64,000 nt of DNA, taken from contig JAFXSG010000013.1 of the NCBI GenBank assembly GCA_017525875.1, positions 64,154-128,153 of the forward strand, given 5' to 3'. Shown here piece after piece: positions 1 to 64,000 of this stretch; positions within the stretch are counted from its first letter, which is position 1; each line of letters begins with the position of its first letter. The DNA comes from Clostridia bacterium (GTDB lineage: Bacteria; Bacillota; Clostridia; Christensenellales; CAG-138). Under the pieces are notes generated by a model. That model worked only from the letters and a program-made list of their open reading frames with translations. It was not told the DNA's origin and searched no databases. The translations under genes were made by a program, and so were the position numbers.

Positions 1-843
1 GCTGAACTCTCCGCGGTTGAACATGCGGAACATTCGACGCTTCATTTCAGCGATTTCCGCCGCCGAAGCACCGTCGAGCGCCGCCCGATAGCAGGCTGTC
101 ACTGCGGCAACGTATTCAGGTTTTTTCATCCTGCCTTCGAGTTTGATGCAGCAAGCGCCTGCCGCTTCAAGCTCCTTGAGGTGCTCTATCATGCAGATAT
201 CGTTCGGAGAAAGGCAAAAATCCCCGCTGCCCGGCTTTCCCGAGATCGACGCCGCTTTCCTGCACGGCTGCGCGCAGGTGCCGCGGTTTCCGCTGCGCTC
301 CCCCGCCATTGACGAATACAGACAGCTTCCTGAGAAGCTCATGCACAGCGCACCGTGACCGAAGACCTCCAGTTCTACCCTCGATCCAGAGGACAGGGCC
401 CTGAGCTGTTTCAGGCTGACTTCCCTCGCAAGAACGGCTCTTTTCACGCCAATGCTCTCGCAGTATTTAAGTCCGCCGATATCGTGGATCCCCATCTGCG
501 TGCTCGCGTGGACCGTGAGTTCAGGCAGTTCATGCCTTATCAGCGAAGCGAGGCCCAGGTCCTGAACTAAGACGGCGTCTGCTCCGTATTTAATAAGCTG
601 CTCCGCAAAATCAAGCGCTCCCCTGAGCTCTCTGTCGAAAACGAGCGTATTCAGCGTAATATATGCGCGAACGTTTCGTTCGTGGCAATAATCGAGCGCG
701 GAAACAAGGGCGTCTCCTGCGAAGTTGCCCGCAAAGCGTCTTGCGTTAAGCATGCTCCCGCCGAAATATACGGCGTCAGCTCCGTTTTGTACGGCGGCAG
801 TAAGGCTTTCCGGACTGCCTGCCGGAGAAAGAAGCTCCATCAT
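1..843 (-). CDS. Peptidase U32 family protein (N-terminal part, cut by window edge)
   Basis: The gene runs off the left edge; 281 codons are present. The start is the first of two adjacent ATG codons, preceded by GGAG seven bases upstream. The family signature EVFGHGALCMSFSGSC lies at about residues 159-174 and is followed by the cysteines of GTCAQPCR (about 188-195) and further cysteines around 210-217. U32 proteins were once called collagenases; characterised members (TrhP, RlhA) help hydroxylate tRNA or rRNA and carry an iron-sulfur cluster on such cysteines, so an RNA-modification role is the better inference here. It lies 31 bases after zapA on the same strand and probably shares its promoter, a common pairing in Bacillota. 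Which U32 subgroup it belongs to cannot be decided without the missing C-terminus. Confidence 0.88.
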   Translation of the reverse strand, partial: MMELLSPAGSPESLTAAVQNGADAVYFGGSMLNARRFAGNFAGDALVSALDYCHERNVRAYITLNTLVFDRELRGALDFAEQLIKYGADAVLVQDLGLASLIRHELPELTVHASTQMGIHDIGGLKYCESIGVKRAVLAREVSLKQLRALSSGSRVELEVFGHGALCMSFSGSCLYSSMAGERSGNRGTCAQPCRKAASISGKPGSGDFCLSPNDICMIEHLKELEAAGACCIKLEGRMKKPEYVAAVTACYRAALDGASAAEIAEMKRRMFRMFNRGEFS

Positions 844-874
844 GGCCCATCTCCGCACCGAAAAAGGTGAAAGC

Positions 875-1261
875 TCAGTTCACTCCCACGGGTTTCTTTG
901 TTTCGTCTTTCAAAGCCGGCGCTGCCGTCCTCGCGGGCTGAGCCGAAGGCACGCTGCGCTGAATACCGCGAAGCTGCAGGATCTTTGATTCCAGCGTTTC
1001 AAAATTCTGCTTTGTCTTTTGAAGCTCGTCTTCAAGATTGAGCATCGCAAGCAGCGCACAGCGGGCCGCGTTCATCGAAGGATACTGCCTCTGAACGGCT
1101 TCGATGCGCTCGTTTACGGATGACTCAAGCTTCTTCATGTACTCTGCGCTTTCATCGCTCAGAATGCGAAAGTTCTGATGCGAAAGGCAAAGATCGATCT
1201 TTTTGTTTTCTTTCTTTTCCATTTGGATATACCCCGCTCGGTATTGAGTTTCATGTTTCAT
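875..1261 (-). CDS. zapA: Cell division protein ZapA
   Basis: 128 residues, matching the short coiled-coil ZapA family that binds FtsZ and bundles protofilaments at the division ring. The N-terminal globular part (through the stretch NFRILSDESAEYMKKL) and the following heptad-rich helix (LNLEDELQKTKQNFETLESK) fit the family; the tail is Pro/Ala-rich and likely disordered. Two starts are possible. The upstream ATG at 1261 has AGGGGG six bases before it and is chosen; the second ATG at 1222 (MEKKENKK) would give the more usual ZapA N-terminus but has a poor ribosome site. It leads a two-gene unit with the U32 gene. Confidence 0.8.
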   Translation of the reverse strand: MKHETQYRAGYIQMEKKENKKIDLCLSHQNFRILSDESAEYMKKLESSVNERIEAVQRQYPSMNAARCALLAMLNLEDELQKTKQNFETLESKILQLRGIQRSVPSAQPARTAAPALKDETKKPVGVN

Positions 1262-1329
1262 CTCGTCCCCCTCGGACGAGCGTCAGGATCGGCTGCCCGA
1301 TCGCAAACCTGCATAAATACTCATTTTGA

Positions 1330-1358
1330 ATTATACAACATATTGTAAGTAAACGCAA
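1330..1358 (-). promoter_or_regulatory. Sigma-A-type promoter of zapA-U32
   Basis: On the minus strand TTGCGT (1353-1358) and a consensus TATAAT (1330-1335) are separated by 17 bases, about 70 bases upstream of the zapA start. Confidence 0.6.
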
Positions 1359-1380
1359 TATAAAAAGGCGTATCACGTTC

Positions 1381-1413
1381 AAAGAAAAACGGCTCTCCGG
1401 TCATGGAGAGCCG
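1381..1413 (-). terminator. Rho-independent terminator after degV
   Basis: Perfect 9-bp stem CGGCTCTCC / GGAGAGCCG (1390-1398 with 1405-1413); read on the minus strand it is followed by an almost pure T run (1381-1389). It lies 14 bases after the degV stop. The plus-strand side also ends in six T, so it could act both ways. Confidence 0.85.
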
Positions 1414-1426
1414 TGCTTTTTTGCAG

Positions 1427-2299
1427 TTAATTCTCAGCGCCGTCTTTATCTTCCATGTAGAACACGCCGAGCGTTCCGGGACCGCAGTGGATCGTTACAA
1501 CACTTCCCGCCCTTGTAACGTACACGTTTTTGAAATGGCCGAGCGAACGCACTTTGCCGGCGATCTCATCGATGATGCTTTGGCTGAGTCTTCCCGTGTG
1601 CGAAATGAAAACCGCATCGGTATCCGCGATCCTGAGCTGCTCTTCAAGGTCGTCATAGTACTTGCGAATGACGTCCTCCTGCCTGCCGCGGTATTTTTTG
1701 CCGACTCCGAGCTTGCCGTCCTCCACAACGATCTTGGGCTTGATCCGCAGGGCGCTTGCAAGAAGCGCTTTTGCAGCGCTGCAGCGGCCGCCGCGATGGA
1801 TGTAAAGCAGGGTCTCGATGACCGAGGAAGTCCGAACGTAAGGAACGTATTCTTCAACTCTTTTTGCAAGCCTCTGAAGATCCGTCTCGCCCTCTTCGAT
1901 AAACTTGATTGCCTTAAGCATCAGAAGACCGATCCCGGTGCAAAGGTTCTTTGAGTCAATAACCGCTACGTGATCTGCATAGCCGACGCTCTCCGCAGCA
2001 AGGCGGAAAACGTTGCAGGACGCGGACAGGTTTGAAGAGATGCCGAAGAAAAGTACGTCCTCCCCCGCTGCTTTGGCCTCATTCAGCGCTTCCTCGGCGT
2101 CGCCGATCGAAAACACGGCGGTGGTCGGAGTGGTCTTGTTCTTATCGGACCATTCGTAGATCTCATCGGGCGTGATATCGACCCAGTCCGTATAGGTTTT
2201 TTCACCCATATTGACGTAAAGGGGGATTATCCGGATGTTGTATTTTTCAATGATCTCAGCACCGAGGTCATTGGTGCTGTCAGCATATATCCTTATCAT
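1427..2299 (-). CDS. DegV family fatty-acid-binding protein
   Basis: 290 residues with the DegV fold. The N-terminus MIRIYADSTNDLG matches the family opening (normally TDSTxDL), and GISSNLSASCNVFRLA and IHRGGRCSAAKALL are the lipid-headgroup-binding and hinge motifs. DegV/FakB proteins hold a fatty acid and present it to the FakA kinase for incorporation into phospholipid; neither FakA nor a kinase is nearby, so this may be one of several paralogues. Of the in-frame starts, the ATG at 2299 is chosen because GGAG stands eight bases upstream; ATGs at 2317 and 2398 lack such a site. It is transcribed alone, from its own promoter to a strong terminator, divergently from rsmA. Confidence 0.9.
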   Translation of the reverse strand: MIRIYADSTNDLGAEIIEKYNIRIIPLYVNMGEKTYTDWVDITPDEIYEWSDKNKTTPTTAVFSIGDAEEALNEAKAAGEDVLFFGISSNLSASCNVFRLAAESVGYADHVAVIDSKNLCTGIGLLMLKAIKFIEEGETDLQRLAKRVEEYVPYVRTSSVIETLLYIHRGGRCSAAKALLASALRIKPKIVVEDGKLGVGKKYRGRQEDVIRKYYDDLEEQLRIADTDAVFISHTGRLSQSIIDEIAGKVRSLGHFKNVYVTRAGSVVTIHCGPGTLGVFYMEDKDGAEN

Positions 2300-2344
2300 T
2301 TTTTTCTCCGTTTTCATAATAAACGCGTTTGCGCGTGTTGCATT

Positions 2345-2373
2345 ATTATAATCAAAAACAAACGATAATTCAA
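2345..2373 (-). promoter_or_regulatory. Sigma-A-type promoter of degV
   Basis: Minus strand: TTGAAT (2368-2373), 17-base spacer, TATAAT (2345-2350), about 46 bases before the chosen degV start. This supports the 2299 start over 2398, which lies upstream of the promoter. Confidence 0.65.
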
Positions 2374-2425
2374 CTCCTGCGGGATAATATCTTTTCAAGC
2401 GTTGTCGACCCGATCTTTTTCGGAG

Positions 2426-2454
2426 TTTTCATTCAGCGCAGATTAGTGTATAAT
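2426..2454 (+). promoter_or_regulatory. Probable promoter of rsmA
   Basis: A perfect TATAAT (2449-2454) sits 43 bases before rsmA; the -35 (TTTTCA, 2426-2431, 17-base spacer) is weak. Confidence 0.5.
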
Positions 2455-2497
2455 ACTTTGAAACAGGATGTGATCATCCGAAAATGAGAGTTAATCT

Positions 2498-3322
2498 ATG
2501 ATCGATTCGAAAAAGGTAATCAAAGAAGCGGGGCTTGACCCCAACAAAGCGTTAGGGCAGAACTTTCTCATAGATGAATCCGCACTCAGCGGCATTTGTG
2601 AGCTGGCCTGTCCCGGCGGACAAAATGTGCTCGAGATCGGCCCCGGCATCGGCGCCCTTACCGACAGGCTTGCCGAAAGCGCAAAGCTTGTCCTTGCCGT
2701 CGAGATAGACGGGAACATGGTAGAGCTGCTTTCCAAAACGCTTGCTGCGCATAATAACGTCCGCATCGTCCACAGTGATTTTCTCAGAATGAAAAACTCC
2801 GCCATCCTCGACGGATTCGGCGGAGCAGCGTTTACTGTTGCGGCAAATCTGCCGTACTATATCACTTCCGAAGCTGCTATGAAGCTTATCGATTCCGATC
2901 TGCCGATAAACAGGATGGTGCTGATGATGCAGAAGGAGGCCGCCGAGCACTTCATCGCCGCACCGCGCGCGAAGTGCTATACGCCTGTTTCGGTCATTTC
3001 GCAAAGGTACTACACGGTTTCCCAGTGCATGAAGCTCTCTCCCGCGTCATACTACCCGGAGCCCGCCGTGGATTCTGCCGTCCTGCTGTTTGAGCGAAAC
3101 GGATGCGCATACGACCGTGATTTTTCACGGGTCGTCAAGACCGCTTTTTCCATGCGCAGGAAAACGCTCAGGAACAATCTTTCGAAGATCGTGCCCAAAG
3201 ATACCGTTCCGGCAATACTCGAAGGCGCGCTGCTTTCGCCTTCCGCAAGAGCGGAAGAACTTTCACCGGAAGATTTTTCGAGGCTTGCAGAGTGCGTCAA
3301 ACGTCTTTCTTCCGCAGAATGA
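2498..3322 (+). CDS. rsmA: 16S rRNA (adenine1518/1519-N6)-dimethyltransferase RsmA (KsgA)
   Basis: 274 residues, the usual length. It dimethylates two adjacent adenines in the 3' terminal hairpin of 16S rRNA using S-adenosylmethionine, late in small-subunit assembly. Visible motifs are LGQNFLID (about residues 19-26), the SAM-binding VLEIGPGIGALT, the acidic VEID, and the catalytic NLPYYIT (about residues 118-124), all diagnostic of KsgA rather than of Erm methylases, whose substrate is 23S rRNA. The C-terminal helical domain with FSMRRKTLRNNL is intact. The gene ends directly against the convergent spoVAC gene, with no bases between the two stops. Confidence 0.95.
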   Translation: MIDSKKVIKEAGLDPNKALGQNFLIDESALSGICELACPGGQNVLEIGPGIGALTDRLAESAKLVLAVEIDGNMVELLSKTLAAHNNVRIVHSDFLRMKNSAILDGFGGAAFTVAANLPYYITSEAAMKLIDSDLPINRMVLMMQKEAAEHFIAAPRAKCYTPVSVISQRYYTVSQCMKLSPASYYPEPAVDSAVLLFERNGCAYDRDFSRVVKTAFSMRRKTLRNNLSKIVPKDTVPAILEGALLSPSARAEELSPEDFSRLAECVKRLSSAE

Positions 3323-3793
3323 TCATCTGTGCATGAGCCACGATATCACGCCTATGATCACCGAGGTCGTAATACCGTAAACCAGCACCGGACCTGCATA
3401 GCTGAACATTTGAGCGCCAACGCCGAGCACATAGCCTTCCCTTTTGTGCTCCATAGCGGGCGCCACGATGGAGTTCGCGAATCCGGTGATGGGAACGACC
3501 GAACCCGCGCCCGCGAAAGTACCGACCTTATCATAGACTCCCAGTCCGGTCAGCAGCGCTCCGATGAAGATCAGCGTTATCGAGGTGAAAGCTGCCCGGC
3601 TTTTTTCATCGAGCGCAAACGCCAGTTCGCCGATATCGCCGATAAACTGCCCCAAGAGGCAGATCGTCCCGCCCACAAGGAAAGCAAGCAGGCATTGGAC
3701 CGCCGTTTTGCTTTTCGGCATCCGTTCGTTTACAAGCCTCAGATACCGTTTGTGTTCTGTTTTTTCTTTTTCCGTCAGGTTTCGTCCGGGCAT
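3323..3793 (-). CDS. spoVAC: Stage V sporulation protein AC (SpoVAC)
   Basis: 156 residues with four to five hydrophobic segments and the family stretches FLVGGTICLLGQ and GAGSVVPITGFANSIVAPA. SpoVAC is an inner-membrane channel component of the spore that moves dipicolinic acid into the forespore and out at germination. It is the last gene on this strand after spoIIAA-spoIIAB-sigF, so it is probably made in the forespore. In most clostridia spoVAD and spoVAE follow directly; here the gene ends against rsmA and neither is present. The ribosome site (AAGG) is close to the ATG. Confidence 0.88.
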   Translation of the reverse strand: MPGRNLTEKEKTEHKRYLRLVNERMPKSKTAVQCLLAFLVGGTICLLGQFIGDIGELAFALDEKSRAAFTSITLIFIGALLTGLGVYDKVGTFAGAGSVVPITGFANSIVAPAMEHKREGYVLGVGAQMFSYAGPVLVYGITTSVIIGVISWLMHR

Positions 3794-3938
3794 GATCCTT
3801 TTTGATTAGCTCCTTGTCATAACATTGGATTTATGCGTTCTCTCCGGGCTCGGGCGGTATCTCGTTTCCTTATCGTTAAAGCCTCGAACCGCATATTCTG
3901 CCTCGGTGAACTGTATCGGTAAAACCGTATGCTCCGTT

Positions 3939-4091
3939 TCAAAGCGCATAGTGCATCACAGGACCTGAACAGACAAAAGTTGCCCCGCTGTGCATGACTT
4001 CGGCACTGCGGTTCTTTTTGCTTACAGCGATCAACCCTGCGGCAAGCGCCAATACAAGCAAAACCAGGATCAGTCTTTTCACTCTTTTCAT
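3939..4091 (-). CDS. Small single-pass membrane or secreted peptide, sigF-spoVAC interval
   Basis: 50 residues, not assigned to any family. A basic N-terminus (MKRVKR) is followed by a hydrophobic stretch of about 16 residues (LILVLLVLALAAGLIA) and a short polar tail containing one cysteine. The ATG at 4091 has AGGAAG seven bases upstream; a longer reading from 4133 has no such site. It lies 53 bases after sigF and 145 bases before spoVAC on the same strand, so it should be co-transcribed with the forespore regulators. It could be a forespore membrane peptide or a regulatory small protein; the function is unknown. Confidence 0.5.
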   Translation of the reverse strand: MKRVKRLILVLLVLALAAGLIAVSKKNRSAEVMHSGATFVCSGPVMHYAL

Positions 4092-4144
4092 TCCGCTTCT
4101 TCCTTTCACTGTTTTGCTTGTAGTTTGCGACAAAAGCTGTTTTT

Positions 4145-4813
4145 CTATTCCGGCCGGTCTTCATCACATAGAGCGCTTCGAAGTTTTTTTATTGCTCTGC
4201 TTTCTGTTTTTGAAACAGCAGGCTGACTTACTTTTAATATCCGTGCTGTTTCAGCTTGTGAATTCCCTCTCAAAAACCTTAGCTTCACAACCGCTTTTTC
4301 AAATTCGGGAAGTCTTTCTATCGCGCCTCGCAGCTCGATACCGTCAACAAGTGTTTCCTCTGTCTGCACACCGGCAATAGGTCTTTCTCTCCCGTCGTCA
4401 CACACCTGCGCAATACTTTGAACGCCGTCCATCAGCATGATCAGGGAAACGATCTCGGCCTCCGATACAGAGAGTCTTTTCGCCGCATCGGATACTTTTA
4501 TGCGTTCTCCGCCGCCATCTTCCTCCGAATACATGATGCTTTTTAGCCGCCGCATTTCCTTGAACGTATTCCGCGGAACCACGATCAGTCTGTTGTTTCT
4601 CAGATAGCTCCTTATCTCGCCTTCAATGTATTTGAATGCATACGAAGCAAAAGCGGTCCCGTTCTCACCATCGAATCTTTTCATCGCCTTCATCAAGCCG
4701 ACGGCGCCGGATTGGATGAGTTCATCTTTTTCTGCTCCCGTGCAGAAAAAGCGGGATGCAACGGAAGCTACAAACGGCAGCCAGTCCTCGGCGTCTGTAT
4801 TCTGTTCAACCAT
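4145..4813 (-). CDS. sigF: RNA polymerase sigma-F factor (SpoIIAC)
   Basis: 222 residues. Region 2 (ELIQSGAVGLMKAMKRFD and YIEGEIRSYLR), a region 3 helix-turn-helix and region 4 (RGNSQAETARILKVSQPAVS) are in the usual order. It overlaps spoIIAB by eight bases and follows spoIIAA, which identifies it as the first forespore-specific sigma factor and not sigma-G or sigma-B. Its activity is set by SpoIIAB binding and SpoIIAA release. In its targets it should recognise promoters resembling the one in front of gerAA. The N-terminus is short compared with the Bacillus protein (about 255 residues). Confidence 0.93.
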   Translation of the reverse strand: MVEQNTDAEDWLPFVASVASRFFCTGAEKDELIQSGAVGLMKAMKRFDGENGTAFASYAFKYIEGEIRSYLRNNRLIVVPRNTFKEMRRLKSIMYSEEDGGGERIKVSDAAKRLSVSEAEIVSLIMLMDGVQSIAQVCDDGRERPIAGVQTEETLVDGIELRGAIERLPEFEKAVVKLRFLRGNSQAETARILKVSQPAVSKTESRAIKKLRSALCDEDRPE

Positions 4814-5246
4814 TTTCGCTTTGATCTTCCGCAGATAATAACTTTTTCATCGTTACGACTGTACCTTTACCGACGGATGACTTGACTTCCAGCATGTCCA
4901 TAAACGCATTCATCACGGCAAAGCCCATACCCGTTCGTTCATCCTCGTTTCCCGTCGTGAAAAACGGCTGCATAGCCTGCTCAACGTCGGCGATCCCACA
5001 TCCGTCATCGCTGACTGTCACAGCCAGAACTCCGCCGTTGAGCTTGCATTCCATTACTACCCTGCCGACCGAATCCGGGTAGGCATGAACAACGGCGTTC
5101 GTGACCGCCTCGCTGACGGCAGTGCGTACGTCGGCAATCGTTTCAAGCGTCGGGTCAGCGCCGGCAGCAAAGCATGCAGCTGCAGAGCGTGCAATCGAAA
5201 TATTGATCGGTAAACTCAAAAACTCAAATTTGATATAGTTATCCAT
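4806..5246 (-). CDS. spoIIAB: Anti-sigma F factor SpoIIAB (serine kinase)
   Basis: 146 residues with a GHKL ATPase fold: N-box EAVTNAVVHAYP (46-57), G1 box DDGCGIAD (80-87) and G2 box TGMGFAVM (105-112). It holds sigma-F inactive and phosphorylates SpoIIAA with ATP. It starts six bases after the spoIIAA stop and overlaps sigF by eight bases, so translation of all three is likely coupled, fixing their stoichiometry. Confidence 0.95.
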   Translation of the reverse strand: MDNYIKFEFLSLPINISIARSAAACFAAGADPTLETIADVRTAVSEAVTNAVVHAYPDSVGRVVMECKLNGGVLAVTVSDDGCGIADVEQAMQPFFTTGNEDERTGMGFAVMNAFMDMLEVKSSVGKGTVVTMKKLLSAEDQSENG

Positions 5247-5252
5247 CCTGTA

Positions 5253-5561
5253 TTACCTTTCGTTGGCGATCGAGTAGATTCCCGATATCCTGAGCAGCCG
5301 GTCAACAGCGGATGATGCGTTGCGGATCGACAGCCGCGCCCCTTTCTTCCGGATTATCTTATACCGACCGAGGATCAAACCGATACCCGTGCTGTCCATG
5401 AACTTGACCTTCTTCATATCGAGAAGCACTTCTGTCAGGTCGTTATGCCTGTCCAACTCCATATCGATGCTCTTTCTGATCTTGTCAGCAGAGTATTGAT
5501 CTATTTCACCGTCGGCAAACACCGTAAGCAAACGATCTTTTTTATTATACTCAAACCTCAT
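5253..5561 (-). CDS. spoIIAA: Anti-anti-sigma factor SpoIIAA
   Basis: 102-residue STAS-domain protein. The phosphorylatable serine is Ser57 in KVKFMDSTGIGLILG, matching Ser58 of the Bacillus subtilis protein. When unphosphorylated it binds SpoIIAB and frees sigma-F. The ribosome site before the ATG is weak. First gene of the operon; the 9-bp inverted repeat 65 bases upstream may bear on its expression. Confidence 0.93.
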   Translation of the reverse strand: MRFEYNKKDRLLTVFADGEIDQYSADKIRKSIDMELDRHNDLTEVLLDMKKVKFMDSTGIGLILGRYKIIRKKGARLSIRNASSAVDRLLRISGIYSIANER

Positions 5562-5625
5562 CCGCGCAATATCCGTGCCCGGAAACGCTCCAAAGCAGTC
5601 CTTTCATTCATTTCGGTCAAATTTT

Positions 5626-5652
5626 AAACCGATATAACTCTTGTATCGGTTT
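5626..5652. repeat. Perfect 9-bp inverted repeat upstream of spoIIAA
   Basis: AAACCGATA (5626-5634) and TATCGGTTT (5644-5652) with a 9-base loop. There is no following T run on the minus strand and the nearest genes diverge from it, so it is more likely an operator or a leader hairpin of the spoIIA transcript than a terminator. No function can be assigned. Confidence 0.55.
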
Positions 5653-5705
5653 TCATTCCGCTTCCCTGCATCATAAAAGAGCTGCATTTGTCTTGTTTTG
5701 TCTTC

Positions 5706-5734
5706 TTGCAAAAACAGTCAAAATCGGTTATCAT
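5706..5734 (+). promoter_or_regulatory. Probable sigma-A promoter of the aro operon
   Basis: TTGCAA (5706-5711), 17-base spacer, TATCAT (5729-5734), about 47 bases before aroB. Confidence 0.5.
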
Positions 5735-5780
5735 AATTACAAATAGAGTTCGCTGTTAGAACAATGGTTTTGGAGGCATC

Positions 5781-6827
5781 ATGCTTTCTGTGGAGTTCTT
5801 TGCCGGAAAGCCCGGCGGATACAGAGTGCTTATCGGTGACAGAACAGATGGGCTTATTCCGCCTTTATTATCGCACATACACGGATGCAAGGCTTTTATC
5901 GTCACCGATTCTACCGTTGAAACGCTCCATTTCAATAAGCTTCGCGAATACCTTTCCGGAGGCGGTATTGAAACACACAGCTTTATCCTCCCTGCCGGTG
6001 AGCAAAACAAAAGCATTGATCAGCTTAAGATGATCCTTGAGGAGCTTCTCAAGCATTCATTCGATCGTGACGATATTCTGATCAATCTAGGCGGCGGAGT
6101 CGTTAGCGATATCGGCGGCTTTGCGGCCTCCGTCTATATGCGCGGGATCAGATACGTCAATATCCCGACGAGCCTCCTTTCAATGGTCGACAGTTCCGTC
6201 GGCGGCAAAACGGGGATCGATCTTTGCGGAGTCAAAAATGCGGTAGGCGCATTCTTTTCACCCACGCTCGTTATTGAATCTCTCGAATACCTTGCAACGC
6301 TTTCCGAATCGGATATTCGCTGCGGGGTCGGAGAAATAATAAAATACGAGATGATCAGCGGTCTCGATCTGCTTGGCGGTTATATAGGTTCCGGGATGAT
6401 CGGCAAAGAAGTGATCGCCAAATGCTGTTCGATAAAAAAGGAGTATGTCGAAGCGGACTTGTTAGACCGCGGAAAGCGAAAAATACTGAATATCGGTCAT
6501 ACTTTCGGGCATGCTTTCGAAGCAGCCAGCGGGTTTGCGCTCTCCCACGGCGAAGCTGTCGCTCTGGGTATCATTGCGGAAACGCGCTTCGGAGAATCGA
6601 TCGGGGCTGTGCCCGAGGGCCTTTCGGATGCTGTGATAAAGCGAGTTTCCGATTGCGGTCTTGTAACGGATTATTCAAGCTACAAAGAGGCGGCCTCGGT
6701 TTTCATCGAACACGATAAAAAGAGAAACGGCGATTTGATAGCTATCCCGTTCTGTTCCTCTTTCGGAAGCCCTTTCATTGAGCAGGTCAGGCTCTTAGAC
6801 GCTGTCTCGTTTTTAAAGAACGGATAA
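5781..6827 (+). CDS. aroB: 3-dehydroquinate synthase
   Basis: 348 residues. Converts DAHP to 3-dehydroquinate with NAD and a divalent metal, step 2 of the shikimate pathway. Visible are the NAD-binding GGGVVSDIGGFAASVYMRG, the catalytic stretch SSVGGKTGID, the metal-binding region GEIIKYEM, and the histidines of GHTFGHAFE and SHGEAVALG. GGAGG stands six bases before the ATG. First gene of aroB-aroA-aroC-CM/SK; no DAHP synthase, aroD or aroE is in the window. Confidence 0.96.
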   Translation: MLSVEFFAGKPGGYRVLIGDRTDGLIPPLLSHIHGCKAFIVTDSTVETLHFNKLREYLSGGGIETHSFILPAGEQNKSIDQLKMILEELLKHSFDRDDILINLGGGVVSDIGGFAASVYMRGIRYVNIPTSLLSMVDSSVGGKTGIDLCGVKNAVGAFFSPTLVIESLEYLATLSESDIRCGVGEIIKYEMISGLDLLGGYIGSGMIGKEVIAKCCSIKKEYVEADLLDRGKRKILNIGHTFGHAFEAASGFALSHGEAVALGIIAETRFGESIGAVPEGLSDAVIKRVSDCGLVTDYSSYKEAASVFIEHDKKRNGDLIAIPFCSSFGSPFIEQVRLLDAVSFLKNG

Positions 6828-6834
6828 ACAATCA

Positions 6835-8010
6835 ATGATCGTCAGATTTGAAGCAAGTGAATTATCCGGGAGCATCGATCCCCCGCCCTTCAAGAGCGAG
6901 GTGATACGCTGCCTGATACTTTACGCTATGTGCGGAATAAGCCCATACTCTGTCGTACGACCGTCCGACAGGCTTTCCGACGATATTGCAAATGCATGCT
7001 CAGCCGTTCACGAAGCATTTTTCGGCAATGCCGGGAGCAAAGAAAAGCCTTTGTACGTCGGCGAATCGGCAACTCTCCTCAGGCTGCTTGCGCCTGTATT
7101 GACCGCCAGGCAGGGTTCGGTCGTTTTTTCAGTGGATCCCTCACTTTTTCGGCGCGACATAAGTTCGCTTTCATACTGTACCGGGATCCGGGCAGCAAAG
7201 ACCGATCCGGGCGTCATCACATTCAGCGGCGCTTTTGACCCGCACAAGTATTCGATCGATGCAGGCATGACGTCTCAGTTCGCAAGCGGTTTGCTGCTTG
7301 CTTCGCTGCTGGTGCCCGGTATGGAGCTTGGCATCCTTTCACCTGTTTCAAAGCCGTATATTGAATTGACGCTTGCCTGCATTCGCAGATTTGGAGGAGA
7401 AATTACGGTGGATCAGAACGGCGTTTACCGCAGTTCCGCATCCGAGCTGTGTCCGCCCGAATGTATGGAGTTCTCGCCGGACAGCTCGTATATTGCCAAT
7501 TTCGTTGCCGCAAACTTTATTATGAACGGGTGCGCAACATCTGCGATCACGGTCCCGCGTCTCAACGATACGAGCCTGCATCCCGATGCGGCGATCGGCG
7601 AGCTTCTCCTCCTCGACCGTTTCTCCATTCGCGACTGTCCCGATCTTTTCCCGATACTCTGCGTCGCTGCGCTGAAAAAGGACAGAATAACAACGATCGA
7701 CGGTATTGCCAGATTGCGAGGCAAGGAAAGCGACAGGATAGAATCCACAGCCGCAATGATCCGCTCGCTTGGCGGACGTATCGATATTCACGGCGATACG
7801 GCTTTTGTGCACGGCTGCAGTGGGATGCTTCATGACTGTACAGTCGATTCCTTCAGCGACCATCGTATCGTGATGGCGGCCGCCATCGCTTCGCTTATGA
7901 GCGACGGACCCGTAACTGTGCTCGGCGCCGATTGTGTGAGCAAAAGCGCGCCGTGTTTTTTCGAGGATTTCAGAAAACTTGGAGGTACTGCCGATGAACA
8001 GCTTTGGTGA
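6835..8010 (+). CDS. aroA: 3-phosphoshikimate 1-carboxyvinyltransferase (EPSP synthase)
   Basis: 391 residues, a little short for the family (about 430). Joins shikimate-3-phosphate and phosphoenolpyruvate. SQFASGLLLASLL, RGKESDRIESTAAMI and SDHRIVMAAAIASL are the recognisable substrate-binding motifs. The N-terminal LPGSKS motif is replaced by PPPFKSE, which keeps the lysine-serine pair, and the usual GNAGT region reads GESATLLRLL. These changes make it a divergent EPSP synthase. It begins seven bases after aroB without a clear ribosome site, so it is likely translated by coupling, and overlaps aroC by 17 bases. Confidence 0.92.
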   Translation: MIVRFEASELSGSIDPPPFKSEVIRCLILYAMCGISPYSVVRPSDRLSDDIANACSAVHEAFFGNAGSKEKPLYVGESATLLRLLAPVLTARQGSVVFSVDPSLFRRDISSLSYCTGIRAAKTDPGVITFSGAFDPHKYSIDAGMTSQFASGLLLASLLVPGMELGILSPVSKPYIELTLACIRRFGGEITVDQNGVYRSSASELCPPECMEFSPDSSYIANFVAANFIMNGCATSAITVPRLNDTSLHPDAAIGELLLLDRFSIRDCPDLFPILCVAALKKDRITTIDGIARLRGKESDRIESTAAMIRSLGGRIDIHGDTAFVHGCSGMLHDCTVDSFSDHRIVMAAAIASLMSDGPVTVLGADCVSKSAPCFFEDFRKLGGTADEQLW

Positions 8011-9058
8011 CCGCATCAGATTTACTGTCTTCGGAACGTCGCACGGCGTGGCAGTCGGATGCACTCTCGACGGACTTCCGGCCGGGTTCAAGCCGGATCT
8101 TGACGCCGTCCGTTTCGAACTATCCCGCCGTTCGCCGCGAGCTTCTTCCGAAAGCACTTCGAGGCAGGAGGACGATGAGTTTGAGATCCTTTCAGGTCTG
8201 TTTAACGGCTGCACCGACGGCGCGCCGATTTGTGCCGTATTCAAAAACAAAAATGCTGATCCCGCCGATTATAAGGCAGGAACGGTACGGCCTTCGCACG
8301 CCGATTACACGGCATACGTTAAATACAGCGGCTGTAACGATCCTCGCGGCGGCGGCATGTTCTCCGGGCGAATGACTGCTCCGATCGTGTTTGCAGGTGC
8401 GCTTATCAAACAGCTTCTTGCCTGTGAAGGCATTTCGATCCGTTCGCACATCGCGAACGTCGGCGGTATTATCGACGATCCCTTTGTTCCGACGTGCTGC
8501 AGCGTTCCCGAGCTCGATCCGTTCTTCCCGCTAGTCAACAGCGGAAAAAAGCCTTTGTTCGAAGCGCTTTTCGACGAAGTCAGATCCTGCGGGGACAGCA
8601 TCGGCGGAACTGTCGAGTGCCTGATCTCGGGCGTTCCGGTCGGGATCGGCGAGCCTTTCTTCGACAGTATCGAAAGCGTTCTTTCGCATATTCTCTTTTC
8701 CATTCCCGGCGTACACGGCGTTGAGTTCGGAGCAGGCTTTTCTCTGGCTTCAATGAGAGGCAGCGAAGCGAACGATGCGATACTTGCCGGTGGAAAAACG
8801 TCCACGAACAACTCCGGCGGGATAAACGGCGGCATCTCAAACGGCATGCCGATCATCTTCAGATGTGTATTCAGGCCTGTCCCATCGATAGCGGCAGAGC
8901 AGGATTCGATCGATATCGAAACGGGTAAGGCAGTCAAGGTCAGGCTCTCCGGAAGGCATGACGCATGCATCCTTCCCCGCGGGTGTGCTGTGATCGAAGC
9001 GGCCGCAGCGATCGCGGTTTACGATCTTTTCACACGTGGAGGAAACGCGCATGAGTAA
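7994..9058 (+). CDS. aroC: Chorismate synthase
   Basis: 354 residues. Eliminates phosphate from EPSP to give chorismate, using reduced FMN. The N-terminal GTSHGVAVGCTLDGLPAG, the DPRGGGMFSGRMTA stretch and the C-terminal STNNSGGINGGISNG are family signatures. The ATG at 7994 is chosen because GGAGG lies eight bases upstream, inside the end of aroA; the longer reading from 7979 lacks a site. Confidence 0.95.
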   Translation: MNSFGDRIRFTVFGTSHGVAVGCTLDGLPAGFKPDLDAVRFELSRRSPRASSESTSRQEDDEFEILSGLFNGCTDGAPICAVFKNKNADPADYKAGTVRPSHADYTAYVKYSGCNDPRGGGMFSGRMTAPIVFAGALIKQLLACEGISIRSHIANVGGIIDDPFVPTCCSVPELDPFFPLVNSGKKPLFEALFDEVRSCGDSIGGTVECLISGVPVGIGEPFFDSIESVLSHILFSIPGVHGVEFGAGFSLASMRGSEANDAILAGGKTSTNNSGGINGGISNGMPIIFRCVFRPVPSIAAEQDSIDIETGKAVKVRLSGRHDACILPRGCAVIEAAAAIAVYDLFTRGGNAHE

Positions 9059-9809
9059 AGGCATAGATCTGATCGAAGAACTGCGCTGCGAGCTTGATGA
9101 GATAGATTCCGATATTGCGGAGCTGCTTCAAGAGCGCTATGACGTCTGTCTGCAGATCGCCCGCGAAAAGCGCTTGAACGGCATAGCGCTTGAAAACCTC
9201 GGGCGTGAAGAGGAGATAATCTTCAATCAGAGCGCGAAATGCTCCAAATACAGCGAAGAGGCAAAGAGCGTATTCCGCTCAATAATCGACGGATCAAAGC
9301 GGCTTCAGCGGCAAAGTCTTAATCTATACCTCGTCGGCATGCCGAACAGCGGGAAAACAAAGCTTGCAGGCAGGCTTGGCCTGCTGCTCGGTCGGAGGAG
9401 AATAGACACCGATTCACTGGTCATGCGGAGCGAGAATAAAACGATCGACCGTATTTTCGACGAATCAGGTGAGGCATATTTCCGCGAGATCGAGCATCAG
9501 GTCCTCTGCCGCGCTGCAGCGACGGGCGATCTTGTTGTTGCGACCGGCGGAGGTATCCTTACTTATGAGAAAAACCTCCCGATCCTCAAAAACAGCGGCG
9601 TAACCGTTTTTTTGGACCGGGATCCGGAATGCCTTGCCCGCGCGAGAGTGCACAATCGTCCGCTCATTCGCGGCGGGATCGACGACATAATGCGGCTATA
9701 CAATGAGCGGATAGAACAATACCGCTCCGAGTCGGATCTTACAGTCGATCCGGACGACGAAGCGGCAGTTGAAAAAATAGCGGAGTTCTTTAACGGCAAA
9801 ATCAGCTGA
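9051..9809 (+). CDS. Bifunctional chorismate mutase (AroQ type) / shikimate kinase
   Basis: 252 residues made of two enzymes. Residues 1-85 form an all-helical AroQ chorismate mutase (LIEELRCELDEIDSDIAELL, QIAREKRLNG). Residues 90-252 are a shikimate kinase with the P-loop GMPNSGKT (96-103), IDTDSLV, FREIE (144-148), the GGGIL loop (166-170) and the lid arginines of RPLIRG. It would phosphorylate shikimate before AroA and convert chorismate to prephenate after AroC, so its two halves bracket the rest of the operon. The ATG at 9051 has GGAGG seven bases upstream; a GTG at 9036 is an inferior alternative. It overlaps aroC by eight bases. No prephenate dehydratase or dehydrogenase follows. Confidence 0.9.
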   Translation: MSKGIDLIEELRCELDEIDSDIAELLQERYDVCLQIAREKRLNGIALENLGREEEIIFNQSAKCSKYSEEAKSVFRSIIDGSKRLQRQSLNLYLVGMPNSGKTKLAGRLGLLLGRRRIDTDSLVMRSENKTIDRIFDESGEAYFREIEHQVLCRAAATGDLVVATGGGILTYEKNLPILKNSGVTVFLDRDPECLARARVHNRPLIRGGIDDIMRLYNERIEQYRSESDLTVDPDDEAAVEKIAEFFNGKIS

Positions 9810-10667
9810 TCAGATGTTCAGCAGTATCAGAGCGGCAATTATCATCGCAAACCCGATGTATTTTCTGCCGCTCGCTTTTTCTTTGAACAGCAGAATGCCC
9901 GCGATGCCGATCAGGATGATAGCGCCGATATTGTAAACCGGATAGGTTACAACTGCGGGAACGCTTTCAAGCGCATGCAGCAGAAATCTTGTTGAGAAAT
10001 AGTTCGGGATGCCGATAAGGATGCCGAAAGCGATATCCTGCCAACAAATCGGTCTATGCTTTACGATGACGATGATCGCCGATACAATGGCTGCGGAGCA
10101 GAATACACAGACCATGTAAAGGTCTTTGAGGTCTGCGTTCCCGAGCTTGTCGTAGATGTTCGCAAGCGATTCGACAAGCCCGCCGAACAGCAGGAGCGCA
10201 AGCAGATAGATAAAGACGGTGCGCGAACCGCTGCCGTTCTTTTTTTCGTTGGGATCAAAGTAAATAATGATTATTGCGGCGACCGCGATCACCATGCCGA
10301 TCATCTGCAGGACCGTCGGCATTTCACGGAACACTACTATCGCCATAAGCGAAGGCACTATCACGCCAAGCTTCATGAACACCGAGGACAGCATGACGCC
10401 GTTTTTGCCGATATTGAACTTCATCAGCACGAATGCCGAGAGATAAAGTATGCCGCCGAGCGCGCCGAGACCGACGGCAAAAGGCAAACCGTTCTCGGCC
10501 GGGCCGATCTGCTTTCCGCTCGTCAACATGAAAGCTGCCGCGATGGAGGCACACACTATATAGTTCGCCATGAACATAGCGAAGTTGTTGCGAACGTGTT
10601 TTTCTCCGAGCCTCATTATTATCGAGACTGCAGAGCTGGTAAAGACCGCGATTATAAGGTAAACCAT
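9810..10667 (-). CDS. EamA/DMT-superfamily transporter
   Basis: 285 residues, about ten hydrophobic segments in two homologous halves, as in drug/metabolite transporters of the EamA type. The substrate cannot be read from sequence; family members export amino acids, purines or other small metabolites. A glycine-rich first repeat (GLGALGGILYLSAFVLMKF) and the C-terminal PVYNIGAIILIGIAGILLFK are typical. GGGAG precedes the ATG. The stop codons of this gene and the shikimate kinase fusion abut, with no terminator between them. Confidence 0.8.
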   Translation of the reverse strand: MVYLIIAVFTSSAVSIIMRLGEKHVRNNFAMFMANYIVCASIAAAFMLTSGKQIGPAENGLPFAVGLGALGGILYLSAFVLMKFNIGKNGVMLSSVFMKLGVIVPSLMAIVVFREMPTVLQMIGMVIAVAAIIIIYFDPNEKKNGSGSRTVFIYLLALLLFGGLVESLANIYDKLGNADLKDLYMVCVFCSAAIVSAIIVIVKHRPICWQDIAFGILIGIPNYFSTRFLLHALESVPAVVTYPVYNIGAIILIGIAGILLFKEKASGRKYIGFAMIIAALILLNI

Positions 10668-10743
10668 TCCGACTCCCGTTTATTCCCCGACTGCCCGTTC
10701 TGCAGGCATGTCCGAAGCATCGGCCTGCTTCATTCCAGGGTTT

Positions 10744-11317
10744 TCAGTACTCCGTTTCTTTTGCAAGCTCTTCAAGGAATTCAACCATAAAGGCATGCCT
10801 TTGAGCAGCGATCGATCTTGCTGCCTCCGTATTCATTTCATCTTTCAGGAGCAAAAGCTTCTCATGGAAATGATCTGCGGACGCAGCCAGGTCCCTTCCG
10901 TGTTTTCCGCCGTATGCAAACGTTCTTGCAATGCCGATCGCGCCGATCGCATCCAGTCTGTCCGCATCCTGTACGATCTCAGCTTCAAGAGATGCGGGCT
11001 TCTTTCCCCTGTTTTTGCTGAATGAGACGGAGTTGATGATCGAGCATATCCTTTCGATCTTTTCCGGTTCGATATGACGCTCCGACAAAAAGCGGCGCTT
11101 TTGCGTTGTTTTCCGTACTGAACAGCTTATAGTCGTCCGCATCGTGCAAAAGAGCCGCGAGCGCGACCGTTTCCGTATCACACTCATCATATTCCGACGC
11201 AAGCGTCATTGCGCTGCGGAACACACGCATAGTATGATCGGCGCCGTGTCCGTCGCTGTTGCAGGCAAAAAGCTCTTTAATGTAGCTTATAGCTTCGGTT
11301 ACGATCAAAGGCTGCAT
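10744..11317 (-). pseudogene. HD-domain phosphohydrolase, frameshifted
   Basis: An HD hydrolase split across two frames. Residues 1-73 in the first frame contain GHGADHTMRV and the HDADDYK motif that carries the metal-binding His-Asp pair; after AAAA at about 11100 the sequence continues in the next frame with RRFLSERHIEPEKIERICS and DADRLDAIGAIGIARTFAYG, the expected second half of the domain, to the stop at 10744. One extra base or two missing bases near 11095-11105 explains this. It could be a true loss, a sequencing or assembly error at the short A run, or programmed slippage. The joined protein would be about 190 residues. The ATG at 11317 has AAAGGAAAG upstream. Confidence 0.72.
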
Positions 11318-11392
11318 ATCGATACCGTCTTTCCTTTCACTTCTCTGATTATATCACGCATTTCACCTGCAAACAACACCTTGCCGCGAGCA

Positions 11393-11414
11393 AAAGAAAA
11401 GCCGCTTACGCGGC
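11393..11414 (-). terminator. Terminator after tRNA-Ala
   Basis: Minus strand: GCCGC, four-base loop, GCGGC followed by TTTTCTTTT, beginning nine bases after the tRNA 3' end. Confidence 0.8.
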
Positions 11415-11422
11415 TTAAAATG

Positions 11423-11498
11423 TGGTGGAGATAAGGGGATTCGAACCCCTGACCTCGTGAATGCGAACCACGCGCTCTACCAACTGAGCTATACCCCC
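11423..11498 (-). tRNA. tRNA-Ala, anticodon CGC
   Basis: 76 bases with encoded CCA. The minus strand folds into a full cloverleaf: acceptor GGGGGTA / TATCTCC, D arm GCTCAGTTGGTAGAGC, anticodon arm CGTGG-TTCGCAT-TCACG, T arm CAGGGGTTCGAATCCCCTT region. The G3:U70 wobble pair, the main alanine identity element, is present. The CGC anticodon reads GCG, which suits the GC-rich codon use around it. Confidence 0.95.
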
Positions 11499-11569
11499 AC
11501 GAGCTTATCAGGTTTTTCGGGAAAACAGCTTTGCCATTTTCTCAATGCGTTCTCTCAAACAGCAAAGGC

Positions 11570-11598
11570 ATTATAATACAAATCAAACCGTAAAGCAA
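11570..11598 (-). promoter_or_regulatory. Promoter of tRNA-Ala
   Basis: Minus strand: TTGCTT (11593-11598), 17-base spacer, TATAAT (11570-11575), about 70 bases before the tRNA. Confidence 0.6.
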
Positions 11599-11653
11599 GT
11601 GTTAGAGCGGTCAGTTTTGTTATATATTTTGATTTGTGTTCGTTCAGGTGCCT

Positions 11654-11812
11654 TCAGCGCACGTTCATCCGTAAAAGCAGTGTGCCGGCGGTCACGCTGA
11701 TCATCAGCAGTGCCGTTCCTGCAGCGGCAAGATATCTGTTCAGTCTTATGCAATGCACAAGATACAGTCCGTCGTAAAGCACGCAAGCTGCGCTCAGTAT
11801 CAGTATCAGCAT
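11654..11812 (-). CDS. 52-residue two-helix membrane protein of the ger operon
   Basis: Begins with ATG at 11812 behind ACGGAGGG (spacing about six), 21 bases after the gerAC stop, so it is the fourth gene of the operon. The product, MLILILSAACVLYDGLYL followed by a short loop (VHCIRLNRY) and LAAAGTALLMISVTAGTLLL, has two hydrophobic helices and almost nothing else. Bacillus germinant receptor operons sometimes carry a small two-helix D subunit that tunes receptor function; position and topology suggest an analogue, although I cannot claim homology from this short sequence. Confidence 0.65.
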   Translation of the reverse strand: MLILILSAACVLYDGLYLVHCIRLNRYLAAAGTALLMISVTAGTLLLRMNVR

Positions 11813-11833
11813 TTGTTTCCCTCCGTTTTTTAT

Positions 11834-13042
11834 TTATTGACGCAGTTCCGCGACGTATTCATCGTCAAGAATAAGCTCCACCGAGAAATCGGCTTCGGCA
11901 TTTCTGTAAACCGATTTCCAATCAAACGGTTCGAATTCCGCCGTGGTAAAAAACTGCTTTGCCGCGCTTCGTCCGAAGCCCATAGTATCGCTGCCATTAT
12001 CGCGGCATTTTTCAAACACTTCCTTAAGCTTTGTGCTTAAGTATCCGCTCAGGAGCTCTTTTGCTCCGTTGTTCCAGTCATTTCCGATCGCGCCGGATGG
12101 ATCGTATTCGATCGTCACGTTAAAGCAGAGTTCTGCGGCTATCCTCGGTTTATCGCCGACTTCCACTTTGATTCTGCTGTCCTTCAGTTTCAGATAGATC
12201 GCCGCAGTCCCTTCTCCGCTGATCGGGTAGTCTATCGTCCCTTCAGCGAAGTCGCACCTCCCCATATTGACAAACTGGGTTTCATGTCCGTCCAGGATCG
12301 CCGCAAGTTTTGTTCCGTCAAACACGGCGCAGCCGATCGTTATTCCCTGCATCCCGCCGATCTTTGCATCCTGTTTTGCATCCTTGATCGGTGTTTCGCC
12401 TTTCGTCGTGTTGTCGCGCTGTTTCGCGTCCGTGATGATGCTTTCATCAAAGTAGCCCACCGGCATGGCTGCATCAAACCATCCCCCGTCCGCGGCTTCA
12501 AAGAACAAGGCAACGTTCGTTGCAGCGATCTCGCCCGTTGAGTGAACGTCCGAGATGATATCATCCTGGATCTTCGATACGTTGGCGCCGTTGTTCGCGG
12601 CAATACCGCTTATGTAATCAAGCACACTGCAGCGGGTCATCATCATCAATGCAGACTGTCTTATCCTCAAAACGTCGAAAGAAGCCTTCAGGAAATCCGG
12701 TATCAGGCCCTCTTTGGCAAGCTGTTCGCCAAACAGAAAAACATTCGTCCTCGTAAAGTTAAGCGAGAAAGATATCCTTGAGTCAAGCTCGTTTATCGCT
12801 TCAAACAGGTTATCCGCCTCACATTCAAGGATTATCGAACCGCCGTTCGAGTCGGAATTGTCGCCCGAGCTTTCACGCTGCAGTTCCAGAACAACGTCAT
12901 ACCGTTTTTCTTTGCCCATGTCAGCGCCTATCGCAACCACGTAGCCGCAGCTGTCGATGCTCACAGGGTTTAGGCATGCGCAAAGCTGAAGCAGCATGAA
13001 CGGTACCAAAGCGCATGCGCAGATCTTCACGAGTTTCCGCAT
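11834..13042 (-). CDS. gerAC: Spore germination receptor lipoprotein, GerAC family
   Basis: 402 residues. A signal peptide ends in the lipobox LCAC with Cys23 as the lipidated residue. The Ger(x)C fold follows, with GYVVAIGADMGKEKRYDVVLE near the N-terminus in place of the usual IDxExDD-type opening, and a C-terminal domain ending in AEADFSVELILDDEYV. It is the C subunit of a nutrient germinant receptor in the spore inner membrane. AGGAGG lies six bases before the ATG. It overlaps gerAB by 16 bases. Confidence 0.88.
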   Translation of the reverse strand: MRKLVKICACALVPFMLLQLCACLNPVSIDSCGYVVAIGADMGKEKRYDVVLELQRESSGDNSDSNGGSIILECEADNLFEAINELDSRISFSLNFTRTNVFLFGEQLAKEGLIPDFLKASFDVLRIRQSALMMMTRCSVLDYISGIAANNGANVSKIQDDIISDVHSTGEIAATNVALFFEAADGGWFDAAMPVGYFDESIITDAKQRDNTTKGETPIKDAKQDAKIGGMQGITIGCAVFDGTKLAAILDGHETQFVNMGRCDFAEGTIDYPISGEGTAAIYLKLKDSRIKVEVGDKPRIAAELCFNVTIEYDPSGAIGNDWNNGAKELLSGYLSTKLKEVFEKCRDNGSDTMGFGRSAAKQFFTTAEFEPFDWKSVYRNAEADFSVELILDDEYVAELRQ

Positions 13043-14139
13043 TTTTTCCTCCTCTCTGATCTGACGGCTGACAGTATTCCCGCTGCAAGCACGGGGAACG
13101 CCGTCACCGTTCCGTACCTAAAAACGAGTTCACTCATTCGCACAAACTGCGTATTATCAACCGTTTCTGTTTCAAACAGCAGCATAAGAGCAGCAAGCAT
13201 TACCGACGCTGCTATCGCAGGGCGAATATCGCGTAAACCGAACGCTCCCGCAAACAGTCTTGACGCGGAATACAGATAAAACGAAGCCGAAAGGACAGCT
13301 CCGTTAAGCCAGACGATATTTGCAAGCTTATCCATCCTCATCAAATGCGCCTCAAACTTGTTCAGATGATTGATCCTGAAGAGCGGCATAAAAAGCTCGT
13401 TCAGCTGCCTGTATGTGAATACAAGGCCGACAGCGAGCTGTGCCGCCGCGCATACCGCCGCGGATATCAGGCATGAAGCAGCACCTATCCGGATCGCAGA
13501 ATCTATGCCGTTCAGTCCGTCGGAAACTGTCAGCAGCGAGATCATAGCGGGCAGAAACGTGAAGACTTCACGGAATATCTGAGTCAATATGCTCTTGAGC
13601 CCGCCGCCCGCTGTCGGGAACAAACGATAGACTTCAAAGTCCGAAGATGCGGAAACGATCACGCTCAAAAAAACGATCATCAGCGGGACGGCGAACAGCT
13701 TTGCAGTCCTCGCGATAGTTTCGAAGCCAAGAAAGCAAATAAGTAGTACCGGCGCCATGATGTAGAGCAGAATGCGGGAGTAACTTGCGCCTTGAAAGAA
13801 CAGTCCGTGCAGCGCCTTTAAAAACTGGCTGAGCGGAGAATATGCCGAGAAGATCAGAGTGAAAAACAGTAAAAGAGTTATCACGATCCCAGTCGGACGA
13901 TCGGCCGACTGACATATCAGCTCGGAAAGATTCCCCGCGCCGCTTCGTTTTATCAGTTTAGCGAGCAAAACGAATATCAGGAGCGATATCAGTATCGACG
14001 CAGGCAGCGTATAGTATGCCATATTGCCTCCGGCATACAGCTTTTTTGCTTCATGCGCAAACACTCCCGCGGTCGAGAGCGAAATCGACGCCGCGGCTGT
14101 TCCCTCTTTGATTCCCGAGCATCCAAGCCTCAGATTCAT
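13027..14139 (-). CDS. gerAB: Spore germination permease-like protein, GerAB family
   Basis: 370 residues with about ten hydrophobic segments, an APC-superfamily transporter fold that in Bacillus binds the germinant amino acid. Features include SISLSTAGVFAHEAKKLY near the N-terminus and ANIVWLNGAVLSASFYLYSA in the later half. The ATG at 14139 has GAGGTGG upstream and starts seven bases after gerAA; a GTG at 14160 would overlap gerAA and is less likely. The ligand cannot be predicted from sequence. Confidence 0.88.
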   Translation of the reverse strand: MNLRLGCSGIKEGTAAASISLSTAGVFAHEAKKLYAGGNMAYYTLPASILISLLIFVLLAKLIKRSGAGNLSELICQSADRPTGIVITLLLFFTLIFSAYSPLSQFLKALHGLFFQGASYSRILLYIMAPVLLICFLGFETIARTAKLFAVPLMIVFLSVIVSASSDFEVYRLFPTAGGGLKSILTQIFREVFTFLPAMISLLTVSDGLNGIDSAIRIGAASCLISAAVCAAAQLAVGLVFTYRQLNELFMPLFRINHLNKFEAHLMRMDKLANIVWLNGAVLSASFYLYSASRLFAGAFGLRDIRPAIAASVMLAALMLLFETETVDNTQFVRMSELVFRYGTVTAFPVLAAGILSAVRSERRKKCGNS

Positions 14140-14146
14140 ATCCACC

Positions 14147-15748
14147 TCACTCGAGCGCACTTTCCTCAGCCGTGTTGTTATAGTCGGCAGGCTTGCTCCT
14201 CAGACCGATCCTTCCGCGAATGAATGGCGGTCTCCTTGAAAAAGTCTTCGGCGCAAAAGGCGAAAGAAACGGCACTCCAAATGATTTTACGTTTGCCATA
14301 TAAGCAATGAACAGCATCAGCGCCGTGGCAAGCCCCAGCAGCCCGCCGAGCCATGCCGCGATCACGAATGCTATGCGCAGGTAAGAAGTTCCGACTTGCG
14401 TCGAATAGTCCGGGATGCACAGATTTCCGAGCCCCGAAAGTGCGACAACGATAAGTATCACGGTACTTGCAAGGTTTGCCGCAACCGCAGCCTGACCGAG
14501 AATAAGTCCTCCGATAACGCCTATTGCCTGACCGATGCTCCCCGGTACACGCATACCCGCTTCCCGTATCAGCTGAAAAACGAACAAGAGCAGCAGCATC
14601 TCAAACGGCAGAGGTTCGAACACCATTTCCCGCGATTTGATAATCGTGCTCAGAACTTCCGTTGATATAAGGCCCTGATGATACATTGCAAGAGCGATAA
14701 AATACCCCGGAAGAATGACCGATATCGCTGCGCCGACGTATCGCACGGCACGCAGGAGCGTTCCCACCGGCCGACGCATGTATACGTCCTCCGGGCTGTT
14801 CATCAATGATGCAAGCGTAATAGGCATCACAAGTGCAAACGGGCTGCCTTCAGCAAGCAGCACGGCGGACCCGTTCATGAGATGGGAAGCTGCACGGTCC
14901 GGCCGTTCGGTCGAAAGCGTTCTGGGTATCGGGAAGATCGAATCATCCTCTATAAGCTGATCGATTATTCCGATCCCGATCGCAATGTCGGTCTTTATCC
15001 TTGCCAGCCTTGACTTTATCTCGGATATCAGCGTTTCGTCGGTAAAGCCGGCTCTGTAAACGAGCGCTGTCCGGGTTTTATTCTCGCGCCCTACTTTGCC
15101 GTACTCCACTATCATATCCTCGGTCTTTACGATCCTTCGAAGCAGCGTGATATTGGTCCTCAGAGCCTCCGTGAAGCTTTCCTTCGGGCCTTGAACTATT
15201 CGCTCGTTCTGTGCTTCCGATACGCTCCGCTTTTCGAAACCGCGGCTCTCAACGAGAACAGATGCACAGCAGCCTTCAATGAAAACAGCGGTCATGCCGT
15301 CCATTACAGACGCTTTGACCTTCCGAAGATCTGTCTCCACTTCAGTCTCGGCGATCTCGATCACCTTGGAAAGCAGCCCGCCGATATCCGCCGCGAATCT
15401 CTCATTGCTCTGCATCAGCGGAGCGATGACGAACCGTGAAACGATGCTGTCGTCCGCCATCCCGTTCATGTACACGAGCAGCACTCTGCAGCCGGATCCT
15501 GACCTGAACTTCCTGAAAATAACGTCAGTATTTATTGCGGTATGAAAAGCCACCCTGAGCCTTTGCTCCGTTTCGTCTATCGATGCACCGATGCTTTCCG
15601 CTCCGTGCACGCGCTCATTCCGAAACTCTTCACCGTTTGCGGAAGCATGCGGGATCGATCCGGACTCGCGTTCAAGCAGTTCGAATCTTTCATCGGGCAT
15701 ATCGAATTTCAGGCTTTCAATGATCCTCATGCTCCCGCCAGTTTCCAT
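14147..15748 (-). CDS. gerAA: Spore germination receptor subunit, GerAA family
   Basis: 533 residues. A soluble N-terminal half (about 1-290) with the GerA motif VLVYMNGMADDSIVSRFVI and a C-terminal half of five to six membrane helices starting near SIFPIPRTLSTERPDRAASH (the family P-x-x-TERPD site) form the A subunit, which oligomerises into a pentameric ion channel in characterised receptors. Two ATGs are possible (15748 and 15730); GGGAG before the second is too close, so the start is uncertain by six residues. First gene of gerAA-gerAB-gerAC-small protein, behind a sigma-G/F-type promoter. Confidence 0.9.
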   Translation of the reverse strand: METGGSMRIIESLKFDMPDERFELLERESGSIPHASANGEEFRNERVHGAESIGASIDETEQRLRVAFHTAINTDVIFRKFRSGSGCRVLLVYMNGMADDSIVSRFVIAPLMQSNERFAADIGGLLSKVIEIAETEVETDLRKVKASVMDGMTAVFIEGCCASVLVESRGFEKRSVSEAQNERIVQGPKESFTEALRTNITLLRRIVKTEDMIVEYGKVGRENKTRTALVYRAGFTDETLISEIKSRLARIKTDIAIGIGIIDQLIEDDSIFPIPRTLSTERPDRAASHLMNGSAVLLAEGSPFALVMPITLASLMNSPEDVYMRRPVGTLLRAVRYVGAAISVILPGYFIALAMYHQGLISTEVLSTIIKSREMVFEPLPFEMLLLLFVFQLIREAGMRVPGSIGQAIGVIGGLILGQAAVAANLASTVILIVVALSGLGNLCIPDYSTQVGTSYLRIAFVIAAWLGGLLGLATALMLFIAYMANVKSFGVPFLSPFAPKTFSRRPPFIRGRIGLRSKPADYNNTAEESALE

Positions 15749-15777
15749 CCATCTTAATCAGGCGTTTCCTTAACCCG

Positions 15778-15807
15778 TAGTATGGTTTGTGGTATCAGAA
15801 TTATTCA
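15778..15807 (-). promoter_or_regulatory. Forespore (sigma-G/sigma-F type) promoter of the ger operon
   Basis: Minus strand: TGAATA (15802-15807), 17-base spacer, CATACTA (15778-15784), about 30 bases before gerAA. These match the -35 and -10 boxes known for Bacillus sigma-G and sigma-F promoters. No good sigma-A promoter is seen here. Confidence 0.7.
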
Positions 15808-15852
15808 TCCTTATCCGTCATATCATTTAACAGCAAAATCCGGAGGCCGAAA

Positions 15853-16767
15853 ATGAAGGTTTATTTGATCTCAAAACGAACGCTTATCTATATTGCTGCC
15901 GCAGCAGTTGTCCTTATCGCGGCTGTGATGATCGCGGTTTTTTCCTCCGCGAACGGATCCGCTTCAAGGGACGGAACGAATAAAGAAAAAGAACGGCACA
16001 GTGAATACGTCCGGGACGGATCTGATCCCGGCAGCAGTTCATACAGCAACGGAACAGACAGCAAAACCGCAAGCACCGGTGTTGTGGACGAATATGAAAT
16101 CGAGGTTTTTGCCGGTCTTATGAAAGAGCTGCCCGTTTACAGCGTGAACAGGAGCGATAGAAAGATCGCATTGACCATCGACGCCGCATGGGAGGACGAT
16201 AAAACTCCGTTCATCCTTTCTACGCTTGAAAAATACGGCATAAAAGCCACTTTCTTTCTTTGCGGTTTCTGGGTAAAGGATTATCCTGAGATGGTCAAGG
16301 CCATCGCCGACGCGGGGCACGAGATCGGCAACCATTCAATGACTCACCCTCATATGAGCAGGCTTTCGTCCGATGCGATCGTCAGCGAGCTTAATGCCTT
16401 TGAAAGTATTATTGAGCCTATCATCGGTAAAAAGACCAGGCTGTTCAGAGCTCCGTTCGGCGAATACAACGACAACGTCATCAATACTGTGAGGAAAAAC
16501 GGTTATGAGCCCGTTCAATGGAATATCGACACGGTCGATTGGAAGAGCGAGCGTTCCGCGCAGACGATACTTGATACGGTACTGCCAAAGCTTTCAGACG
16601 GTTCGATCATTCTTTCGCACAACAACGGATATAAGATCGAGCAGTATCTGCCCACTTTGATAGAATCGGCGCTCGCCCAGGGCTACCAATTCGTAACGGT
16701 CAGCGAACTGCTCCTTTCAGGCGATACAGTGATAGACGTCAACGGTGTTCAAAAACAGCTCAATTGA
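15853..16767 (+). CDS. Polysaccharide deacetylase, PdaB-like sporulation type
   Basis: 304 residues. An N-terminal membrane anchor (LIYIAAAAVVLIAAVMIAV, about residues 10-28) leads to a Ser/Lys-rich linker and a carbohydrate esterase 4 domain. The zinc-binding histidines are in GNHSMTHPHMS and the later LFRAPFGEYN and ILSHNNG motifs are present. The first motif reads LTIDAAWEDDKT, not the catalytic TFDDGP, resembling PdaB (TFDISWG-like), whose activity is unclear. The ATG at 15853 is chosen because of GGAGG eight bases upstream; the reading frame is open further upstream. It diverges from the ger operon, consistent with a spore-cortex or envelope role. Confidence 0.85.
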   Translation: MKVYLISKRTLIYIAAAAVVLIAAVMIAVFSSANGSASRDGTNKEKERHSEYVRDGSDPGSSSYSNGTDSKTASTGVVDEYEIEVFAGLMKELPVYSVNRSDRKIALTIDAAWEDDKTPFILSTLEKYGIKATFFLCGFWVKDYPEMVKAIADAGHEIGNHSMTHPHMSRLSSDAIVSELNAFESIIEPIIGKKTRLFRAPFGEYNDNVINTVRKNGYEPVQWNIDTVDWKSERSAQTILDTVLPKLSDGSIILSHNNGYKIEQYLPTLIESALAQGYQFVTVSELLLSGDTVIDVNGVQKQLN

Positions 16768-16772
16768 TGCAG

Positions 16773-16798
16773 AGGTCCGGTAAACCCGGACCTTTTTT
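16773..16798 (+). terminator. Terminator after the PdaB-like gene
   Basis: AGGTCCGG / CCGGACCT stem with TTTTTT, six bases after the stop codon. Confidence 0.88.
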
Positions 16799-16869
16799 AT
16801 AAACAAAGTGAAATATACACTGGAAATGTCCCAAATCGTGTTTTCTGTCTTTAATTTCAATTGAATATG

Positions 16870-16878
16870 TGCTATAAT
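16870..16878 (+). promoter_or_regulatory. Extended -10 promoter of yicC-gmk-rpoZ-priA
   Basis: TGC TATAAT (16870-16878) about 40 bases before yicC; the -35 region is weak (TTTAAT), as is usual for extended -10 promoters. Confidence 0.55.
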
Positions 16879-16918
16879 AAAATTTGTGTTACTATATGAT
16901 TCGTTTCGGAGGATGTAA

Positions 16919-17797
16919 ATGGCACGCAGTATGACCGGTTTCGGCCGCGCGGCGCTTTCCGTCGACGGCCGTGAACTTACGCTTGAATTGAAAAGCGTAA
17001 ACCACCGTTTCCTGGATATCTCGTTCCGTATGCCCCGCTCGCTCTCGTTTCTCGAGGATACCGTGAGGAGTGCGCTCGGGTCGCTCCTCTCCCGCGGTCA
17101 TATAGACGTTTACGCCTATTATCGCAACACGCGAATCGACGCAAAGTCCGTTTCCGTCGATAAAGCGCTGCTCGGCGCCTACCTTGCCGCCGCAGCGGAT
17201 GTCGCAAACGAGTTTTCACTGGCGAACGATTACACCGTTTCGAAAGCGCTCCGCGTTCCCGACATCGTTACGGTCACCGAGGCCGAAGAGGACACAGATG
17301 CGCTCAAAGCTCTGATGATCTCCGCCATTGACGCCGCCGCGCACGAACTGATCGAAATGCGCGCCCTTGAAGGCGAGCGTATCAGCCGGGATCTGCTTAC
17401 AAGGCTCGATACGCTGAGCGCGATCCGCGACAGGATCGCCGAAAAAGCTCCCCTCGTTGTTGAGGATTATCGAGCAAAGCTTAATTCCAGGATCGAAAGC
17501 CTTCTAAGCGAAGTTGAGATCGACCGTGCGCGTCTCGCGACCGAGATCGCGATCTTTGCGGACAAGGCCAATATCGACGAGGAGCTCGTTCGCCTTTCCA
17601 GCCACTTTGCCGCAATGCGCGCGCTGTTCGAGGGCGATGAACCCGTTGGCCGCAAGCTTGATTTCCTCGTTCAGGAGATGAACAGGGAGTTCAACACGAT
17701 CGGCTCCAAGGCAAACGACAAAGCCATTGCAGCGCTCGTCATAGACGGCAAGGCCGAGATCGAGAAGCTGCGCGAGCAGGTCCAGAACCTTGAATGA
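16919..17797 (+). CDS. yicC: YicC/YloC family endoribonuclease
   Basis: 292 residues, full family length. The N-terminus MARSMTGFGRA and the C-terminal GRKLDFLVQEMNREFNTIGS (a conserved DUF1732 stretch) identify the family. Members cleave RNA and, in Escherichia coli, act on a small RNA. GGAGG stands six bases upstream of the ATG. First gene of a run with gmk, rpoZ and priA; the remA/DUF370 gene often found between yicC and gmk in Bacillota is absent. Confidence 0.93.
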   Translation: MARSMTGFGRAALSVDGRELTLELKSVNHRFLDISFRMPRSLSFLEDTVRSALGSLLSRGHIDVYAYYRNTRIDAKSVSVDKALLGAYLAAAADVANEFSLANDYTVSKALRVPDIVTVTEAEEDTDALKALMISAIDAAAHELIEMRALEGERISRDLLTRLDTLSAIRDRIAEKAPLVVEDYRAKLNSRIESLLSEVEIDRARLATEIAIFADKANIDEELVRLSSHFAAMRALFEGDEPVGRKLDFLVQEMNREFNTIGSKANDKAIAALVIDGKAEIEKLREQVQNLE

Positions 17798-17833
17798 TCC
17801 TGATACGATAACAAATTGACTGTTGGAGGAATT

Positions 17834-18475
17834 ATGTCACTCGATATCAAAAAAGAACGCGGTTATCTCGTCGTGCTCTCCGGCCCGTCCGGCGTAGGCA
17901 AAGGTACGATCGGCGCCAAGATGCTCGAAGCCCACTCCGATATGTGTTTCTCCGTTTCCGCCACTACCCGCGAGATCCGCGAGGGCGAAAAGGAAGGCGT
18001 GAATTATTTTTACAAGACGAAAGAAGAATTCGAGCAGATGATCGCAAACGGCGAATTCCTCGAATACATGCAGGTCTTCGGCAAGAATTACTATGGTACG
18101 CCGCGCGGTTTCGTTGAAGAAAAGCTCGCAGGCGGCATGAGCGTTTTGCTCGATATCGACGTTCAGGGTGCAATGGTCGTTAAGAAAAACTATCCCGACG
18201 CACTGCTGATCTTCATCGCTCCCCCTTCACTCGAGGAGCTGTACCGCCGCCTTGTCGGCAGGGGTACCGAAACGCTCGAAGCCGTCGAGCGCCGTTTCGC
18301 GCAGGCAAAGACCGAGTTCACCTACGTCAACAACTACGATTTCGTCGTTGTGAACGATGATCTCGCCGTCGCCGTTCAGGACGTTGAAGCGATCCTTCGC
18401 GCTAGGGAGCTTTCGTCCGAGAGCTATAAAGAACAGGTTTTCGGGCTTCTCAACAAAGAAGCTCAGGAAAACTGA
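17834..18475 (+). CDS. gmk: Guanylate kinase
   Basis: 213 residues. Phosphorylates GMP to GDP with ATP. P-loop SGPSGVGKGTIG (about residues 14-25), GMP-binding TTREIREGEKEGVNYF and EFLEYMQVFGKNYYGTPR are all present, and LLDIDVQGAMVVKK is the expected third motif. The ATG at 17834 has GGAGG five bases upstream. Co-transcribed with yicC (36-base gap) and rpoZ (39-base gap). Confidence 0.96.
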   Translation: MSLDIKKERGYLVVLSGPSGVGKGTIGAKMLEAHSDMCFSVSATTREIREGEKEGVNYFYKTKEEFEQMIANGEFLEYMQVFGKNYYGTPRGFVEEKLAGGMSVLLDIDVQGAMVVKKNYPDALLIFIAPPSLEELYRRLVGRGTETLEAVERRFAQAKTEFTYVNNYDFVVVNDDLAVAVQDVEAILRARELSSESYKEQVFGLLNKEAQEN

Positions 18476-18514
18476 CACAATATCAACAACACTCTTGACT
18501 CGGAGGTCAATACT

Positions 18515-18733
18515 ATGAACCGTCAAATGAACCATCCCCCTGTATTTGAGCTTGAAAAGAAGGCCGGCTGCCGCTATATGCTCGTCACCACCGTTGCAAA
18601 GCGCGCAAGGCAGATCATGCTCTCAAAGCCCACCGGAGACGTCAAGCCCGTTGCGCAGGCGATCGACGAGCTTTATAACGATGAGCTCACCGTCAAGTAT
18701 CCGGCAGAATACTTCCAGCCTTCCGAAAAATAA
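18515..18733 (+). CDS. rpoZ: RNA polymerase omega subunit
   Basis: 72 residues, typical of Bacillota. VFELEKKAGCRYMLVTTVAK and KPVAQAIDELYNDEL match the two conserved helices by which omega clamps the beta-prime C-terminus. GGAGG upstream, spaced nine bases. Confidence 0.92.
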   Translation: MNRQMNHPPVFELEKKAGCRYMLVTTVAKRARQIMLSKPTGDVKPVAQAIDELYNDELTVKYPAEYFQPSEK

Positions 18734-18773
18734 GCGGTAAAACCGATTTTCGAAACCGAAAGGACGGCCTGCC

Positions 18774-21029
18774 ATGTTTGCAAGAGTTATTGTAGATATC
18801 ACGAATTCCAACGTGGACAGGCTTTTCACCTACTCGGTTCCGGAGGATATGCAGCTTTCCCCCGGTCAGCGTGTTCTCGTTCCCTTTGGGCGCGGCAACA
18901 GGCCGATCGAGGGTTTTGTAATTGAATTGACCGGCAGCGCGGAAACGACGCATCAGATCAAATCGATCATCAAGCCGCTCGAGCCTTACACCGTGCTGCT
19001 TCCCGACCAGCTTAAGCTTTCCGAATGGATCTGCCGCGCATATCACTGCACGCGTGCTGACTCCTTGCGCGGAATGATCCCCGCAACGCTGCGCGGCTCC
19101 CGTGTGCGCGAAAAGACCGTGCGCACGCTCCGCCTCTCACCCGGGCTCGACAAGGACGCGTTCCTTGCCTCGATGTATAAAAAGGATGGCACTCCGAGAG
19201 CGCCGAAACAGCTCGAAGTATTTGAGCTGCTGAACAGTCCCGGTGCGGAGTATTCCTCTCCGGACATTAATGCGTTCATTCCCGGTGCTTCCGCGGCGAT
19301 CACGGCGCTGATCAAAAAAGGCGTCCTCACAGAAAGTGACAGGGAGCTTTACCGCGATCCGTTCCGCGGCCACGATCCCGAACCGACCGAAGCGCTGCCC
19401 CTCTTCCCGGATCAGCGGTATGCGCTTGAAGGCATTCTGAATGCAGACCCGGGCGAAGTGCTCCTGCTGCACGGCGTTACAGGCAGCGGCAAGACCGAGG
19501 TCTATATGCAGGCCATTGCCGACGCGCTTGAAAAGGGCTCAGGCGCGATCGTACTCGTTCCGGAGATATCGTTGACCCCGCAGACGACCGACCGCTTCAG
19601 AGGCCGATTTGGCGACCTTGTGGCGGTGCTTCACAGCCATCTCAGCGACGGAGAGCGTTTTGATGAGTGGCGCAGGATCCGTTTCGGCAAAGCCCGTGTC
19701 GTTGTCGGCGCGCGTTCGGCAGTGTTCGCTCCGGTCGAAAAGCTTTCAATAATAATCATCGACGAGGAGCACGAAACGAGCTATCAGTCCGAGCTCACTC
19801 CGAAATACGATGCGAGAGAAGTCGCGCAGCGCCGAGCGAAGCTGTCCGGCGCAAGGCTCGTCCTCGGCAGCGCGACCCCAAGCCTGACGAGCTATTACCG
19901 GGCCAAGCACGGCAAATACAAACTGCTTGAGCTTCCTGAGCGCATCAACGGCGTTCCGATGCCCCACGTAGATATCGTTGATATGAGGCAGGAGTTCCTC
20001 TCCGGCAACAACAGTATCTTCTCTTCCCTGCTGGCCGAAAAGCTGAAAAAGACCTATGCGAAGCACGAGCAATCCATCCTGTTTCTGAACAGGCGCGGTT
20101 ATTCCTCCCATGCTGAATGCAAGGCCTGCGGTTTCGTATTCACCTGCCCGAACTGCGACGTCGCCATGACCTATCACAAGTACGACGGCACGCTGCGGTG
20201 CCATTACTGCGGTGCTGCCTACCGCATGAGCGACAAATGCCCTGCCTGCGGAAGCGAATTCATCAAGTATTCCGGCATCGGCACTCAGCAGGTCGAAGAG
20301 CAGCTCGCGAGGCTCATCCCGGGTATACGCTGTCTTCGCATGGATACCGACACCACCGGCGGCAAGACCTCTCACCGCGAGATCCTGGACGCGTTTTCCG
20401 CCGGAGAAGCCGATGTGCTGATCGGCACGCAGATGGTCGCCAAGGGGCTCGATATCCCGAACGTTACGCTCGTAGGCGTCGTATTTGCCGATTCAACGCT
20501 GTTCCATTCCGACTATCGTTCAGGCGAGCGCACCTTCCAGCTGCTCACACAGGTCGCCGGCCGCGCCGGCCGCGCCGATAAGGAGGGCAGCGTCGTTATC
20601 CAGACCAATTCTCCCAATCACAGAGCCATCCGTTTGACCACGACTCATGATTACAAGGCCTTCTACCGCATGGAGATCGAAGACCGAATGCACACGCTCT
20701 TTCCCCCGTTCGCTTTGTTTATCCGGGCCCTGTTCTGCTCCGAAAGCGAGCAGCAGGCCGCCGATGCCGCAGGCAGATTTGCTGACGGCGTCACGGAAAA
20801 GCTGCTGGAATGCCTGCGTGCACACAACGCGGAAAAAGAGCTGATCTTCGTAATGCCCGGCTCCGCCCCGATCAGGCGTCGCGACGGCGAATACCGCTAT
20901 GCCGTGATCATCAAGCTTGCAAGGACTAAGCATACAGCGGAGGCGATCAACACGGTTTACGCCTATGCGGACGGTTTCAACGAGGAGTGCTTCCGCGGCG
21001 TCGAGGTCAACCCGCAGGAGATGCTCTGA
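18774..21029 (+). CDS. priA: Primosomal protein N' (replication restart helicase PriA)
   Basis: 751 residues, full length. An N-terminal 3' DNA-binding domain is followed by a superfamily 2 helicase with Walker A GVTGSGKTEVY (about residues 235-245) and Walker B IIIIDEEH, then eight zinc-binding cysteines (CKACGFVFTCPNC, CHYCGAAY, CPACGSEF) inserted in the second helicase lobe, and the motifs IGTQQVEEQL and QVAGRAGRAD. PriA reloads the replisome at stalled forks. AAAGGA precedes the ATG. Confidence 0.96.
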   Translation: MFARVIVDITNSNVDRLFTYSVPEDMQLSPGQRVLVPFGRGNRPIEGFVIELTGSAETTHQIKSIIKPLEPYTVLLPDQLKLSEWICRAYHCTRADSLRGMIPATLRGSRVREKTVRTLRLSPGLDKDAFLASMYKKDGTPRAPKQLEVFELLNSPGAEYSSPDINAFIPGASAAITALIKKGVLTESDRELYRDPFRGHDPEPTEALPLFPDQRYALEGILNADPGEVLLLHGVTGSGKTEVYMQAIADALEKGSGAIVLVPEISLTPQTTDRFRGRFGDLVAVLHSHLSDGERFDEWRRIRFGKARVVVGARSAVFAPVEKLSIIIIDEEHETSYQSELTPKYDAREVAQRRAKLSGARLVLGSATPSLTSYYRAKHGKYKLLELPERINGVPMPHVDIVDMRQEFLSGNNSIFSSLLAEKLKKTYAKHEQSILFLNRRGYSSHAECKACGFVFTCPNCDVAMTYHKYDGTLRCHYCGAAYRMSDKCPACGSEFIKYSGIGTQQVEEQLARLIPGIRCLRMDTDTTGGKTSHREILDAFSAGEADVLIGTQMVAKGLDIPNVTLVGVVFADSTLFHSDYRSGERTFQLLTQVAGRAGRADKEGSVVIQTNSPNHRAIRLTTTHDYKAFYRMEIEDRMHTLFPPFALFIRALFCSESEQQAADAAGRFADGVTEKLLECLRAHNAEKELIFVMPGSAPIRRRDGEYRYAVIIKLARTKHTAEAINTVYAYADGFNEECFRGVEVNPQEML

Positions 21030-21053
21030 ATCATACTTAGAGCAGCAAAGGAT

Positions 21054-21395
21054 ATGTTTGAACTGATCGGTAAACTGAAAAGCATCAAATCGCACAACGT
21101 TCCGCCTTCCGCGATCATCTTCGGCGCGGCCGCTTTCACGATTTTGGCAAATACGCCTCTTGTTCTCATTTTCTGCTATGCCGACAAGCTCGGGCCGTTG
21201 TGGATGGTCCTGCTCGCCGCGTACTTCGGCTGTTTTATACTGTTGTATGCATCGATAATAAAGCCCCGCGAGATGGCGAGGCTGCGCTACCTTCTCGGAG
21301 ATGAAGATTTTTATCTGCTCTTTCCGTCTGAGCTGAAGCGTGAGCTCAGGCGTCTCCGTCGGGAACAGAAGCGGCTCGACAGGCAGCAAAGATAA
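21054..21395 (+). CDS. Small membrane protein of unknown function
   Basis: 113 residues, unrecognised. Two hydrophobic helices (about residues 19-42 and 47-66) are followed by a charged, arginine-rich C-terminus (ELKRELRRLRREQKRLDRQQ) that should lie in the cytoplasm. It starts 24 bases after priA on the same strand and is probably the last gene of that operon. Composition and codon use match the neighbours. Confidence 0.6.
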   Translation: MFELIGKLKSIKSHNVPPSAIIFGAAAFTILANTPLVLIFCYADKLGPLWMVLLAAYFGCFILLYASIIKPREMARLRYLLGDEDFYLLFPSELKRELRRLRREQKRLDRQQR

Positions 21396-21422
21396 TATAT
21401 TAAGCTGCATGCAAGCAATTTA

Positions 21423-21450
21423 TTGACAATTTCCCGATATGTGTTACAAT
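21423..21450 (+). promoter_or_regulatory. Strong sigma-A promoter of the rubrerythrin gene
   Basis: Consensus TTGACA (21423-21428), 16-base spacer, TACAAT (21445-21450), 65 bases before the start codon. Confidence 0.75.
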
Positions 21451-21515
21451 TTTTTATATGGATGTATGCGTGCGTTTTCGCCGCATCAACTTGAATATAC
21501 ATGGAGGATAACACA

Positions 21516-22058
21516 ATGAAAAAATTCGTATGTTCCGTTTGCGGCTACGTTTTCGAGGGCCCCGAAGCTCCTGAAAAATGCCCCGTTTGCCACGCTCCCG
21601 CTTCCAAGTTCATCGAGCAGTCCGGCGATATGAGCTGGGCTTCCGAGCACGTTGTCGGCGTTGCTCAGGGCGCTCCCGAGGACATCATCAAGGATCTTCG
21701 CGCAAACTTCCAGGGCGAGTGCTCTGAAGTCGGCATGTATCTCGCCATGGCCCGCGTAGCGCACCGCGAGGGTTATCCCGAGATCGGTCTCTACTGGGAG
21801 AAGGCCGCTTGGGAAGAGGCCGAGCACGCCGCAAAGTTCGCGGAGCTCCTCGGCGAGGTCGTTACCGACAGCACCAAGAAGAACCTTCAGATGCGTGTTG
21901 AGGCCGAGCACGGCGCGACCGCCGGCAAGACCGATCTCGCAAAGCGCGCAAAGGCGCTGAACCTCGACGCCATCCATGACACCGTTCACGAAATGGCCCG
22001 CGACGAAGCCAGGCACGGCAAGGCGCTGAAGGGGCTGTTTGATAGGTATTTTAAATAA
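21516..22058 (+). CDS. Reverse rubrerythrin (rubredoxin domain first)
   Basis: 180 residues. The rubredoxin-like iron site is at the N-terminus (CSVC at residues 6-9 and CPVC at 22-25), and the ferritin-like diiron domain follows, with [29 protein letters not shown] and EARHGKAL. In classical rubrerythrin the order is the other way round. Clostridial reverse rubrerythrins are terminal components of NADH-dependent peroxide and oxygen reductases. The ATG at 21516 has GGAGG nine bases upstream and a near-consensus promoter, so high expression is expected. Confidence 0.92.
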
Positions 22059-22079
22059 TCCCTTAAGGTGCTGATAACT

Positions 22080-22436
22080 ATGCAGGTTAAATCAAAGCAT
22101 CATTTAGTAGCGAAGTTACTCGAATTCGGATTTGGTAAGGTAAGTCCGTGTTCATCATCAGAGGACACGCAGTATCAGGCGTTATCCAGCAAAGGTGAGG
22201 CACTTCCTTCCAACGTGTACTTTGGAACTTACACTGATCCTAAAACGGGCAATCAAGTTCAGGGTTTTTATAAGTACATTGCCCCAAACATGACACAGGA
22301 AGAGATTAACCAGCTTGTTAATCTGGAAAAGTTAGAGACTCTGCGTACAATCAAAAACTGGGTCATGTTCTTCGGCATTGTAACGATTATCGGTTTGGTT
22401 GGCGGTTTAATTGCGATCATCAAAGCATGCAATTAA
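22080..22436 (+). CDS. Orphan ORF with one C-terminal membrane helix
   Basis: 118 residues from the ATG at 22080 (a GTG at 22068 is an alternative; AAGG lies about 11 bases before the ATG). No family recognised. A polar N-terminal part is followed by a membrane helix, WVMFFGIVTIIGLVGGLIAI, at the C-terminus, suggesting a tail-anchored or small sensor-type protein. Its codons (TTA, GTA, AAA) are clearly AT-richer than those of the genes on both sides, which suggests recent transfer. It is followed by a terminator. Confidence 0.6.
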   Translation: MQVKSKHHLVAKLLEFGFGKVSPCSSSEDTQYQALSSKGEALPSNVYFGTYTDPKTGNQVQGFYKYIAPNMTQEEINQLVNLEKLETLRTIKNWVMFFGIVTIIGLVGGLIAIIKACN

Positions 22437-22503
22437 CCTGAAGCTTAGTATTTTGGCAAGAGCTATCGGCTAGCCGATTTGTAAGTGCAATGAGTGATTA
22501 AGA

Positions 22504-22532
22504 GGAGCGAGGCGAAATGCTTCGCTCCTTTT
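22504..22532 (+). terminator. Terminator after the orphan ORF
   Basis: GGAGCGA (22504-22510) pairs with TCGCTCC (22522-22528), followed by TTTTA; 68 bases after the stop. Confidence 0.7.
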
Positions 22533-22615
22533 ATGTGTTCGATTTACAATTTCCACTCAGAAAAGACTTGTCCGAAACTTGTCATTTCACTACTGAAAAC
22601 GGCACGAAAAGCTCC

Positions 22616-22659
22616 GAAAAACCGGGCTTGCATCCCTGCCGTTCACAGGTTGCAAGCCC
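22616..22659 (-). terminator. Terminator after the LRR-dockerin gene
   Basis: Perfect 9-bp inverted repeat GGGCTTGCA / TGCAAGCCC (22624-22632 and 22651-22659) with an 18-base loop; on the minus strand it is followed by GGTTTTTC. It lies about 100 bases after the stop. Confidence 0.6.
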
Positions 22660-22725
22660 TTGGTTCGATTAACTTAGTTCTTTTGTCTGATTATCCGGGT
22701 GCAGATCAAATCGAGTTGTTCTTCG

Positions 22726-22758
22726 TTTGAATTCGATTTGTTCATTTGAATTCGATTT
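22726..22758. repeat. Two 14-base direct repeats
   Basis: TTTGAATTCGATTT occurs at 22726-22739 and 22745-22758, start to start 19 bases, immediately before the stop end of the LRR-dockerin gene. Function unknown; could be the scar of a small duplication. Confidence 0.5.
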
Positions 22759-22760
22759 AC

Positions 22761-24152
22761 TCAGATGAGGCCCATTGCGATCCTCATGATGGTCATCGCA
22801 TCGTCGATCGCTATTGTACCGTCATTGTTCATGTCGCCTGCGATGAGCGCATCGCCGGTGAGCTGTATAATGCCCATGCCCGCACGCATCGCCGCGATGG
22901 CGTCAGAAATAGTCACCTCTCCGTCGCCGTCCACGTCGCCGGGAATGATCGAGGAAGCATCGGTGAATCTTGCGTTAAACAACGTTTCGGAGGTCGCTGT
23001 AATGGCGTATACGGGATCATTCGAGATGGAAGCGCCCGCGGCATTGAACCAACCCGCGAAGCTGTAGCCGCTTGCAGGAACTGCGCAGACGGTGTTGTCG
23101 AGCTCCGGCATGTATTCATTAACGAGCGCGGTAGCTGCGATCGAGCAGCCGACAGTGCCGCCGTTCTCCGCCCTGACGCGGTTTATGCCTACGCGTGTTG
23201 CGGAAAGATCGATATCTGTCAGCCTGTTGCCGCGGCAGGACAGATAGGAAAGCATCGTGTTAGCGGACAGGTTCAGCGACTGGATGTCGTTGTCGTCGCA
23301 GTTTATCCCGATGATTATCGTGTTTGCGGAGACGTTGAGCTGCGAAAGGTTGTTGTTTTTAACGTTGACGTACTGCAGTCTTGTGAGCTGTGAAAGGTTT
23401 ATAGCAGAAAGACTGTTATTCGGGCAGTAGAGGCCCAGGAGCCTTGACTGCGCGGAAAGATTGAGCGATGAGATGCCGCAGTTCCCGCAGTTCAGCATGA
23501 GCAGATTGGTGAGCGCCGAGAGATTCAGTGAGCCGAGAGCATTGTTGCTTACGCTGAGGTAGCGGAGCTGCTCGTTTGCGGAAAGGCTGAGAGTCGTGAG
23601 TGCGTTGTTGTTGCAGACGAGTGTGTTCAGCTGAGGGTTTGAGGAAACGTTAAGCGAAGAGATGGAGTTCCCGGAGCAGGTCAGCGAGGCAAGGTTTGAA
23701 CACTGAGAAACGTTCAAAGCACTGATTCGGTTGCTCGCGCAGTTCAGGCTGAGCAGCTCCGTGCAGCCGGAAAGATCGAAGCTTCCTACGAGGTCGTTCG
23801 AGAAGCAGGAGATCTCCATGATGCGTCGATCGGTCTGCGCTTCGGTCCAGGTGAAGGTCGTGGGCTGATCGTAGTTGTCGGGGTCGTCATAGCTTCCCGT
23901 TCTGCCCCAGGTGGTAGGATCGCTCGGGTTATAGTTTGTGCCGCATTTTTCGCCGTTCCTTACTCCGTTTTCGTCGCGGAGCTCAAGGAAAGCGGCTACT
24001 TTGTTGTAATCGTGCTGATTGTAGCCCGAGGGGACGGTCCAACAGGGTTCTGCTGTGTTTTCGATATGTGCCGTCAAAGCCGCTGCCGGTATCGAGGCAA
24101 GGGCCATGATGAGCGCGAGTGACGATGCGATCATGATGCGTATCGTTTTCAT
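22761..24152 (-). CDS. Secreted leucine-rich-repeat protein with C-terminal dockerin
   Basis: 463 residues. A signal peptide (MKTIRIMIASSLALIMALAS...) is followed by about 70 residues of unknown fold and then about eleven 21-residue leucine-rich repeats of the form LxxLxCxxNxLxxLNLSxN (roughly residues 125-335). A repeat resembling the InlB B-repeat family (SGYSFAGWFN) comes next. The C-terminus carries two calcium-loop segments, GDVDGDGEVTISDAIAAM and GDMNNDGTIAIDDAMTIM, the two halves of a type I dockerin. Dockerins plug into cohesins on scaffoldins or cell-surface proteins, so this is likely a surface or complex-bound adhesin; no cohesin gene is in the window. The ATG at 24152 is chosen over 24158 because of GGAGG spacing. 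Confidence 0.85.
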   Translation of the reverse strand: MKTIRIMIASSLALIMALASIPAAALTAHIENTAEPCWTVPSGYNQHDYNKVAAFLELRDENGVRNGEKCGTNYNPSDPTTWGRTGSYDDPDNYDQPTTFTWTEAQTDRRIMEISCFSNDLVGSFDLSGCTELLSLNCASNRISALNVSQCSNLASLTCSGNSISSLNVSSNPQLNTLVCNNNALTTLSLSANEQLRYLSVSNNALGSLNLSALTNLLMLNCGNCGISSLNLSAQSRLLGLYCPNNSLSAINLSQLTRLQYVNVKNNNLSQLNVSANTIIIGINCDDNDIQSLNLSANTMLSYLSCRGNRLTDIDLSATRVGINRVRAENGGTVGCSIAATALVNEYMPELDNTVCAVPASGYSFAGWFNAAGASISNDPVYAITATSETLFNARFTDASSIIPGDVDGDGEVTISDAIAAMRAGMGIIQLTGDALIAGDMNNDGTIAIDDAMTIMRIAMGLI

Positions 24153-24249
24153 TGTCATTCCTCCATGGTGTTATTCTGTGCGCCGGACGGTGCCTTAAAA
24201 AGCCTTGCTTTTCCATTCGTAAAGACCGGAAAGCAATTCACTGTTTTGT

Positions 24250-24278
24250 ATTTTATCACCTTAAGCGGACGAAATCAA
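24250..24278 (-). promoter_or_regulatory. Promoter of the LRR-dockerin gene
   Basis: Minus strand: TTGATT (24273-24278), 17-base spacer, TAAAAT (24250-24255), about 90 bases before the start. Confidence 0.55.
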
Positions 24279-24369
24279 TATGATGCGGTGAATACCCGTG
24301 AACTGACGTCTCGCATGCGAACAAACTGGATCATGCCGAGATTTATCTTCATATTCTCCCTAAAAAAGC

Positions 24370-24397
24370 TTGACAAATTTCACCGACGTAGTATAGT
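24370..24397 (+). promoter_or_regulatory. Promoter of the GH3-amidase-ABC operon
   Basis: Consensus TTGACA (24370-24375), 16-base spacer, TATAGT (24392-24397). The start codon at 24500 leaves an untranslated leader of about 95 bases in which I see no riboswitch. Confidence 0.65.
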
Positions 24398-24499
24398 AAG
24401 ACATATTGAATTCAATAAAGAAGAAGCATTGGTTTTCGCTTGCGGGCAGGCGGGCGTCAGCCCACGAAATCCCTGCGGAAGCCAATGCACAAGGGAAGT

Positions 24500-26206
24500 A
24501 TGAATACTTTAGACAGATTGAAAAATCGTGCGATATTGAACGCGGTTTCCGCGTACGGAGGGATCTGCCGCAGGAGCTATCTCAACGCCGCAAAGCGTAC
24601 CGACAGGGTGGAAAAGAAGGTGCTCAGCGGCATCCTCAGGCGAAATGCCGATACTGAATTCGGGATCAAAAACCGGTTCCGTGACATACGTACCATCGAA
24701 GACTATCAGGATACGGTTCCCTTCAGCGTCTATTCAGACTACGCGGACTATCTTGATCGCACTGCGATGCGCGGCGAGCAGAATCTCATCACGAGCGACC
24801 GCATATCGTTCCTTGCCGATACCTCCGGCACGACCGGCATAACCAAGCATATCCCCGTCGTTCCCCGCTCCTATGCACCATATCTCGGGTGCATGGCCAT
24901 GTATTTCAACCTGCTTAAAAAGGAGCTGAAGACGCGCGGTCTTCGCGGAGGCAAAGTGCTGAATACGATCGAAAGCGAGAGCTCGGTCACGCCCGGAGGC
25001 ATCCGTCAGGGCTTTATATCCGCTTTTGTCGTCGGCAATTCAAGATTTCTGATCGAGAACGCGACCTGCCTGCCGCTCGAAGTGCTCGGATACGGCGCAA
25101 CGATCGACATGAAGTATATCAAAGCCCGCTGCGCGCTTGCGGAGGCGGAGCTCGTAGGTGCGGTTAGCGCGTTCATGTCCACCGTTACCGATCTGATGTA
25201 TTACATCACCGAAAATCACGAGATGCTCGAGCGCGATATCGCAAGCGGCGGGATCGACGCATCGATCAACATCCCTCCTGAGCTGCGCGCAAGCCTGCGC
25301 CGTCGCTTCAAGCCAGACCCCGAACGAGCGGAAGCGATCAGAAGGGCTTTTTCCTGCGGTACGCACGAGGGCTTAGTTCCGAGGCTTTGGCCCGGGATGT
25401 CGCTTATCGTCGCTATCGGGACCGGTGAATTTGCTCCGTTCGCCGAAAAAATGCGCTACTATTGCGGCGGCAGGGTAAAATTCTGTTATTCGATGTACTG
25501 CGCTTCGGAATCGCTGTTCGCAAGCGCCGTGAACGTAGAGGACGAGAATTATCTGATGCTCGCCCACGCGGGTTTTTTCGAGTTCATACCCGTTGACGAT
25601 GAATTCGATGAAAACACTATGCGCCCGCTGCTGCTGCACGAGCTCGAAGTCGGCAAGCATTACGAGGTAGTCGTAACGAGCCTTGCCGGGCTCTACCGCT
25701 ATCGGATCAACGACGTTATCGTCGTTACCGGTTATGAGGGGAAATCGCCGCTCATCCGCTTTGCGTACAGGAAGAATCAGCTCATTAACATCACCGGCAT
25801 TAAGTTGACGGCGGAGCATATCACAAACGCGATCGCCGGCTTTGAAAAACGCATCGGCGTCAAGGTGCTCGATTACAGCCTGTATCCGGATCTGTCCCGT
25901 GCGCCGTGGCGCATACAGGCTTTTATGGAGCTTGACGGCGAGATCCCGTCCGAGATGCAGTCCTCCGTCCCGTCCGTTTTCGATGAGGAGCTCTCTAAGG
26001 TCAACGCCGAGCACGGGCATATGCTGAAGATCGGCGAGTCCTCTCCTTCCGTCGTTTGTACAGTCGCACGCGGCAGCTACGAACGTTACCGCGCCGAACG
26101 CGCAAAGCAGAAACTATCCGGCAACCAAGTAAAGGCTGTTCGCTATATAGATACTCCGGACAAGCTCGAATACTTTAACTCCTGTGTAGAAAAGGTTTAC
26201 GAATAA
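24500..26206 (+). CDS. GH3-family acyl-acid amido synthetase
   Basis: 568 residues. GH3 enzymes adenylate a carboxylic acid with ATP and transfer the acyl group to an amine, usually an amino acid; plant members conjugate auxin and jasmonate. Motif I is LADTSGTTG (TSGTTG at 108-113), motif II reads YCASES (333-338; plants have YASSE), motif III is LYRYRINDVIVVTGY (about 398-412), where the usual YR(V/I)GD has Asn in place of Gly, and RKNQLINITGIKL (about 424-436) is the hinge. Start: ATG at 24500 with AAGGG four bases upstream; earlier in-frame ATGs at 24440 and 24485 have none. The amidase gene begins one base after its stop. The acyl substrate and the amine are unknown. Confidence 0.85.
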   Translation: MNTLDRLKNRAILNAVSAYGGICRRSYLNAAKRTDRVEKKVLSGILRRNADTEFGIKNRFRDIRTIEDYQDTVPFSVYSDYADYLDRTAMRGEQNLITSDRISFLADTSGTTGITKHIPVVPRSYAPYLGCMAMYFNLLKKELKTRGLRGGKVLNTIESESSVTPGGIRQGFISAFVVGNSRFLIENATCLPLEVLGYGATIDMKYIKARCALAEAELVGAVSAFMSTVTDLMYYITENHEMLERDIASGGIDASINIPPELRASLRRRFKPDPERAEAIRRAFSCGTHEGLVPRLWPGMSLIVAIGTGEFAPFAEKMRYYCGGRVKFCYSMYCASESLFASAVNVEDENYLMLAHAGFFEFIPVDDEFDENTMRPLLLHELEVGKHYEVVVTSLAGLYRYRINDVIVVTGYEGKSPLIRFAYRKNQLINITGIKLTAEHITNAIAGFEKRIGVKVLDYSLYPDLSRAPWRIQAFMELDGEIPSEMQSSVPSVFDEELSKVNAEHGHMLKIGESSPSVVCTVARGSYERYRAERAKQKLSGNQVKAVRYIDTPDKLEYFNSCVEKVYE

Positions 26207-26207
26207 T

Positions 26208-27281
26208 ATGAAAAAGCAGATCCTCAGACGAGCTGAAAGCAAAACGCTCGATACGCTCAAGGTCATCCATCCGGGTATCTTCATGCTCGAATTCAACGGC
26301 GACTACGGACTTGACGAGCTGCTCGGGACCGGAGCCAAGGATATCGCCGGCATGGCGCGCTTCATTCAGAGGAGAACGCGCAGGATCGCTCCTGTCCTCA
26401 ACATGAAGCCCGTCGACTTCGCCTGCTCAGCCTTCAACGTGAGAAACGAGAACGGGAACGTGCTCATGGGCCGCAACTTCGATTACAAGGAGTCGCCCTG
26501 CCTCATCCTGTGGACCCACCCCGAAAACGGCTACCGCAGCATCAACACGCTGACGGTAAATTTCATGCTCTACGGTGTGAAGCACCAACGCCTTGACCGC
26601 CAAAAACGACCGCTGCGCCTCATGGGCGCACCGTACGTCTGCATGGACGGCATGAACGAGATGGGGCTCGCATGCGCGATCCTCGAGATCAAGGCGAGAC
26701 CCACGAAGCAGTCGACCGGCAGGATCCCCGTTATCCCACCTATAATCGTTCGGACCGTCCTCGATAAATGCTCAACGGTCGACGAAGCCATCGAGCAGTT
26801 CAGCAAATATGATATGAACGATCTTATCGGCGTAAACTATCACTATATGCTTGCGGACGCCGAAGGTCGCAGCGCCGTAATCGAATACGTTGACGACAAG
26901 ATCAGCATCATCCGCCCTGCGAAAGAGGGCGATGATACCGTCGTTACCAATTATTTTCTCACCGATGGCGCGGATAACACGAAAGGCCGCGGGTTCGACC
27001 GTTTTGACGACATCAGCGAAAGGCTCTGCGGCTGCGGTCACAGCATGAGCGAGCTTGATGTGATGGAGCTTTTGAGCCGCAACACGCTTTACTATCACCA
27101 CCCGAGGCTTCCGCACATGGTCACGACCTGCTGGAGCAACGTTTTCGATCTTGAAGAAAAGACCTTGCTGAACTGCTGCGGTATGGAATATGCCGAAGGT
27201 TACAAATTCAGCCTTGACAAGCCCTGTGAATACGAAAGGATCAGCACCGGCATCAAATTCGAGAAGAAGGAGCGGCACTAA
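26208..27281 (+). CDS. Choloylglycine hydrolase-family amidase (Ntn hydrolase)
   Basis: 357 residues. The catalytic cysteine is Cys73 in FACSAFNV; Arg89 and Asp92 in GRNFDY follow at the same distances (+16, +19) as in bile salt hydrolases. DGMNEMGLACAILEIK and VVTNYF match further active-site segments. Two differences matter: about 72 residues precede the cysteine, so the enzyme would need to cleave itself to free its N-terminus, and Glu stands where bile salt hydrolases have the substrate-binding Asn of GLNFPG. It hydrolyses a linear amide of unknown identity (bile acid conjugate, acyl-amino acid or similar). No signal peptide is evident. Translation is coupled to the GH3 gene. Confidence 0.85.
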   Translation: MKKQILRRAESKTLDTLKVIHPGIFMLEFNGDYGLDELLGTGAKDIAGMARFIQRRTRRIAPVLNMKPVDFACSAFNVRNENGNVLMGRNFDYKESPCLILWTHPENGYRSINTLTVNFMLYGVKHQRLDRQKRPLRLMGAPYVCMDGMNEMGLACAILEIKARPTKQSTGRIPVIPPIIVRTVLDKCSTVDEAIEQFSKYDMNDLIGVNYHYMLADAEGRSAVIEYVDDKISIIRPAKEGDDTVVTNYFLTDGADNTKGRGFDRFDDISERLCGCGHSMSELDVMELLSRNTLYYHHPRLPHMVTTCWSNVFDLEEKTLLNCCGMEYAEGYKFSLDKPCEYERISTGIKFEKKERH

Positions 27282-27287
27282 TCCCAA

Positions 27288-28010
27288 ATGAAAGCCAATA
27301 CCGAAAAGAAGATCATCCTGAGCGCCAAAGAGCTTTACAAGACCTATGGAAAGGGCGAAGCCGCCGTGCATGCGCTGAATGACGTTTCGCTCGATATTTA
27401 CGAGGGCGAGCTGCTCGCGATCCTCGGCAGTTCAGGCTCCGGCAAGAGCACGCTCCTCAATATGCTCGGCGGAATGGATAAGCCTGACAGCGGCAGCATC
27501 ACCATTGGCGGTCGTGAGCTCAGCGCGCTCAAGGACCGCGAACTGACTCGTTACCGCAAGGACGACGTCGGCTTTGTTTTTCAATCCTTTAACCTCATTG
27601 CCGAGCTCACCGCAAAGGAAAACGTCGCCATGACCGCAGTCGCGGAAAAGGGCGGCGATATCGTGACCGAGATGCTGGAGCTCGTCGGTCTGGGAGCAAA
27701 GCTCGATTCATACCCGACGCAGATGTCTGGCGGTGAACAGCAGCGCGTTTCCATCGCAAGGGCGCTCGCCAAGAACCCGCGGCTGCTGCTCTGCGACGAG
27801 CCGACCGGCGCACTCGATTACGAGACGGGCAAGCAGATACTTATCGCGCTTGAGAAGCTTGTGCGAGATCACGGCAAGACCGTCGTAATCGTTACGCACA
27901 CGCAGGAGATAGGCCGCATGGCCGACCGCGTCATCCGCATGCGCAGCGGCCGCATCATAGAAAGATCCGTCAATGAATCCCCCGTTTCCGCGGAGATCAT
28001 GGAGTGGTAA
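27288..28010 (+). CDS. ABC transporter ATP-binding protein (LolD/MacB type)
   Basis: 240 residues with Walker [11 protein letters not shown]-loop VFQSFNLI, signature [17 protein letters not shown], Walker [13 protein letters not shown] and the switch histidine in [10 protein letters not shown]. It belongs to the group that powers FtsX-like permeases, moving substrates such as lipoproteins, peptides or antibiotics by mechanotransmission. It starts six bases after the amidase and ends three bases before the permease, so the two form one transporter. Confidence 0.92.
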
Positions 28011-28013
28011 GCT

Positions 28014-31000
28014 ATGAGAAGGATGATCCTTCCTATAATCAAAAAATACTGGAAGCTGCTGCTTTCCGCAATGCTTGTTTCCGCGCTCGGCTGCGGTATC
28101 ATGATCGGCATGGGCGGCGCGTACGTTTCCTTTGACAAATCGCTGAACGATTACGTTCACGATAATCTCTATCCCTCTGCCATCATTACGACCGACGTTA
28201 TAAACAGGAGCAGGGCTGAGAGTATCGCGGCTATACCCGGCGTTACTGCAGTAAATACGCGGCTTTGCGGCGACACGGTCATGGTGGACCCCGGTGCAAG
28301 GTATCTCTCCGTCCGCGTTTTTTCCATGAACGACGGCGATCTGCAAAAGTTTCATATTTGGGACAGCTTCGACTGCGGCGATACCCAGTCCGTCATGCTC
28401 GAATACAATTATGCCGTGGACAACAACATTCGCGCCGGCGATATCGTGCGTTTCAAGCTTGGTGAAGAATACAGGAGCTACGTAGTCTCCGCGCTCGTGA
28501 CAGCGCCTGAAACGTTGAGCGTTCAGATCACCGATGATTCCTGGGGCGCGAACCCCGATTTCGGTTTTGCTTATTTCAGCTCCGACCTGCTCGTGAAGGA
28601 GACCGAGAAGGAGCGTGAAAAAGCGCGTGAGGAGCTTGATGAGCGCGGCAGCGAGCTTCAGGACGCCAAGGATGATGCCGACAAGCAGTTCGAAGACGCG
28701 AAAAAGCAGCTCGACGACGCGAAAGCGCTGCTTGAGGAAAGTGAGCAAAACTTTCTCGAGGCAAGATCAGAGGCTGAAGATCAAAAGAAAAAGCTTGCGA
28801 ACGCAAAAAAGACGCTGACCGAAAATCGGCGCAAGCTCGTAAAGAGCATATCCGATCTGAACGCCGCCGAAAAGCAGCTCCGAAGCGGCAAAGCGCAGGT
28901 CGAGGACGCCATTGAAAAGCTCGAGCAGGCGCGGGACGCGCTTGCGCAGATCGACAGAAGCCTTGCGGAGCTGAACGCTTCATACGACGAGCTCACCGCG
29001 GCGAACGTGGTCTCGGCGATCGAGCTGATGCGCGATCTTCCGTCGGATACCCCGCTCGATTCGATCTTCGATGCGCATGCAAGGCTGACCCATTTTCTTG
29101 CGCTTGCCGCCCAATACGGGTTCGAATATGACGAGAACACCCCTCTCAGCAATATAGCTGCGGAACTTAACCTGTTCATCAGCCGTGTGGAAAGCGATTA
29201 CAGCTATCTCAATTCCGACACAGTGCGCGGGCTTATCGAACGCGCACAAAACGGTGAGGATATCAGCGGCGACCCGGAGTATGCTCATCTTGCGGAGGTA
29301 ATCGGCCGCTATGACGACACGCTTCAAAACGGCGGCGATATAGTTACAGCGTACAATAACGCGCTCAACAACGTCACGAGCCTTCATAACGAGATCCGCA
29401 GCAGCCGTATTGTCGAGGCGCTCGCGCTGATGAGCGTCTACGGAGCTGATATGACGCTGGCCCAGGTGAACAGCAGTATGCAGGATCTTCACCGGCTCGT
29501 CGATGCGCTCGAGACGGCAACCGGTTCCCATATCAGGACCGTCGGTCAGCTTATCTATGCGTATAACACGACCAAGACGAGGCTTGAAAACTCCATCGCG
29601 GAGCTGAACAGGCAGCGTGCCGCCATCGTTGCGGAGCTTCAAAAGCAGGGCATTAGCGAAAACCAGATCGGCAGCAAGCTTGCGGAGCTTCGCAGACAGT
29701 CCGCCGATATCGATTCGCAGCTCGCCTCGATCCCGGGCGCGATATCACAATGTGAGGAAGGCATCGCGGAGATCGACCGCCGCATCCCCGAGATCGATGA
29801 AGCGATCGCCCAGATCGATGAACAGCTCAGGGAGGCCGAGCAGCAGCTCAACGACGCGCGAAGCGAGTATTCAAAAGGCGAAGCTGAGTATGAAAAGAGC
29901 CTTGCCGACGCCATGAGTGAGTTCGCCAGCCTGCGCGAAGAGCTTCTCAAGGCATATGCAGACCTTGAAGAAGGCCAGGGCTACGAGGAACTGACCAATC
30001 AGTTCATGCTCTATTTTGATCCCGCTATGGATCAGGCCGGGCTGCTCCGCAGTGCCGAAGAGGCGCTCGGCAGCGACGTCACGATCAAGAAGAGCTTCAT
30101 CTATGAGAATTCCGGCGTCAAGAACCGCATAGATACCAATATTGCTCCGATCGAAACGATGTCCACATTCATGCCGATGGTGTTCTTTATCGTCATTCTG
30201 GTTGTCGTGTTCCTGTTCATGTCCCTTATCATCCGCCAGTGCCGCCGCGAGATCGGCATCCTGCGCGCGCTCGGCTTCTCATCGGGAAGCATACGTCTGC
30301 TCTACTGCGGAGTCGATCTTATCGTTTCGGTCCTTGCCATCATTCTCGGTGTCGCGCTCGGGATCGGAGTTATGCGCTACGTAGGTGGATACTACCGTGA
30401 TTTCTTCCCCCTCCCCTGCTTTGAATACACTTTGAACTGGAGGACGGTCCTGCTCTCCGCGGTCCTTACGATCGCGGTCGGTCAGGCGGCAACGCTGATC
30501 GGCACAACGGTGATCTCCAAGATCTCGCCCTCCGAGGCGATGACCCGTCCCACACCGCAGACCGCGAAGATCCCGAAGTTGATCTCGTTCTTCACTAAGC
30601 GTTCCAAACCGATGGTGAAGTTCAGCATCAGCTCCATGCTGCGCAACAAGGGCAGGTTCCTGTTTTCGGTCATCTGCGTTGCGGCGTCCGTAATGATGAT
30701 CTTCTCTTCGTTTGCGTTCATAACTTCTAAGAACCATATCCTGACGGAGCTTTACACGGACCGCATCCATTACGACTGCCAGATTTTTTTCGACGGGCAG
30801 CCCGGTGACGAAGTGTTAAACAGCCTTGCCGCGCTTCCATACGTTTCAAACGTTCAGAGCCTGCGCTATTACGAGCGTGACGTGGAATTCAACGGCAGGA
30901 CCGCCTCCGCGGTCATAAACGCGACCGAGCCCGGCACGGAGCTCATCAGCATTTTCGGCAGGGACGGAGAACCCATTCCGCTTCCCGGCGACGGTATCAT

Positions 31001-31694
31001 CCTCGAGCGCCATCTTTGCGACGAGCTCGGCGTTAAGCAGGGCGACAGTGTGAGGATCGATGGCACGGAGTTCCGCGTTGAAGCGGTTTCCGAGCAGTCC
31101 GTGAGTCGCTTCCAGTACGTCTCCTCCGAAGAAGCGGATAGGCTCGGCGATACAAGCCTCGGCTGTCTCATACTGAATATCAACGAAGAGGATGAGCAGC
31201 AGCTTCTTTCAAGGCTCACGGATACCGACGATTATCTGTATTCTGTATTCACGAGGCTTTCATATGAGGGCAATGCAAAGGTCTTCCGCACCTATGACAT
31301 CGCGACTATGGTCATCATAGGCTTTGCTGTCATCATCGGCCTGACGATCGTTTACAACACGACGCAGACGAACCTGCTTGAAAGGAAGAAGGAGCTCTGC
31401 GTGCTTCGTACGCTCGGATTCCAGCGCAGCTCCATCTCCGGGAGTTGGTTCGTGCAGAGCGTGCTGCAGTTCATCTGTTCCTGCGCGATCGGTCTCCCCG
31501 TCGGTATCTTCATAGCCAAGGCTGCGCTTTCAAAGCTCAGCACCGAGGGGCGCGAATACGTCTTTGCGAACGGCCCTAAGGAATACGCGCTGACCGTGCT
31601 GATCGTTTTCGCATACATCGTGATCAGCCATATCCTTGCGATGAATTCGCTCAAGCATTGGAACATCGTTGAAGCCGTCAAGGAAAAGGAATGA
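28014..31694 (+). CDS. FtsX-type ABC permease with long coiled-coil extracellular domain
   Basis: 1226 residues, much larger than usual. One helix at residues 13-35 is followed by a large extracellular region. Two long heptad-rich charged stretches (about 195-320 and 530-650; e.g. EREKAREELDERGSELQDAK) flank a globular part. The first FtsX domain (about 715-830; ILRALGFSSGSIRLLY) and second (about 880-1226; VLRTLGFQRSSISGSW) complete the usual two-module permease. The design resembles the YhgE/Pip or SMC-like hairpin of some Gram-positive exporters and Macrolide-type MacB periplasmic stalks; what the coiled coil contacts is unknown. Last gene of the four-gene operon; a terminator follows. Confidence 0.88.
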   Translation: MRRMILPIIKKYWKLLLSAMLVSALGCGIMIGMGGAYVSFDKSLNDYVHDNLYPSAIITTDVINRSRAESIAAIPGVTAVNTRLCGDTVMVDPGARYLSVRVFSMNDGDLQKFHIWDSFDCGDTQSVMLEYNYAVDNNIRAGDIVRFKLGEEYRSYVVSALVTAPETLSVQITDDSWGANPDFGFAYFSSDLLVKETEKEREKAREELDERGSELQDAKDDADKQFEDAKKQLDDAKALLEESEQNFLEARSEAEDQKKKLANAKKTLTENRRKLVKSISDLNAAEKQLRSGKAQVEDAIEKLEQARDALAQIDRSLAELNASYDELTAANVVSAIELMRDLPSDTPLDSIFDAHARLTHFLALAAQYGFEYDENTPLSNIAAELNLFISRVESDYSYLNSDTVRGLIERAQNGEDISGDPEYAHLAEVIGRYDDTLQNGGDIVTAYNNALNNVTSLHNEIRSSRIVEALALMSVYGADMTLAQVNSSMQDLHRLVDALETATGSHIRTVGQLIYAYNTTKTRLENSIAELNRQRAAIVAELQKQGISENQIGSKLAELRRQSADIDSQLASIPGAISQCEEGIAEIDRRIPEIDEAIAQIDEQLREAEQQLNDARSEYSKGEAEYEKSLADAMSEFASLREELLKAYADLEEGQGYEELTNQFMLYFDPAMDQAGLLRSAEEALGSDVTIKKSFIYENSGVKNRIDTNIAPIETMSTFMPMVFFIVILVVVFLFMSLIIRQCRREIGILRALGFSSGSIRLLYCGVDLIVSVLAIILGVALGIGVMRYVGGYYRDFFPLPCFEYTLNWRTVLLSAVLTIAVGQAATLIGTTVISKISPSEAMTRPTPQTAKIPKLISFFTKRSKPMVKFSISSMLRNKGRFLFSVICVAASVMMIFSSFAFITSKNHILTELYTDRIHYDCQIFFDGQPGDEVLNSLAALPYVSNVQSLRYYERDVEFNGRTASAVINATEPGTELISIFGRDGEPIPLPGDGIILERHLCDELGVKQGDSVRIDGTEFRVEAVSEQSVSRFQYVSSEEADRLGDTSLGCLILNINEEDEQQLLSRLTDTDDYLYSVFTRLSYEGNAKVFRTYDIATMVIIGFAVIIGLTIVYNTTQTNLLERKKELCVLRTLGFQRSSISGSWFVQSVLQFICSCAIGLPVGIFIAKAALSKLSTEGREYVFANGPKEYALTVLIVFAYIVISHILAMNSLKHWNIVEAVKEKE

Positions 31695-31760
31695 TCTGTC
31701 CGGTGCTCCCGCCAAGAGTAAGCCCGGCAGATACGATCATATCCCTGAATATGCAAAAAA

Positions 31761-31791
31761 GAAGGAGGGTCGATACCTCCTTCTCGTTTTA
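31761..31791. terminator. Terminator closing the GH3-amidase-ABC operon
   Basis: GAAGGAGG (31761-31768) pairs with CCTCCTTC (31776-31783), then TCGTTTTA. The left side has six A, so it could also stop minus-strand transcripts. Confidence 0.78.
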
Positions 31792-32091
31792 TTCGGTATC
31801 GTGCTAACAGTTTGATCTGGCCCATGGACGGCCGCGGCACTGCAAGGCGCCGAAAGGACTGCTCGGCAGGTACTTCAAATAACCGAAAAGATAAGTAAGG
31901 TAAGGTAAAATCGGAGGAATGACGGAATGGCTCTTCCCTTTCTCTTTGTTCGATTTGCAAGCACCTCATACTTAACTATTGTCAAAGTTCCTGTACACGA
32001 TGCAAACAGAGAAGCCCGAGTAAAAGCCTGCACCGCCCGTTACGATCATACCGCGCCGCCGATGGCGATTCATATAGTATTACAGTGCATC
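31792..32091. other. 300-base stretch without a supportable gene
   Basis: One short ORF (31927-32193) follows a GGAGG at a workable distance, but its translation shows no family resemblance, and it runs across the promoter of the next gene. I see nothing else here. Confidence 0.5.
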
Positions 32092-32120
32092 TTGAAACTT
32101 CGCCGAAGATTTGGTAGAAT
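32092..32120 (+). promoter_or_regulatory. Promoter of the PdaA-like gene
   Basis: TTGAAA (32092-32097), 17-base spacer, TAGAAT (32115-32120), 83 bases before the ATG. Confidence 0.55.
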
Positions 32121-32202
32121 AATGGAGAAAGAGGGGCCGTACTTCCATCCCCTTTTTCAGGCTGCGTTCCTGCATAAGCGGCGCAGTCCATAAAGGAGAA
32201 AT

Positions 32203-33210
32203 ATGAAAAAGATACTTGCTTTAATATTTGCTTTGGTTTTTCTTGCATCAGCAGCGGCCTGCAATTCCAACAAGCCCGCCGGTCCCGGTGAAGTTGATAT
32301 CATCGACGTTCGCCCTGTGGCCACTCCTACGCCGGTCGTGACCGAAGTGCCCGCAACGCCCGAGCCTACGCCCGAACCCACGCCGGATGTCAGTTCAAAG
32401 CGCGGCTGCTTCTACGGAGAGAATACCGGAACCGACAGAACGTTCACGGGGCTTGAACCTCTCCCGCTTTCCGATTTCGGCAATCCGCCGATGGCGAATA
32501 CTCAAAACCTTTCGACCGAATGCATCGAACACGGCTGCGGCAACGCAGTGAACGAGCAGCCGAATATTTCCAGCGTTTATTATCAGGATCTCTTCGACGA
32601 CAACGGTCTGAATGCAATTTGCTATGACAACAAGACCGATGAAAAGATCCTTTATCTCACCTTCGACTGCGGCTACAATAACGGCACTATGGACCAGATC
32701 CTCGACACGCTGCGCGATAAAAACGTTCCTGCCGCTTTCTTCACCACCCTGCCCGAGCTGCGCACCAATTACCAGGTAATGGCCCGTGTCATCAACGACG
32801 GGCATATCCTCGGCAACCATTCGTGCACTCACCCGGACTTTTCTTCGCTGACCAGGCAGCAGATGTATGACGAGGTAAAGGGCTTTGACGATTACCTGAG
32901 GACTCATTTCGGTTATTCGTCCTTGTACTTCCGCTTCCCGATGGGAAAGCACAGTATCGATTCAACTACCTTTTTGAACGAAATGGGATATACCTGCATC
33001 TTCTGGTCGATCGCATACAACGATTGGGATATCAACAATCAACACGGTGCGGACCATGCGTTCGATATCGTGACTGCGAGGCTTCATCCCGGCGCGGTGA
33101 TCCTCCTTCACTCGGTCTCGACCGATAACGCAAGCGCTCTTGGACGCATCATCGACGCCGCTCGCAGCATGGGTTATGAGTTCCGCTCACTGGCGGATTA
33201 CAACAGATGA
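32203..33210 (+). CDS. Polysaccharide deacetylase, PdaA-like
   Basis: 335 residues. An N-terminal signal ends in SAAACNS, so it is probably a lipoprotein (Cys20), followed by a Pro/Thr-rich linker (PTPEP repeats) and a carbohydrate esterase 4 domain. The first motif reads YLTFDCGYNNG, close to the PdaA form (TFDNGYENG), and the zinc histidines lie in GNHSCTHPDFSS. PdaA removes an acetyl group from N-acetylmuramic acid to form the muramic lactam of spore cortex. AAAGGAG precedes the ATG. Confidence 0.86.
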   Translation: MKKILALIFALVFLASAAACNSNKPAGPGEVDIIDVRPVATPTPVVTEVPATPEPTPEPTPDVSSKRGCFYGENTGTDRTFTGLEPLPLSDFGNPPMANTQNLSTECIEHGCGNAVNEQPNISSVYYQDLFDDNGLNAICYDNKTDEKILYLTFDCGYNNGTMDQILDTLRDKNVPAAFFTTLPELRTNYQVMARVINDGHILGNHSCTHPDFSSLTRQQMYDEVKGFDDYLRTHFGYSSLYFRFPMGKHSIDSTTFLNEMGYTCIFWSIAYNDWDINNQHGADHAFDIVTARLHPGAVILLHSVSTDNASALGRIIDAARSMGYEFRSLADYNR

Positions 33211-33228
33211 TCATATCGGGATCAGATC

Positions 33229-33260
33229 AAAGGGAAGCGCAGACTGTGCTTCCCTTTGTA
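33229..33260 (+). terminator. Terminator between the PdaA-like gene and the cysteine desulfidase gene
   Basis: 10-bp stem AAAGGGAAGC / GCTTCCCTTT (33229-33238 with 33248-33257); the T run is short. It lies inside the frame upstream of the desulfidase and argues for a start after it. Confidence 0.6.
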
Positions 33261-33296
33261 AATCTCAAAAGCTTTAAGACGGAGGGAACAGTTACA

Positions 33297-34568
33297 TTGA
33301 ACGATATCGGAAAACTGCTTATCGATACTGTCAGGAACGATCTGACGCCGTCGCTCGGCGTGACCGAACCCGGCGCGATCGCCTACGCCTCGGCCTCTGC
33401 CGCGCGTGCGGTCGGCGGGCGTGTCCTGTCCGTCCGTGTGAAGCTGAACTCAGGCATTTACAAGAACTCTTTCACCTGCGCCGTACCCGGGACCGGCGGC
33501 ATGGGCTGCGCGCTGGCAGCTGCGCTCGGCGCTGTGTGCGGCGATCCCGATAAAAAGCTCATGGCGACCGAGGGCGCGAACCGGGCGGATATAGCAGAGG
33601 CGAAGCAGCTCGTTTCTACCGGCGCGGCTGTTGCCGAGCTTGCCTCCGTATCTCCCGAAATCTTCATTGAAGCGACTGTCGAAACGGATAACGGCGTCGC
33701 TGCGGCGACGGTTCGCGGCAGGCATGATCGACTCGTTTCACTTATCGTGAACGGCAGGCAGGAAGATATACCCTGCGATGAGCCTGACGGCGCCGCAGAA
33801 GAGTTCTGTGTTTCCTCCGTCCCGTTTTCAGAGATCCTCCGCTGTGTGGAAAGATCGCAGGAGCTTGAATTCACAGATAATGCTGTTGAGATGAATCTTG
33901 CGCTCTTTGAAGACGGCCTTCGGTCCGGTTCGATCCCGCTGACCGTCTCGCGCATCCCTTCGCCTAAAAGCCGCGAGGAATATGCCGAAAGGCTGACCTG
34001 CGGCGCGATCGAGGCGCGTGTGCGAGGCGCGGCTTCCCCGGCGATGGCGATTACCGGCTCCGGCAGCCACGGAATACTCTGCACTCTTCCGATTCATGCT
34101 GCCGCCCGTTTCGATGGAGTCGACGCCGAACGCGAACACCGTGCGTTGCTGCTTTCCATGCTCGTGACCAGATACATAAAGGAGCTTTCGGGACTCCTTT
34201 CCACCGCATGCGGCTGTGTGCTTGCAGGCGGCACCGGCGCGGCGCTCGGGCTCGTCTATCTTTACGCAGGCGATCGGCTTGAGGAGCGGCTCACTCTCGC
34301 ACTTGATTCAATGGCGGCTTCCGTCACCGGTATGATCTGCCACGGCGGAAATACCGGCTGCTCACTCAAAGCGGCTGTCGGCGTTAAAATGGCTTTTGCC
34401 GCGGCAAAAATGGCACTTGACGGCTTCGGAGCGGAGAGCGTTCACGGCATAATCGGCGCAAACGCAGATGAAACAATGCGTAATATGTCAAGGATCGCCC
34501 GCGATATGCTCCCTGTTGAGAACAGCATAATCGACATCATGCGTAAAAAGAGCGGAAACGGCGCTTGA
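33297..34568 (+). CDS. UPF0597 / L-cysteine desulfidase-like protein with altered cluster site
   Basis: 423 residues. Members split L-cysteine into pyruvate, ammonia and sulfide, or deaminate serine, with a [4Fe-4S] cluster. ACGCVLAGGTGAALG and CHGGNTGCSLKAAVG hold the three later conserved cysteines. The first, in the GCTEP motif, is replaced by Val22 (LGVTEPGAIAYA). This could mean a cluster ligand is lost or supplied elsewhere. I use the TTG at 33297, ten bases after GGAGGG; an ATG at 33207 would place a terminator hairpin inside the frame and overlap the upstream gene. Confidence 0.82.
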   Translation: MNDIGKLLIDTVRNDLTPSLGVTEPGAIAYASASAARAVGGRVLSVRVKLNSGIYKNSFTCAVPGTGGMGCALAAALGAVCGDPDKKLMATEGANRADIAEAKQLVSTGAAVAELASVSPEIFIEATVETDNGVAAATVRGRHDRLVSLIVNGRQEDIPCDEPDGAAEEFCVSSVPFSEILRCVERSQELEFTDNAVEMNLALFEDGLRSGSIPLTVSRIPSPKSREEYAERLTCGAIEARVRGAASPAMAITGSGSHGILCTLPIHAAARFDGVDAEREHRALLLSMLVTRYIKELSGLLSTACGCVLAGGTGAALGLVYLYAGDRLEERLTLALDSMAASVTGMICHGGNTGCSLKAAVGVKMAFAAAKMALDGFGAESVHGIIGANADETMRNMSRIARDMLPVENSIIDIMRKKSGNGA

Positions 34569-34593
34569 CGCGGCACGAGTTTTCGCTTATACT
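34565..34593 (+). promoter_or_regulatory. Promoter of the rubredoxin gene
   Basis: TTGACG (34565-34570), 17-base spacer, TATACT (34588-34593), overlapping the end of the desulfidase gene. Confidence 0.65.
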
Positions 34594-34634
34594 GAATACG
34601 CAACAGCAAATTCCCCATGAAAGGAGAAGAAACA

Positions 34635-34769
34635 ATGAAATACGTTTGCAACGTTTGCGGCTGGGTCTACGACGAAGAAGAGACCGGCGTGAAGTGGGAA
34701 GACCTTCCCGATGATTTCGTCTGCGAGATCTGCGCAGTCGGCAAGGAAGATTTCAGCCCCGCAGAGTAA
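34635..34769 (+). CDS. Rubredoxin (short form)
   Basis: 44 residues with the iron site CNVC (5-8) and CEIC (30-33). Clostridial rubredoxins are about 52-54 residues; this one lacks most of the loop between the cysteine pairs, going straight from EEETGVKWEDLP to DDFVCEIC. It is a small electron carrier, plausibly serving the reverse rubrerythrin at 21.5 kb. AAGGAG precedes the ATG. It stands alone between its own promoter and terminator. Confidence 0.92.
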   Translation: MKYVCNVCGWVYDEEETGVKWEDLPDDFVCEICAVGKEDFSPAE

Positions 34770-34784
34770 TTGGGCAACATAAAA

Positions 34785-34820
34785 GACGGCTCCGAGGATC
34801 AACTTCGGAGCCGCCTTTTT
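34785..34820. terminator. Bidirectional terminator, rubredoxin / ABC transporter
   Basis: CGGCTCCGA (34787-34795) pairs with TCGGAGCCG (34805-34813), followed by CCTTTTTA on the plus strand and four T on the minus strand. Confidence 0.85.
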
Positions 34821-34828
34821 ATGCTTTA

Positions 34829-37800
34829 TTATTCCGTTCTGAGCGCCGCTACCGGGTCCTTCCTGGCGGCGATACCGGCGGGAATGAGTCCGGAGATCAG
34901 TGTCAGAGCCATGCTGATGAGCACGAGCACGATCGCGGCTTTGGCGGGCAGTATTGCGTTTATTGTCTGTATGCCCGTCAGTTTATGCAGTATCGCGTTC
35001 AGCGGGATACACAAGAGGATTGTGACTCCGATACCGATAAGGCCTGAGAAAAAGCCGATTATCAGCGTTTCCGCGTTGAAAACGGAGGAGATGTTGCGCT
35101 TAGACGCACCGATCGAGCGGAGGATGCCGATCTCCTTCGTACGCTCAAGCACGGAGATATATGTGATGATGCCGATCATGATGGACGAAACGACGAGAGA
35201 GATCGTGACGAATGCGATCAGTCCGTATGAGACGGCGTCGATGATCGTGGTCACGCCGCTCATGAGCAAGGCTACGTAATCGGTGTATTCGATCTTCTTC
35301 TCTTCATCCTGAACGCTTTCGTTATAATCGCGGATCGCGTTCGTGATCTCCTCTTTATCATCAAAGCTGTATGCGTAGAGACTGATCGACCCGGGGAAAT
35401 CAACGTCCACATAGCCGAATTCAGCAAGCCTGTCCGCGAGAGTCGAGCCGGAAACGGTCGAAGGCATGAAGTTGTCGTAATAAGCGGCGAGTTTTTCTGT
35501 ATCGTTCTCCCCCGCCATCAGCTGATCGAACATCGACGCGACGGCGTGATAACCGCTCACCCCGAACAGATCACCGGGGACCGAGTTCTCTCTGATCAGC
35601 TGCATGACCTGCGCGCGTGCAGCTTCTTTATTTCTGGCATTGATAATGGCGGTCACCTGATCGCGCATCAACTGCTTTACTTCATCATCCGAATAATCCG
35701 AAAGATAGCTTTTGATCTCTTCCGGATCCAAGCCGAAAGTTGAGGCTGCAAGCTGCTCGAGAGCCTCGCGTGAAGGATACATCGCAAGGTATCCTTCGAC
35801 CATCCTGTCAAGCTCTGTTTCGTCCGGGATGGCAAGGATATCGGTGTACGTCTCGACCTTCTGCGAATCGTTCATGGAGCTGAAGTATTCCTTGATCTGA
35901 ACAGCTTTTTCTGCGTCGGTCGGGATGTCGTCCTCGTCGAGCACGAAGCTCAGGCCGGTCAAAAGGTCGGTATTCTCATTCTCCGGATCACGCTGCTTTG
36001 TCACGAGCTCGGAGTTGTTGTCATGTTCTATAACGTAGTCGGTCAACAGCTTTGTGTAGCCGAACGCGCCGGAAATCGGCAGCGAACTTTTGGAATTCGG
36101 CTTGATAATTCCGCAGAGGCGAAGCTCCAGCCCGTTTTTCGCAACGAGCCCAAGCGCGGCTTCATCGCCCTCGATGCTTTCATAAAAGCCGCTTCCGTCC
36201 TCCGTCTTTCGGTACATATCGGAATTCAGAACGAGGCGAAACGTCTTACCGAGTAGCTCGTCGAACCTCGCACTGCGAGCGGTCTCTTCAATGGGTTCGT
36301 TCTTCAGAACAGCCTTCAGCATGGCCTGGATCTCGTCTTCCTCGATCATGCCCATTGCGAAAAACGCATTATCACTGGTCTCGCCGTCCTCATTGAGAAT
36401 AAGCACTATGTCCCCCGCCGCCCCGGGCCATTCGCCGGCAAGCAGATCGTACTGTTCCGTGATCATGCTGTGGATCAGTTCACCGTCGTTTCCCTGTATC
36501 AGTTCAGACCAAAGGTTCATCGCGGGCATTCGGGACGAGACCATGTTGAACATACTCATTCCGGTATTGTCGTCGCTGTTTTCGTTCGAACCGAACATGG
36601 CTTTCGAGAGATCGCAGTTGCGATATTTTCCTTCCGCATCCTCGAAAAACACGTTCAGCTTAAGACCGTAATCATAATGGATCGCTTTCACCGTCTCGGA
36701 AAGAGGCTTGCCCGAGCCACCGTCCTCGCTGCCTTGTGCAATTCTTTCCTCAAGATACGTCTTGAATGAAGCAAGATCGTTAGTTTCGCCGCTGCCGGTG
36801 AATGCGGCGTTGAACATTCGGTAGATCCTGGCGTTTGAGTAAACGGTGTTCTCATCGCGCTCAGCTTCATCGTCGTCATTGCTCTCCCTCGCCGCAGCGA
36901 AGCTCGCAAGGAAGTTATTGGGTTCTTTCTCGATCTCCACCGGGTATGAGGCAAGCGTTTCGCGCTGGATGTCGTCGACGTAGTTGTGGATGCCGGTCGA
37001 AAGCGCAAGTATCATCGCAATACCGATGATGCCGATCGAGCCCGCAAACGCCGTCAGGATCGTCCGCCCTTTTTTTGTGCGGAGATTGTTTAAGCTCAGT
37101 GACAGCGCGGTCAGAAACCTCATCGAGGCTTTCTTCTTTTTACCCGTTTTTCCCTCTTTTTTTGTCGATTCTTCTGGCTCTGCGCTGAAAGGATTTGAGT
37201 CGTCTATGATCCTTCCGTCGCGCAGACGAACTACGCGGTTTGCATACTCATCCGCAAGCTCGCCGTTGTGCGTGACCATTATAACCAAGCGATCCTTTGC
37301 GACCTGTTTCAAAAGCTCCATCACCTGAACGCTCGTTTCGGAGTCGAGCGCTCCGGTCGGCTCGTCCGCAAGCAGCACGTTCGGATCGTTCACGAGCGCA
37401 CGCGCGATCGCAACTCGCTGCATCTGTCCGCCGGACATCTGATTGGGTCGTTTATGGAGCTGATCGCCAAGACCGACTGAGGCAAGCGCTTCTTTGGCTC
37501 TTTTGCGGCGTTCCGCGCGGGAAACGCCGGAAATAGTCAGCGCAAGCTCTACGTTCGCCAGGACCGACTGATGCTGTATTAGATTGTAGTTCTGAAAGAC
37601 AAATCCGATCGTATGGTTTCGGTAAGTGTCCCAGTCCCGATCCGAATACTCTTTCGTAGATACCGAGTTGATGATGAGGTCGCCTTCATCGTAGCGATCG
37701 AGACCGCCAACGATATTAAGAAGGGTCGTTTTCCCGGAACCGCTCGGGCCGAGAACGGCAACGAACTCGCTCTCGCGAAAAGCTATGCTCACGTCGTCGA

Positions 37801-37861
37801 GAGCGCGTTGGACGAGCTCCCCCGTTTTATACTGTTTTGAAATGTTTCTCAGTTCAAGCAT
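34829..37861 (-). CDS. ABC transporter, ATPase and FtsX permease in one chain
   Basis: 1010 residues. The N-terminal ATPase (about 1-230) has GPSGSGKTT, FVFQNYNLI, MSGGQMQRVAIARALVN and [12 protein letters not shown] lysine-rich linker (EGKTGKKKKAS) leads to the first permease helix (about 270-290), a roughly 570-residue extracellular domain rich in acidic residues, and three C-terminal helices with TKEIGILRSIGASKRNISSV. ATPase and permease are fused as in MacB, and the very large extracellular domain suggests a peptide or antimicrobial substrate, but no two-component regulator is adjacent. The ATG at 37861 has GGAGG five bases upstream. Confidence 0.88.
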   Translation of the reverse strand: MLELRNISKQYKTGELVQRALDDVSIAFRESEFVAVLGPSGSGKTTLLNIVGGLDRYDEGDLIINSVSTKEYSDRDWDTYRNHTIGFVFQNYNLIQHQSVLANVELALTISGVSRAERRKRAKEALASVGLGDQLHKRPNQMSGGQMQRVAIARALVNDPNVLLADEPTGALDSETSVQVMELLKQVAKDRLVIMVTHNGELADEYANRVVRLRDGRIIDDSNPFSAEPEESTKKEGKTGKKKKASMRFLTALSLSLNNLRTKKGRTILTAFAGSIGIIGIAMILALSTGIHNYVDDIQRETLASYPVEIEKEPNNFLASFAAARESNDDDEAERDENTVYSNARIYRMFNAAFTGSGETNDLASFKTYLEERIAQGSEDGGSGKPLSETVKAIHYDYGLKLNVFFEDAEGKYRNCDLSKAMFGSNENSDDNTGMSMFNMVSSRMPAMNLWSELIQGNDGELIHSMITEQYDLLAGEWPGAAGDIVLILNEDGETSDNAFFAMGMIEEDEIQAMLKAVLKNEPIEETARSARFDELLGKTFRLVLNSDMYRKTEDGSGFYESIEGDEAALGLVAKNGLELRLCGIIKPNSKSSLPISGAFGYTKLLTDYVIEHDNNSELVTKQRDPENENTDLLTGLSFVLDEDDIPTDAEKAVQIKEYFSSMNDSQKVETYTDILAIPDETELDRMVEGYLAMYPSREALEQLAASTFGLDPEEIKSYLSDYSDDEVKQLMRDQVTAIINARNKEAARAQVMQLIRENSVPGDLFGVSGYHAVASMFDQLMAGENDTEKLAAYYDNFMPSTVSGSTLADRLAEFGYVDVDFPGSISLYAYSFDDKEEITNAIRDYNESVQDEEKKIEYTDYVALLMSGVTTIIDAVSYGLIAFVTISLVVSSIMIGIITYISVLERTKEIGILRSIGASKRNISSVFNAETLIIGFFSGLIGIGVTILLCIPLNAILHKLTGIQTINAILPAKAAIVLVLISMALTLISGLIPAGIAARKDPVAALRTE

Positions 37862-37974
37862 GGATGCCTCCATCAGGTTGCTTTTGCTGTTATTATACCA
37901 CCCTCTGACGTGCTCAATCAACGGCTGCACCAAAATGACACAAAACTGCTATTATTCGCGGCCGTCTCCTGAAC

Positions 37975-38003
37975 TTGTTATAGGATCCCCAATGTGCTAA
38001 AAT
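37975..38003 (+). promoter_or_regulatory. Promoter of the nagZ-like gene
   Basis: TTGTTA (37975-37980), 17-base spacer, TAAAAT (37998-38003), 40 bases before the ATG. Confidence 0.6.
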
Positions 38004-38043
38004 AGAACAGCCGGATCTCCGAGTAAACTGTAACGGTGAAGCT

Positions 38044-40353
38044 ATGATCACTGCAAGGATAAAACAGATCGCTGCGGGCGTACTGCTCGCACTTATCGCA
38101 ACGATAGTTCTTTCGCCCATCGGGCTTGTTTATGCTGAAACTGCGGAGGTTTCTTCGCTGCTTTCCTCGATGACGACCGAGGATAAGATCTGCCAGATGC
38201 TCGTGCTCAATTTCGGCGCCGTAACTGACTCCGCAGGGCATCAGGTGCTGTCGGGCGCTGCACGGCAGGAGCTCGAGCGTCACTGTTTCGGCGGCGTTTT
38301 GTTCGATGCACAAAGCACTGCTGACAACGAAGATACAGTACGGCTTGTCGATTCGATACAGACAGCGAACGCATCCGGCGGTGCGTCCCGCCCTCAGCTG
38401 CTCTTTGCTGCGGATCAGGAGGGCGGCAGTATCACCCGCCTCGGGCATGGCACACAGACGCCCGGCAATATGGCTTTAGGTGCGATCAACGACGACGCCG
38501 CGGCGAGAAGCGTCGGAAGTCTTATCGGTTCGGAACTCAAAGCGCTCGGCATCAGCGTGGATTTCGCCCCTGTGCTTGACGTCAACAGCAACCCGTCGAA
38601 CCCGGTCATCGGCATACGCTCGTTTTCAGACAGCGCCTGGATGACCGCTTCGCTTGGCGTCAGCTATATGTCCGGGCTGATGTCCACCGGTACCGTTGCC
38701 TGTCTCAAACATTTTCCCGGTCATGGCGATACCGCAACGGACAGTCACACCGGCCTTCCCAGCATCGACAAAAGCTATTCTCAGCTTCAAGGCAACGAAC
38801 TGATCCCGTTCAAAAGTGCGATCAACGCCGGCGCGGAGATGATCATGACTGCGCATATACAATTCCCGCAGATCGAAACCGAGACCTATAATTCCCCTAT
38901 TTCAGGCCAAACGATCACGCTTCCGGCGACGCTGTCAAAAAAGATCATCACCGATATCCTTCGCGGAGATATGGGGTTTCGCGGAGTCGTTATCACAGAC
39001 GGAATGGCGATGGAAGCCCTCACCGCTCATTTCAGCCCGCTCGAAGCTTCGCGCCTTGCGATCGAGGCCGGAGTCGATCTGCTGCTTGCACCCGTCAGCC
39101 CGCATAATTCAAGCGGCATCAGCGCACTTGAAAACCTGATATCGTCCCTTACTGCGATGACCGAGACCGGTCAGCTTTCCATATCAAAGATCGACACCGC
39201 CGTAACGAGGATCCTTAATCTCAAGCAGAGGCACGGGCTTTTGAACCGCTACGATAATTCCGACCTTGCGGCCCGCATACGAAATGCTGTTCAAACCGTT
39301 GGCTCCGATGCGCACCACGCAGCCGAATGGGAGATCACCAAGCGTGCGATCACACTTGTCAAGAACGACGGCGGCGCGCTCCCGCTCATCCGCGCGAACG
39401 AAAAAACCGTTATCCTCACGGCGAGCCAGTCGGAGATACTTTCGGCGGAGTACGCGAAAGCCTTGCTTCAAAGCCACGGAAAACTCGTCTCCGGCTCGAC
39501 TGTGCGCATTTATACTTATGACGGGCAGAGCTATGAGAGCCTTTGCGCGAAGATAGCCGATGCTGATAACGTTATAGCGATCTCGGAGGTCAAGAGCGCA
39601 TCCGGCCTGCGTTCATCAAAGGCGCAGCTCATCTCCTCACTGATCGATTACGTTCACTCGAAGGGTAACCGTTTCATTGTTTTGAGCGCTCATCTGCCCT
39701 ACGATGCGGCGCGGTTTACGACTGCAGACGCGATGATGCTTGCCTATTCGTCCAAATCCATGAACGAGGACCCGCGCGTTACAGAGGGCACCGTAGCCCA
39801 GTACGGGCCGAACATCCCGGCAGCTCTCTATATGATGTTCTCCGCGGTCGACTCTCCGAGCGCCCATGTGCCTGTGAATATTCCGAGGCTGAGTTCAAGT
39901 TATTACTACACGAACGAAACGCTGTACGCGCGCGGCTTCGGTCTGACCTATGCCTCATCACCCGTTCAGCCCGCTCCCTCGCCTGCCGAAACACCGACAG
40001 CGCCCGAGCTGAGCGACGAACCTTTAACCGTCGATCCGGCATTTACCGAACTGCCCTTTGATGACCCGACCGAGTTTCCATCAGATGAGCCAACCGAAGA
40101 GGTCACTGGGCAGCCGGAAACGGAGCAGCCGACCGAGCAGGCGAACTCTTCGGAGCCTTCGGATGCGGACGGAACGGAGCAGCCCGAGCATGAACCCGTT
40201 AACACTACCGATTCAGCAGAGCCCACGCAAGCTCCCACTGGTCCCTCTCCGGGGGCGAAGCGCAGCCTGTCCCCCGCTGTTTGGGGCCCGATCGCCGCGT
40301 GCATCCTTGCCGTCCTCTGCACCGCGACCGCTTTTATCATCCGTAAAAAGTAA
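38044..40353 (+). CDS. Surface-anchored beta-N-acetylhexosaminidase, NagZ type (glycoside hydrolase family 3)
   Basis: 769 residues. A signal peptide (ends near VYAETAEV) precedes the glycoside hydrolase 3 barrel, with RLGHGTQTPGNMALGA, the KHFPGHGDTATDSHTGLP motif that holds the His-Asp catalytic dyad, and the nucleophile aspartate in VVITDGMAM. A second, Rossmann-like domain follows. About residues 640-745 are a Pro/Thr/Glu-rich stalk, and the protein ends in one membrane helix and a basic tail (FIIRKK). It should cleave terminal N-acetylglucosamine from peptidoglycan fragments outside the cell. The enzyme's fixed place at the membrane is less usual; enteric NagZ is cytoplasmic. Confidence 0.88.
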   Translation: MITARIKQIAAGVLLALIATIVLSPIGLVYAETAEVSSLLSSMTTEDKICQMLVLNFGAVTDSAGHQVLSGAARQELERHCFGGVLFDAQSTADNEDTVRLVDSIQTANASGGASRPQLLFAADQEGGSITRLGHGTQTPGNMALGAINDDAAARSVGSLIGSELKALGISVDFAPVLDVNSNPSNPVIGIRSFSDSAWMTASLGVSYMSGLMSTGTVACLKHFPGHGDTATDSHTGLPSIDKSYSQLQGNELIPFKSAINAGAEMIMTAHIQFPQIETETYNSPISGQTITLPATLSKKIITDILRGDMGFRGVVITDGMAMEALTAHFSPLEASRLAIEAGVDLLLAPVSPHNSSGISALENLISSLTAMTETGQLSISKIDTAVTRILNLKQRHGLLNRYDNSDLAARIRNAVQTVGSDAHHAAEWEITKRAITLVKNDGGALPLIRANEKTVILTASQSEILSAEYAKALLQSHGKLVSGSTVRIYTYDGQSYESLCAKIADADNVIAISEVKSASGLRSSKAQLISSLIDYVHSKGNRFIVLSAHLPYDAARFTTADAMMLAYSSKSMNEDPRVTEGTVAQYGPNIPAALYMMFSAVDSPSAHVPVNIPRLSSSYYYTNETLYARGFGLTYASSPVQPAPSPAETPTAPELSDEPLTVDPAFTELPFDDPTEFPSDEPTEEVTGQPETEQPTEQANSSEPSDADGTEQPEHEPVNTTDSAEPTQAPTGPSPGAKRSLSPAVWGPIAACILAVLCTATAFIIRKK

Positions 40354-40365
40354 ACAGCGATATAG

Positions 40366-40395
40366 AAAAAGCTGTTCCGTAAGGAACAGCTTTTT
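40366..40395. terminator. Bidirectional terminator, nagZ-like / mal
   Basis: A 13-bp perfect stem AAAAAGCTGTTCC / GGAACAGCTTTTT with a GTAA loop (40366-40378, 40383-40395). It serves the converging genes on both sides. Confidence 0.92.
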
Positions 40396-40411
40396 GTGTT
40401 AGTTTCCGTTA

Positions 40412-41659
40412 TCAGAGATTCTTTGCCTTCGCGTAGGCGAGGATGCGCTGCATCTCGTTGTAGACGATCATGTAGCCCTCGTCAACGCCCATGCCGGGCT
40501 TTGCAAGGATCTGGTCGGGACGGGTCGCCATAGCGCAGTGTACGCAGACCTGTGCGGAGCGGTCGGTCTCGTTGCAGGTACCGCCCTGATAAGCGCCGAT
40601 GCCGCGCTCTTTGCAGTACAGAACGGCTTCGATCGTGTTATTGATACCGCCGAGGTCGGGGGTCTTGATCTGTACCATATGGCCCGCTTTATTGTCTGCA
40701 AAGTACTTGATATCCTCGAGGGTGTTGCACCACTCGTCAGCTACGATTTCAACGTTGATGCCGCGGTCATCGAGCACCTTGGTGATCGCCTTAAGAGCGA
40801 GCATCTGCTTTTCGCGGTCTTCAACGTCCATGGGGCCTTCGATGCGGAGGTGGAAGGGCTTTGCGGCTTCTTCGAGCTTGGCCATGTAGTCAGCCATTGC
40901 CTCGTAGTTGTCATTGCCGAATGCAGCGCCGATGGTGCCGTAAACGTCGATATGGAAAATGGGGTTGTAGTCCTCGCTGGTGCGCAGCGCAATAACGCGG
41001 TCCCTAAGCCACTTGACGTACTCGAGAAGCAGTTCGCCGTGCTCGCCGAGCTTGGTCTTGACGTTGTTGATGAGTGCGTGAGGCAGGATCTGAGCGCCCT
41101 TGATGATCATCTTGTCGGAGTTGGTATAGCGATCGTCGCCGGACTGGGTGAAGACGTCGAGGGGCTTTGCCTCGAATTTGCAGCCGTACTCATCAGCAAC
41201 GACTTCGAACATCATCCTGTGGGTCGCTTTCGCGACTGCATCGAGGATCGCCTGGGTCATGCCGTAGCGGATCGCGGTGTGCAGGCGTTTGCCCTCAACG
41301 GTGATGGACTCCACGAACTCGGAAAGCTTGCGGAAATTATCAGCCTCCTTGCCGATTAGCTGGGGCTTGATGTATTTTTCGATGATCGGGATAAAGTCCT
41401 TTGCGAGGAACAGCGGGTCGCGGCCGCCGCAGCCGGAATACTGTACGGCAGCGCAGTCGCCCATAGCGATCTGGCCGTCCTCAAGAACGAGCATAACGGA
41501 GATGGATTCGCCGGGCTGGCGGACAGAGGTAAAGCCCGCGGTCTTGGGCTCGCCGAAGTATGCGGCGCCGTCGGACTTTGCGCCTGCTTTGATGGCGCGC
41601 TGATCGTCGAAATAGAAACCGGTGCGTCCTGCGGAGCAGATTACGTCGATGATTTTCAT
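40412..41659 (-). CDS. mal: Methylaspartate ammonia-lyase
   Basis: 415 residues, full length. Removes ammonia from (2S,3S)-3-methylaspartate to give mesaconate. It is an enolase-superfamily enzyme: the catalytic lysine is in MVQIKTPDLGG, and metal ligands lie in FHIDVYGTIG, RIEGPMD and IVADEWCNT. It follows glmE by 29 bases and closes the mutase operon. Third step of the methylaspartate path. Confidence 0.95.
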   Translation of the reverse strand: MKIIDVICSAGRTGFYFDDQRAIKAGAKSDGAAYFGEPKTAGFTSVRQPGESISVMLVLEDGQIAMGDCAAVQYSGCGGRDPLFLAKDFIPIIEKYIKPQLIGKEADNFRKLSEFVESITVEGKRLHTAIRYGMTQAILDAVAKATHRMMFEVVADEYGCKFEAKPLDVFTQSGDDRYTNSDKMIIKGAQILPHALINNVKTKLGEHGELLLEYVKWLRDRVIALRTSEDYNPIFHIDVYGTIGAAFGNDNYEAMADYMAKLEEAAKPFHLRIEGPMDVEDREKQMLALKAITKVLDDRGINVEIVADEWCNTLEDIKYFADNKAGHMVQIKTPDLGGINNTIEAVLYCKERGIGAYQGGTCNETDRSAQVCVHCAMATRPDQILAKPGMGVDEGYMIVYNEMQRILAYAKAKNL

Positions 41660-41688
41660 GATTGTTTTCCTTTCCTTACAATGAATAA

Positions 41689-43143
41689 TTATGCCTTGGG
41701 ACGGCCTACGAGCCTGCCCTTGCTGATCGCGTAAACATCGTCAATGACCATCTGGAAGGAGGCGTTGCGCTTTTCAGCCTTCGCCCTTTCGGCGATCTTG
41801 GCGCGGTGGAACTGCTTGATCTCCTCGGTGAAGGGCAGATTGCCCATGTCGAGGATACGGATAGCGCCGTCGTTGTCCCTTGCGGGGAGCATCCTGCCCG
41901 CGTTGAAGCGGGAAGGCGCGAACGGGATGTCGAGAACTCCGGTGAGGACAGCACGGACTGTGCCTTCGGCGATGTCACCGTTGCCGAGCTCCAAGCACTT
42001 GTCGAGAATGCACCTGGTCTCCATACGAATCATCTCTTTCTCCTCTTCGAGGTTGGCTGCAGTGCAGACCTGGTCGGCAAGCATATTGATGACCTGTTTG
42101 GTGCACCTGAGGCCCTGTGCGTTTGCTTCCATAGTGGGAACGCCGGCCGCCTCGTGAGGAGTCTTGACGATGACCTTGGTAGCCTTGGAAAGCGCGGCGG
42201 TCGCGCTGCCCCAGCTGATAACGCCGAATGCCTTCGCTTCGTCCTGCGGGAAGCCGCCCATCCACTGATGGAAAACTGTGGTGACCACGACGTCCTTATA
42301 GCCGTTCTTCTCGAGGTATTCGTTGGTGAGCTCCTCAAGCACTCGAATGGCCGCAACGTCCTGAACGAGGTTACCGCACTGACCGTAGCCGACGGTGATG
42401 TTCTTTACGCCCTGCTCGGCAGCGAGCAGCGCCTCGATGATGGCGACGGCGTGGGAGATGCAGGCGGGAACGAGCGTGCCGGTCAGCGGGCCGTAGGGCT
42501 CGCGGTTGATCGAAACGCCGTGCTCCTCGTAGAGGCCGGTAAGGCGATCGACGTACTGCCAGTCGCGGATGGTCTTCTCCATGGGAACGTTCTTCGCATA
42601 GGGAAGGTTGTAGGAGATACCGCCGCCCTCATAGCTGGTGAAGCCGCCGGCGTAGGTGATCTCGGTGAGGAGCCTTGCATCAGGCGTGCCGTGACGGACC
42701 TGGATGGGCGTGTCGAGGCTGTTGATGAGCCTGCGGCAGCCGCCGACGCCGTGGTTGACCGCCGGGAAGCCGTTGAGCATGGAGCGGCGTTCCTTCATGG
42801 ACTCGCGGATACCCGTCTCCGCCTCCTGATAGCGGTTCTGACGGGTGTAGCTGTCGATAGTGGTGGGCAGCAGATCCGCTTCGCCCTTGTCCTGCAGATA
42901 GGTCAGCAGCTCGATCTGCGCCTCGATCAGCGCAACGCCCGCGCGAGGCTGGATAAGGGTGATGCCCTTTTCCTTCGCATCGATCAGTTTCTTGGAAAAG
43001 ACCTTGTGATCCGGCAGGGACTTATGGAACTCGATAGCCTCTTTGAGGTCGACCTCCGCACCTGTGGGCCACTGCTTCAGGACTTCTTCGCGAATGGAAT
43101 TGAATTCATCATCCGGGATCCTCTTATTTTGAACAAGTGCCAT
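41689..43143 (-). CDS. glmE: Methylaspartate mutase, epsilon subunit
   Basis: 484 residues. The catalytic barrel of the B12-dependent glutamate mutase, which rearranges L-glutamate to 3-methylaspartate. [27 protein letters not shown] and [18 protein letters not shown] are family segments around the glutamate site. It overlaps glmL by 20 bases, so translation is likely coupled. Confidence 0.95.
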
Positions 43144-44515
43144 CTTTTACTAACTCCTCTTTCATTATGGTGAGCGCGGCATCGGGATAATGCTCGGACA
43201 GCAGTCCCATTGCAGCAATAATGTATTTGCGATCAACGAGGACCTCGGCGTGCTTCGGTTTGAGCGACGTTTCGTCCTCTTCATCGTAGAATCCGTAGGA
43301 CGCTATGCGCCCCGTATGCTCCGTGTGGATCAGCGAACCGCCTGTAACGATGAACTTATCCACGTTGAGCAGGTTCTTGCCGGTCTGAACGAGCTTTAGC
43401 CCGCCGATGCCGAACACTTCCTCAAGCCTTCCGGCGTGCCTTGTGACGGCGGTGCGAACGGCCATGCTCGCAAGCGCTTCATCAACGCGCTGCGTTTCGT
43501 CGTCATTGGGAAGCATGTCGGTATTTGCAGCGAACATTTCGATGATTTCGCTTGTCCTCTCTTCGGGAAGCCCGGCGATCTCAGCGATCTTTTCGATGCC
43601 GGCGGCGTCAACGATGCCGTGAATGCTGTACCGCATGCCGATATCGCCTTCGACTGTGCGCTTGATATACGGCTCGGGAAGACCCTTGAGCGAGGTACGC
43701 GGGTCGTCGGGCAAGCCTTCCGCAACGGAATAGATATCCGTCGTGGCGCCGCCGACGTCGACAGCGACGAGGTCGCCGATGCCGTTCTGCCTTTTGGTGC
43801 CTTCTGCAAGCAGCTTCATTGCCGCCATTACGGCGGAAGGCGTGGGCATCATGATGCCCGAGATGAGCTCGGAAGCCTTCGTCATGCCCTTTGCCTGAAC
43901 GATCCTGTTCAGGAAAACCTCGCGGATCTCTTTCTGTGTGGGTTCGATGTTGAGCGTGCCGAACTTTGGCATCACGTTTTCCGTGATATGTACTTCCCTG
44001 CCCTCGAGAATGCGCTCGCATTCCCTGGCGGCGTTGCGGTTGCCGGCAAGGATAACGGGATAGCTCCCGCCTATCTCGGCGAGCACCCTCGCGTTATGCG
44101 TGATGCAGTCGGTATTGCCGCCGTCCGTCCCGCCCACGAGCAGGAAGATATCGGGGTTCAGCCTTTTGATCTCGTCCGCATCGTCCTCCGTGAGTTTGAA
44201 AGCGTAGGTCTTGAGGACCTTTGCGCCTGCGCCGAGGCTTGCGGTCTTTGCTGCTTCCGCCGTGAGCTCCGGCACGAGGCCGCTCGCAAGCATCCTTAGG
44301 CCGCCCGCCGCGCTCGAAGCGGCGTATTTTTCACAGAAAACGAGCCTGCCGGTCGTCTGCTCCAGTTTATCAAGAGCATCGGCAAGCCCGTCGTTTATGT
44401 CGGTCTGAACGGTGGTGTATGAATTCGCTGTTCCCAAAAGCCGCGGCGCGTCAACGTCCACCGCGGTGACCTTAGTGTAGGTGCTTCCAAAATCAATTAA
44501 AAGAACAGGTTTCAT
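43124..44515 (-). CDS. glmL: Glutamate mutase-associated protein GlmL (MutL)
   Basis: 463 residues. An ATPase of the actin/Hsp70-like fold, with [16 protein letters not shown] at the start, a second phosphate loop near [16 protein letters not shown], and [13 protein letters not shown] between them. It is thought to reactivate the mutase by exchanging damaged B12. It lies 19 bases after the mutase sigma gene and overlaps glmE. Confidence 0.93.
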
Positions 44516-44534
44516 CGTAATCTCATCCCCGAGA

Positions 44535-44951
44535 TCAGTCTTCGATGTGCAGGTCTTCCTTCAGAGCGGCGATATCCACTTCGGGAGCGGTTCCCGGAGG
44601 GAAGGAACGGTCGAAGCCCATCGCTTTGAAGCGCTTCTCAACTTCGTCAAAGGGCTGCTTGCCGATTACGATGTTGCCGCCGACGTACAGCAGAATGCCC
44701 TCGAGGCCGGCTTCGTCGCACTTCTCGCGAAGGCCGCGGCAGTCGAGCTCGCCCTGGCCGTACAGCGAAGAAACGATGATCGCGTCGGCGTTGGTCTCGA
44801 TCGCGGCATTGATGAATTCTTCCTGGGAGACCATGACGCCGAGGTTGACTACGTTGAAACCCGCGTCGGAAAAGGCGTGGTACAGGATCTGGTTGCCGAC
44901 AGCGTGAACGTCTGCACCGATAACGCCGATAACCAAAGTTTTCTTTTCCAT
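44535..44951 (-). CDS. glmS: Methylaspartate mutase, sigma (B12-binding) subunit
   Basis: 138 residues. Rossmann-like B12-binding domain with the DVHAVGN motif (the DxHxxG histidine ligates cobalt base-off), [11 protein letters not shown] and [11 protein letters not shown]. The symbol glmS is also used for glucosamine synthase, a different gene at the right end. The ATG at 44951 has GAGG five bases upstream; the longer reading to 45026 has no site. First gene of glmS-glmL-glmE-mal. Confidence 0.93.
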
Positions 44952-45043
44952 TTTGACCTCACTTTTATTCAAGGTTAATGATCGCAGACCGGAGCATGTT
45001 TTGATAAGAAAAACATATGGCTCCAATCTACTTACTTAGCATT

Positions 45044-45073
45044 ATGGTACTCCGAAACATAGGCTATTGTCAA
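45044..45073 (-). promoter_or_regulatory. Promoter of the mutase-methylaspartase operon
   Basis: Minus strand: consensus TTGACA (45068-45073), 18-base spacer, TACCAT (45044-45049), about 90 bases before the mutase sigma gene. I see no cobalamin riboswitch between them. Confidence 0.6.
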
Positions 45074-45132
45074 GATGTAAGCCGCGAAATAGGTCAATAT
45101 ATTTATTCTTGTATCTATTAAGTTTTTTTGAT

Positions 45133-45160
45133 AAAAAAAGCGGAGGGATCAACCCTCCGC
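45133..45160 (-). terminator. Terminator after the citramalate operon
   Basis: Minus strand: GCGGAGGG, loop, CCCTCCGC followed by seven T (stem 45140-45147 with 45153-45160). It separates the two halves of the pathway into two transcripts. Confidence 0.88.
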
Positions 45161-45166
45161 CGCAGC

Positions 45167-45724
45167 TTATTCAATACTTCCGAGATACTCGTTTCTGCCG
45201 TTTTCGTATAGGTTGTTTCCTTCGCTGTCTATGACCGCAACGACCGGCAGATCTTCAACGACGAGTCTTCGTACGGCTTCCGCTCCGAGGTCCTCGTAGC
45301 AGACGATCTCGGCGGACTTTATGCAGCTCGACAGCAGCGCGCCTGCGCCGCCGATCGCCGCGAAATACACGGCGCCGTATTCCTTCATTGCCGCAACGAC
45401 TTCCGCGCTGCGCTTGCCTTTGCCGATCATGCCGGTCTCTCCTTCCTTGATGAGGGTCGGAGAGTACGCGTCCATGCGGTAGCTCGTGGTCGGTCCTGCG
45501 GAGCCGATGACTTGGCCGGGCTTTGCCGGCGTCGGCCCAACGTAATAAATAGTTGCGTTCTCGATATCGAAAGGCAGCTTCTCACCCTTCTCGACAAGCT
45601 CCACGAGCCGCTTGTGCGCCGCATCCCTCGCGGTATAGATTACGCCGGAAAGCAGGCAGCTTTCGCCGCTCTTAATGGTCCTTGCCATTTCCCTTGTGAT
45701 GGGCAGTTTGATCTTTCTTTCCAT
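45167..45724 (-). CDS. Class I hydro-lyase beta subunit (mesaconase/fumarase type)
   Basis: 185 residues, the C-terminal half of a class I fumarase as a separate chain. VIGSAGPTTSYRMDAYSPTL and MIGKGKRSAEV are its substrate-binding segments, and AAIGGAGALLSSCIKSAE is typical. Together with the alpha subunit it likely hydrates mesaconate to (S)-citramalate, since it stands between the methylaspartase and citramalate lyase genes. Sequence alone does not exclude fumarase or tartrate dehydratase activity. GAGGAGG is found before the ATG at 45724; it starts 11 bases after alpha. Confidence 0.88.
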   Translation of the reverse strand: MERKIKLPITREMARTIKSGESCLLSGVIYTARDAAHKRLVELVEKGEKLPFDIENATIYYVGPTPAKPGQVIGSAGPTTSYRMDAYSPTLIKEGETGMIGKGKRSAEVVAAMKEYGAVYFAAIGGAGALLSSCIKSAEIVCYEDLGAEAVRRLVVEDLPVVAVIDSEGNNLYENGRNEYLGSIE

Positions 45725-45735
45725 GGCTCTCCTCC

Positions 45736-46575
45736 TCAGATGACGGCGGTGCGGTGCCTTGTAACGTGGCAGTTGATGTTGACAGCGACCGGGAGGCCCG
45801 CAATATGCGTGGGCATCCATTCGATGTTCACCGCAAGCGCGGTGGTCTTACCTCCAAAGCCCTGCGGACCGATGCCGAGCTTATTGATCTTTTCAAGCAT
45901 CTCGCGCTCGAGGCCGGCATAGAACTCATCATTATTGGGTTCGTCCGTGCTGCGCATAAGCGCTTTCTTTGCGAGATATGCAGCTTTGTCGAAGGTGCCG
46001 CCGATGCCGACGCCGACCACGATGGGAGGGCAGGGATTCGGCCCTGCCTCCTCAACGGTCTTGAGGATAAACGCCTTTACGCCTTCAATGCCGTCCGACG
46101 GTTTGAGCATCGCAAGGCGGCTCATGTTTTCGCTTCCGAAGCCCTTAGGCGCAACTGTCAGCTCGATCTTATCGCCGGGGGCGATCTCGGTGTATAGCAT
46201 AGCGGGGGTATTGTCGCCGGTGTTAACGCGGCGAAGCGGGTCCTTTACGACGCTCTTTCTGAGGTAACCCTCGCCGTAGCCCCTGCGCACGCCTTCGTTG
46301 ACGGCTTCTTCGATATTGCCGTTGATATGCACGTCCTGCCCGATCTTGAGGAACACGCAGCAAACGCCGGTATCCTGGCAGATGGGGCACATGTTCTTTT
46401 CAGCGATGCCGTAGTTTTCAATGATCTTGTCGAGGATCCCGCAGGCAGTGCCCCAAGGTTCCGTTTCCCGCGCGGATTCAATGCGATCCTTGATATCATG
46501 CGGCAGCAGGCAGTTCGCTTCGATCGCAAGCTGAGCGATCTTCTCAGTCAATACGCTTGCATTGATTTCTCTCAT
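45736..46575 (-). CDS. Class I hydro-lyase alpha subunit (mesaconase/fumarase type)
   Basis: 279 residues, the [4Fe-4S] half. MCPICQDTGVCCVFLKIG holds the first cluster cysteine, and later ones lie in AGPNPCPPIVVGVGIGG and near the C-terminus. VNTGDNTPAMLYTEIAPGD and GFGSENMSRLAMLKPSDG are family stretches. Paired with the beta subunit, it should add water across the double bond of mesaconate. Thirteen bases after citF. Confidence 0.9.
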   Translation of the reverse strand: MREINASVLTEKIAQLAIEANCLLPHDIKDRIESARETEPWGTACGILDKIIENYGIAEKNMCPICQDTGVCCVFLKIGQDVHINGNIEEAVNEGVRRGYGEGYLRKSVVKDPLRRVNTGDNTPAMLYTEIAPGDKIELTVAPKGFGSENMSRLAMLKPSDGIEGVKAFILKTVEEAGPNPCPPIVVGVGIGGTFDKAAYLAKKALMRSTDEPNNDEFYAGLEREMLEKINKLGIGPQGFGGKTTALAVNIEWMPTHIAGLPVAVNINCHVTRHRTAVI

Positions 46576-46588
46576 TCAGTCCGTCCTT

Positions 46589-48001
46589 TCAGTCCTCTCT
46601 GACCTCGCAAATGCGGTCGATGACCGTTCCGTCGCGGTAGATAACGTCTGCGACCACGCGATCGCCGATGGCGGGTTTTTCGGGAACGCCGCTCGTGCGT
46701 TCAGCCATAGCTTTGAGTTCATGGATATCGACCACGTTTATCTTTGCGTCGATCAGGCGCTGGCGAAGTTCGGCATCCTTCGGGTTGACCGCGACGCCCT
46801 TCTGGGTGACGAGCACGTCGATCGTGCTGCCGGGCGTTGAGATGCAGGTCACGCGGTCGGTCACGATGGGCAGCCTTGCCCTTGAAAGAGGCGCGATGAT
46901 CATTGATAGTTTGGCGCCTGCCGCTGTGTCGCTGTGGCCGCCCGAACCGCCCATGATACGGCCGTTGGAATCGGTGTGTACGTTGATATTGAAATCGGTA
47001 TCTATCTGCGTTGCGCCGAGGATGACAACGTCGAGGCTGTCAACCACTGCGCTCTTTGCGCCGGGCGACGCGTAATGCGTTGCGCTTATCTCGCAGTGAC
47101 GCGGATTGTCGCGAATGGATTCTACGGCTTTAAGGTCGAAGCACTGCACGTCCATAAGAGAATCGAAGCAGCCCTCGTTAAGCATGTCTACCATGTAGCC
47201 GGTGATGCCGCCGAGGCCGAAGCTGCCGCGGATCTTTTCACGGAGCATAACGTCCTTCAGGTATTTTGCAGCCGCGAGCGACGCTCCGCCCGCGCCGGTC
47301 TGGAACGAAAAGCCCTCCTTGAGCAGGCCGCTTGCTTTAATGACGTCCACTGCGGTCATTGCCATTGAAAGGCCTACTGGATCGCGCGTGATCTTCGTCG
47401 TGCCGGAAACGATGCCTCGCGGGTCGCCAATGGACTCGACGACTACGACTTCGTTAACGTCCGTTTCGGGGATCGACCAGCCGGTGAGCGGATAAGGATG
47501 GAGCTCATCCGTGATCACGACGGTGAACTTCGCGTTCTTTGCGTCCGGCATTGCATAGCCGAGCGAACCGCAGGCGGATTTGCCGAGCTTGCCGGTGCAG
47601 TTGCCCATGCAGTCGCTCGCCGGAGCCGCGATGAACGCAACATCGATCGGAGTCGTGCCGTTCTCGATATCGCAGGGGCGGCCGCCGTGGGTGCGGAACT
47701 GGACAGGATTAGCCATATTCCCGGCTGAAATGAAGCGGCCGAGTTCTGCGGACATATAGTCCGTCAGGATATGAGTGACGACTCCGTTTTTGATATGCTC
47801 CTTGAGGGGACGGTGCGCGTCGAAAAGTGAACTGGCGTTTACGGTAAGGTCTTTTATGCCAAGCTCAGCGATCGCTTCCATGACCATATTAAGGACGTAG
47901 TCGCCGTTCCTGAGATGGTGGTGGAACGAGACGGTCATACCGTCTTTGAGGCCGCTGTCGATGACGGCCTGTTTGATCGAACCTACGAGTTTATTCATCA
48001 T
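46589..48001 (-). CDS. Citramalate/citrate lyase alpha subunit (CitF family)
   Basis: 470 residues, about 40 short at the N-terminus compared with many CitF. It transfers the acyl carrier from acetyl to the substrate acid. SFHHHLRNGDYVLNMVM, FRTHGGRPCDIENG, MGNCTGKLGKSACGSLGYAM and GIGGSGGH-like MGGSGGHSDTAAGAK are recognisable. Given the neighbours, it is more likely to act on citramalate than on citrate. The ATG at 48001 has GGAGG five bases upstream; it overlaps citE by 11 bases. Confidence 0.88.
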   Translation of the reverse strand: MMNKLVGSIKQAVIDSGLKDGMTVSFHHHLRNGDYVLNMVMEAIAELGIKDLTVNASSLFDAHRPLKEHIKNGVVTHILTDYMSAELGRFISAGNMANPVQFRTHGGRPCDIENGTTPIDVAFIAAPASDCMGNCTGKLGKSACGSLGYAMPDAKNAKFTVVITDELHPYPLTGWSIPETDVNEVVVVESIGDPRGIVSGTTKITRDPVGLSMAMTAVDVIKASGLLKEGFSFQTGAGGASLAAAKYLKDVMLREKIRGSFGLGGITGYMVDMLNEGCFDSLMDVQCFDLKAVESIRDNPRHCEISATHYASPGAKSAVVDSLDVVILGATQIDTDFNINVHTDSNGRIMGGSGGHSDTAAGAKLSMIIAPLSRARLPIVTDRVTCISTPGSTIDVLVTQKGVAVNPKDAELRQRLIDAKINVVDIHELKAMAERTSGVPEKPAIGDRVVADVIYRDGTVIDRICEVRED

Positions 48002-48872
48002 CCGCACCTCCGATGCCAAGCTGCTTTGCTATCTCCAGAGTCTGCCTGGCGCGCTCCACGATCGGCTTATCGATCATCTTGCCGCGCAGCGATACCGCTC
48101 CTTTGCCCTGCTCTTTACCGAGGCGAATGGCTTCGAAAACGAGCTTTGCGTACTCGATATCCTTGAGCGAGGGGCTGAACACCTCGTTGATCACCTTAAC
48201 GTGGCGCGGCGCGATGGCGGATTTGCCGGAAAAGCCGAGGCTTTTTGCGTACTCTGCGTCGATCACTATGCCATCATCGTCGTTAACGTCAGTAAACGGG
48301 GTGTCGTAAACGTCGATACCCGCGGCCCTTGCCGCGCAGACGAGGCGTGTTCTTGCATAGTTGATCTCGTTGCCCTGCTTCGTGCGCTTGCAGCGAAGGT
48401 CCGCCGTGAGGTCCTCTCCGCCGAGAAAGAGCGCGGTCACACGCGGGCTTGTAGTTGCGATATTGAATGCGTTTTCAACCCCGAGCGCCGTCTCGATGAG
48501 AGGGATCAGTTTTACAGTGCCAGCCGGGATGCCGCAGCGGTTCTCGACCTCGGTGATATATGCGTCCACCGTTTTGATATCCTCAGCGCAGCTCGCTTTC
48601 GGAGGCATAATGAGGTCGGGCTTCAGGGGTATGATCGCATCAAGGTCATCTCTCCAATAATCGGTGTCTATGGAGTTGATCCTGACTGTGATCTCGACTC
48701 CGCGGAAACCCATGCGTTCAAGTGCGCTGCGAACGAGCAGACGGGCTGAATCCTTTTCATCCGGCGAAACGGCATCTTCAAGGTCGAGGATGATGCTGTC
48801 CGCTCCGAGCGAATCGCCGTTGATGATCATGTTCGGCGTATTGCCCGGCAAAAAGAGCATACTTCTTCGCAT
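47991..48872 (-). CDS. Citramalate/citrate lyase beta subunit (CitE family)
   Basis: 293 residues. A TIM-barrel lyase of the CitE/HpcH family: RRSMLFLPGNTPNMI, DSIILDLEDAVSPDEKDSAR (the metal-binding Asp/Glu region), VRINSIDTDYWRDDL, and LIETALGVENA. It cleaves the (S)-citramalyl thioester into pyruvate and an acetyl thioester. First gene of the operon citE-citF-hydro-lyase alpha-beta; no citC, citD, citX or citG is found beside it. The ATG at 48872 has AAGGAG six bases upstream. Confidence 0.88.
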   Translation of the reverse strand: MRRSMLFLPGNTPNMIINGDSLGADSIILDLEDAVSPDEKDSARLLVRSALERMGFRGVEITVRINSIDTDYWRDDLDAIIPLKPDLIMPPKASCAEDIKTVDAYITEVENRCGIPAGTVKLIPLIETALGVENAFNIATTSPRVTALFLGGEDLTADLRCKRTKQGNEINYARTRLVCAARAAGIDVYDTPFTDVNDDDGIVIDAEYAKSLGFSGKSAIAPRHVKVINEVFSPSLKDIEYAKLVFEAIRLGKEQGKGAVSLRGKMIDKPIVERARQTLEIAKQLGIGGADDE

Positions 48873-48929
48873 TTTTACTCCTTCCGCAGCCATAAAAAAG
48901 CTGCGATGTCAGTTTTTGCATACATAGTT

Positions 48930-48958
48930 ATTATAAACCCGATCGCCGTCAGTTTCAA
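48930..48958 (-). promoter_or_regulatory. Promoter of the citramalate lyase-mesaconase operon
   Basis: Minus strand: TTGAAA (48953-48958), 17-base spacer, TATAAT (48930-48935), about 58 bases before citE. Confidence 0.68.
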
Positions 48959-49003
48959 TACCGTTTTTGTTCTTACTGCTGTTTTGTAATGTTCGATTGT
49001 GTA

Positions 49004-49032
49004 TTGTGTAATTGTACTTTCCGTTATATAAT
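49004..49032 (+). promoter_or_regulatory. Promoter of the P-loop protein gene
   Basis: TTGTGT (49004-49009), 17-base spacer, TATAAT (49027-49032). A start at 49032 would lie inside it, which supports the ATG at 49098. Confidence 0.58.
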
Positions 49033-49097
49033 TGTATGAAAGGCGGAACGTTACGTCCGTAAGACAAACAAAGGGTCTGCACCCGGAAAGGTATCGT

Positions 49098-50030
49098 ATG
49101 TCTTATTCAGGAAGAATGCAAAACAATCATTTCTACAGCGTTTTCTTTGCCCCTCGCGGGCGCGACCGCATGTATGACCTCGGCATTCAGATCGCTCAAA
49201 TGTATCTTTCCCCGTATGATAAGCTGATCGGCATAATCGGAGAAGCCGGCTCCGGAAAGAGCATGCTGATAAAGGGCATGTTCCCCGGGCTTGAGCTTAC
49301 GAACGACGACAACGGCGTCAATATGCGGCCCCTTCCCCTGCTCGACGCAGCCGATTACGGCTTTTTCAATGCGCATACTTATCATCTCGATATCCGATTT
49401 GAGGCGGCTTTCACCCAGCTCGGCACGCTGGCAGATGCGATCCTTAAAGCCGTTCAGAACGGGAAGCGTGTTATAGTTGAGCATTTCGATCTGATCTATC
49501 CCATGCTTAACGTGAACGCCAACCTGCTTATAGGTATGGGCGAGGAGATAATCATTACCCGTCCCACCATCTTCGGTCCCCTTCCCAGCGAACTTCACGA
49601 GCGTGTAGCCAAGTCCGTTCGTTACCGCCGCATGACGCACACCGCTGAGGATCTTTGTGAGATCTTCCTGCCCGAGAACGAATTCAAGCGCTGCAACCAT
49701 CGCGATATCAAGCACGGCTTCCTGCTCACCTTTAACGACGAACCGCCTAAGATCGATCTTGAGGAGCTGGAAGCTAAGGTAAATGACGCTATCGCCCAGG
49801 ATCTGCCCATTTCCTACGTTGATGAGGAGCATGTGCGCATCGGCGACTGGGAGCACCCCTGCACCGGTCCGCGAACGCACGTTTCGAGCACCGGCGAGGT
49901 CGAAGGTTTCCGCCTGCTGCACCGTTTTGTCTTCGATCCTGTCGAACGTGTTTATCTTGTTGCCGGCCGCGTCGGCCCCGGCGCCGGCGGCGACAGCATC
50001 GACGACGTCAACGATATCGCGGACGACTGA
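49098..50030 (+). CDS. P-loop protein, clostridial family of unknown function
   Basis: 310 residues. GIIGEAGSGKSMLIKGM is a clear Walker A loop at about residues 44-60; a Walker B is less clear (RVIVEHFDLIYP is a candidate). The remaining sequence, including GLELTNDDNGVNMRPLPLL and a C-terminal part with DEEHVRIGDWEHPCTGPRTH, resembles a group I recall under the name 'alanine-tRNA synthetase second additional domain-containing protein', but I am not certain and the name does not reveal a function. ATG at 49098 with AAAGG six bases upstream. A TIGR04076 gene follows two bases after its stop. Confidence 0.6.
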   Translation: MSYSGRMQNNHFYSVFFAPRGRDRMYDLGIQIAQMYLSPYDKLIGIIGEAGSGKSMLIKGMFPGLELTNDDNGVNMRPLPLLDAADYGFFNAHTYHLDIRFEAAFTQLGTLADAILKAVQNGKRVIVEHFDLIYPMLNVNANLLIGMGEEIIITRPTIFGPLPSELHERVAKSVRYRRMTHTAEDLCEIFLPENEFKRCNHRDIKHGFLLTFNDEPPKIDLEELEAKVNDAIAQDLPISYVDEEHVRIGDWEHPCTGPRTHVSSTGEVEGFRLLHRFVFDPVERVYLVAGRVGPGAGGDSIDDVNDIADD

Positions 50031-50032
50031 TC

Positions 50033-50281
50033 ATGAAAAAGGTACTTCTGACCATAGTAAAAAGCAAATGCCGTTCAGGGTATTTCAAAGCGGGTCAGCA
50101 GTTCGCAGTTGAGGACGTCTGCCCTCCGATCTGTACTGAGCTGTGGAACTGCATCTATCCGTACGTCTTTGCTTTGCAAAACGGAGCAAGGCTCGATCAC
50201 GGCGACGGCACCGCACTTTGTTTCGAAGCCAAATGTCCGGATGAAGGCCGCGTCGAGATACGCGGAGAATTGCTCGAATAA
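50033..50281 (+). CDS. TIGR04076 family protein
   Basis: 82 residues. The pattern LTIVKSKCRSGYFKAGQQF, ending VEIRGELLE, with cysteines at VCPPICTELWNCIYPYVFAL, matches the TIGR04076 family of small, cysteine-containing proteins of unknown function from anaerobes. It starts two bases after the P-loop gene, so the two are co-translated and may act together. Confidence 0.75.
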   Translation: MKKVLLTIVKSKCRSGYFKAGQQFAVEDVCPPICTELWNCIYPYVFALQNGARLDHGDGTALCFEAKCPDEGRVEIRGELLE

Positions 50282-50289
50282 TGAAACAG

Positions 50290-50320
50290 CGCTGCAGTAT
50301 AAAGAGCTGCAGCGTTTTTT
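50290..50320 (+). terminator. Terminator after the TIGR04076 gene
   Basis: CGCTGCAG (50290-50297) pairs with CTGCAGCG (50307-50314), then TTTTTT. Confidence 0.9.
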
Positions 50321-50365
50321 GTTATCGTGTTGCTTACTTTACACAATGTTGTCATAATTTGGCTA

Positions 50366-50394
50366 TTGAATTTTAAATGTATTCAGTATATAAT
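50366..50394 (+). promoter_or_regulatory. Promoter of the four-helix membrane protein gene
   Basis: TTGAAT (50366-50371), 17-base spacer, TATAAT (50389-50394), 72 bases before the ATG. Confidence 0.68.
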
Positions 50395-50465
50395 CAAAGT
50401 ATGAAAAAATACACAGCGATGTGTTCTAACTCTGTTGAACAACACCAGTTCAAGGAGGTATTGAT

Positions 50466-50858
50466 ATGAACCACGGTTATTCGTCCATTTTCAGGAACTT
50501 CAATGCAAACGTTTTTGCAGCCGTCATCTTTTTCTGCGGCGCGTTGTTCAGCTTGCTGAGCGGCTTTGTCGGCTGGCTCGGCGCGCTGATGTTCAGCCTT
50601 GCAGTTATAGTTTTCTTCGCCGAAAAGAATCCTTTCGTTAAAAGAGCCTGCTTCGTCGTAATGCTGCTCTGCGTCATCACGATCGTGTCCTGGCTGCTGT
50701 TCAGGTTAATCCTTCCCTGGAAGTTTTTCCACGTTCTCAACTGGATCATCGACATCTTTGTCACGCTGTTCCTCGTCTTCGGCGGTCTCTGCGCACTGAA
50801 TGGTAAGTCCGTATCGGTCCCGTTCGCAGACAAGTTTATAGACTCCGTTTGCAAGTAA
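50466..50858 (+). CDS. Four-helix membrane protein of unknown function
   Basis: 130 residues with four hydrophobic segments (about 15-35, 37-52, 59-80 and 93-112), short connecting loops and a small C-terminal tail. No family recognised. CAAGGAGG lies before the ATG. Composition is similar to neighbours. A terminator follows directly, so the zinc-ribbon gene downstream is reached mainly by read-through or by a promoter I cannot see. Confidence 0.65.
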   Translation: MNHGYSSIFRNFNANVFAAVIFFCGALFSLLSGFVGWLGALMFSLAVIVFFAEKNPFVKRACFVVMLLCVITIVSWLLFRLILPWKFFHVLNWIIDIFVTLFLVFGGLCALNGKSVSVPFADKFIDSVCK

Positions 50859-50865
50859 CGTTCAG

Positions 50866-50889
50866 ACGCCGGCTTTGAGCCGGCGTTTT
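50866..50889 (+). terminator. Terminator after the four-helix protein gene
   Basis: ACGCCGGCT (50866-50874) pairs with AGCCGGCGT (50878-50886), then TTTTC; the loop is three bases. Confidence 0.8.
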
Positions 50890-50911
50890 CATTTATGAAA
50901 GGAGAAACAAT

Positions 50912-51961
50912 ATGCCCAAACCAGAAAACATCGATTCCCTCAGGAACAACCTCGCGGACAGCGTCAAGCTCAAGTACCGCATTTCAGAAGAAGAACGCAA
51001 GCTTCCCGCTCTATTTGAAGAGCTTGGAAAGCTTGCTTTCGAGCGTTTCAGCGAAGGCCATGCGACCGATCCTCAAGTAATAGAAAAGTGCAGTGAGATA
51101 AAGAGCATCAATGATGCGATCCAAGAGATGCAGGCGCAGATCGAAGCTATCCGCAGCGGCAAGAAAGAAGAAACTGCATCTGAAGAACAGGCGCCCGAAG
51201 AGCCTCCTGCACCTCAGCCTTCTGTGTTCGATGAGCTCGGTTCGGTACCCGTCTTCGGAAAGCCCTCGCCTGAGGCGTTCTGCACCAACTGCGGCGCAAA
51301 GCTCCTTGCCGGCGCTTCCTTCTGTCTGAACTGCGGCAAAAAGATCGTCCCGGTCGAACCCCAACCGGAACCGATCCCCAAAACCATTCCCGAACCGATC
51401 CCGGAGCCGATCCCCGAACCGATCCCCAAACCGGTCACGGAGCCGATCCCCGAACCGATCCCCGAACCCATTCCCGAACCGATTCCCGAACCGATCCCCG
51501 AGCCGATCCCCGAACCGATTCCCGAACCGATTCCCGAACCCATCCCCGAGCCCGGTCCCGAGCCCGAGCCGGCAGAGCATGCCGTACCGGCTTTCTGCAC
51601 AAAGTGCGGTAAAAAGCTCCTTCCCGGCGCGATGTTCTGCCTGAATTGCGGTGCGAAGATCGTAACGAACGAATTTGCGCAAAAAGCGCCGATACCAGAT
51701 CCCGTATCCATACCGGAACCTTTGCCTGAGGTCAAGCCCGATCCGGCTTCGGTCTCGATTTCCGAAGTTCCGACTGAGATCCCGCTTCAGGAGCAGCTGC
51801 AAGACCTTGAGGAAAAGGTCCCTGCGAACGTCCTGCCCGATCCCGGTCTGACAATTCCTTCGGAGCCTCCTAAACCGGTCACGCGCTTCTGCATCAAGTG
51901 CGGCAATAAACTGGTCGGCGATCTGCCGTTCTGCCCCATCTGCGGCAACAAGAGAGAGTAA
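50912..51961 (+). CDS. Zinc-ribbon protein with long Pro-Ile-Pro-Glu stalk
   Basis: 349 residues, no known function. Residues 1-85 form a charged helical segment, probably a coiled coil. Three two-CxxC zinc ribbons follow: C124/C127-C138/C141, a second near residues 230-252 (FCTKCGKK ... FCLNCGAK), and a third at the C-terminus (FCIKCGNK ... FCPICGNK). The first two are separated by about 75 residues made of EPIP repeats, a stiff rod; a less regular Pro-rich linker precedes the third. There is no signal peptide, so it should act inside the cell as a spacer or scaffold. AAAGGAG precedes the ATG. Confidence 0.8.
51357..51560 (+). repeat. 12-base coding repeat for the Pro-Ile-Pro-Glu stalk
   Basis: Near-tandem copies of GAACCGATCCCC (variants with GAGCC and ATTCCC) lie in frame inside the zinc-ribbon gene. 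Synonymous changes between copies show that the peptide is conserved and not only the DNA. Confidence 0.85.
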
Positions 51962-51972
51962 GGCAAAGCCTT

Positions 51973-52001
51973 AGCAGCCCGTCTTCGCGGGCTGCTTTTT
52001 T
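51973..52001 (+). terminator. Terminator after the zinc-ribbon gene
   Basis: AGCAGCCCG / CGGGCTGCT (51973-51981, 51988-51996) then TTTTTT. Confidence 0.9.
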
Positions 52002-52022
52002 ATGCGAATTTTTGAACCGCTC

Positions 52023-52051
52023 TTGACAAAGCAATTCGTTTGGAATACAAT
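52023..52051 (+). promoter_or_regulatory. Promoter of the valS T-box transcript
   Basis: TTGACA (52023-52028), 17-base spacer, TACAAT (52046-52051); one mismatch from consensus overall. Confidence 0.8.
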
Positions 52052-52057
52052 ATTAAT

Positions 52058-52300
52058 CAGTTCAATACGGCGTTGACGAAGAGGAGTAACCTGCTTCCGG
52101 CATCAGAGATACCGCTCCACCGGCTGAAAGGGCGGTTTGCACAGGGAAAAGGCGAAGGTCGCTTCCGAGCCTCCGGGGGTTGCAACCCGGACGTATTTGC
52201 CACGTTACGGCAATTGAGTGGGGCGTTTTTCGCCCAACAAAGGTGGTACCGCGAGCGCACCTCTCGTCCTTTGAGATTGAGAGGTGCGTTATTATTTTTC
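52058..52300 (+). ncRNA. T-box leader of valS (tRNA-Val sensing)
   Basis: The conserved T-box AAAGGTGGTACCGCG is at 52239-52253. The terminator helix CGCACCTCTC / GAGAGGTGCG (52256-52265 and 52279-52288) and its T-rich tail follow directly. Upstream, GACGAAGAGGAGTA (stem I base), CAGAGATACCGC and the GGCTGAAAG loop fit a T-box stem I. GTC at 52158-52160, in GAAGGTCGCTTCC, is a likely specifier for valine, with a purine after it. Uncharged tRNA-Val would pair with the T-box and let transcription reach valS. Confidence 0.9.
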
Positions 52301-52313
52301 GGAGGTACATACT

Positions 52314-54977
52314 ATGTGCGACCAATGCAAACCTGCACAGGACATCAACGAGATGCCCAAGACTTACGACCCGTCCACAGTCGAGGATAGGTTGTATAAG
52401 CATTGGGAGGAGAGCGGATATTTCCACTCTTCACCCAATCCAAACAAGCCCCCCTACTGCATCGTCATTCCCCCGCCGAACGTCACCGGCCAGCTCCATA
52501 TGGGGCACGCTCTTGACGAAACGCTTCAGGACGTTCTCATTCGTTATAAGCGCATGAGCGGTTTTGAAACGCTTTGGCTCCCCGGCACGGATCACGCTTC
52601 GATCGCTACCGAAGTCAAGGTCGTTGAAAAGCTTGCCAAGCAGGGCCTTACCAAGAAGGACGTCGGCCGCGACGGCTTTATGGAACATGCCTGGGCATGG
52701 AAGAGAGAATACGGCGGGCGCATCGTTTCCCAGCTGCGCAAGCTCGGTTCAAGCTGCGATTGGGACCGCGAGCGCTTCACAATGGACGAAGGCTGCAACA
52801 GGGCTGTTATCAAGGTTTTCGTTGATCTTTATAAAAAAGGTCTTATCTACCGCGGCGACCGCATCGTGAACTGGTGCCCCTGCTGCAAGACTGCGCTTTC
52901 CAATGCGGAGGTCGAGTTCGAAGAGCAGCCGAGCAACCTTTGGCACGTTCGCTACGACGCTCCCGACAAGAGCTATTCGATCATCTGCGCTACTACCCGC
53001 CCCGAGACGATCCTGGGCGATACTGGTATCGCCGTCAACCCGAACGATCCCCGATATACCGATATCGTCGGGAAGACCGTCGTCGTGCCGATCGTCGGCC
53101 GTGAGATCCCGATCGTTGCAGACGAATACGTCGAGATGGATTTCGGCACCGGCGCAGTCAAGATCACCCCGAGCCACGACCCGAATGACTTTGAAGTCGG
53201 TCAGCGCTGCAATCTGCCGCAGATGTGCGTTTTCACCGAGGACGGACACATCAACGAGCTTGGCGGAAAGTATCAGGGCCTAACCACTCAGGAATGCCGC
53301 AAGGTTTTCGTTGAGGATCTTAAGACCTGCGGCTCGCTCGTCAAGATCGAGCCCTATGCTCATAACGTCGGCACCTGCTATCGCTGCCATACCACTATCG
53401 AACCGATGGTGAGCAAACAGTGGTTCGTGGATATCAAACCCCTTGCGGAGCCCGCTCTCAAGGCCGTTGAGGACGGAAGGATCAAATTCGTTCCCGAACG
53501 GTACGTCCAGACCTATTATAACTGGATGCGCAACATCCGCGACTGGTGTATCTCCCGCCAGCTCTGGTGGGGCCACCGCATCCCCGCATACTACTGCGAC
53601 GACTGCGGCGAGACCGTCGTTTCCGAGACCGCGCCTGACCGCTGCCCGAAATGCGGCGGCGTGATGCATCAGGACGAAGACGTTCTCGACACCTGGTTCT
53701 CCTCCGGTATGTGGCCGTTCTCCACGCTTGGCTGGCCCGAAAAGACCGAGGAGCTCAAATACTATTACCCCACGAACACGCTTGCGACGGGCTATGACCT
53801 CATCTTCTTCTGGATCGCCAGGATGATCATGTTCGGCCTCTATGCGATGGACGATATCCCGTTCAACACGGTCTATATCCACGGCATGGTGCGCGATGAG
53901 CTGGGCCGCAAGATGAGCAAGTCCCTCGGCAACGGCATCGACCCGCTCGAAGTCATCCGTGAATACGGCGCAGATTCTCTCCGCTTCAGCCTCACCTCCG
54001 GCACCGCTGCGGGCACCGATATGCGTTATCTGCCCAAGAAGGTCGAAGCAGCAAGGAATTTCTGCAATAAGGTTTATAACGCCTCCCGCTTCGTGCTTAT
54101 GAACCTCGGCGAGGGCGAGATCGGCGAGATCGACATGACCATGCTTGACATTGCCGACAAATGGATCCTCCACCGTCTGAACGAAGTCATCCGCGACACC
54201 ACGGCGAACCTCGATTCATTCGATCTTAACCTGGCTGTGGACCGCGTATACAGCTTCATCTGGACCGAGTTCTGCGACTGGTACATCGAGATGGCGAAGC
54301 CCAGGCTCTACGGCGACGATGAAGCCGCAAAGTCCAACGTTCGCGCGATCCTGGTCCGCGTGCTTTCGGACAGTCTCAAGCTGCTGCATCCGTTCATGCC
54401 GTTCATCACCGAGGATATCTACACCCGTCTGCCCGGCAGCGGCGAGACGATCATGCTTTCGGATTGGCCGAAATTCAGCGACGGCTTTATCTTCCCGGAA
54501 GAAGCCGACGCCATGGATCAGCTAATGGAAATGGTGCGTCAGATCCGCAACATTCGTGCGGAAATGAACGTTCCCCCGTCCAAGCGTGCGCATACGACGG
54601 TCGTCACCACTCCCGAGAATGAGAGTATCTGCCGTCAGGCTGCAGCCTATCTCAACAAGCTTGCATCGGCCAGCACCGTTGACGTCCGTTTCGATAAGGA
54701 GGGCATCGACAAGAACGCCGTGTCCGTCGTTTCCAAGATCGGCGAAGCGTTCATCCCGATGAACGAGCTTATCGATATCGAAAAGGAGCTTGAGCGCCTT
54801 GAAAAAGAGCGCAAGCGCTGGGAAGGTGAAGTTGCCCGCGCAAACGGCAAGCTCAGCAATCAGGGGTTCATGGCAAAGGCTCCGGAAAAGGTCGTTGCCG
54901 AAGAACGGGCCAAGCTTGCTAACGCGCAGGAGATGCTCGAGAAGCTGAACGCAAGGATCGCCGACATGAAGCAGTAA
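52314..54977 (+). CDS. valS: Valyl-tRNA synthetase
   Basis: 887 residues, full length. The class I signature HMGH is in PPPNVTGQLHMGHALD and KMSKS is in GRKMSKSLGNG. An editing domain with TTRPETILGDTGIAVNP, the anticodon-binding domain and the C-terminal coiled coil (IDIEKELERLEKERKRWE) are all there. The ATG at 52314 has GGAGG eight bases upstream and follows the T-box; an earlier ATG in frame lies within the terminator helix. Confidence 0.97.
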   Translation: MCDQCKPAQDINEMPKTYDPSTVEDRLYKHWEESGYFHSSPNPNKPPYCIVIPPPNVTGQLHMGHALDETLQDVLIRYKRMSGFETLWLPGTDHASIATEVKVVEKLAKQGLTKKDVGRDGFMEHAWAWKREYGGRIVSQLRKLGSSCDWDRERFTMDEGCNRAVIKVFVDLYKKGLIYRGDRIVNWCPCCKTALSNAEVEFEEQPSNLWHVRYDAPDKSYSIICATTRPETILGDTGIAVNPNDPRYTDIVGKTVVVPIVGREIPIVADEYVEMDFGTGAVKITPSHDPNDFEVGQRCNLPQMCVFTEDGHINELGGKYQGLTTQECRKVFVEDLKTCGSLVKIEPYAHNVGTCYRCHTTIEPMVSKQWFVDIKPLAEPALKAVEDGRIKFVPERYVQTYYNWMRNIRDWCISRQLWWGHRIPAYYCDDCGETVVSETAPDRCPKCGGVMHQDEDVLDTWFSSGMWPFSTLGWPEKTEELKYYYPTNTLATGYDLIFFWIARMIMFGLYAMDDIPFNTVYIHGMVRDELGRKMSKSLGNGIDPLEVIREYGADSLRFSLTSGTAAGTDMRYLPKKVEAARNFCNKVYNASRFVLMNLGEGEIGEIDMTMLDIADKWILHRLNEVIRDTTANLDSFDLNLAVDRVYSFIWTEFCDWYIEMAKPRLYGDDEAAKSNVRAILVRVLSDSLKLLHPFMPFITEDIYTRLPGSGETIMLSDWPKFSDGFIFPEEADAMDQLMEMVRQIRNIRAEMNVPPSKRAHTTVVTTPENESICRQAAAYLNKLASASTVDVRFDKEGIDKNAVSVVSKIGEAFIPMNELIDIEKELERLEKERKRWEGEVARANGKLSNQGFMAKAPEKVVAEERAKLANAQEMLEKLNARIADMKQ

Positions 54978-55007
54978 CTTTCAAGTGTCAGTATGCCCCA
55001 TAACCTT

Positions 55008-55037
55008 CACGGAACGGCTCCCCCGTTCCGTGTTTTT
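55008..55037 (+). terminator. Terminator after valS
   Basis: 10-bp stem CACGGAACGG / CCGTTCCGTG (55008-55017, 55023-55032), then TTTTTA region. Confidence 0.9.
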
Positions 55038-55101
55038 ATGTTTCAGCATAAATATATTGGATTTCTGCTTGTTTTTTCTGTTTCTCATCTTGCCTTTTCC
55101 G

Positions 55102-55130
55102 TTGATTTGTGGTAAAGTTAAGGATAGCAT
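55102..55130 (+). promoter_or_regulatory. Possible promoter of the EF-G paralogue
   Basis: TTGATT (55102-55107), 17-base spacer, TAGCAT (55125-55130); moderate match. Confidence 0.4.
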
Positions 55131-55194
55131 GTGCGTTTTATTGCGCGCCTGAATTGAAACCTATTATTACCACGAGAGGGGAATACACAGAAAT

Positions 55195-57267
55195 ATGAAG
55201 ACTTACACCGCTGACAGCATCCGCAACGTTGCCATCCTCGGCCACGGCGGAGAAGGCAAGACCACTTTGACCGAGGCAATGCTTTTCAACGCAGGGCTTC
55301 TTGACCGTATGGGCAAGGTCGACGACGGCAGCACCGTTTCCGACTACGATCCCGAGGAGACCAAAAGGCATATCTCCATCAGCACCGCTGTCGCTCCCTT
55401 TGAGTGGGACGGGACCAAGGTCAACATCATCGATGCTCCCGGCTTCTTCGATTTCTACGGCGAAGTTCATGAGGCCATGGCGCTTGCCGATTCCGCGCTG
55501 ATCGTTTGCAGCGCTGTTTCCGGCCCCGTTGTCGGCACCGAGAAGGCCATGACGATGTGCAAGAAGGCCAAGATGCCCCACATGATCGTTATCAACAACA
55601 TGGACCGTGAGAATGCGAACTTCGACAAGACCGTCGAAGCGCTCCACGATAAGTTCGGCGTCGCCTGCGTCCCGATCCAGCTTCCCATCATGGATAAGGG
55701 TGCATACGTCGGCTACGTTGACCTCACCACCATGACCGCGAAGAAATTCGACGGCAAGACCGAGAAGGAGATCGACATCCCCGCAAACCTCACCGACCGT
55801 GCAGAGCAGCTTCGTGAAGCCCTTATGGAAGCAGCGGCAGAAGGCGACGAGGAACTGATGATGACTTACCTCGACACCATGGAGCTGAGCCAGGAGGAGA
55901 TCATCCGCGGCCTAAGCCTCGGCATTGCCGACGGTTCCGCCACCCCCGTGTGCTGCGTATCCGCACTGCCCAACACCGGCGTTATCACGCTGATGAACGA
56001 TATCATCAAGTACCTGCCCGCAGCCGATCAGGCAAAGGTTCGCCCCGCCGTCAACGCACGCACCGGTGAAGCCGTTGAGGTCGATCCGAACGGCAAGTTC
56101 GCTGCCCAGGTCATGAAGACCGTTGCCGACCCCTTCGTCGGCAAGATCTCCATCATGAAGATCTTTGCAGGCAGCATCGATGCTACTTTTGCGGCATATA
56201 ACCCGAACGCAGAGAAGTCCGAGAAATCCGGTACCGTCTATATGATGCGCGGCAAGAACCTCATCACCGTTGATAAGCTCTCCGCCGGCGACATCGGCGC
56301 GATGGCAAAGCTGCAGTTCACCGCCACCGGCGACACGCTTTGCGATGCGGCTGATCCCGTTAAGTTTGCTCCCATCGAGTTCCCGCAGCCCTGCATTTCC
56401 CGTGCGGTCTCCGCAAAGAAGCAGGGTGAAGAGGATAAGGTCATCCAGGGCATCACCCGTCTGACCGAAGAAGATCCCACCATGCAGATCGAGAAGAATG
56501 CAGAGACCGGCGACGTCCTTATCAAGGGCCTCGGCGAAATGCATATCGACGTTATCTGCGCAAAGCTCAAGAACAAGTTCAAGGTCGAGGCTCAGCTTGC
56601 CGATCCTCGCATCCCCTACCGTGAAACCATTCGCGCCATGGCGGAAGCAGAAGGTAAGCACAAGAAGCAGAGCGGCGGCGCAGGTCAGTTCGGCGTCGTT
56701 CAGATGCGCTTTGAGCCTTCCCCCACCGGTGAGTTCGAATTCGTCAACGCGATCGTCGGCGGCGTAGTTCCCAAGGAATTCATCCCCGCTGTCGAAAAGG
56801 GTCTCCGTGAGGCTATGGTACACGGCGTTCTCGCCGGTTATCCGATGGTCGGCATCAAGGCCACTCTTTACGATGGCAAGTACCATCCCGTTGACTCCAA
56901 GGAAGTCGCGTTCAAGAGCGCTGCAAGGCTTTCCTACAAGGCTGCCTGCGCAAAGGCGAACCCGGTTCTGATCGAGCCCATCTACCAGTACAAGATCACC
57001 GTTCCCAACGAATACATGGGCGCTGTTATGGGCGACATGAGCGGCCGCCGCGGCCGTACTCTCGGCAGCGAGCAGACCGAAGAAGGCACCATGATCGTTG
57101 CCGAAGCTCCGCTTTCCGAAATGTTCCGCTATGCGACCGACCTGCGCTCCATGACTCAGGGCCGCGGTTCCTTCACCAGCGAGTTCGTCCGCTACGAAGA
57201 TGTTCCCGCCGGTATCGCGAAGAAGATCATCGAGAACGCGAAGAAGGACGAGGACGAAGACGAATAA
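55195..57267 (+). CDS. Elongation factor G-like translational GTPase
   Basis: 690 residues with all five EF-G domains in order. The G1 loop reads GHGGEGKTT where canonical EF-G has GHxDAGKTT, G3 reads DAPGF (usually DTPGH), and the G4 motif NKxD is NNMD. These are marks of the EF-G-like group found next to canonical fusA in many Bacillota; their exact role in translocation, recycling or ribosome protection is unclear. The altered G3 histidine suggests slow or altered GTP hydrolysis. It is monocistronic and is probably well expressed, given its codon use. Confidence 0.88.
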   Translation: MKTYTADSIRNVAILGHGGEGKTTLTEAMLFNAGLLDRMGKVDDGSTVSDYDPEETKRHISISTAVAPFEWDGTKVNIIDAPGFFDFYGEVHEAMALADSALIVCSAVSGPVVGTEKAMTMCKKAKMPHMIVINNMDRENANFDKTVEALHDKFGVACVPIQLPIMDKGAYVGYVDLTTMTAKKFDGKTEKEIDIPANLTDRAEQLREALMEAAAEGDEELMMTYLDTMELSQEEIIRGLSLGIADGSATPVCCVSALPNTGVITLMNDIIKYLPAADQAKVRPAVNARTGEAVEVDPNGKFAAQVMKTVADPFVGKISIMKIFAGSIDATFAAYNPNAEKSEKSGTVYMMRGKNLITVDKLSAGDIGAMAKLQFTATGDTLCDAADPVKFAPIEFPQPCISRAVSAKKQGEEDKVIQGITRLTEEDPTMQIEKNAETGDVLIKGLGEMHIDVICAKLKNKFKVEAQLADPRIPYRETIRAMAEAEGKHKKQSGGAGQFGVVQMRFEPSPTGEFEFVNAIVGGVVPKEFIPAVEKGLREAMVHGVLAGYPMVGIKATLYDGKYHPVDSKEVAFKSAARLSYKAACAKANPVLIEPIYQYKITVPNEYMGAVMGDMSGRRGRTLGSEQTEEGTMIVAEAPLSEMFRYATDLRSMTQGRGSFTSEFVRYEDVPAGIAKKIIENAKKDEDEDE

Positions 57268-57284
57268 TCTTCATTTTAAGAAAG

Positions 57285-57314
57285 CAAAAGACCGCTCCGA
57301 TCGGAGCGGTCTTT
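57285..57314. terminator. Bidirectional terminator, EF-G paralogue / tcdA
   Basis: Self-complementary 28-base sequence AAAGACCGCTCCGA / TCGGAGCGGTCTTT (57287-57314) with T-rich tails on both sides. Confidence 0.85.
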
Positions 57315-57327
57315 GTTTCTTTTGAAG

Positions 57328-58056
57328 TTATTTTCGGTTAAGTCCTGTGATATCCTTTATCACTTCTCCCGCGATTATAAGACCAACGACGGGCGGCACG
57401 AATGCGACTGAACCCGGGATGCTGCGCTTGCCGTCCGGAATCTGTTCTTCCGCATCGGCAGCGCTGCATTTGATCGGCTCTTCTTCGGAGTACACAACTT
57501 TCAGCTTTTTGATCCCGCGTTTTTTTAACTCCTGACGCATCACACGCGCAAGCGGACAGACGGACGTGCTATAAATATCGGCAACACGGAACGCCGTCGG
57601 ATCGAGCTTGTTGCCCGCACCCATCGCGGAGATAATCGGTGTTCCCGCAGCGTTTGCCGCAAGCACGAGCTGTATCTTTCCGCTTACGGTATCGATCGCA
57701 TCTATTACGTAATCATACTGTGAAAAATCGAAAGCACCGGCGGTTTCCGGAAGATAGAACAGCTTATGCTTTATCACTCTGCAGTCAGGGTTGATCGAGT
57801 GCACTCTTGCCTCGGCTGCGTCCACCTTGCTCCTGCCTACTGTTAACTGCGTTGCGATTATCTGGCGATTTATGTTAGATACGGCCACCTCATCATTATC
57901 TATCAGATCGAGCGCGCCGACGCCGCTGCGCGCAAGTGCTTCAACGGCATAACCGCCGACGCCCCCGATACCAAAGACCGCAATACGGGCATTCTTCAGT
58001 TTATTCATGGCTTCCTTGCCCAGCAAAAGCTCGGTTCTCGAGAACTCTCCGCTCAT
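57328..58056 (-). CDS. tcdA: tRNA threonylcarbamoyladenosine dehydratase (TcdA/CsdL)
   Basis: 242 residues. E1-like fold with the nucleotide loop GIGGVGGYAVEALARSGVG, DNDEVAVSNINRQI and the conserved YVIDAIDTV. It cyclises t6A at tRNA position 37 with ATP. It lies next to tsaB and tsaE, which help make t6A, but on a separate transcript behind spoIIID. Confidence 0.92.
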   Translation of the reverse strand: MSGEFSRTELLLGKEAMNKLKNARIAVFGIGGVGGYAVEALARSGVGALDLIDNDEVAVSNINRQIIATQLTVGRSKVDAAEARVHSINPDCRVIKHKLFYLPETAGAFDFSQYDYVIDAIDTVSGKIQLVLAANAAGTPIISAMGAGNKLDPTAFRVADIYSTSVCPLARVMRQELKKRGIKKLKVVYSEEEPIKCSAADAEEQIPDGKRSIPGSVAFVPPVVGLIIAGEVIKDITGLNRK

Positions 58057-58167
58057 ATCACACCTTCATTCCTCTTTCTGTTATGTATTGAAAAGGCAGT
58101 TCCGGCATATCTTAGTAATGGCGATCGGACTTGTCCGAGCCAAGAAGACATTCCGGAGGGAAACTGG

Positions 58168-58431
58168 TTGAATATTTATATCGAATCCCGCGTGCTCGAC
58201 ATCGCGGACTACATTATTGAGACCGGCGCGACAGTCCGCGCAGCGGCAAGCGTTTTCGGTGTTTCCAAATCCACCGTCCATAAGGATATCACCGAGAGGC
58301 TCCGCCAGATAAACAAAGCACTGGCCGAACAAGTCGCGGCAGTGCTTGAGGTGAACCGTGAGGAGCGGCATATCCGAGGAGGCAGAGCGACTTATCTGAA
58401 GTATCACGGCGCCGAAAAGCAAGGCGCATGA
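58168..58431 (+). CDS. spoIIID: Sporulation transcription factor SpoIIID
   Basis: 87 residues. A helix-turn-helix protein (TVRAAASVFGVSKSTVHKDI) that switches gene sets in the mother cell. It begins with TTG at 58168 (NIYIESRVLDIADYI), six bases after GGAGGG; no ATG is near. It ends against the stop of tsaB with no gap. The expected mother-cell sigma-E promoter is not clear to me. Confidence 0.92.
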   Translation: MNIYIESRVLDIADYIIETGATVRAAASVFGVSKSTVHKDITERLRQINKALAEQVAAVLEVNREERHIRGGRATYLKYHGAEKQGA

Positions 58432-59052
58432 TCAGTTATCCGTTTTCTTCATTCTCTCAGCCTGGGATGGACGCAGATACAGCGGCACAGCGGACCGGAC
58501 TTTGACGTCGTCGTCATTCTTTTGAAGCATTGCGAGGGCTTCGAGTATGACCAGCTTTGCGTTGGACTGGTCGTGTCTTCCGCAGCAGTCGCCGACGAGC
58601 TCTGCATCCTTGCAATAGTTTTCGATGATCTCGCTCTGCACGCAGGCGCAGGGTTCAAGGATGCAGCTTTCACCTTGAAAAGCCGCTGCGTAACCGTTGC
58701 CGTTTCTTGCATCGAGCATGGCAACGACTTGTTCTTTTGAATCGGAAAGGTGCCGAAGAGCGCAGAGCGACGGCACTGCGATAACTGGCTTGCTCAGTGC
58801 ATAGGCCATAGCGTTGACGATCGATACGCCTATACGCACGCCGGTAAACGAACCCGGGCCGACGTCGACCGCGAAAATATCGATTTCAGAAGGTTCAACG
58901 CCGTTGTCATTGAGCAAATCATCGACAAGGTGCATCAGCGATACCGAATGCGGTCTGCCGCTTTTATCCTCGCTCAAAGCAATGCTTCTGTCGTCCAGGA
59001 GGATCGCGGCGGAAGGCAGCTTTGCGGATGTTGAAACAGCGAGCATCTTCAT
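58432..59052 (-). CDS. tsaB: tRNA threonylcarbamoyladenosine biosynthesis protein TsaB
   Basis: 206 residues, typical for Bacillota. VDVGPGSFTGVRIGVS is the conserved motif of the family, which lacks a working nucleotide site and serves as the TsaD partner. It overlaps tsaE by four bases (ATGA). Last gene of the operon; no tsaD in view. Confidence 0.93.
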   Translation of the reverse strand: MKMLAVSTSAKLPSAAILLDDRSIALSEDKSGRPHSVSLMHLVDDLLNDNGVEPSEIDIFAVDVGPGSFTGVRIGVSIVNAMAYALSKPVIAVPSLCALRHLSDSKEQVVAMLDARNGNGYAAAFQGESCILEPCACVQSEIIENYCKDAELVGDCCGRHDQSNAKLVILEALAMLQKNDDDVKVRSAVPLYLRPSQAERMKKTDN

Positions 59053-59507
59053 ATTTCAAGTCCCCCAATGACAGCGTCATAGCGTTCACCGAATGAATCC
59101 ATTTCGATCCGCCTCGGTTCAGCGCCGCTTCCTTCGATATGGATCTCGAGCCTTTCATCGGGCAGAGCATCGAGTACGTTTTCGCTCCACTCCATAAGTA
59201 TCGTACTTCCGGAATCCAGATAGTCTGAAAAGCCTATCGCTTCGAGTTCTTCGGCGTCCGCCAGTCGGTAGCAATCGAAGTGCAGGATGGATGCACGGTC
59301 GTTGTCGTAATGCCGAACGATCGTAAACGTCGGGCTGGCCGCAGCGTCCATGCCAAACGCAGCGGCAAAGTACCTGACGAATGTGGTCTTCCCCGCTCCG
59401 AGGCCTCCGAAAAACGCAATGAACTCACCGCCCTTGCTCAGAGCGGCGAGTCTTTCTGCGATCTTTCGCAAATCGTTTTCGGTTTCAGCAGAAAAGGTCT
59501 TTTTCAT
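59049..59507 (-). CDS. tsaE: tRNA threonylcarbamoyladenosine biosynthesis ATPase TsaE
   Basis: 152 residues. Walker [16 protein letters not shown] (about residues 35-49) and [18 protein letters not shown] are the family marks. It powers turnover of the TsaBD complex. It overlaps both tsaB and tgt by four bases. Confidence 0.93.
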
Positions 59508-60625
59508 TCAAACGTTCCGCGGGCGATCAGTTCTTCCCTGTATTCGCTCAGTCTGTCCTCTTCGATCGCTTTGCGGATACCCTCCATAAGTCGATAAGTG
59601 AATCTAAGGTTGTGCATTGTGATAAGCTGCGCGGCAAGGATCTCGCCTGCCTTGATCAGATGGCGGATATAGCCTCGTGTGAAATTTCGGCAGGCATAGC
59701 AGTCGCAGCCCTCTTCGATCGGGCCGTGGTCATGGGCAAACTCCGCGTTTCGAAGCATGCGTTTACCTTCGAATGTGAACGCTAAGCCGTTCCTTGCGGA
59801 GCGTGTCTGCAGCACGCAGTCAAACATATCGATGCCGCGCAAAGCTCCCTCAACGAGGCAATCGGGGCTGCCGACGCCCATAAGGTAGTGGGGCTTATTC
59901 ACCGGCATATACGGCATCATTTCCTCAAGCATTTCATACATCACCGGTTTCGGCTCTCCCACCGAAAGACCGCCGATACCGTATCCCGGGAAATCTATAT
60001 CTGTCAACACTTTTGTGCTCTCTATGCGCAGATCGGCAAACATACCGCCCTGGATTATGCCGAAAAGTGCCTGATCCTCGCGGGTATGGCTATCCTTGCA
60101 GCGCTGCGCCCAGCGATGAGTGCGGTTCATTGCTGCGATCGTGTAACTGCGGTCGCAATTTGCCGGCGCGCATTCATCGAAGGCCATTGCAATATCAGCT
60201 CCGAGCGCTTGCTCGATCTCCATAACGTATTCAGGTGTGAAGAACAGCTTATGCCCGTCGATATGGCTGCTGAACTCAACGCCTTCTTCGGTGATCTTGT
60301 TCATGGCTGCAAGGCTGAACACCTGGAAACCGCCGCTGTCCGTCAGCATCGGGCCGTGCCACTGGGAAAACTCATGAAGGCCTCCGAATTCCTTAATGGT
60401 CTCGTGCCCCGGTCTGAGGTGCAGATGGTAAGTGTTAGCCAGCACGATGCCCGCGCCGATCTCTTTCAGATCGCGTGGAGTGATCGCCTTGACGGTCGCC
60501 TGTGTGCCGACGCACATGAAGCAAGGCGTTTCGATTATCCCATGAGGCGTATGCAGCCGCCCGCGCCTTGCGCCGGTCTTTGCATCGGTCTTTATAAGTT
60601 CGTAAGAAACGGGTGAATTGCTCAT
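59504..60625 (-). CDS. tgt: Queuine tRNA-ribosyltransferase (Tgt)
   Basis: 373 residues. Exchanges guanine at position 34 for preQ1 in GUN-anticodon tRNAs. The nucleophile aspartate is in [12 protein letters not shown] region ([12 protein letters not shown]) and [11 protein letters not shown]; the zinc ligands CDCYACRNF with a later histidine are in place. Sixteen bases after queA. Confidence 0.96.
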
Positions 60626-60641
60626 TTTATCCCCTTCGTCT

Positions 60642-61664
60642 TTAGTGGAAGAAGCATGCGTCGCCGAAGCTGAAAAAACGGTAACGTTCCTTCACGGCGT
60701 GCTCATACACGCGCATGATCTCTTCCCTGGAGCAGAATGCGCTGATCAGCATCAGCAGCGTGGATTCAGGCAGATGGAAATTTGTGATCAATGCGTCAAC
60801 GGCTTTGAAGCGATAGCCCGGAGTGATAAAGATCTCGGTGTTTCCGCTGCCCGCGTGAACGATTCCGTTTTCATCTGTGATGCTTTCGAGCGTTCTGCAG
60901 CTCGTCGTGCCGACCGCAACGATCCTGCCTCCGTTTTTCCTTGCGTTGTTAATCTTTTCAGCGGCTTCCTCGGTGCACTCGTAATACTCGGAGTGCATGT
61001 GATGCTCTTCGATGTTTTCGACCGAGACCGGTCGGAAAGTCCCGAGTCCGACGTGCAGCAGCACGTCCGCGATCACGACGCCTTTTGCCTCGATTTTAGA
61101 GAGCAGCTCTTCGGTGAAGTGCAGCCCTGCAGTCGGAGCCGCCGCTGAACCGTTCTCATGCGCATACACCGTCTGATAGCGGGATTTATCTTCAAGCTTT
61201 TTTGTTATATACGGAGGAAGCGGCACTTCCCCCGCCCTGTCAAGTACCTCTTCAAAGATACCCTCATAGTCAAGGCGAATGATGCGGTTGCCGTCCTCAA
61301 GCTGTTCTGTCACAGTCGCCGAAAGACTCGGGTTTATCTCGAAAGTCCTGCCGACCTTTGCACGGCGGCCGGGCTTGACGAGGCATTCCCAATGTTTTTC
61401 ATCTATGCGGCGCAGGAGCAGGAACTCCATTTGTCCGCCGGTATCAGGCCTGTGCGCATACAGTCTCGCCGGGATAACGCGGGTGGTGTTGCGCACGAGC
61501 ACGTCCCCCGGATTCAGGTAGTCGATGATATCGGAAAATACTTTGTCTTCAATTGTTCCCTCCGCTTTATCGTAGACGAGCAGTCTCGACGCGGAGCGCA
61601 CTTCCGCGGGCGACTGAGCGATCAGTTCCTGAGGAAGATCATAGTAAAAATCACTTGTTTTCAA
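60642..61664 (-). CDS. queA: S-adenosylmethionine:tRNA ribosyltransferase-isomerase QueA
   Basis: 340 residues. Adds the cyclopentene-type ring to preQ1-tRNA, giving epoxyqueuosine. The N-terminus [40 protein letters not shown] and [16 protein letters not shown] are diagnostic. It starts 11 bases after pdp in the same operon. queG, the next step, is not in the window. Confidence 0.96.
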
Positions 61665-61675
61665 AGGTTTGTTCC

Positions 61676-62986
61676 TTATTCGATTATATCGTAGATCAGC
61701 GGCAGCTCATCGGGCGTCTCGTCAGTAACTGTCACCGCTTCAAGCAGTTTCTTAACTGCTTCTTCATAGTTCGTTTCGTCGTTCACGTACATATAGGCGA
61801 ACGGTTCATTGTCCGAAACGGCGTCTCCGTAGCGTTTTTTCATCAGGATACCGACGGCGGGATCGATGCGGTCGGTCACCTTCGCGCGGCCCGCGCCTAT
61901 CATGAGCGCTGAAGTGCCAATGAGTTTTGCGTCGATCTTGCCTATGAAGCCGCTCTTGTTCGGATAGACGGGAACGATTCTTGCAACGCGCACGAGCATA
62001 TTCGGTTCGTCTACAAAGCGCGGATCGCCCCCCATCGCCTCGAGCATATCGCGCAGGCGCTTTAATCCTTCTCCGGATTCTATCGCGGCTTTCAGCATCG
62101 GGATCGCATCCTCGGGGTCTTCAACGATGCCGGACAGCCGCAGCAGATGCTTTGCAAGCGTAAAGCTGACCTGAACGAGGGGATCGTCATACGGCACCTT
62201 ACCCTGCAGGACTTCGATCGCCTCACGCATCTCAAGGCCGTTTCCGATCGCCATTCCAAGAGGACGATTCATATCGGTGATTATCGCCACCGTGCGGCGG
62301 CCGACGTTCCGACCGATCGCGACCATTTCCTTTGCAAGCTTTCGGGCTTCATCCGGCGTTTCCATAAATGCGCCATTGCCGGTCTTAACGTCCAGCACGA
62401 TCGCGTCTGCTCCGGAAGCGATCTTCTTGCTCATGATGCTTGATGAGATCAGCGGGATGCTCTTTACCGTTCCGCTGACGTCCCTCAGTGCATACATTTT
62501 TTTATCGGCAGGATCGAGATTTTTTGACTGGCCGATAACGCATACGCCGGTCTTTCTGACTATCTCTTTGAAGCTGTCGAGCGGCTGCTCGATATTCACG
62601 CCCGGGACGGATTCGAGCTTGTCGAGCGTTCCGCCGGTATGTGCGAGGCCCCTGCCGCTCATTTTCGCAACCGTCCCTCCGCATGCGGCGACGAGCGGAG
62701 CGACGACGAGCGTGGTCGTGTCCCCAATGCCGCCTGTCGAATGCTTGTCGACCTTTACGCCCGGTAAATCCGAAAGATCGACCGTTTCGCCGGAATGGAC
62801 CATTGCAGTAGTGAGATCGGCGATCTCGCGCTCTGTCATGCCGCGGCAGCAGACCGCCATCATCCATGCGGTCATTTGATAATCCGCAACGGTACCGTCA
62901 ACAAGGCCGTTGATGATGAATTCGATCTCGGCCTTAGTGTGTTCAAAACCGTCGCGCTTTTTTTCGATCAATGAAGTGATCAGCAT
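61676..62986 (-). CDS. pdp: Pyrimidine-nucleoside phosphorylase
   Basis: 436 residues. Splits uridine or thymidine with phosphate. [19 protein letters not shown] and [19 protein letters not shown] are the family signature, and the phosphate and metal site is in VKTGNGAFM. Its sequence cannot separate Pdp from thymidine phosphorylase (DeoA). The ATG at 62986 has GGGGG nine bases upstream; a GTG at 62995 is possible. Within the glmS-pdp-queA-tgt-tsaE-tsaB run. Confidence 0.9.
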
Positions 62987-63013
62987 ACCGTTCACCCCCG
63001 TTTCGGTGTCACG

Positions 63014-64000
63014 TTACTCAACGGTAACGGATTTTGCTAAATTCCTTGGCTTATCGATATCGCAGCCCTTGAGCGATGCGATGTAGTAAGCAAACAACTG
63101 CAGCGGAACGATCGTCATAAGAGGAACCGTGATGTCGGTACATTCAGGAATGCGGATGATGTGATCCGCGATTGTCCCTGTCTGAACGTCGTCATCGTTG
63201 ATTATCGCGATCACCTTTGCGCCTCTTGCCTTTACCTCTTTGATGTTTGAAAGCATTTTTTCAAGAAGAGGTCTGTAAACGCAGAGCGCGATCACAAGCG
63301 TGCCGTCTTCGATAAGGGAGATCGTTCCGTGTTTGAGCTCGCCTGCCGCGTATGCTTCTGAATGGATGTATGAGATCTCCTTGAGCTTAAGCGATGCTTC
63401 AAGCGAGAGCGCATAGTCCATATTCCTGCCGATGAAGAAAACGTCCTGACAGTTGAAGTAGAGGGACGCGATGTACTGAACGGACTTCACGTCGTCGAGT
63501 AGCTTCTGAACGCCTTCGGGTACGTTCTGCAGAGCTTTGATGCTGCTGATGATCTCTTCTTCGGGCAGCATCCCGCGCACGCGAGCCATATAAAGGCCGA
63601 ACAGCTCAATCAGAGCAAGCTGAGTGCTGTATGCCTTCGTGGTCGCGACGGCGATCTCCGGACCTGCCCAGGTGTAGAGCACCTCTTCGCTTTCATTGGC
63701 GATGGAACTCGCAACTACGTTAACAATGGATACTACCCTTGCGCCGTGAGCCTTTGCTTCGCGCAAAGCGTAGAGCGTGTCGAGCGTTTCGCCGGACTGG
63801 CTGACGATGATGACAAGCGTATGCTCATCGATAATCGGGTCGTCATAGCGGAACTCGGACGCGAGCTCGGCTTCGACCGGGATCCTCAGTATCCTTTTCA
63901 GGAAATGCTTTGCAACAACGCCAACGTGGTATGCGGAGCCGCAGGCAGTGATCTTGATCGAATCGATCCCGCGCAGGTCGTCATCGGTGATCGACTTGAA
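63014..64000 (-). CDS. glmS: Glutamine-fructose-6-phosphate aminotransferase (isomerizing), C-terminal part
   Basis: The gene runs off the right edge; the last 328 residues are present. They contain two SIS sugar-isomerase domains, with ITACGSAYHVGVVAKHFL, VSQSGETLDTLYALREAK, ATTKAYSTQLALIELF and the C-terminal RNLAKSVTVE that closes the active site. The enzyme makes glucosamine-6-phosphate for the cell wall. A glmS ribozyme, if any, would be off the window. It precedes pdp by 28 bases. Confidence 0.95.
   Translation of the reverse strand, partial: FKSITDDDLRGIDSIKITACGSAYHVGVVAKHFLKRILRIPVEAELASEFRYDDPIIDEHTLVIIVSQSGETLDTLYALREAKAHGARVVSIVNVVASSIANESEEVLYTWAGPEIAVATTKAYSTQLALIELFGLYMARVRGMLPEEEIISSIKALQNVPEGVQKLLDDVKSVQYIASLYFNCQDVFFIGRNMDYALSLEASLKLKEISYIHSEAYAAGELKHGTISLIEDGTLVIALCVYRPLLEKMLSNIKEVKARGAKVIAIINDDDVQTGTIADHIIRIPECTDITVPLMTIVPLQLFAYYIASLKGCDIDKPRNLAKSVTVE

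What the first reader, a model, noticed from the sequence alone, without database searches (positions are those of the whole stretch)
24500..31694. Operon pairing an amide-forming GH3 enzyme with an amide-hydrolysing enzyme and an exporter
Four genes from one promoter to one terminator: GH3-family amido synthetase, then after one base a choloylglycine-hydrolase-family amidase, then an ABC ATPase and a large FtsX-type permease. GH3 enzymes join a carboxylic acid to an amine; choloylglycine hydrolases split such amides. Having both translated together suggests a conjugation/deconjugation cycle, a self-protection pair, or a remodelling system for acyl-amino acids (bile-acid-like or lipid amides), with transport. 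Family functions are known; the combination and the substrate are inference. I know of no named system with this makeup.
Basis: partly seen in the sequence, partly recalled or inferred. Interest (0 to 1): 0.82.

Follow-up and report, generated by a model that had tools for sequence, protein, structure and literature searches.

The report
Rumen operon: amide-maker, amide-cutter, exporter
In some uncultured gut Clostridia, many apparently from the rumen, one conserved gene block encodes an enzyme predicted to join an acid to an amine, a second predicted to break or swap such bonds, and a membrane pump predicted to push the product out; what the product is remains unknown.

Summary
On one strand, 1, 6 and 3 bases apart, lie a GH3 amido synthetase (24500-26206), a C45/choloylglycine-hydrolase-type Ntn enzyme (26208-27281), an ABC ATPase (27288-28010) and a 1226-aa double-FtsX permease (28014-31694). 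It is not confined to one genome: 7 of 8 loci of this GH3 clade have GH3 and C45 within 100 bases; the eighth keeps only GH3 and FtsX. None of 80 other GH3 genes examined has C45 within 100 bases. Both enzymes keep their active-site residues and family folds. Close relatives of GH3, C45 and permease occur in the same 5 of 103 family genomes; a divergent LRR-dockerin gene accompanies 4 of the 5.

Best reading: an operon making and extruding an N-acyl amide (lipoamino-acid-like). GH3 makes the amide, cytosolic C45 hydrolyses or exchanges it, and a MacB/LolCDE-type ABC system extrudes it. Substrates and the direction of C45 are inference. Bile acids are unlikely: five of seven named relatives appear to be forestomach genomes. 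The closest analogues are planctomycete OlsH and the plant GH3-ILR1 pathway; it is a member of neither. New variant of a known kind.

The parts
22761..24158 (-). Divergent secreted LRR protein with dockerin domain; orthologue beside the operon in 4 of 5 family genomes, the window included
   Evidence: Pfam LRR_4, Dockerin_1; 52-65% identity beside the operon in G018, G025, G080, none beside it in G090; next best near-full-length match 38-39% in a large paralogous family, 29 matches in the own genome
24370..24397 (+). Promoter-like site TTGACA-16-TATAGT
   Evidence: 11 of 12 consensus matches; no clear conservation in the upstream alignment of four loci; predicted only
24500..26206 (+). GH3-family acyl acid amido synthetase, 568 aa
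24821..24847 (+). GH3 nucleotide motif 1, TSGTTGITK (residues 108-116; S109 aligns with essential S115 of OlsH)
   Evidence: alignment A4, S109, G110 and K116 invariant in 18 of 18; OlsH S115A inactive
25496..25510 (+). GH3 nucleotide motif 2, YCASE (residues 333-337)
   Evidence: alignment A4; motif as named in PMC12493201
25688..25714 (+). GH3 nucleotide motif 3, GLYRYRIND (residues 397-405)
   Evidence: alignment A4; motif as named in PMC12493201
26208..27281 (+). C45 / choloylglycine-hydrolase-superfamily Ntn amidase or acyltransferase, 357 aa, no membrane segment found
26208..26423 (+). Pro-segment of the C45 enzyme (residues 1-72), expected to be cut off before Cys73
   Evidence: Residues from 20-24 on are aligned in the IAT, acid ceramidase and NAAA rows, whereas BSH and PVA rows start at about 70-73 (50 rows shown); cleavage itself is inferred
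26424..26426 (+). Codon of predicted catalytic, N-terminal Cys73
   Evidence: Aligns with residue 1 of mature Ntn chains
27288..28010 (+). ABC ATPase of MacB/LolD type, 240 aa
   Evidence: ABC_tran 1.3e-37; best NCBIfam LolD 212.6 (cut-off 307.75), MacB 212.1 (cut-off 966)
28014..31694 (+). Double FtsX permease, 1226 aa: eight membrane segments by hydropathy (1+3, 1+3), large coiled-coil-like insert after the first
   Evidence: Two FtsX stretches; hydropathy segments at 15, 722, 769, 812, 882, 1096, 1150, 1192; SMC/Rad50-type matches in the insert
31760..31784 (+). Terminator-like hairpin starting 66 bases after the permease stop
   Evidence: 9-pair stem, weak T-run; such sites are as many as in shuffles

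Best explanation
A production-and-extrusion operon for an N-acyl amide, probably lipoamino-acid-like. GH3 activates a carboxylic acid with ATP and joins it to an amine or amino acid in the cytosol (inferred from family and intact site). The C45 Ntn enzyme, cytosolic and self-cleaving at Cys73 (inferred), hydrolyses amides that are not exported or are wrongly made, so that acid and amine are recycled and the producer is protected. The type VII ABC-FtsX pair extrudes the product from the membrane (inferred). Shown here: genes, active-site residues, predicted folds, co-inheritance. Not shown: substrates, activity, direction.
For: Intact GH3 site and fold; the one bacterial GH3 whose reaction I found in print, OlsH, makes N-acyl ornithine from free fatty acid and ATP. 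Intact Ntn site and fold. Close relatives of GH3, C45 and permease are found in the same 5 of 103 family genomes, the ATPase between them in each. Identities of GH3 and C45 track each other over seven loci, r=0.85, 5 of 5040 permutations. GH3-FtsX is kept in 8 of 8 loci and C45 in 7 of 8, so C45 looks accessory rather than an obligatory step. Elsewhere GH3 genes sit by amide- or lipid-building genes: ATP-grasp ligases at 14 of 80 genes, an ABC, FtsX or MATE gene within 5 kb at 34 of 80, ACP + condensation + AMP-ligase in L229, LPG_synthase_TM and ATP-grasp genes in L142. Nearest non-operon C45 relatives (L098-L100) carry an extra N-terminal hydrophobic stretch, by eye, that the operon ones lack, consistent with a move to the cytosol.
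Against: No substrate evidence. C45-type enzymes can also transfer acyl groups (for BSH), so hydrolysis is not certain. Synthesis plus hydrolysis in one compartment is a futile cycle unless regulated, and the operon has no regulator gene. All six gene pairs of the operon have correlated identities (5 to 144 of 5040 permutations, C45-FtsX higher than GH3-C45), so this shows co-inheritance, not a special GH3-C45 tie. Type VII ABC systems may act in resistance or signalling instead of export (recalled). L139 lacks the ATPase too and is a metagenome assembly, so it may be decayed. L142 departs in motif 1 (TSGTIKVMK). 46 of 80 other GH3 genes have no ABC, FtsX or MATE gene within 5 kb on the same strand, and no background rate for such neighbours was measured.
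Confidence: 0.45

Rival explanations
1. Assembly in series: GH3 makes a first amide and the C45 enzyme, working as an acyltransferase, moves the acyl group to a second amine or hydroxyl, giving the exported product.
Against: L139 keeps GH3 and FtsX without C45, and no C45 match was found in that genome, though the locus may be decayed; gene order is reversed in L142; no second acceptor is evident.
Confidence: 0.22
2. Supply: the C45 enzyme frees acids from imported or membrane amides and GH3 re-conjugates them (head-group exchange or detoxification).
For: No membrane segment in either enzyme, so both are probably cytosolic; solved relatives by sequence and fold are bile salt hydrolases and penicillin V acylases, which act on outside amides (recalled).
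Against: No importer in the operon; type VII ABC pairs are not importers (recalled); low scores to BSH and PVA models, 33.9 of 350 and 21.2 of 600 bits.
Confidence: 0.15
3. The ABC-FtsX pair is a resistance or sensing module of BceAB/MacB kind, and GH3 plus C45 modify an antibiotic or host lipid rather than make a product for export.
For: Type VII ABC systems often act so (recalled).
Against: This permease goes with the operon: over 60% identity only in the five operon genomes of 103, next best by E-value 25%; GH3-FtsX neighbours in 8 of 8 loci, and with a divergent GH3 in L190.
Confidence: 0.13

Closest known systems
OlsH/OlsI ornithine-lipid pathway of Singulisphaera (PMC12493201)
   Same: Bacterial GH3 in an operon; three GH3 motifs, essential motif-1 serine conserved
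   Different: OlsH model score 121.8 of 620 bits; the partner there is an alpha/beta-hydrolase O-acyltransferase, here a C45 Ntn enzyme and ABC-FtsX
Plant GH3-ILR1/ILL auxin conjugation and release (PMC8608799)
   Same: A GH3 that forms an amide paired in function with an enzyme that can split it
   Different: The partner here is an Ntn enzyme, not an ILR1/ILL amidohydrolase; the genes share a predicted operon with a transporter; substrates unknown
C45/CBAH Ntn family: isopenicillin N acyltransferase, penicillin V acylase, bile salt hydrolase, acid ceramidase, NAAA
   Same: Fold; catalytic Cys, Arg, Asp, Asn, Arg; pro-segment aligned with IAT, acid ceramidase and NAAA
   Different: 14-24% identity in those alignments; no membrane segment or exported form seen; below BSH and PVA equivalog cut-offs; partner of a GH3
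Type VII ABC systems MacB, LolCDE, BceAB
   Same: ABC ATPase plus FtsX domains
   Different: Single 1226-aa permease with two FtsX units and a large coiled-coil-like insert; below LolD and MacB cut-offs

Membership tests
GH3 acyl acid amido synthetases | GH3 N, middle and C domains | tested here: met
   214.3, 83.7 and 41.1 bits, cut-off 23.6 each
GH3 acyl acid amido synthetases | Three nucleotide-binding motifs | tested here: met
   TSGTTGITK, YCASE, GLYRYRIND; motif pattern
GH3 acyl acid amido synthetases | GH3 fold | tested here: met
GH3 acyl acid amido synthetases | ATP-dependent amide formation | not testable with these tools
   Needs enzyme assay
OlsH lyso-ornithine lipid synthetase | NF052613 equivalog cut-off | tested here: not met
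   121.8 of 620 bits
OlsH lyso-ornithine lipid synthetase | olsI (alpha/beta hydrolase) in the same operon | tested here: not met
   Operon genes are C45, ABC, FtsX
OlsH lyso-ornithine lipid synthetase | Preference for ornithine | not testable with these tools
   Needs enzyme assay
C45 / CBAH Ntn enzymes | Family profile above curated cut-off | tested here: met
   PF02275 59.5 of 20.4; NF040521 101.6 of 85
C45 / CBAH Ntn enzymes | Catalytic Cys, Arg, Asp, Asn, Arg | tested here: met
   C73, R89, D92, N248, R265 invariant in 12 of 12; their assignment to catalytic positions of BSH is recalled
C45 / CBAH Ntn enzymes | Autocleavage that frees the N-terminal Cys | not testable with these tools
   Needs mass spectrometry
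Bile salt hydrolase | bile_salt_hydro equivalog cut-off | tested here: not met
   33.9 of 350 bits
Penicillin V amidase | PenVAmdYxeL equivalog cut-off | tested here: not met
   21.2 of 600 bits
Acid ceramidase / NAAA | Pro-segment and catalytic domain of that arrangement | tested here: inconclusive
Type VII ABC (FtsX) systems | ABC ATPase plus FtsX-domain permease | tested here: met
   Pfam; eight hydropathy segments
LolCDE / MacB | LolD or MacB equivalog cut-off | tested here: not met
   212.6 of 307.75; 212.1 of 966
Plant GH3-ILR1 cycle | Release of the acid by an ILR1/ILL amidohydrolase | tested here: not met
   The partner gene matches only CBAH and AAT in Pfam

The most novel reading that the evidence does not exclude
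A two-enzyme amide assembly line not described in the papers found here: GH3 spends ATP to load an acyl group on one amine, and a tightly coupled cytosolic Ntn enzyme exchanges or edits the head group without ATP, giving an N-acyl amide that a dedicated coiled-coil type VII ABC system extrudes. The cassette moves between gut Clostridia as a unit, with an LRR-dockerin surface protein at part of the loci.
Probability: 0.2. Interest if true: 0.8.

Novelty: new variant of a known kind. Interest (0 to 1): 0.56.

Why it matters
One BLAST search with OlsH gave more than 7500 bacterial hits (PMC12493201), yet OlsH is the only bacterial GH3 whose function I found in print in these searches. A conserved operon that ties GH3 to an amide-cutting enzyme and an extruder gives a small, expressible system in which the product of a Clostridial GH3 could be found by mass spectrometry. 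If it is an N-acyl amide, it would be a further route to a class of lipids that the OlsH authors note as described from Bacteroidetes and gut Clostridia, in animals where such lipids could reach the host.

Tried and rejected
A single-sequence scan of the named genome collection gave none; the five-row profile gave seven loci. A search of 396 genomes of the order added no further operon (7 matches). No viral contig was confirmed to encode a relative. Plasmids hold only distant GH3s, 22-29% identity in the eight rows shown of ten records. Upstream DNA of four loci shows no clear shared promoter. Bile-acid reading rejected as unlikely. OlsH membership rejected. No DNA-level boundary of the cassette was sought. 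Literature: searches listed no paper on a GH3-C45 pair or a GH3-ATP-grasp cluster; several used loose terms, listings were capped, and most subscription papers are not held.

Limits. The survey of GH3 genes is not a census, and its neighbour tests used my own profiles (ATP-grasp and MATE by a few query proteins), so they can miss members. Sources: all 9 other matching genomes and the 4 new ones; 39 of the 42 non-window matches (two fragments in G693 and one weak match in G641 left out); 13 of the 32 other matching genomes; one stretch each from 20 of the 38 other matching genomes. L203 was left out because it repeats L142; GH3 matches under 60 bits were dropped. Some loci may be one genome under two handles (L082 and L200 share contig length and score). 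One exception: L092 has a weak C45-type match (31.5 bits) 2.6 kb from a weak GH3-like ORF (91 bits). The kinship of L138, L139 and L142 is not told by the tools; labels them Oscillospiraceae, presumably from the record name. Gene starts in L020 and L022 were trimmed by homology, so a few begin after the likely start.
Full report
OBSERVATION. The window holds four tight genes on the + strand: GH3 24500-26206, C45/CBAH 26208-27281, ABC 27288-28010, FtsX 28014-31694, with gaps of 1, 6 and 3 bases. Pfam gives all three GH3 domains, CBAH and AAT for the second gene, ABC_tran, and two FtsX stretches. NCBIfam puts the second gene in the C45 autoproteolytic acyltransferase/hydrolase subfamily above its cut-off, and far below the bile salt hydrolase and penicillin V amidase cut-offs. 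A promoter-like site at 24370 and a hairpin at 31760 fit a single transcript but are weak evidence.

CONSERVATION. In the window's family, Pfam GH3 matches 10 of 103 genomes. Five of the ten hold close relatives (the window itself and four at 51-70% identity): G000, G018, G025 of one genus, G080 and G090 of another. The window's C45 protein matches 8 of 103 genomes; only the same five hold close relatives (54-66%), the other three at most 32%. The permease matches 82 of 103, but over 60% identity only in the same five, next best by E-value 25% over the C-terminal part. In all five the four genes stand in the same order and strand. A scan of a named collection with the five-row profile gave seven loci. 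Four have the contig lengths of G018, G080, G090 and G025 and repeat them; L138 has all four genes in order; L142 has C45-GH3-ABC-FtsX; L139 has GH3 and FtsX 115 bases apart with no C45 or ABC between or beside them on its 8.5-kb contig, and no C45 match in its genome. So C45 lies within 100 bases of GH3 in 7 of 8 loci, and in 0 of 80 other GH3 genes at 72 loci; one of those 80 has a weak C45-type match 2.6 kb away. The operon type is rare: in the families of L142 and L138, 33 of 297 and 39 of 300 genomes have a GH3 match, but only the two starting genomes reach the score of this clade. I take these to be other families than the window's, since more than 300 genomes are held for that of L138 and 103 for the window's; this is an inference.

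TREE AND CO-INHERITANCE. In a tree of 18 GH3s the eight operon GH3s form one clade, support 99/100. Inside it G025 groups with G090 of another genus (100/100), while the window and G018 group with G080 (87/80, weaker), so gene and genus groupings disagree, which points to transfer or to duplication and loss. GH3 and C45 identities agree across seven loci, r=0.85, 5 of 5040 permutations; all six gene pairs agree to some degree (5 to 144 of 5040), C45 with FtsX at r=0.93, so this speaks for a co-inherited block rather than for a special tie of two genes. Window against G018: dN/dS 0.13 GH3, 0.20 C45, 0.08 ABC, 0.18 FtsX.

A FIFTH GENE AND THE SITE. A divergent secreted LRR-dockerin protein (22761-24158) has a 52-65% orthologue beside the operon in 3 of the 4 other family genomes. 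It belongs to a large paralogous family whose next best near-full-length member is 38-39% identical, with shorter stretches up to about 51%. Of the window's other flanking proteins compared, none has a clear counterpart beside the operon in L018, L019, L020 or L022. In G022 of the same genus, priA and rubrerythrin are followed after about 1.2 kb by the relative of 34829-37933; the operon and the two genes after it are not in that stretch, and of the LRR gene there is only a 56-residue match. In G018 and G025 the operon lies on other contigs than priA, so its place differs between species of one genus.

WHAT OTHER GH3 GENES SIT BESIDE. Of 80 other GH3 genes, 14 have an ATP-grasp ligase, 16 a second GH3 and 34 an ABC, FtsX or MATE gene within 5 kb on the same strand; 46 have none of the three transporter types; no background rate was measured. 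L229 has GH3 with a carrier protein, a condensation domain, an AMP-ligase and a protein with a sub-threshold PapA_C match. L224 has a DUF819 gene and a PLP decarboxylase. L142, of the operon clade, has LPG_synthase_TM and ATPgrasp_ST genes just upstream. L190, a more distant GH3, also has an ABC-FtsX pair and an ATP-grasp gene. This is guilt by association for amide or aminolipid building and export, not proof.

MECHANISM. Most likely GH3 makes an N-acyl amide from a free acid and ATP, C45 cuts or swaps such amides in the cytosol, and ABC-FtsX extrudes the product. GH3 and FtsX being kept in 8 of 8 loci and C45 in 7 of 8 suggests that C45 is accessory (recycling, proofreading or self-protection), but the eighth locus also lacks the ATPase and may be decayed. 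Bile salt hydrolase is known to work also as an amine N-acyltransferase (abstract), so an exchange role for C45 is a serious rival. Bile acids are unlikely substrates: of seven named relatives one is titled sheep omasum and four bear RUG names, which I recall as rumen uncultured genomes; two titles do not tell a source.

KNOWN OR NEW. The enzyme families are known; the combination was not found in print. The two nearest systems are OlsH/OlsI (abstract, three results sections and the first of two parts of the discussion read) and the plant GH3-ILR1 pathway (abstract read). It works like parts of both and is a member of neither. I file it as a new variant of a known kind.

Noticed in passing
window 40412-48893 (-): Methylaspartate-pathway genes of glutamate fermentation: methylaspartate ammonia-lyase, MutE, MutL, a B12-binding protein, CitF and a CitE-like lyase.
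   Followed up: partly
window 52064-52274 (+): T-box leader just above its gathering score (93.3 of 93 bits), ahead of a valyl-tRNA synthetase gene at 52284-54977.
   Followed up: partly
window 51355-51561: About fifteen 12-base tandem repeats (GAACCGATCCCC) inside a zinc-ribbon protein ORF 50912-51961.
   Followed up: no
window 38044-40353 (+): A glycoside hydrolase family 3 gene: also abbreviated GH3, unrelated to the GH3 amido synthetase.
   Followed up: yes
window 34829-37933 (-): A second, single-chain ABC-FtsX fusion protein just past the operon; its relative stands next to the priA-rubrerythrin pair in G022, which lacks the operon.
   Followed up: partly
window 22761-24158 and elsewhere in the genome: LRR-dockerin proteins form a large family: 29 matches in this genome and matches in 85 of 103 family genomes. 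Whether a scaffoldin exists was not looked for.
   Followed up: partly
L064, L065, L067, L072, L076, L077, L078, L191: Recurrent cluster of one or two GH3 genes, ATP-grasp ligases and ABC half-transporters: a candidate uncharacterised biosynthetic cluster type.
   Followed up: partly
L190-L197: Other GH3 genes lie by MATE exporters, SpoIIE phosphatase and STAS-type regulators (Pfam for proteins of L190, L191 and L192; others by eye).
   Followed up: partly
L229, L231: GH3 beside a carrier protein, a condensation domain and an AMP-ligase (Pfam for L229; L231 by eye).
   Followed up: partly
L139 2282-7732: GH3 directly followed by the FtsX permease, without C45 or the ATPase: natural variant or decay.
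   Followed up: partly
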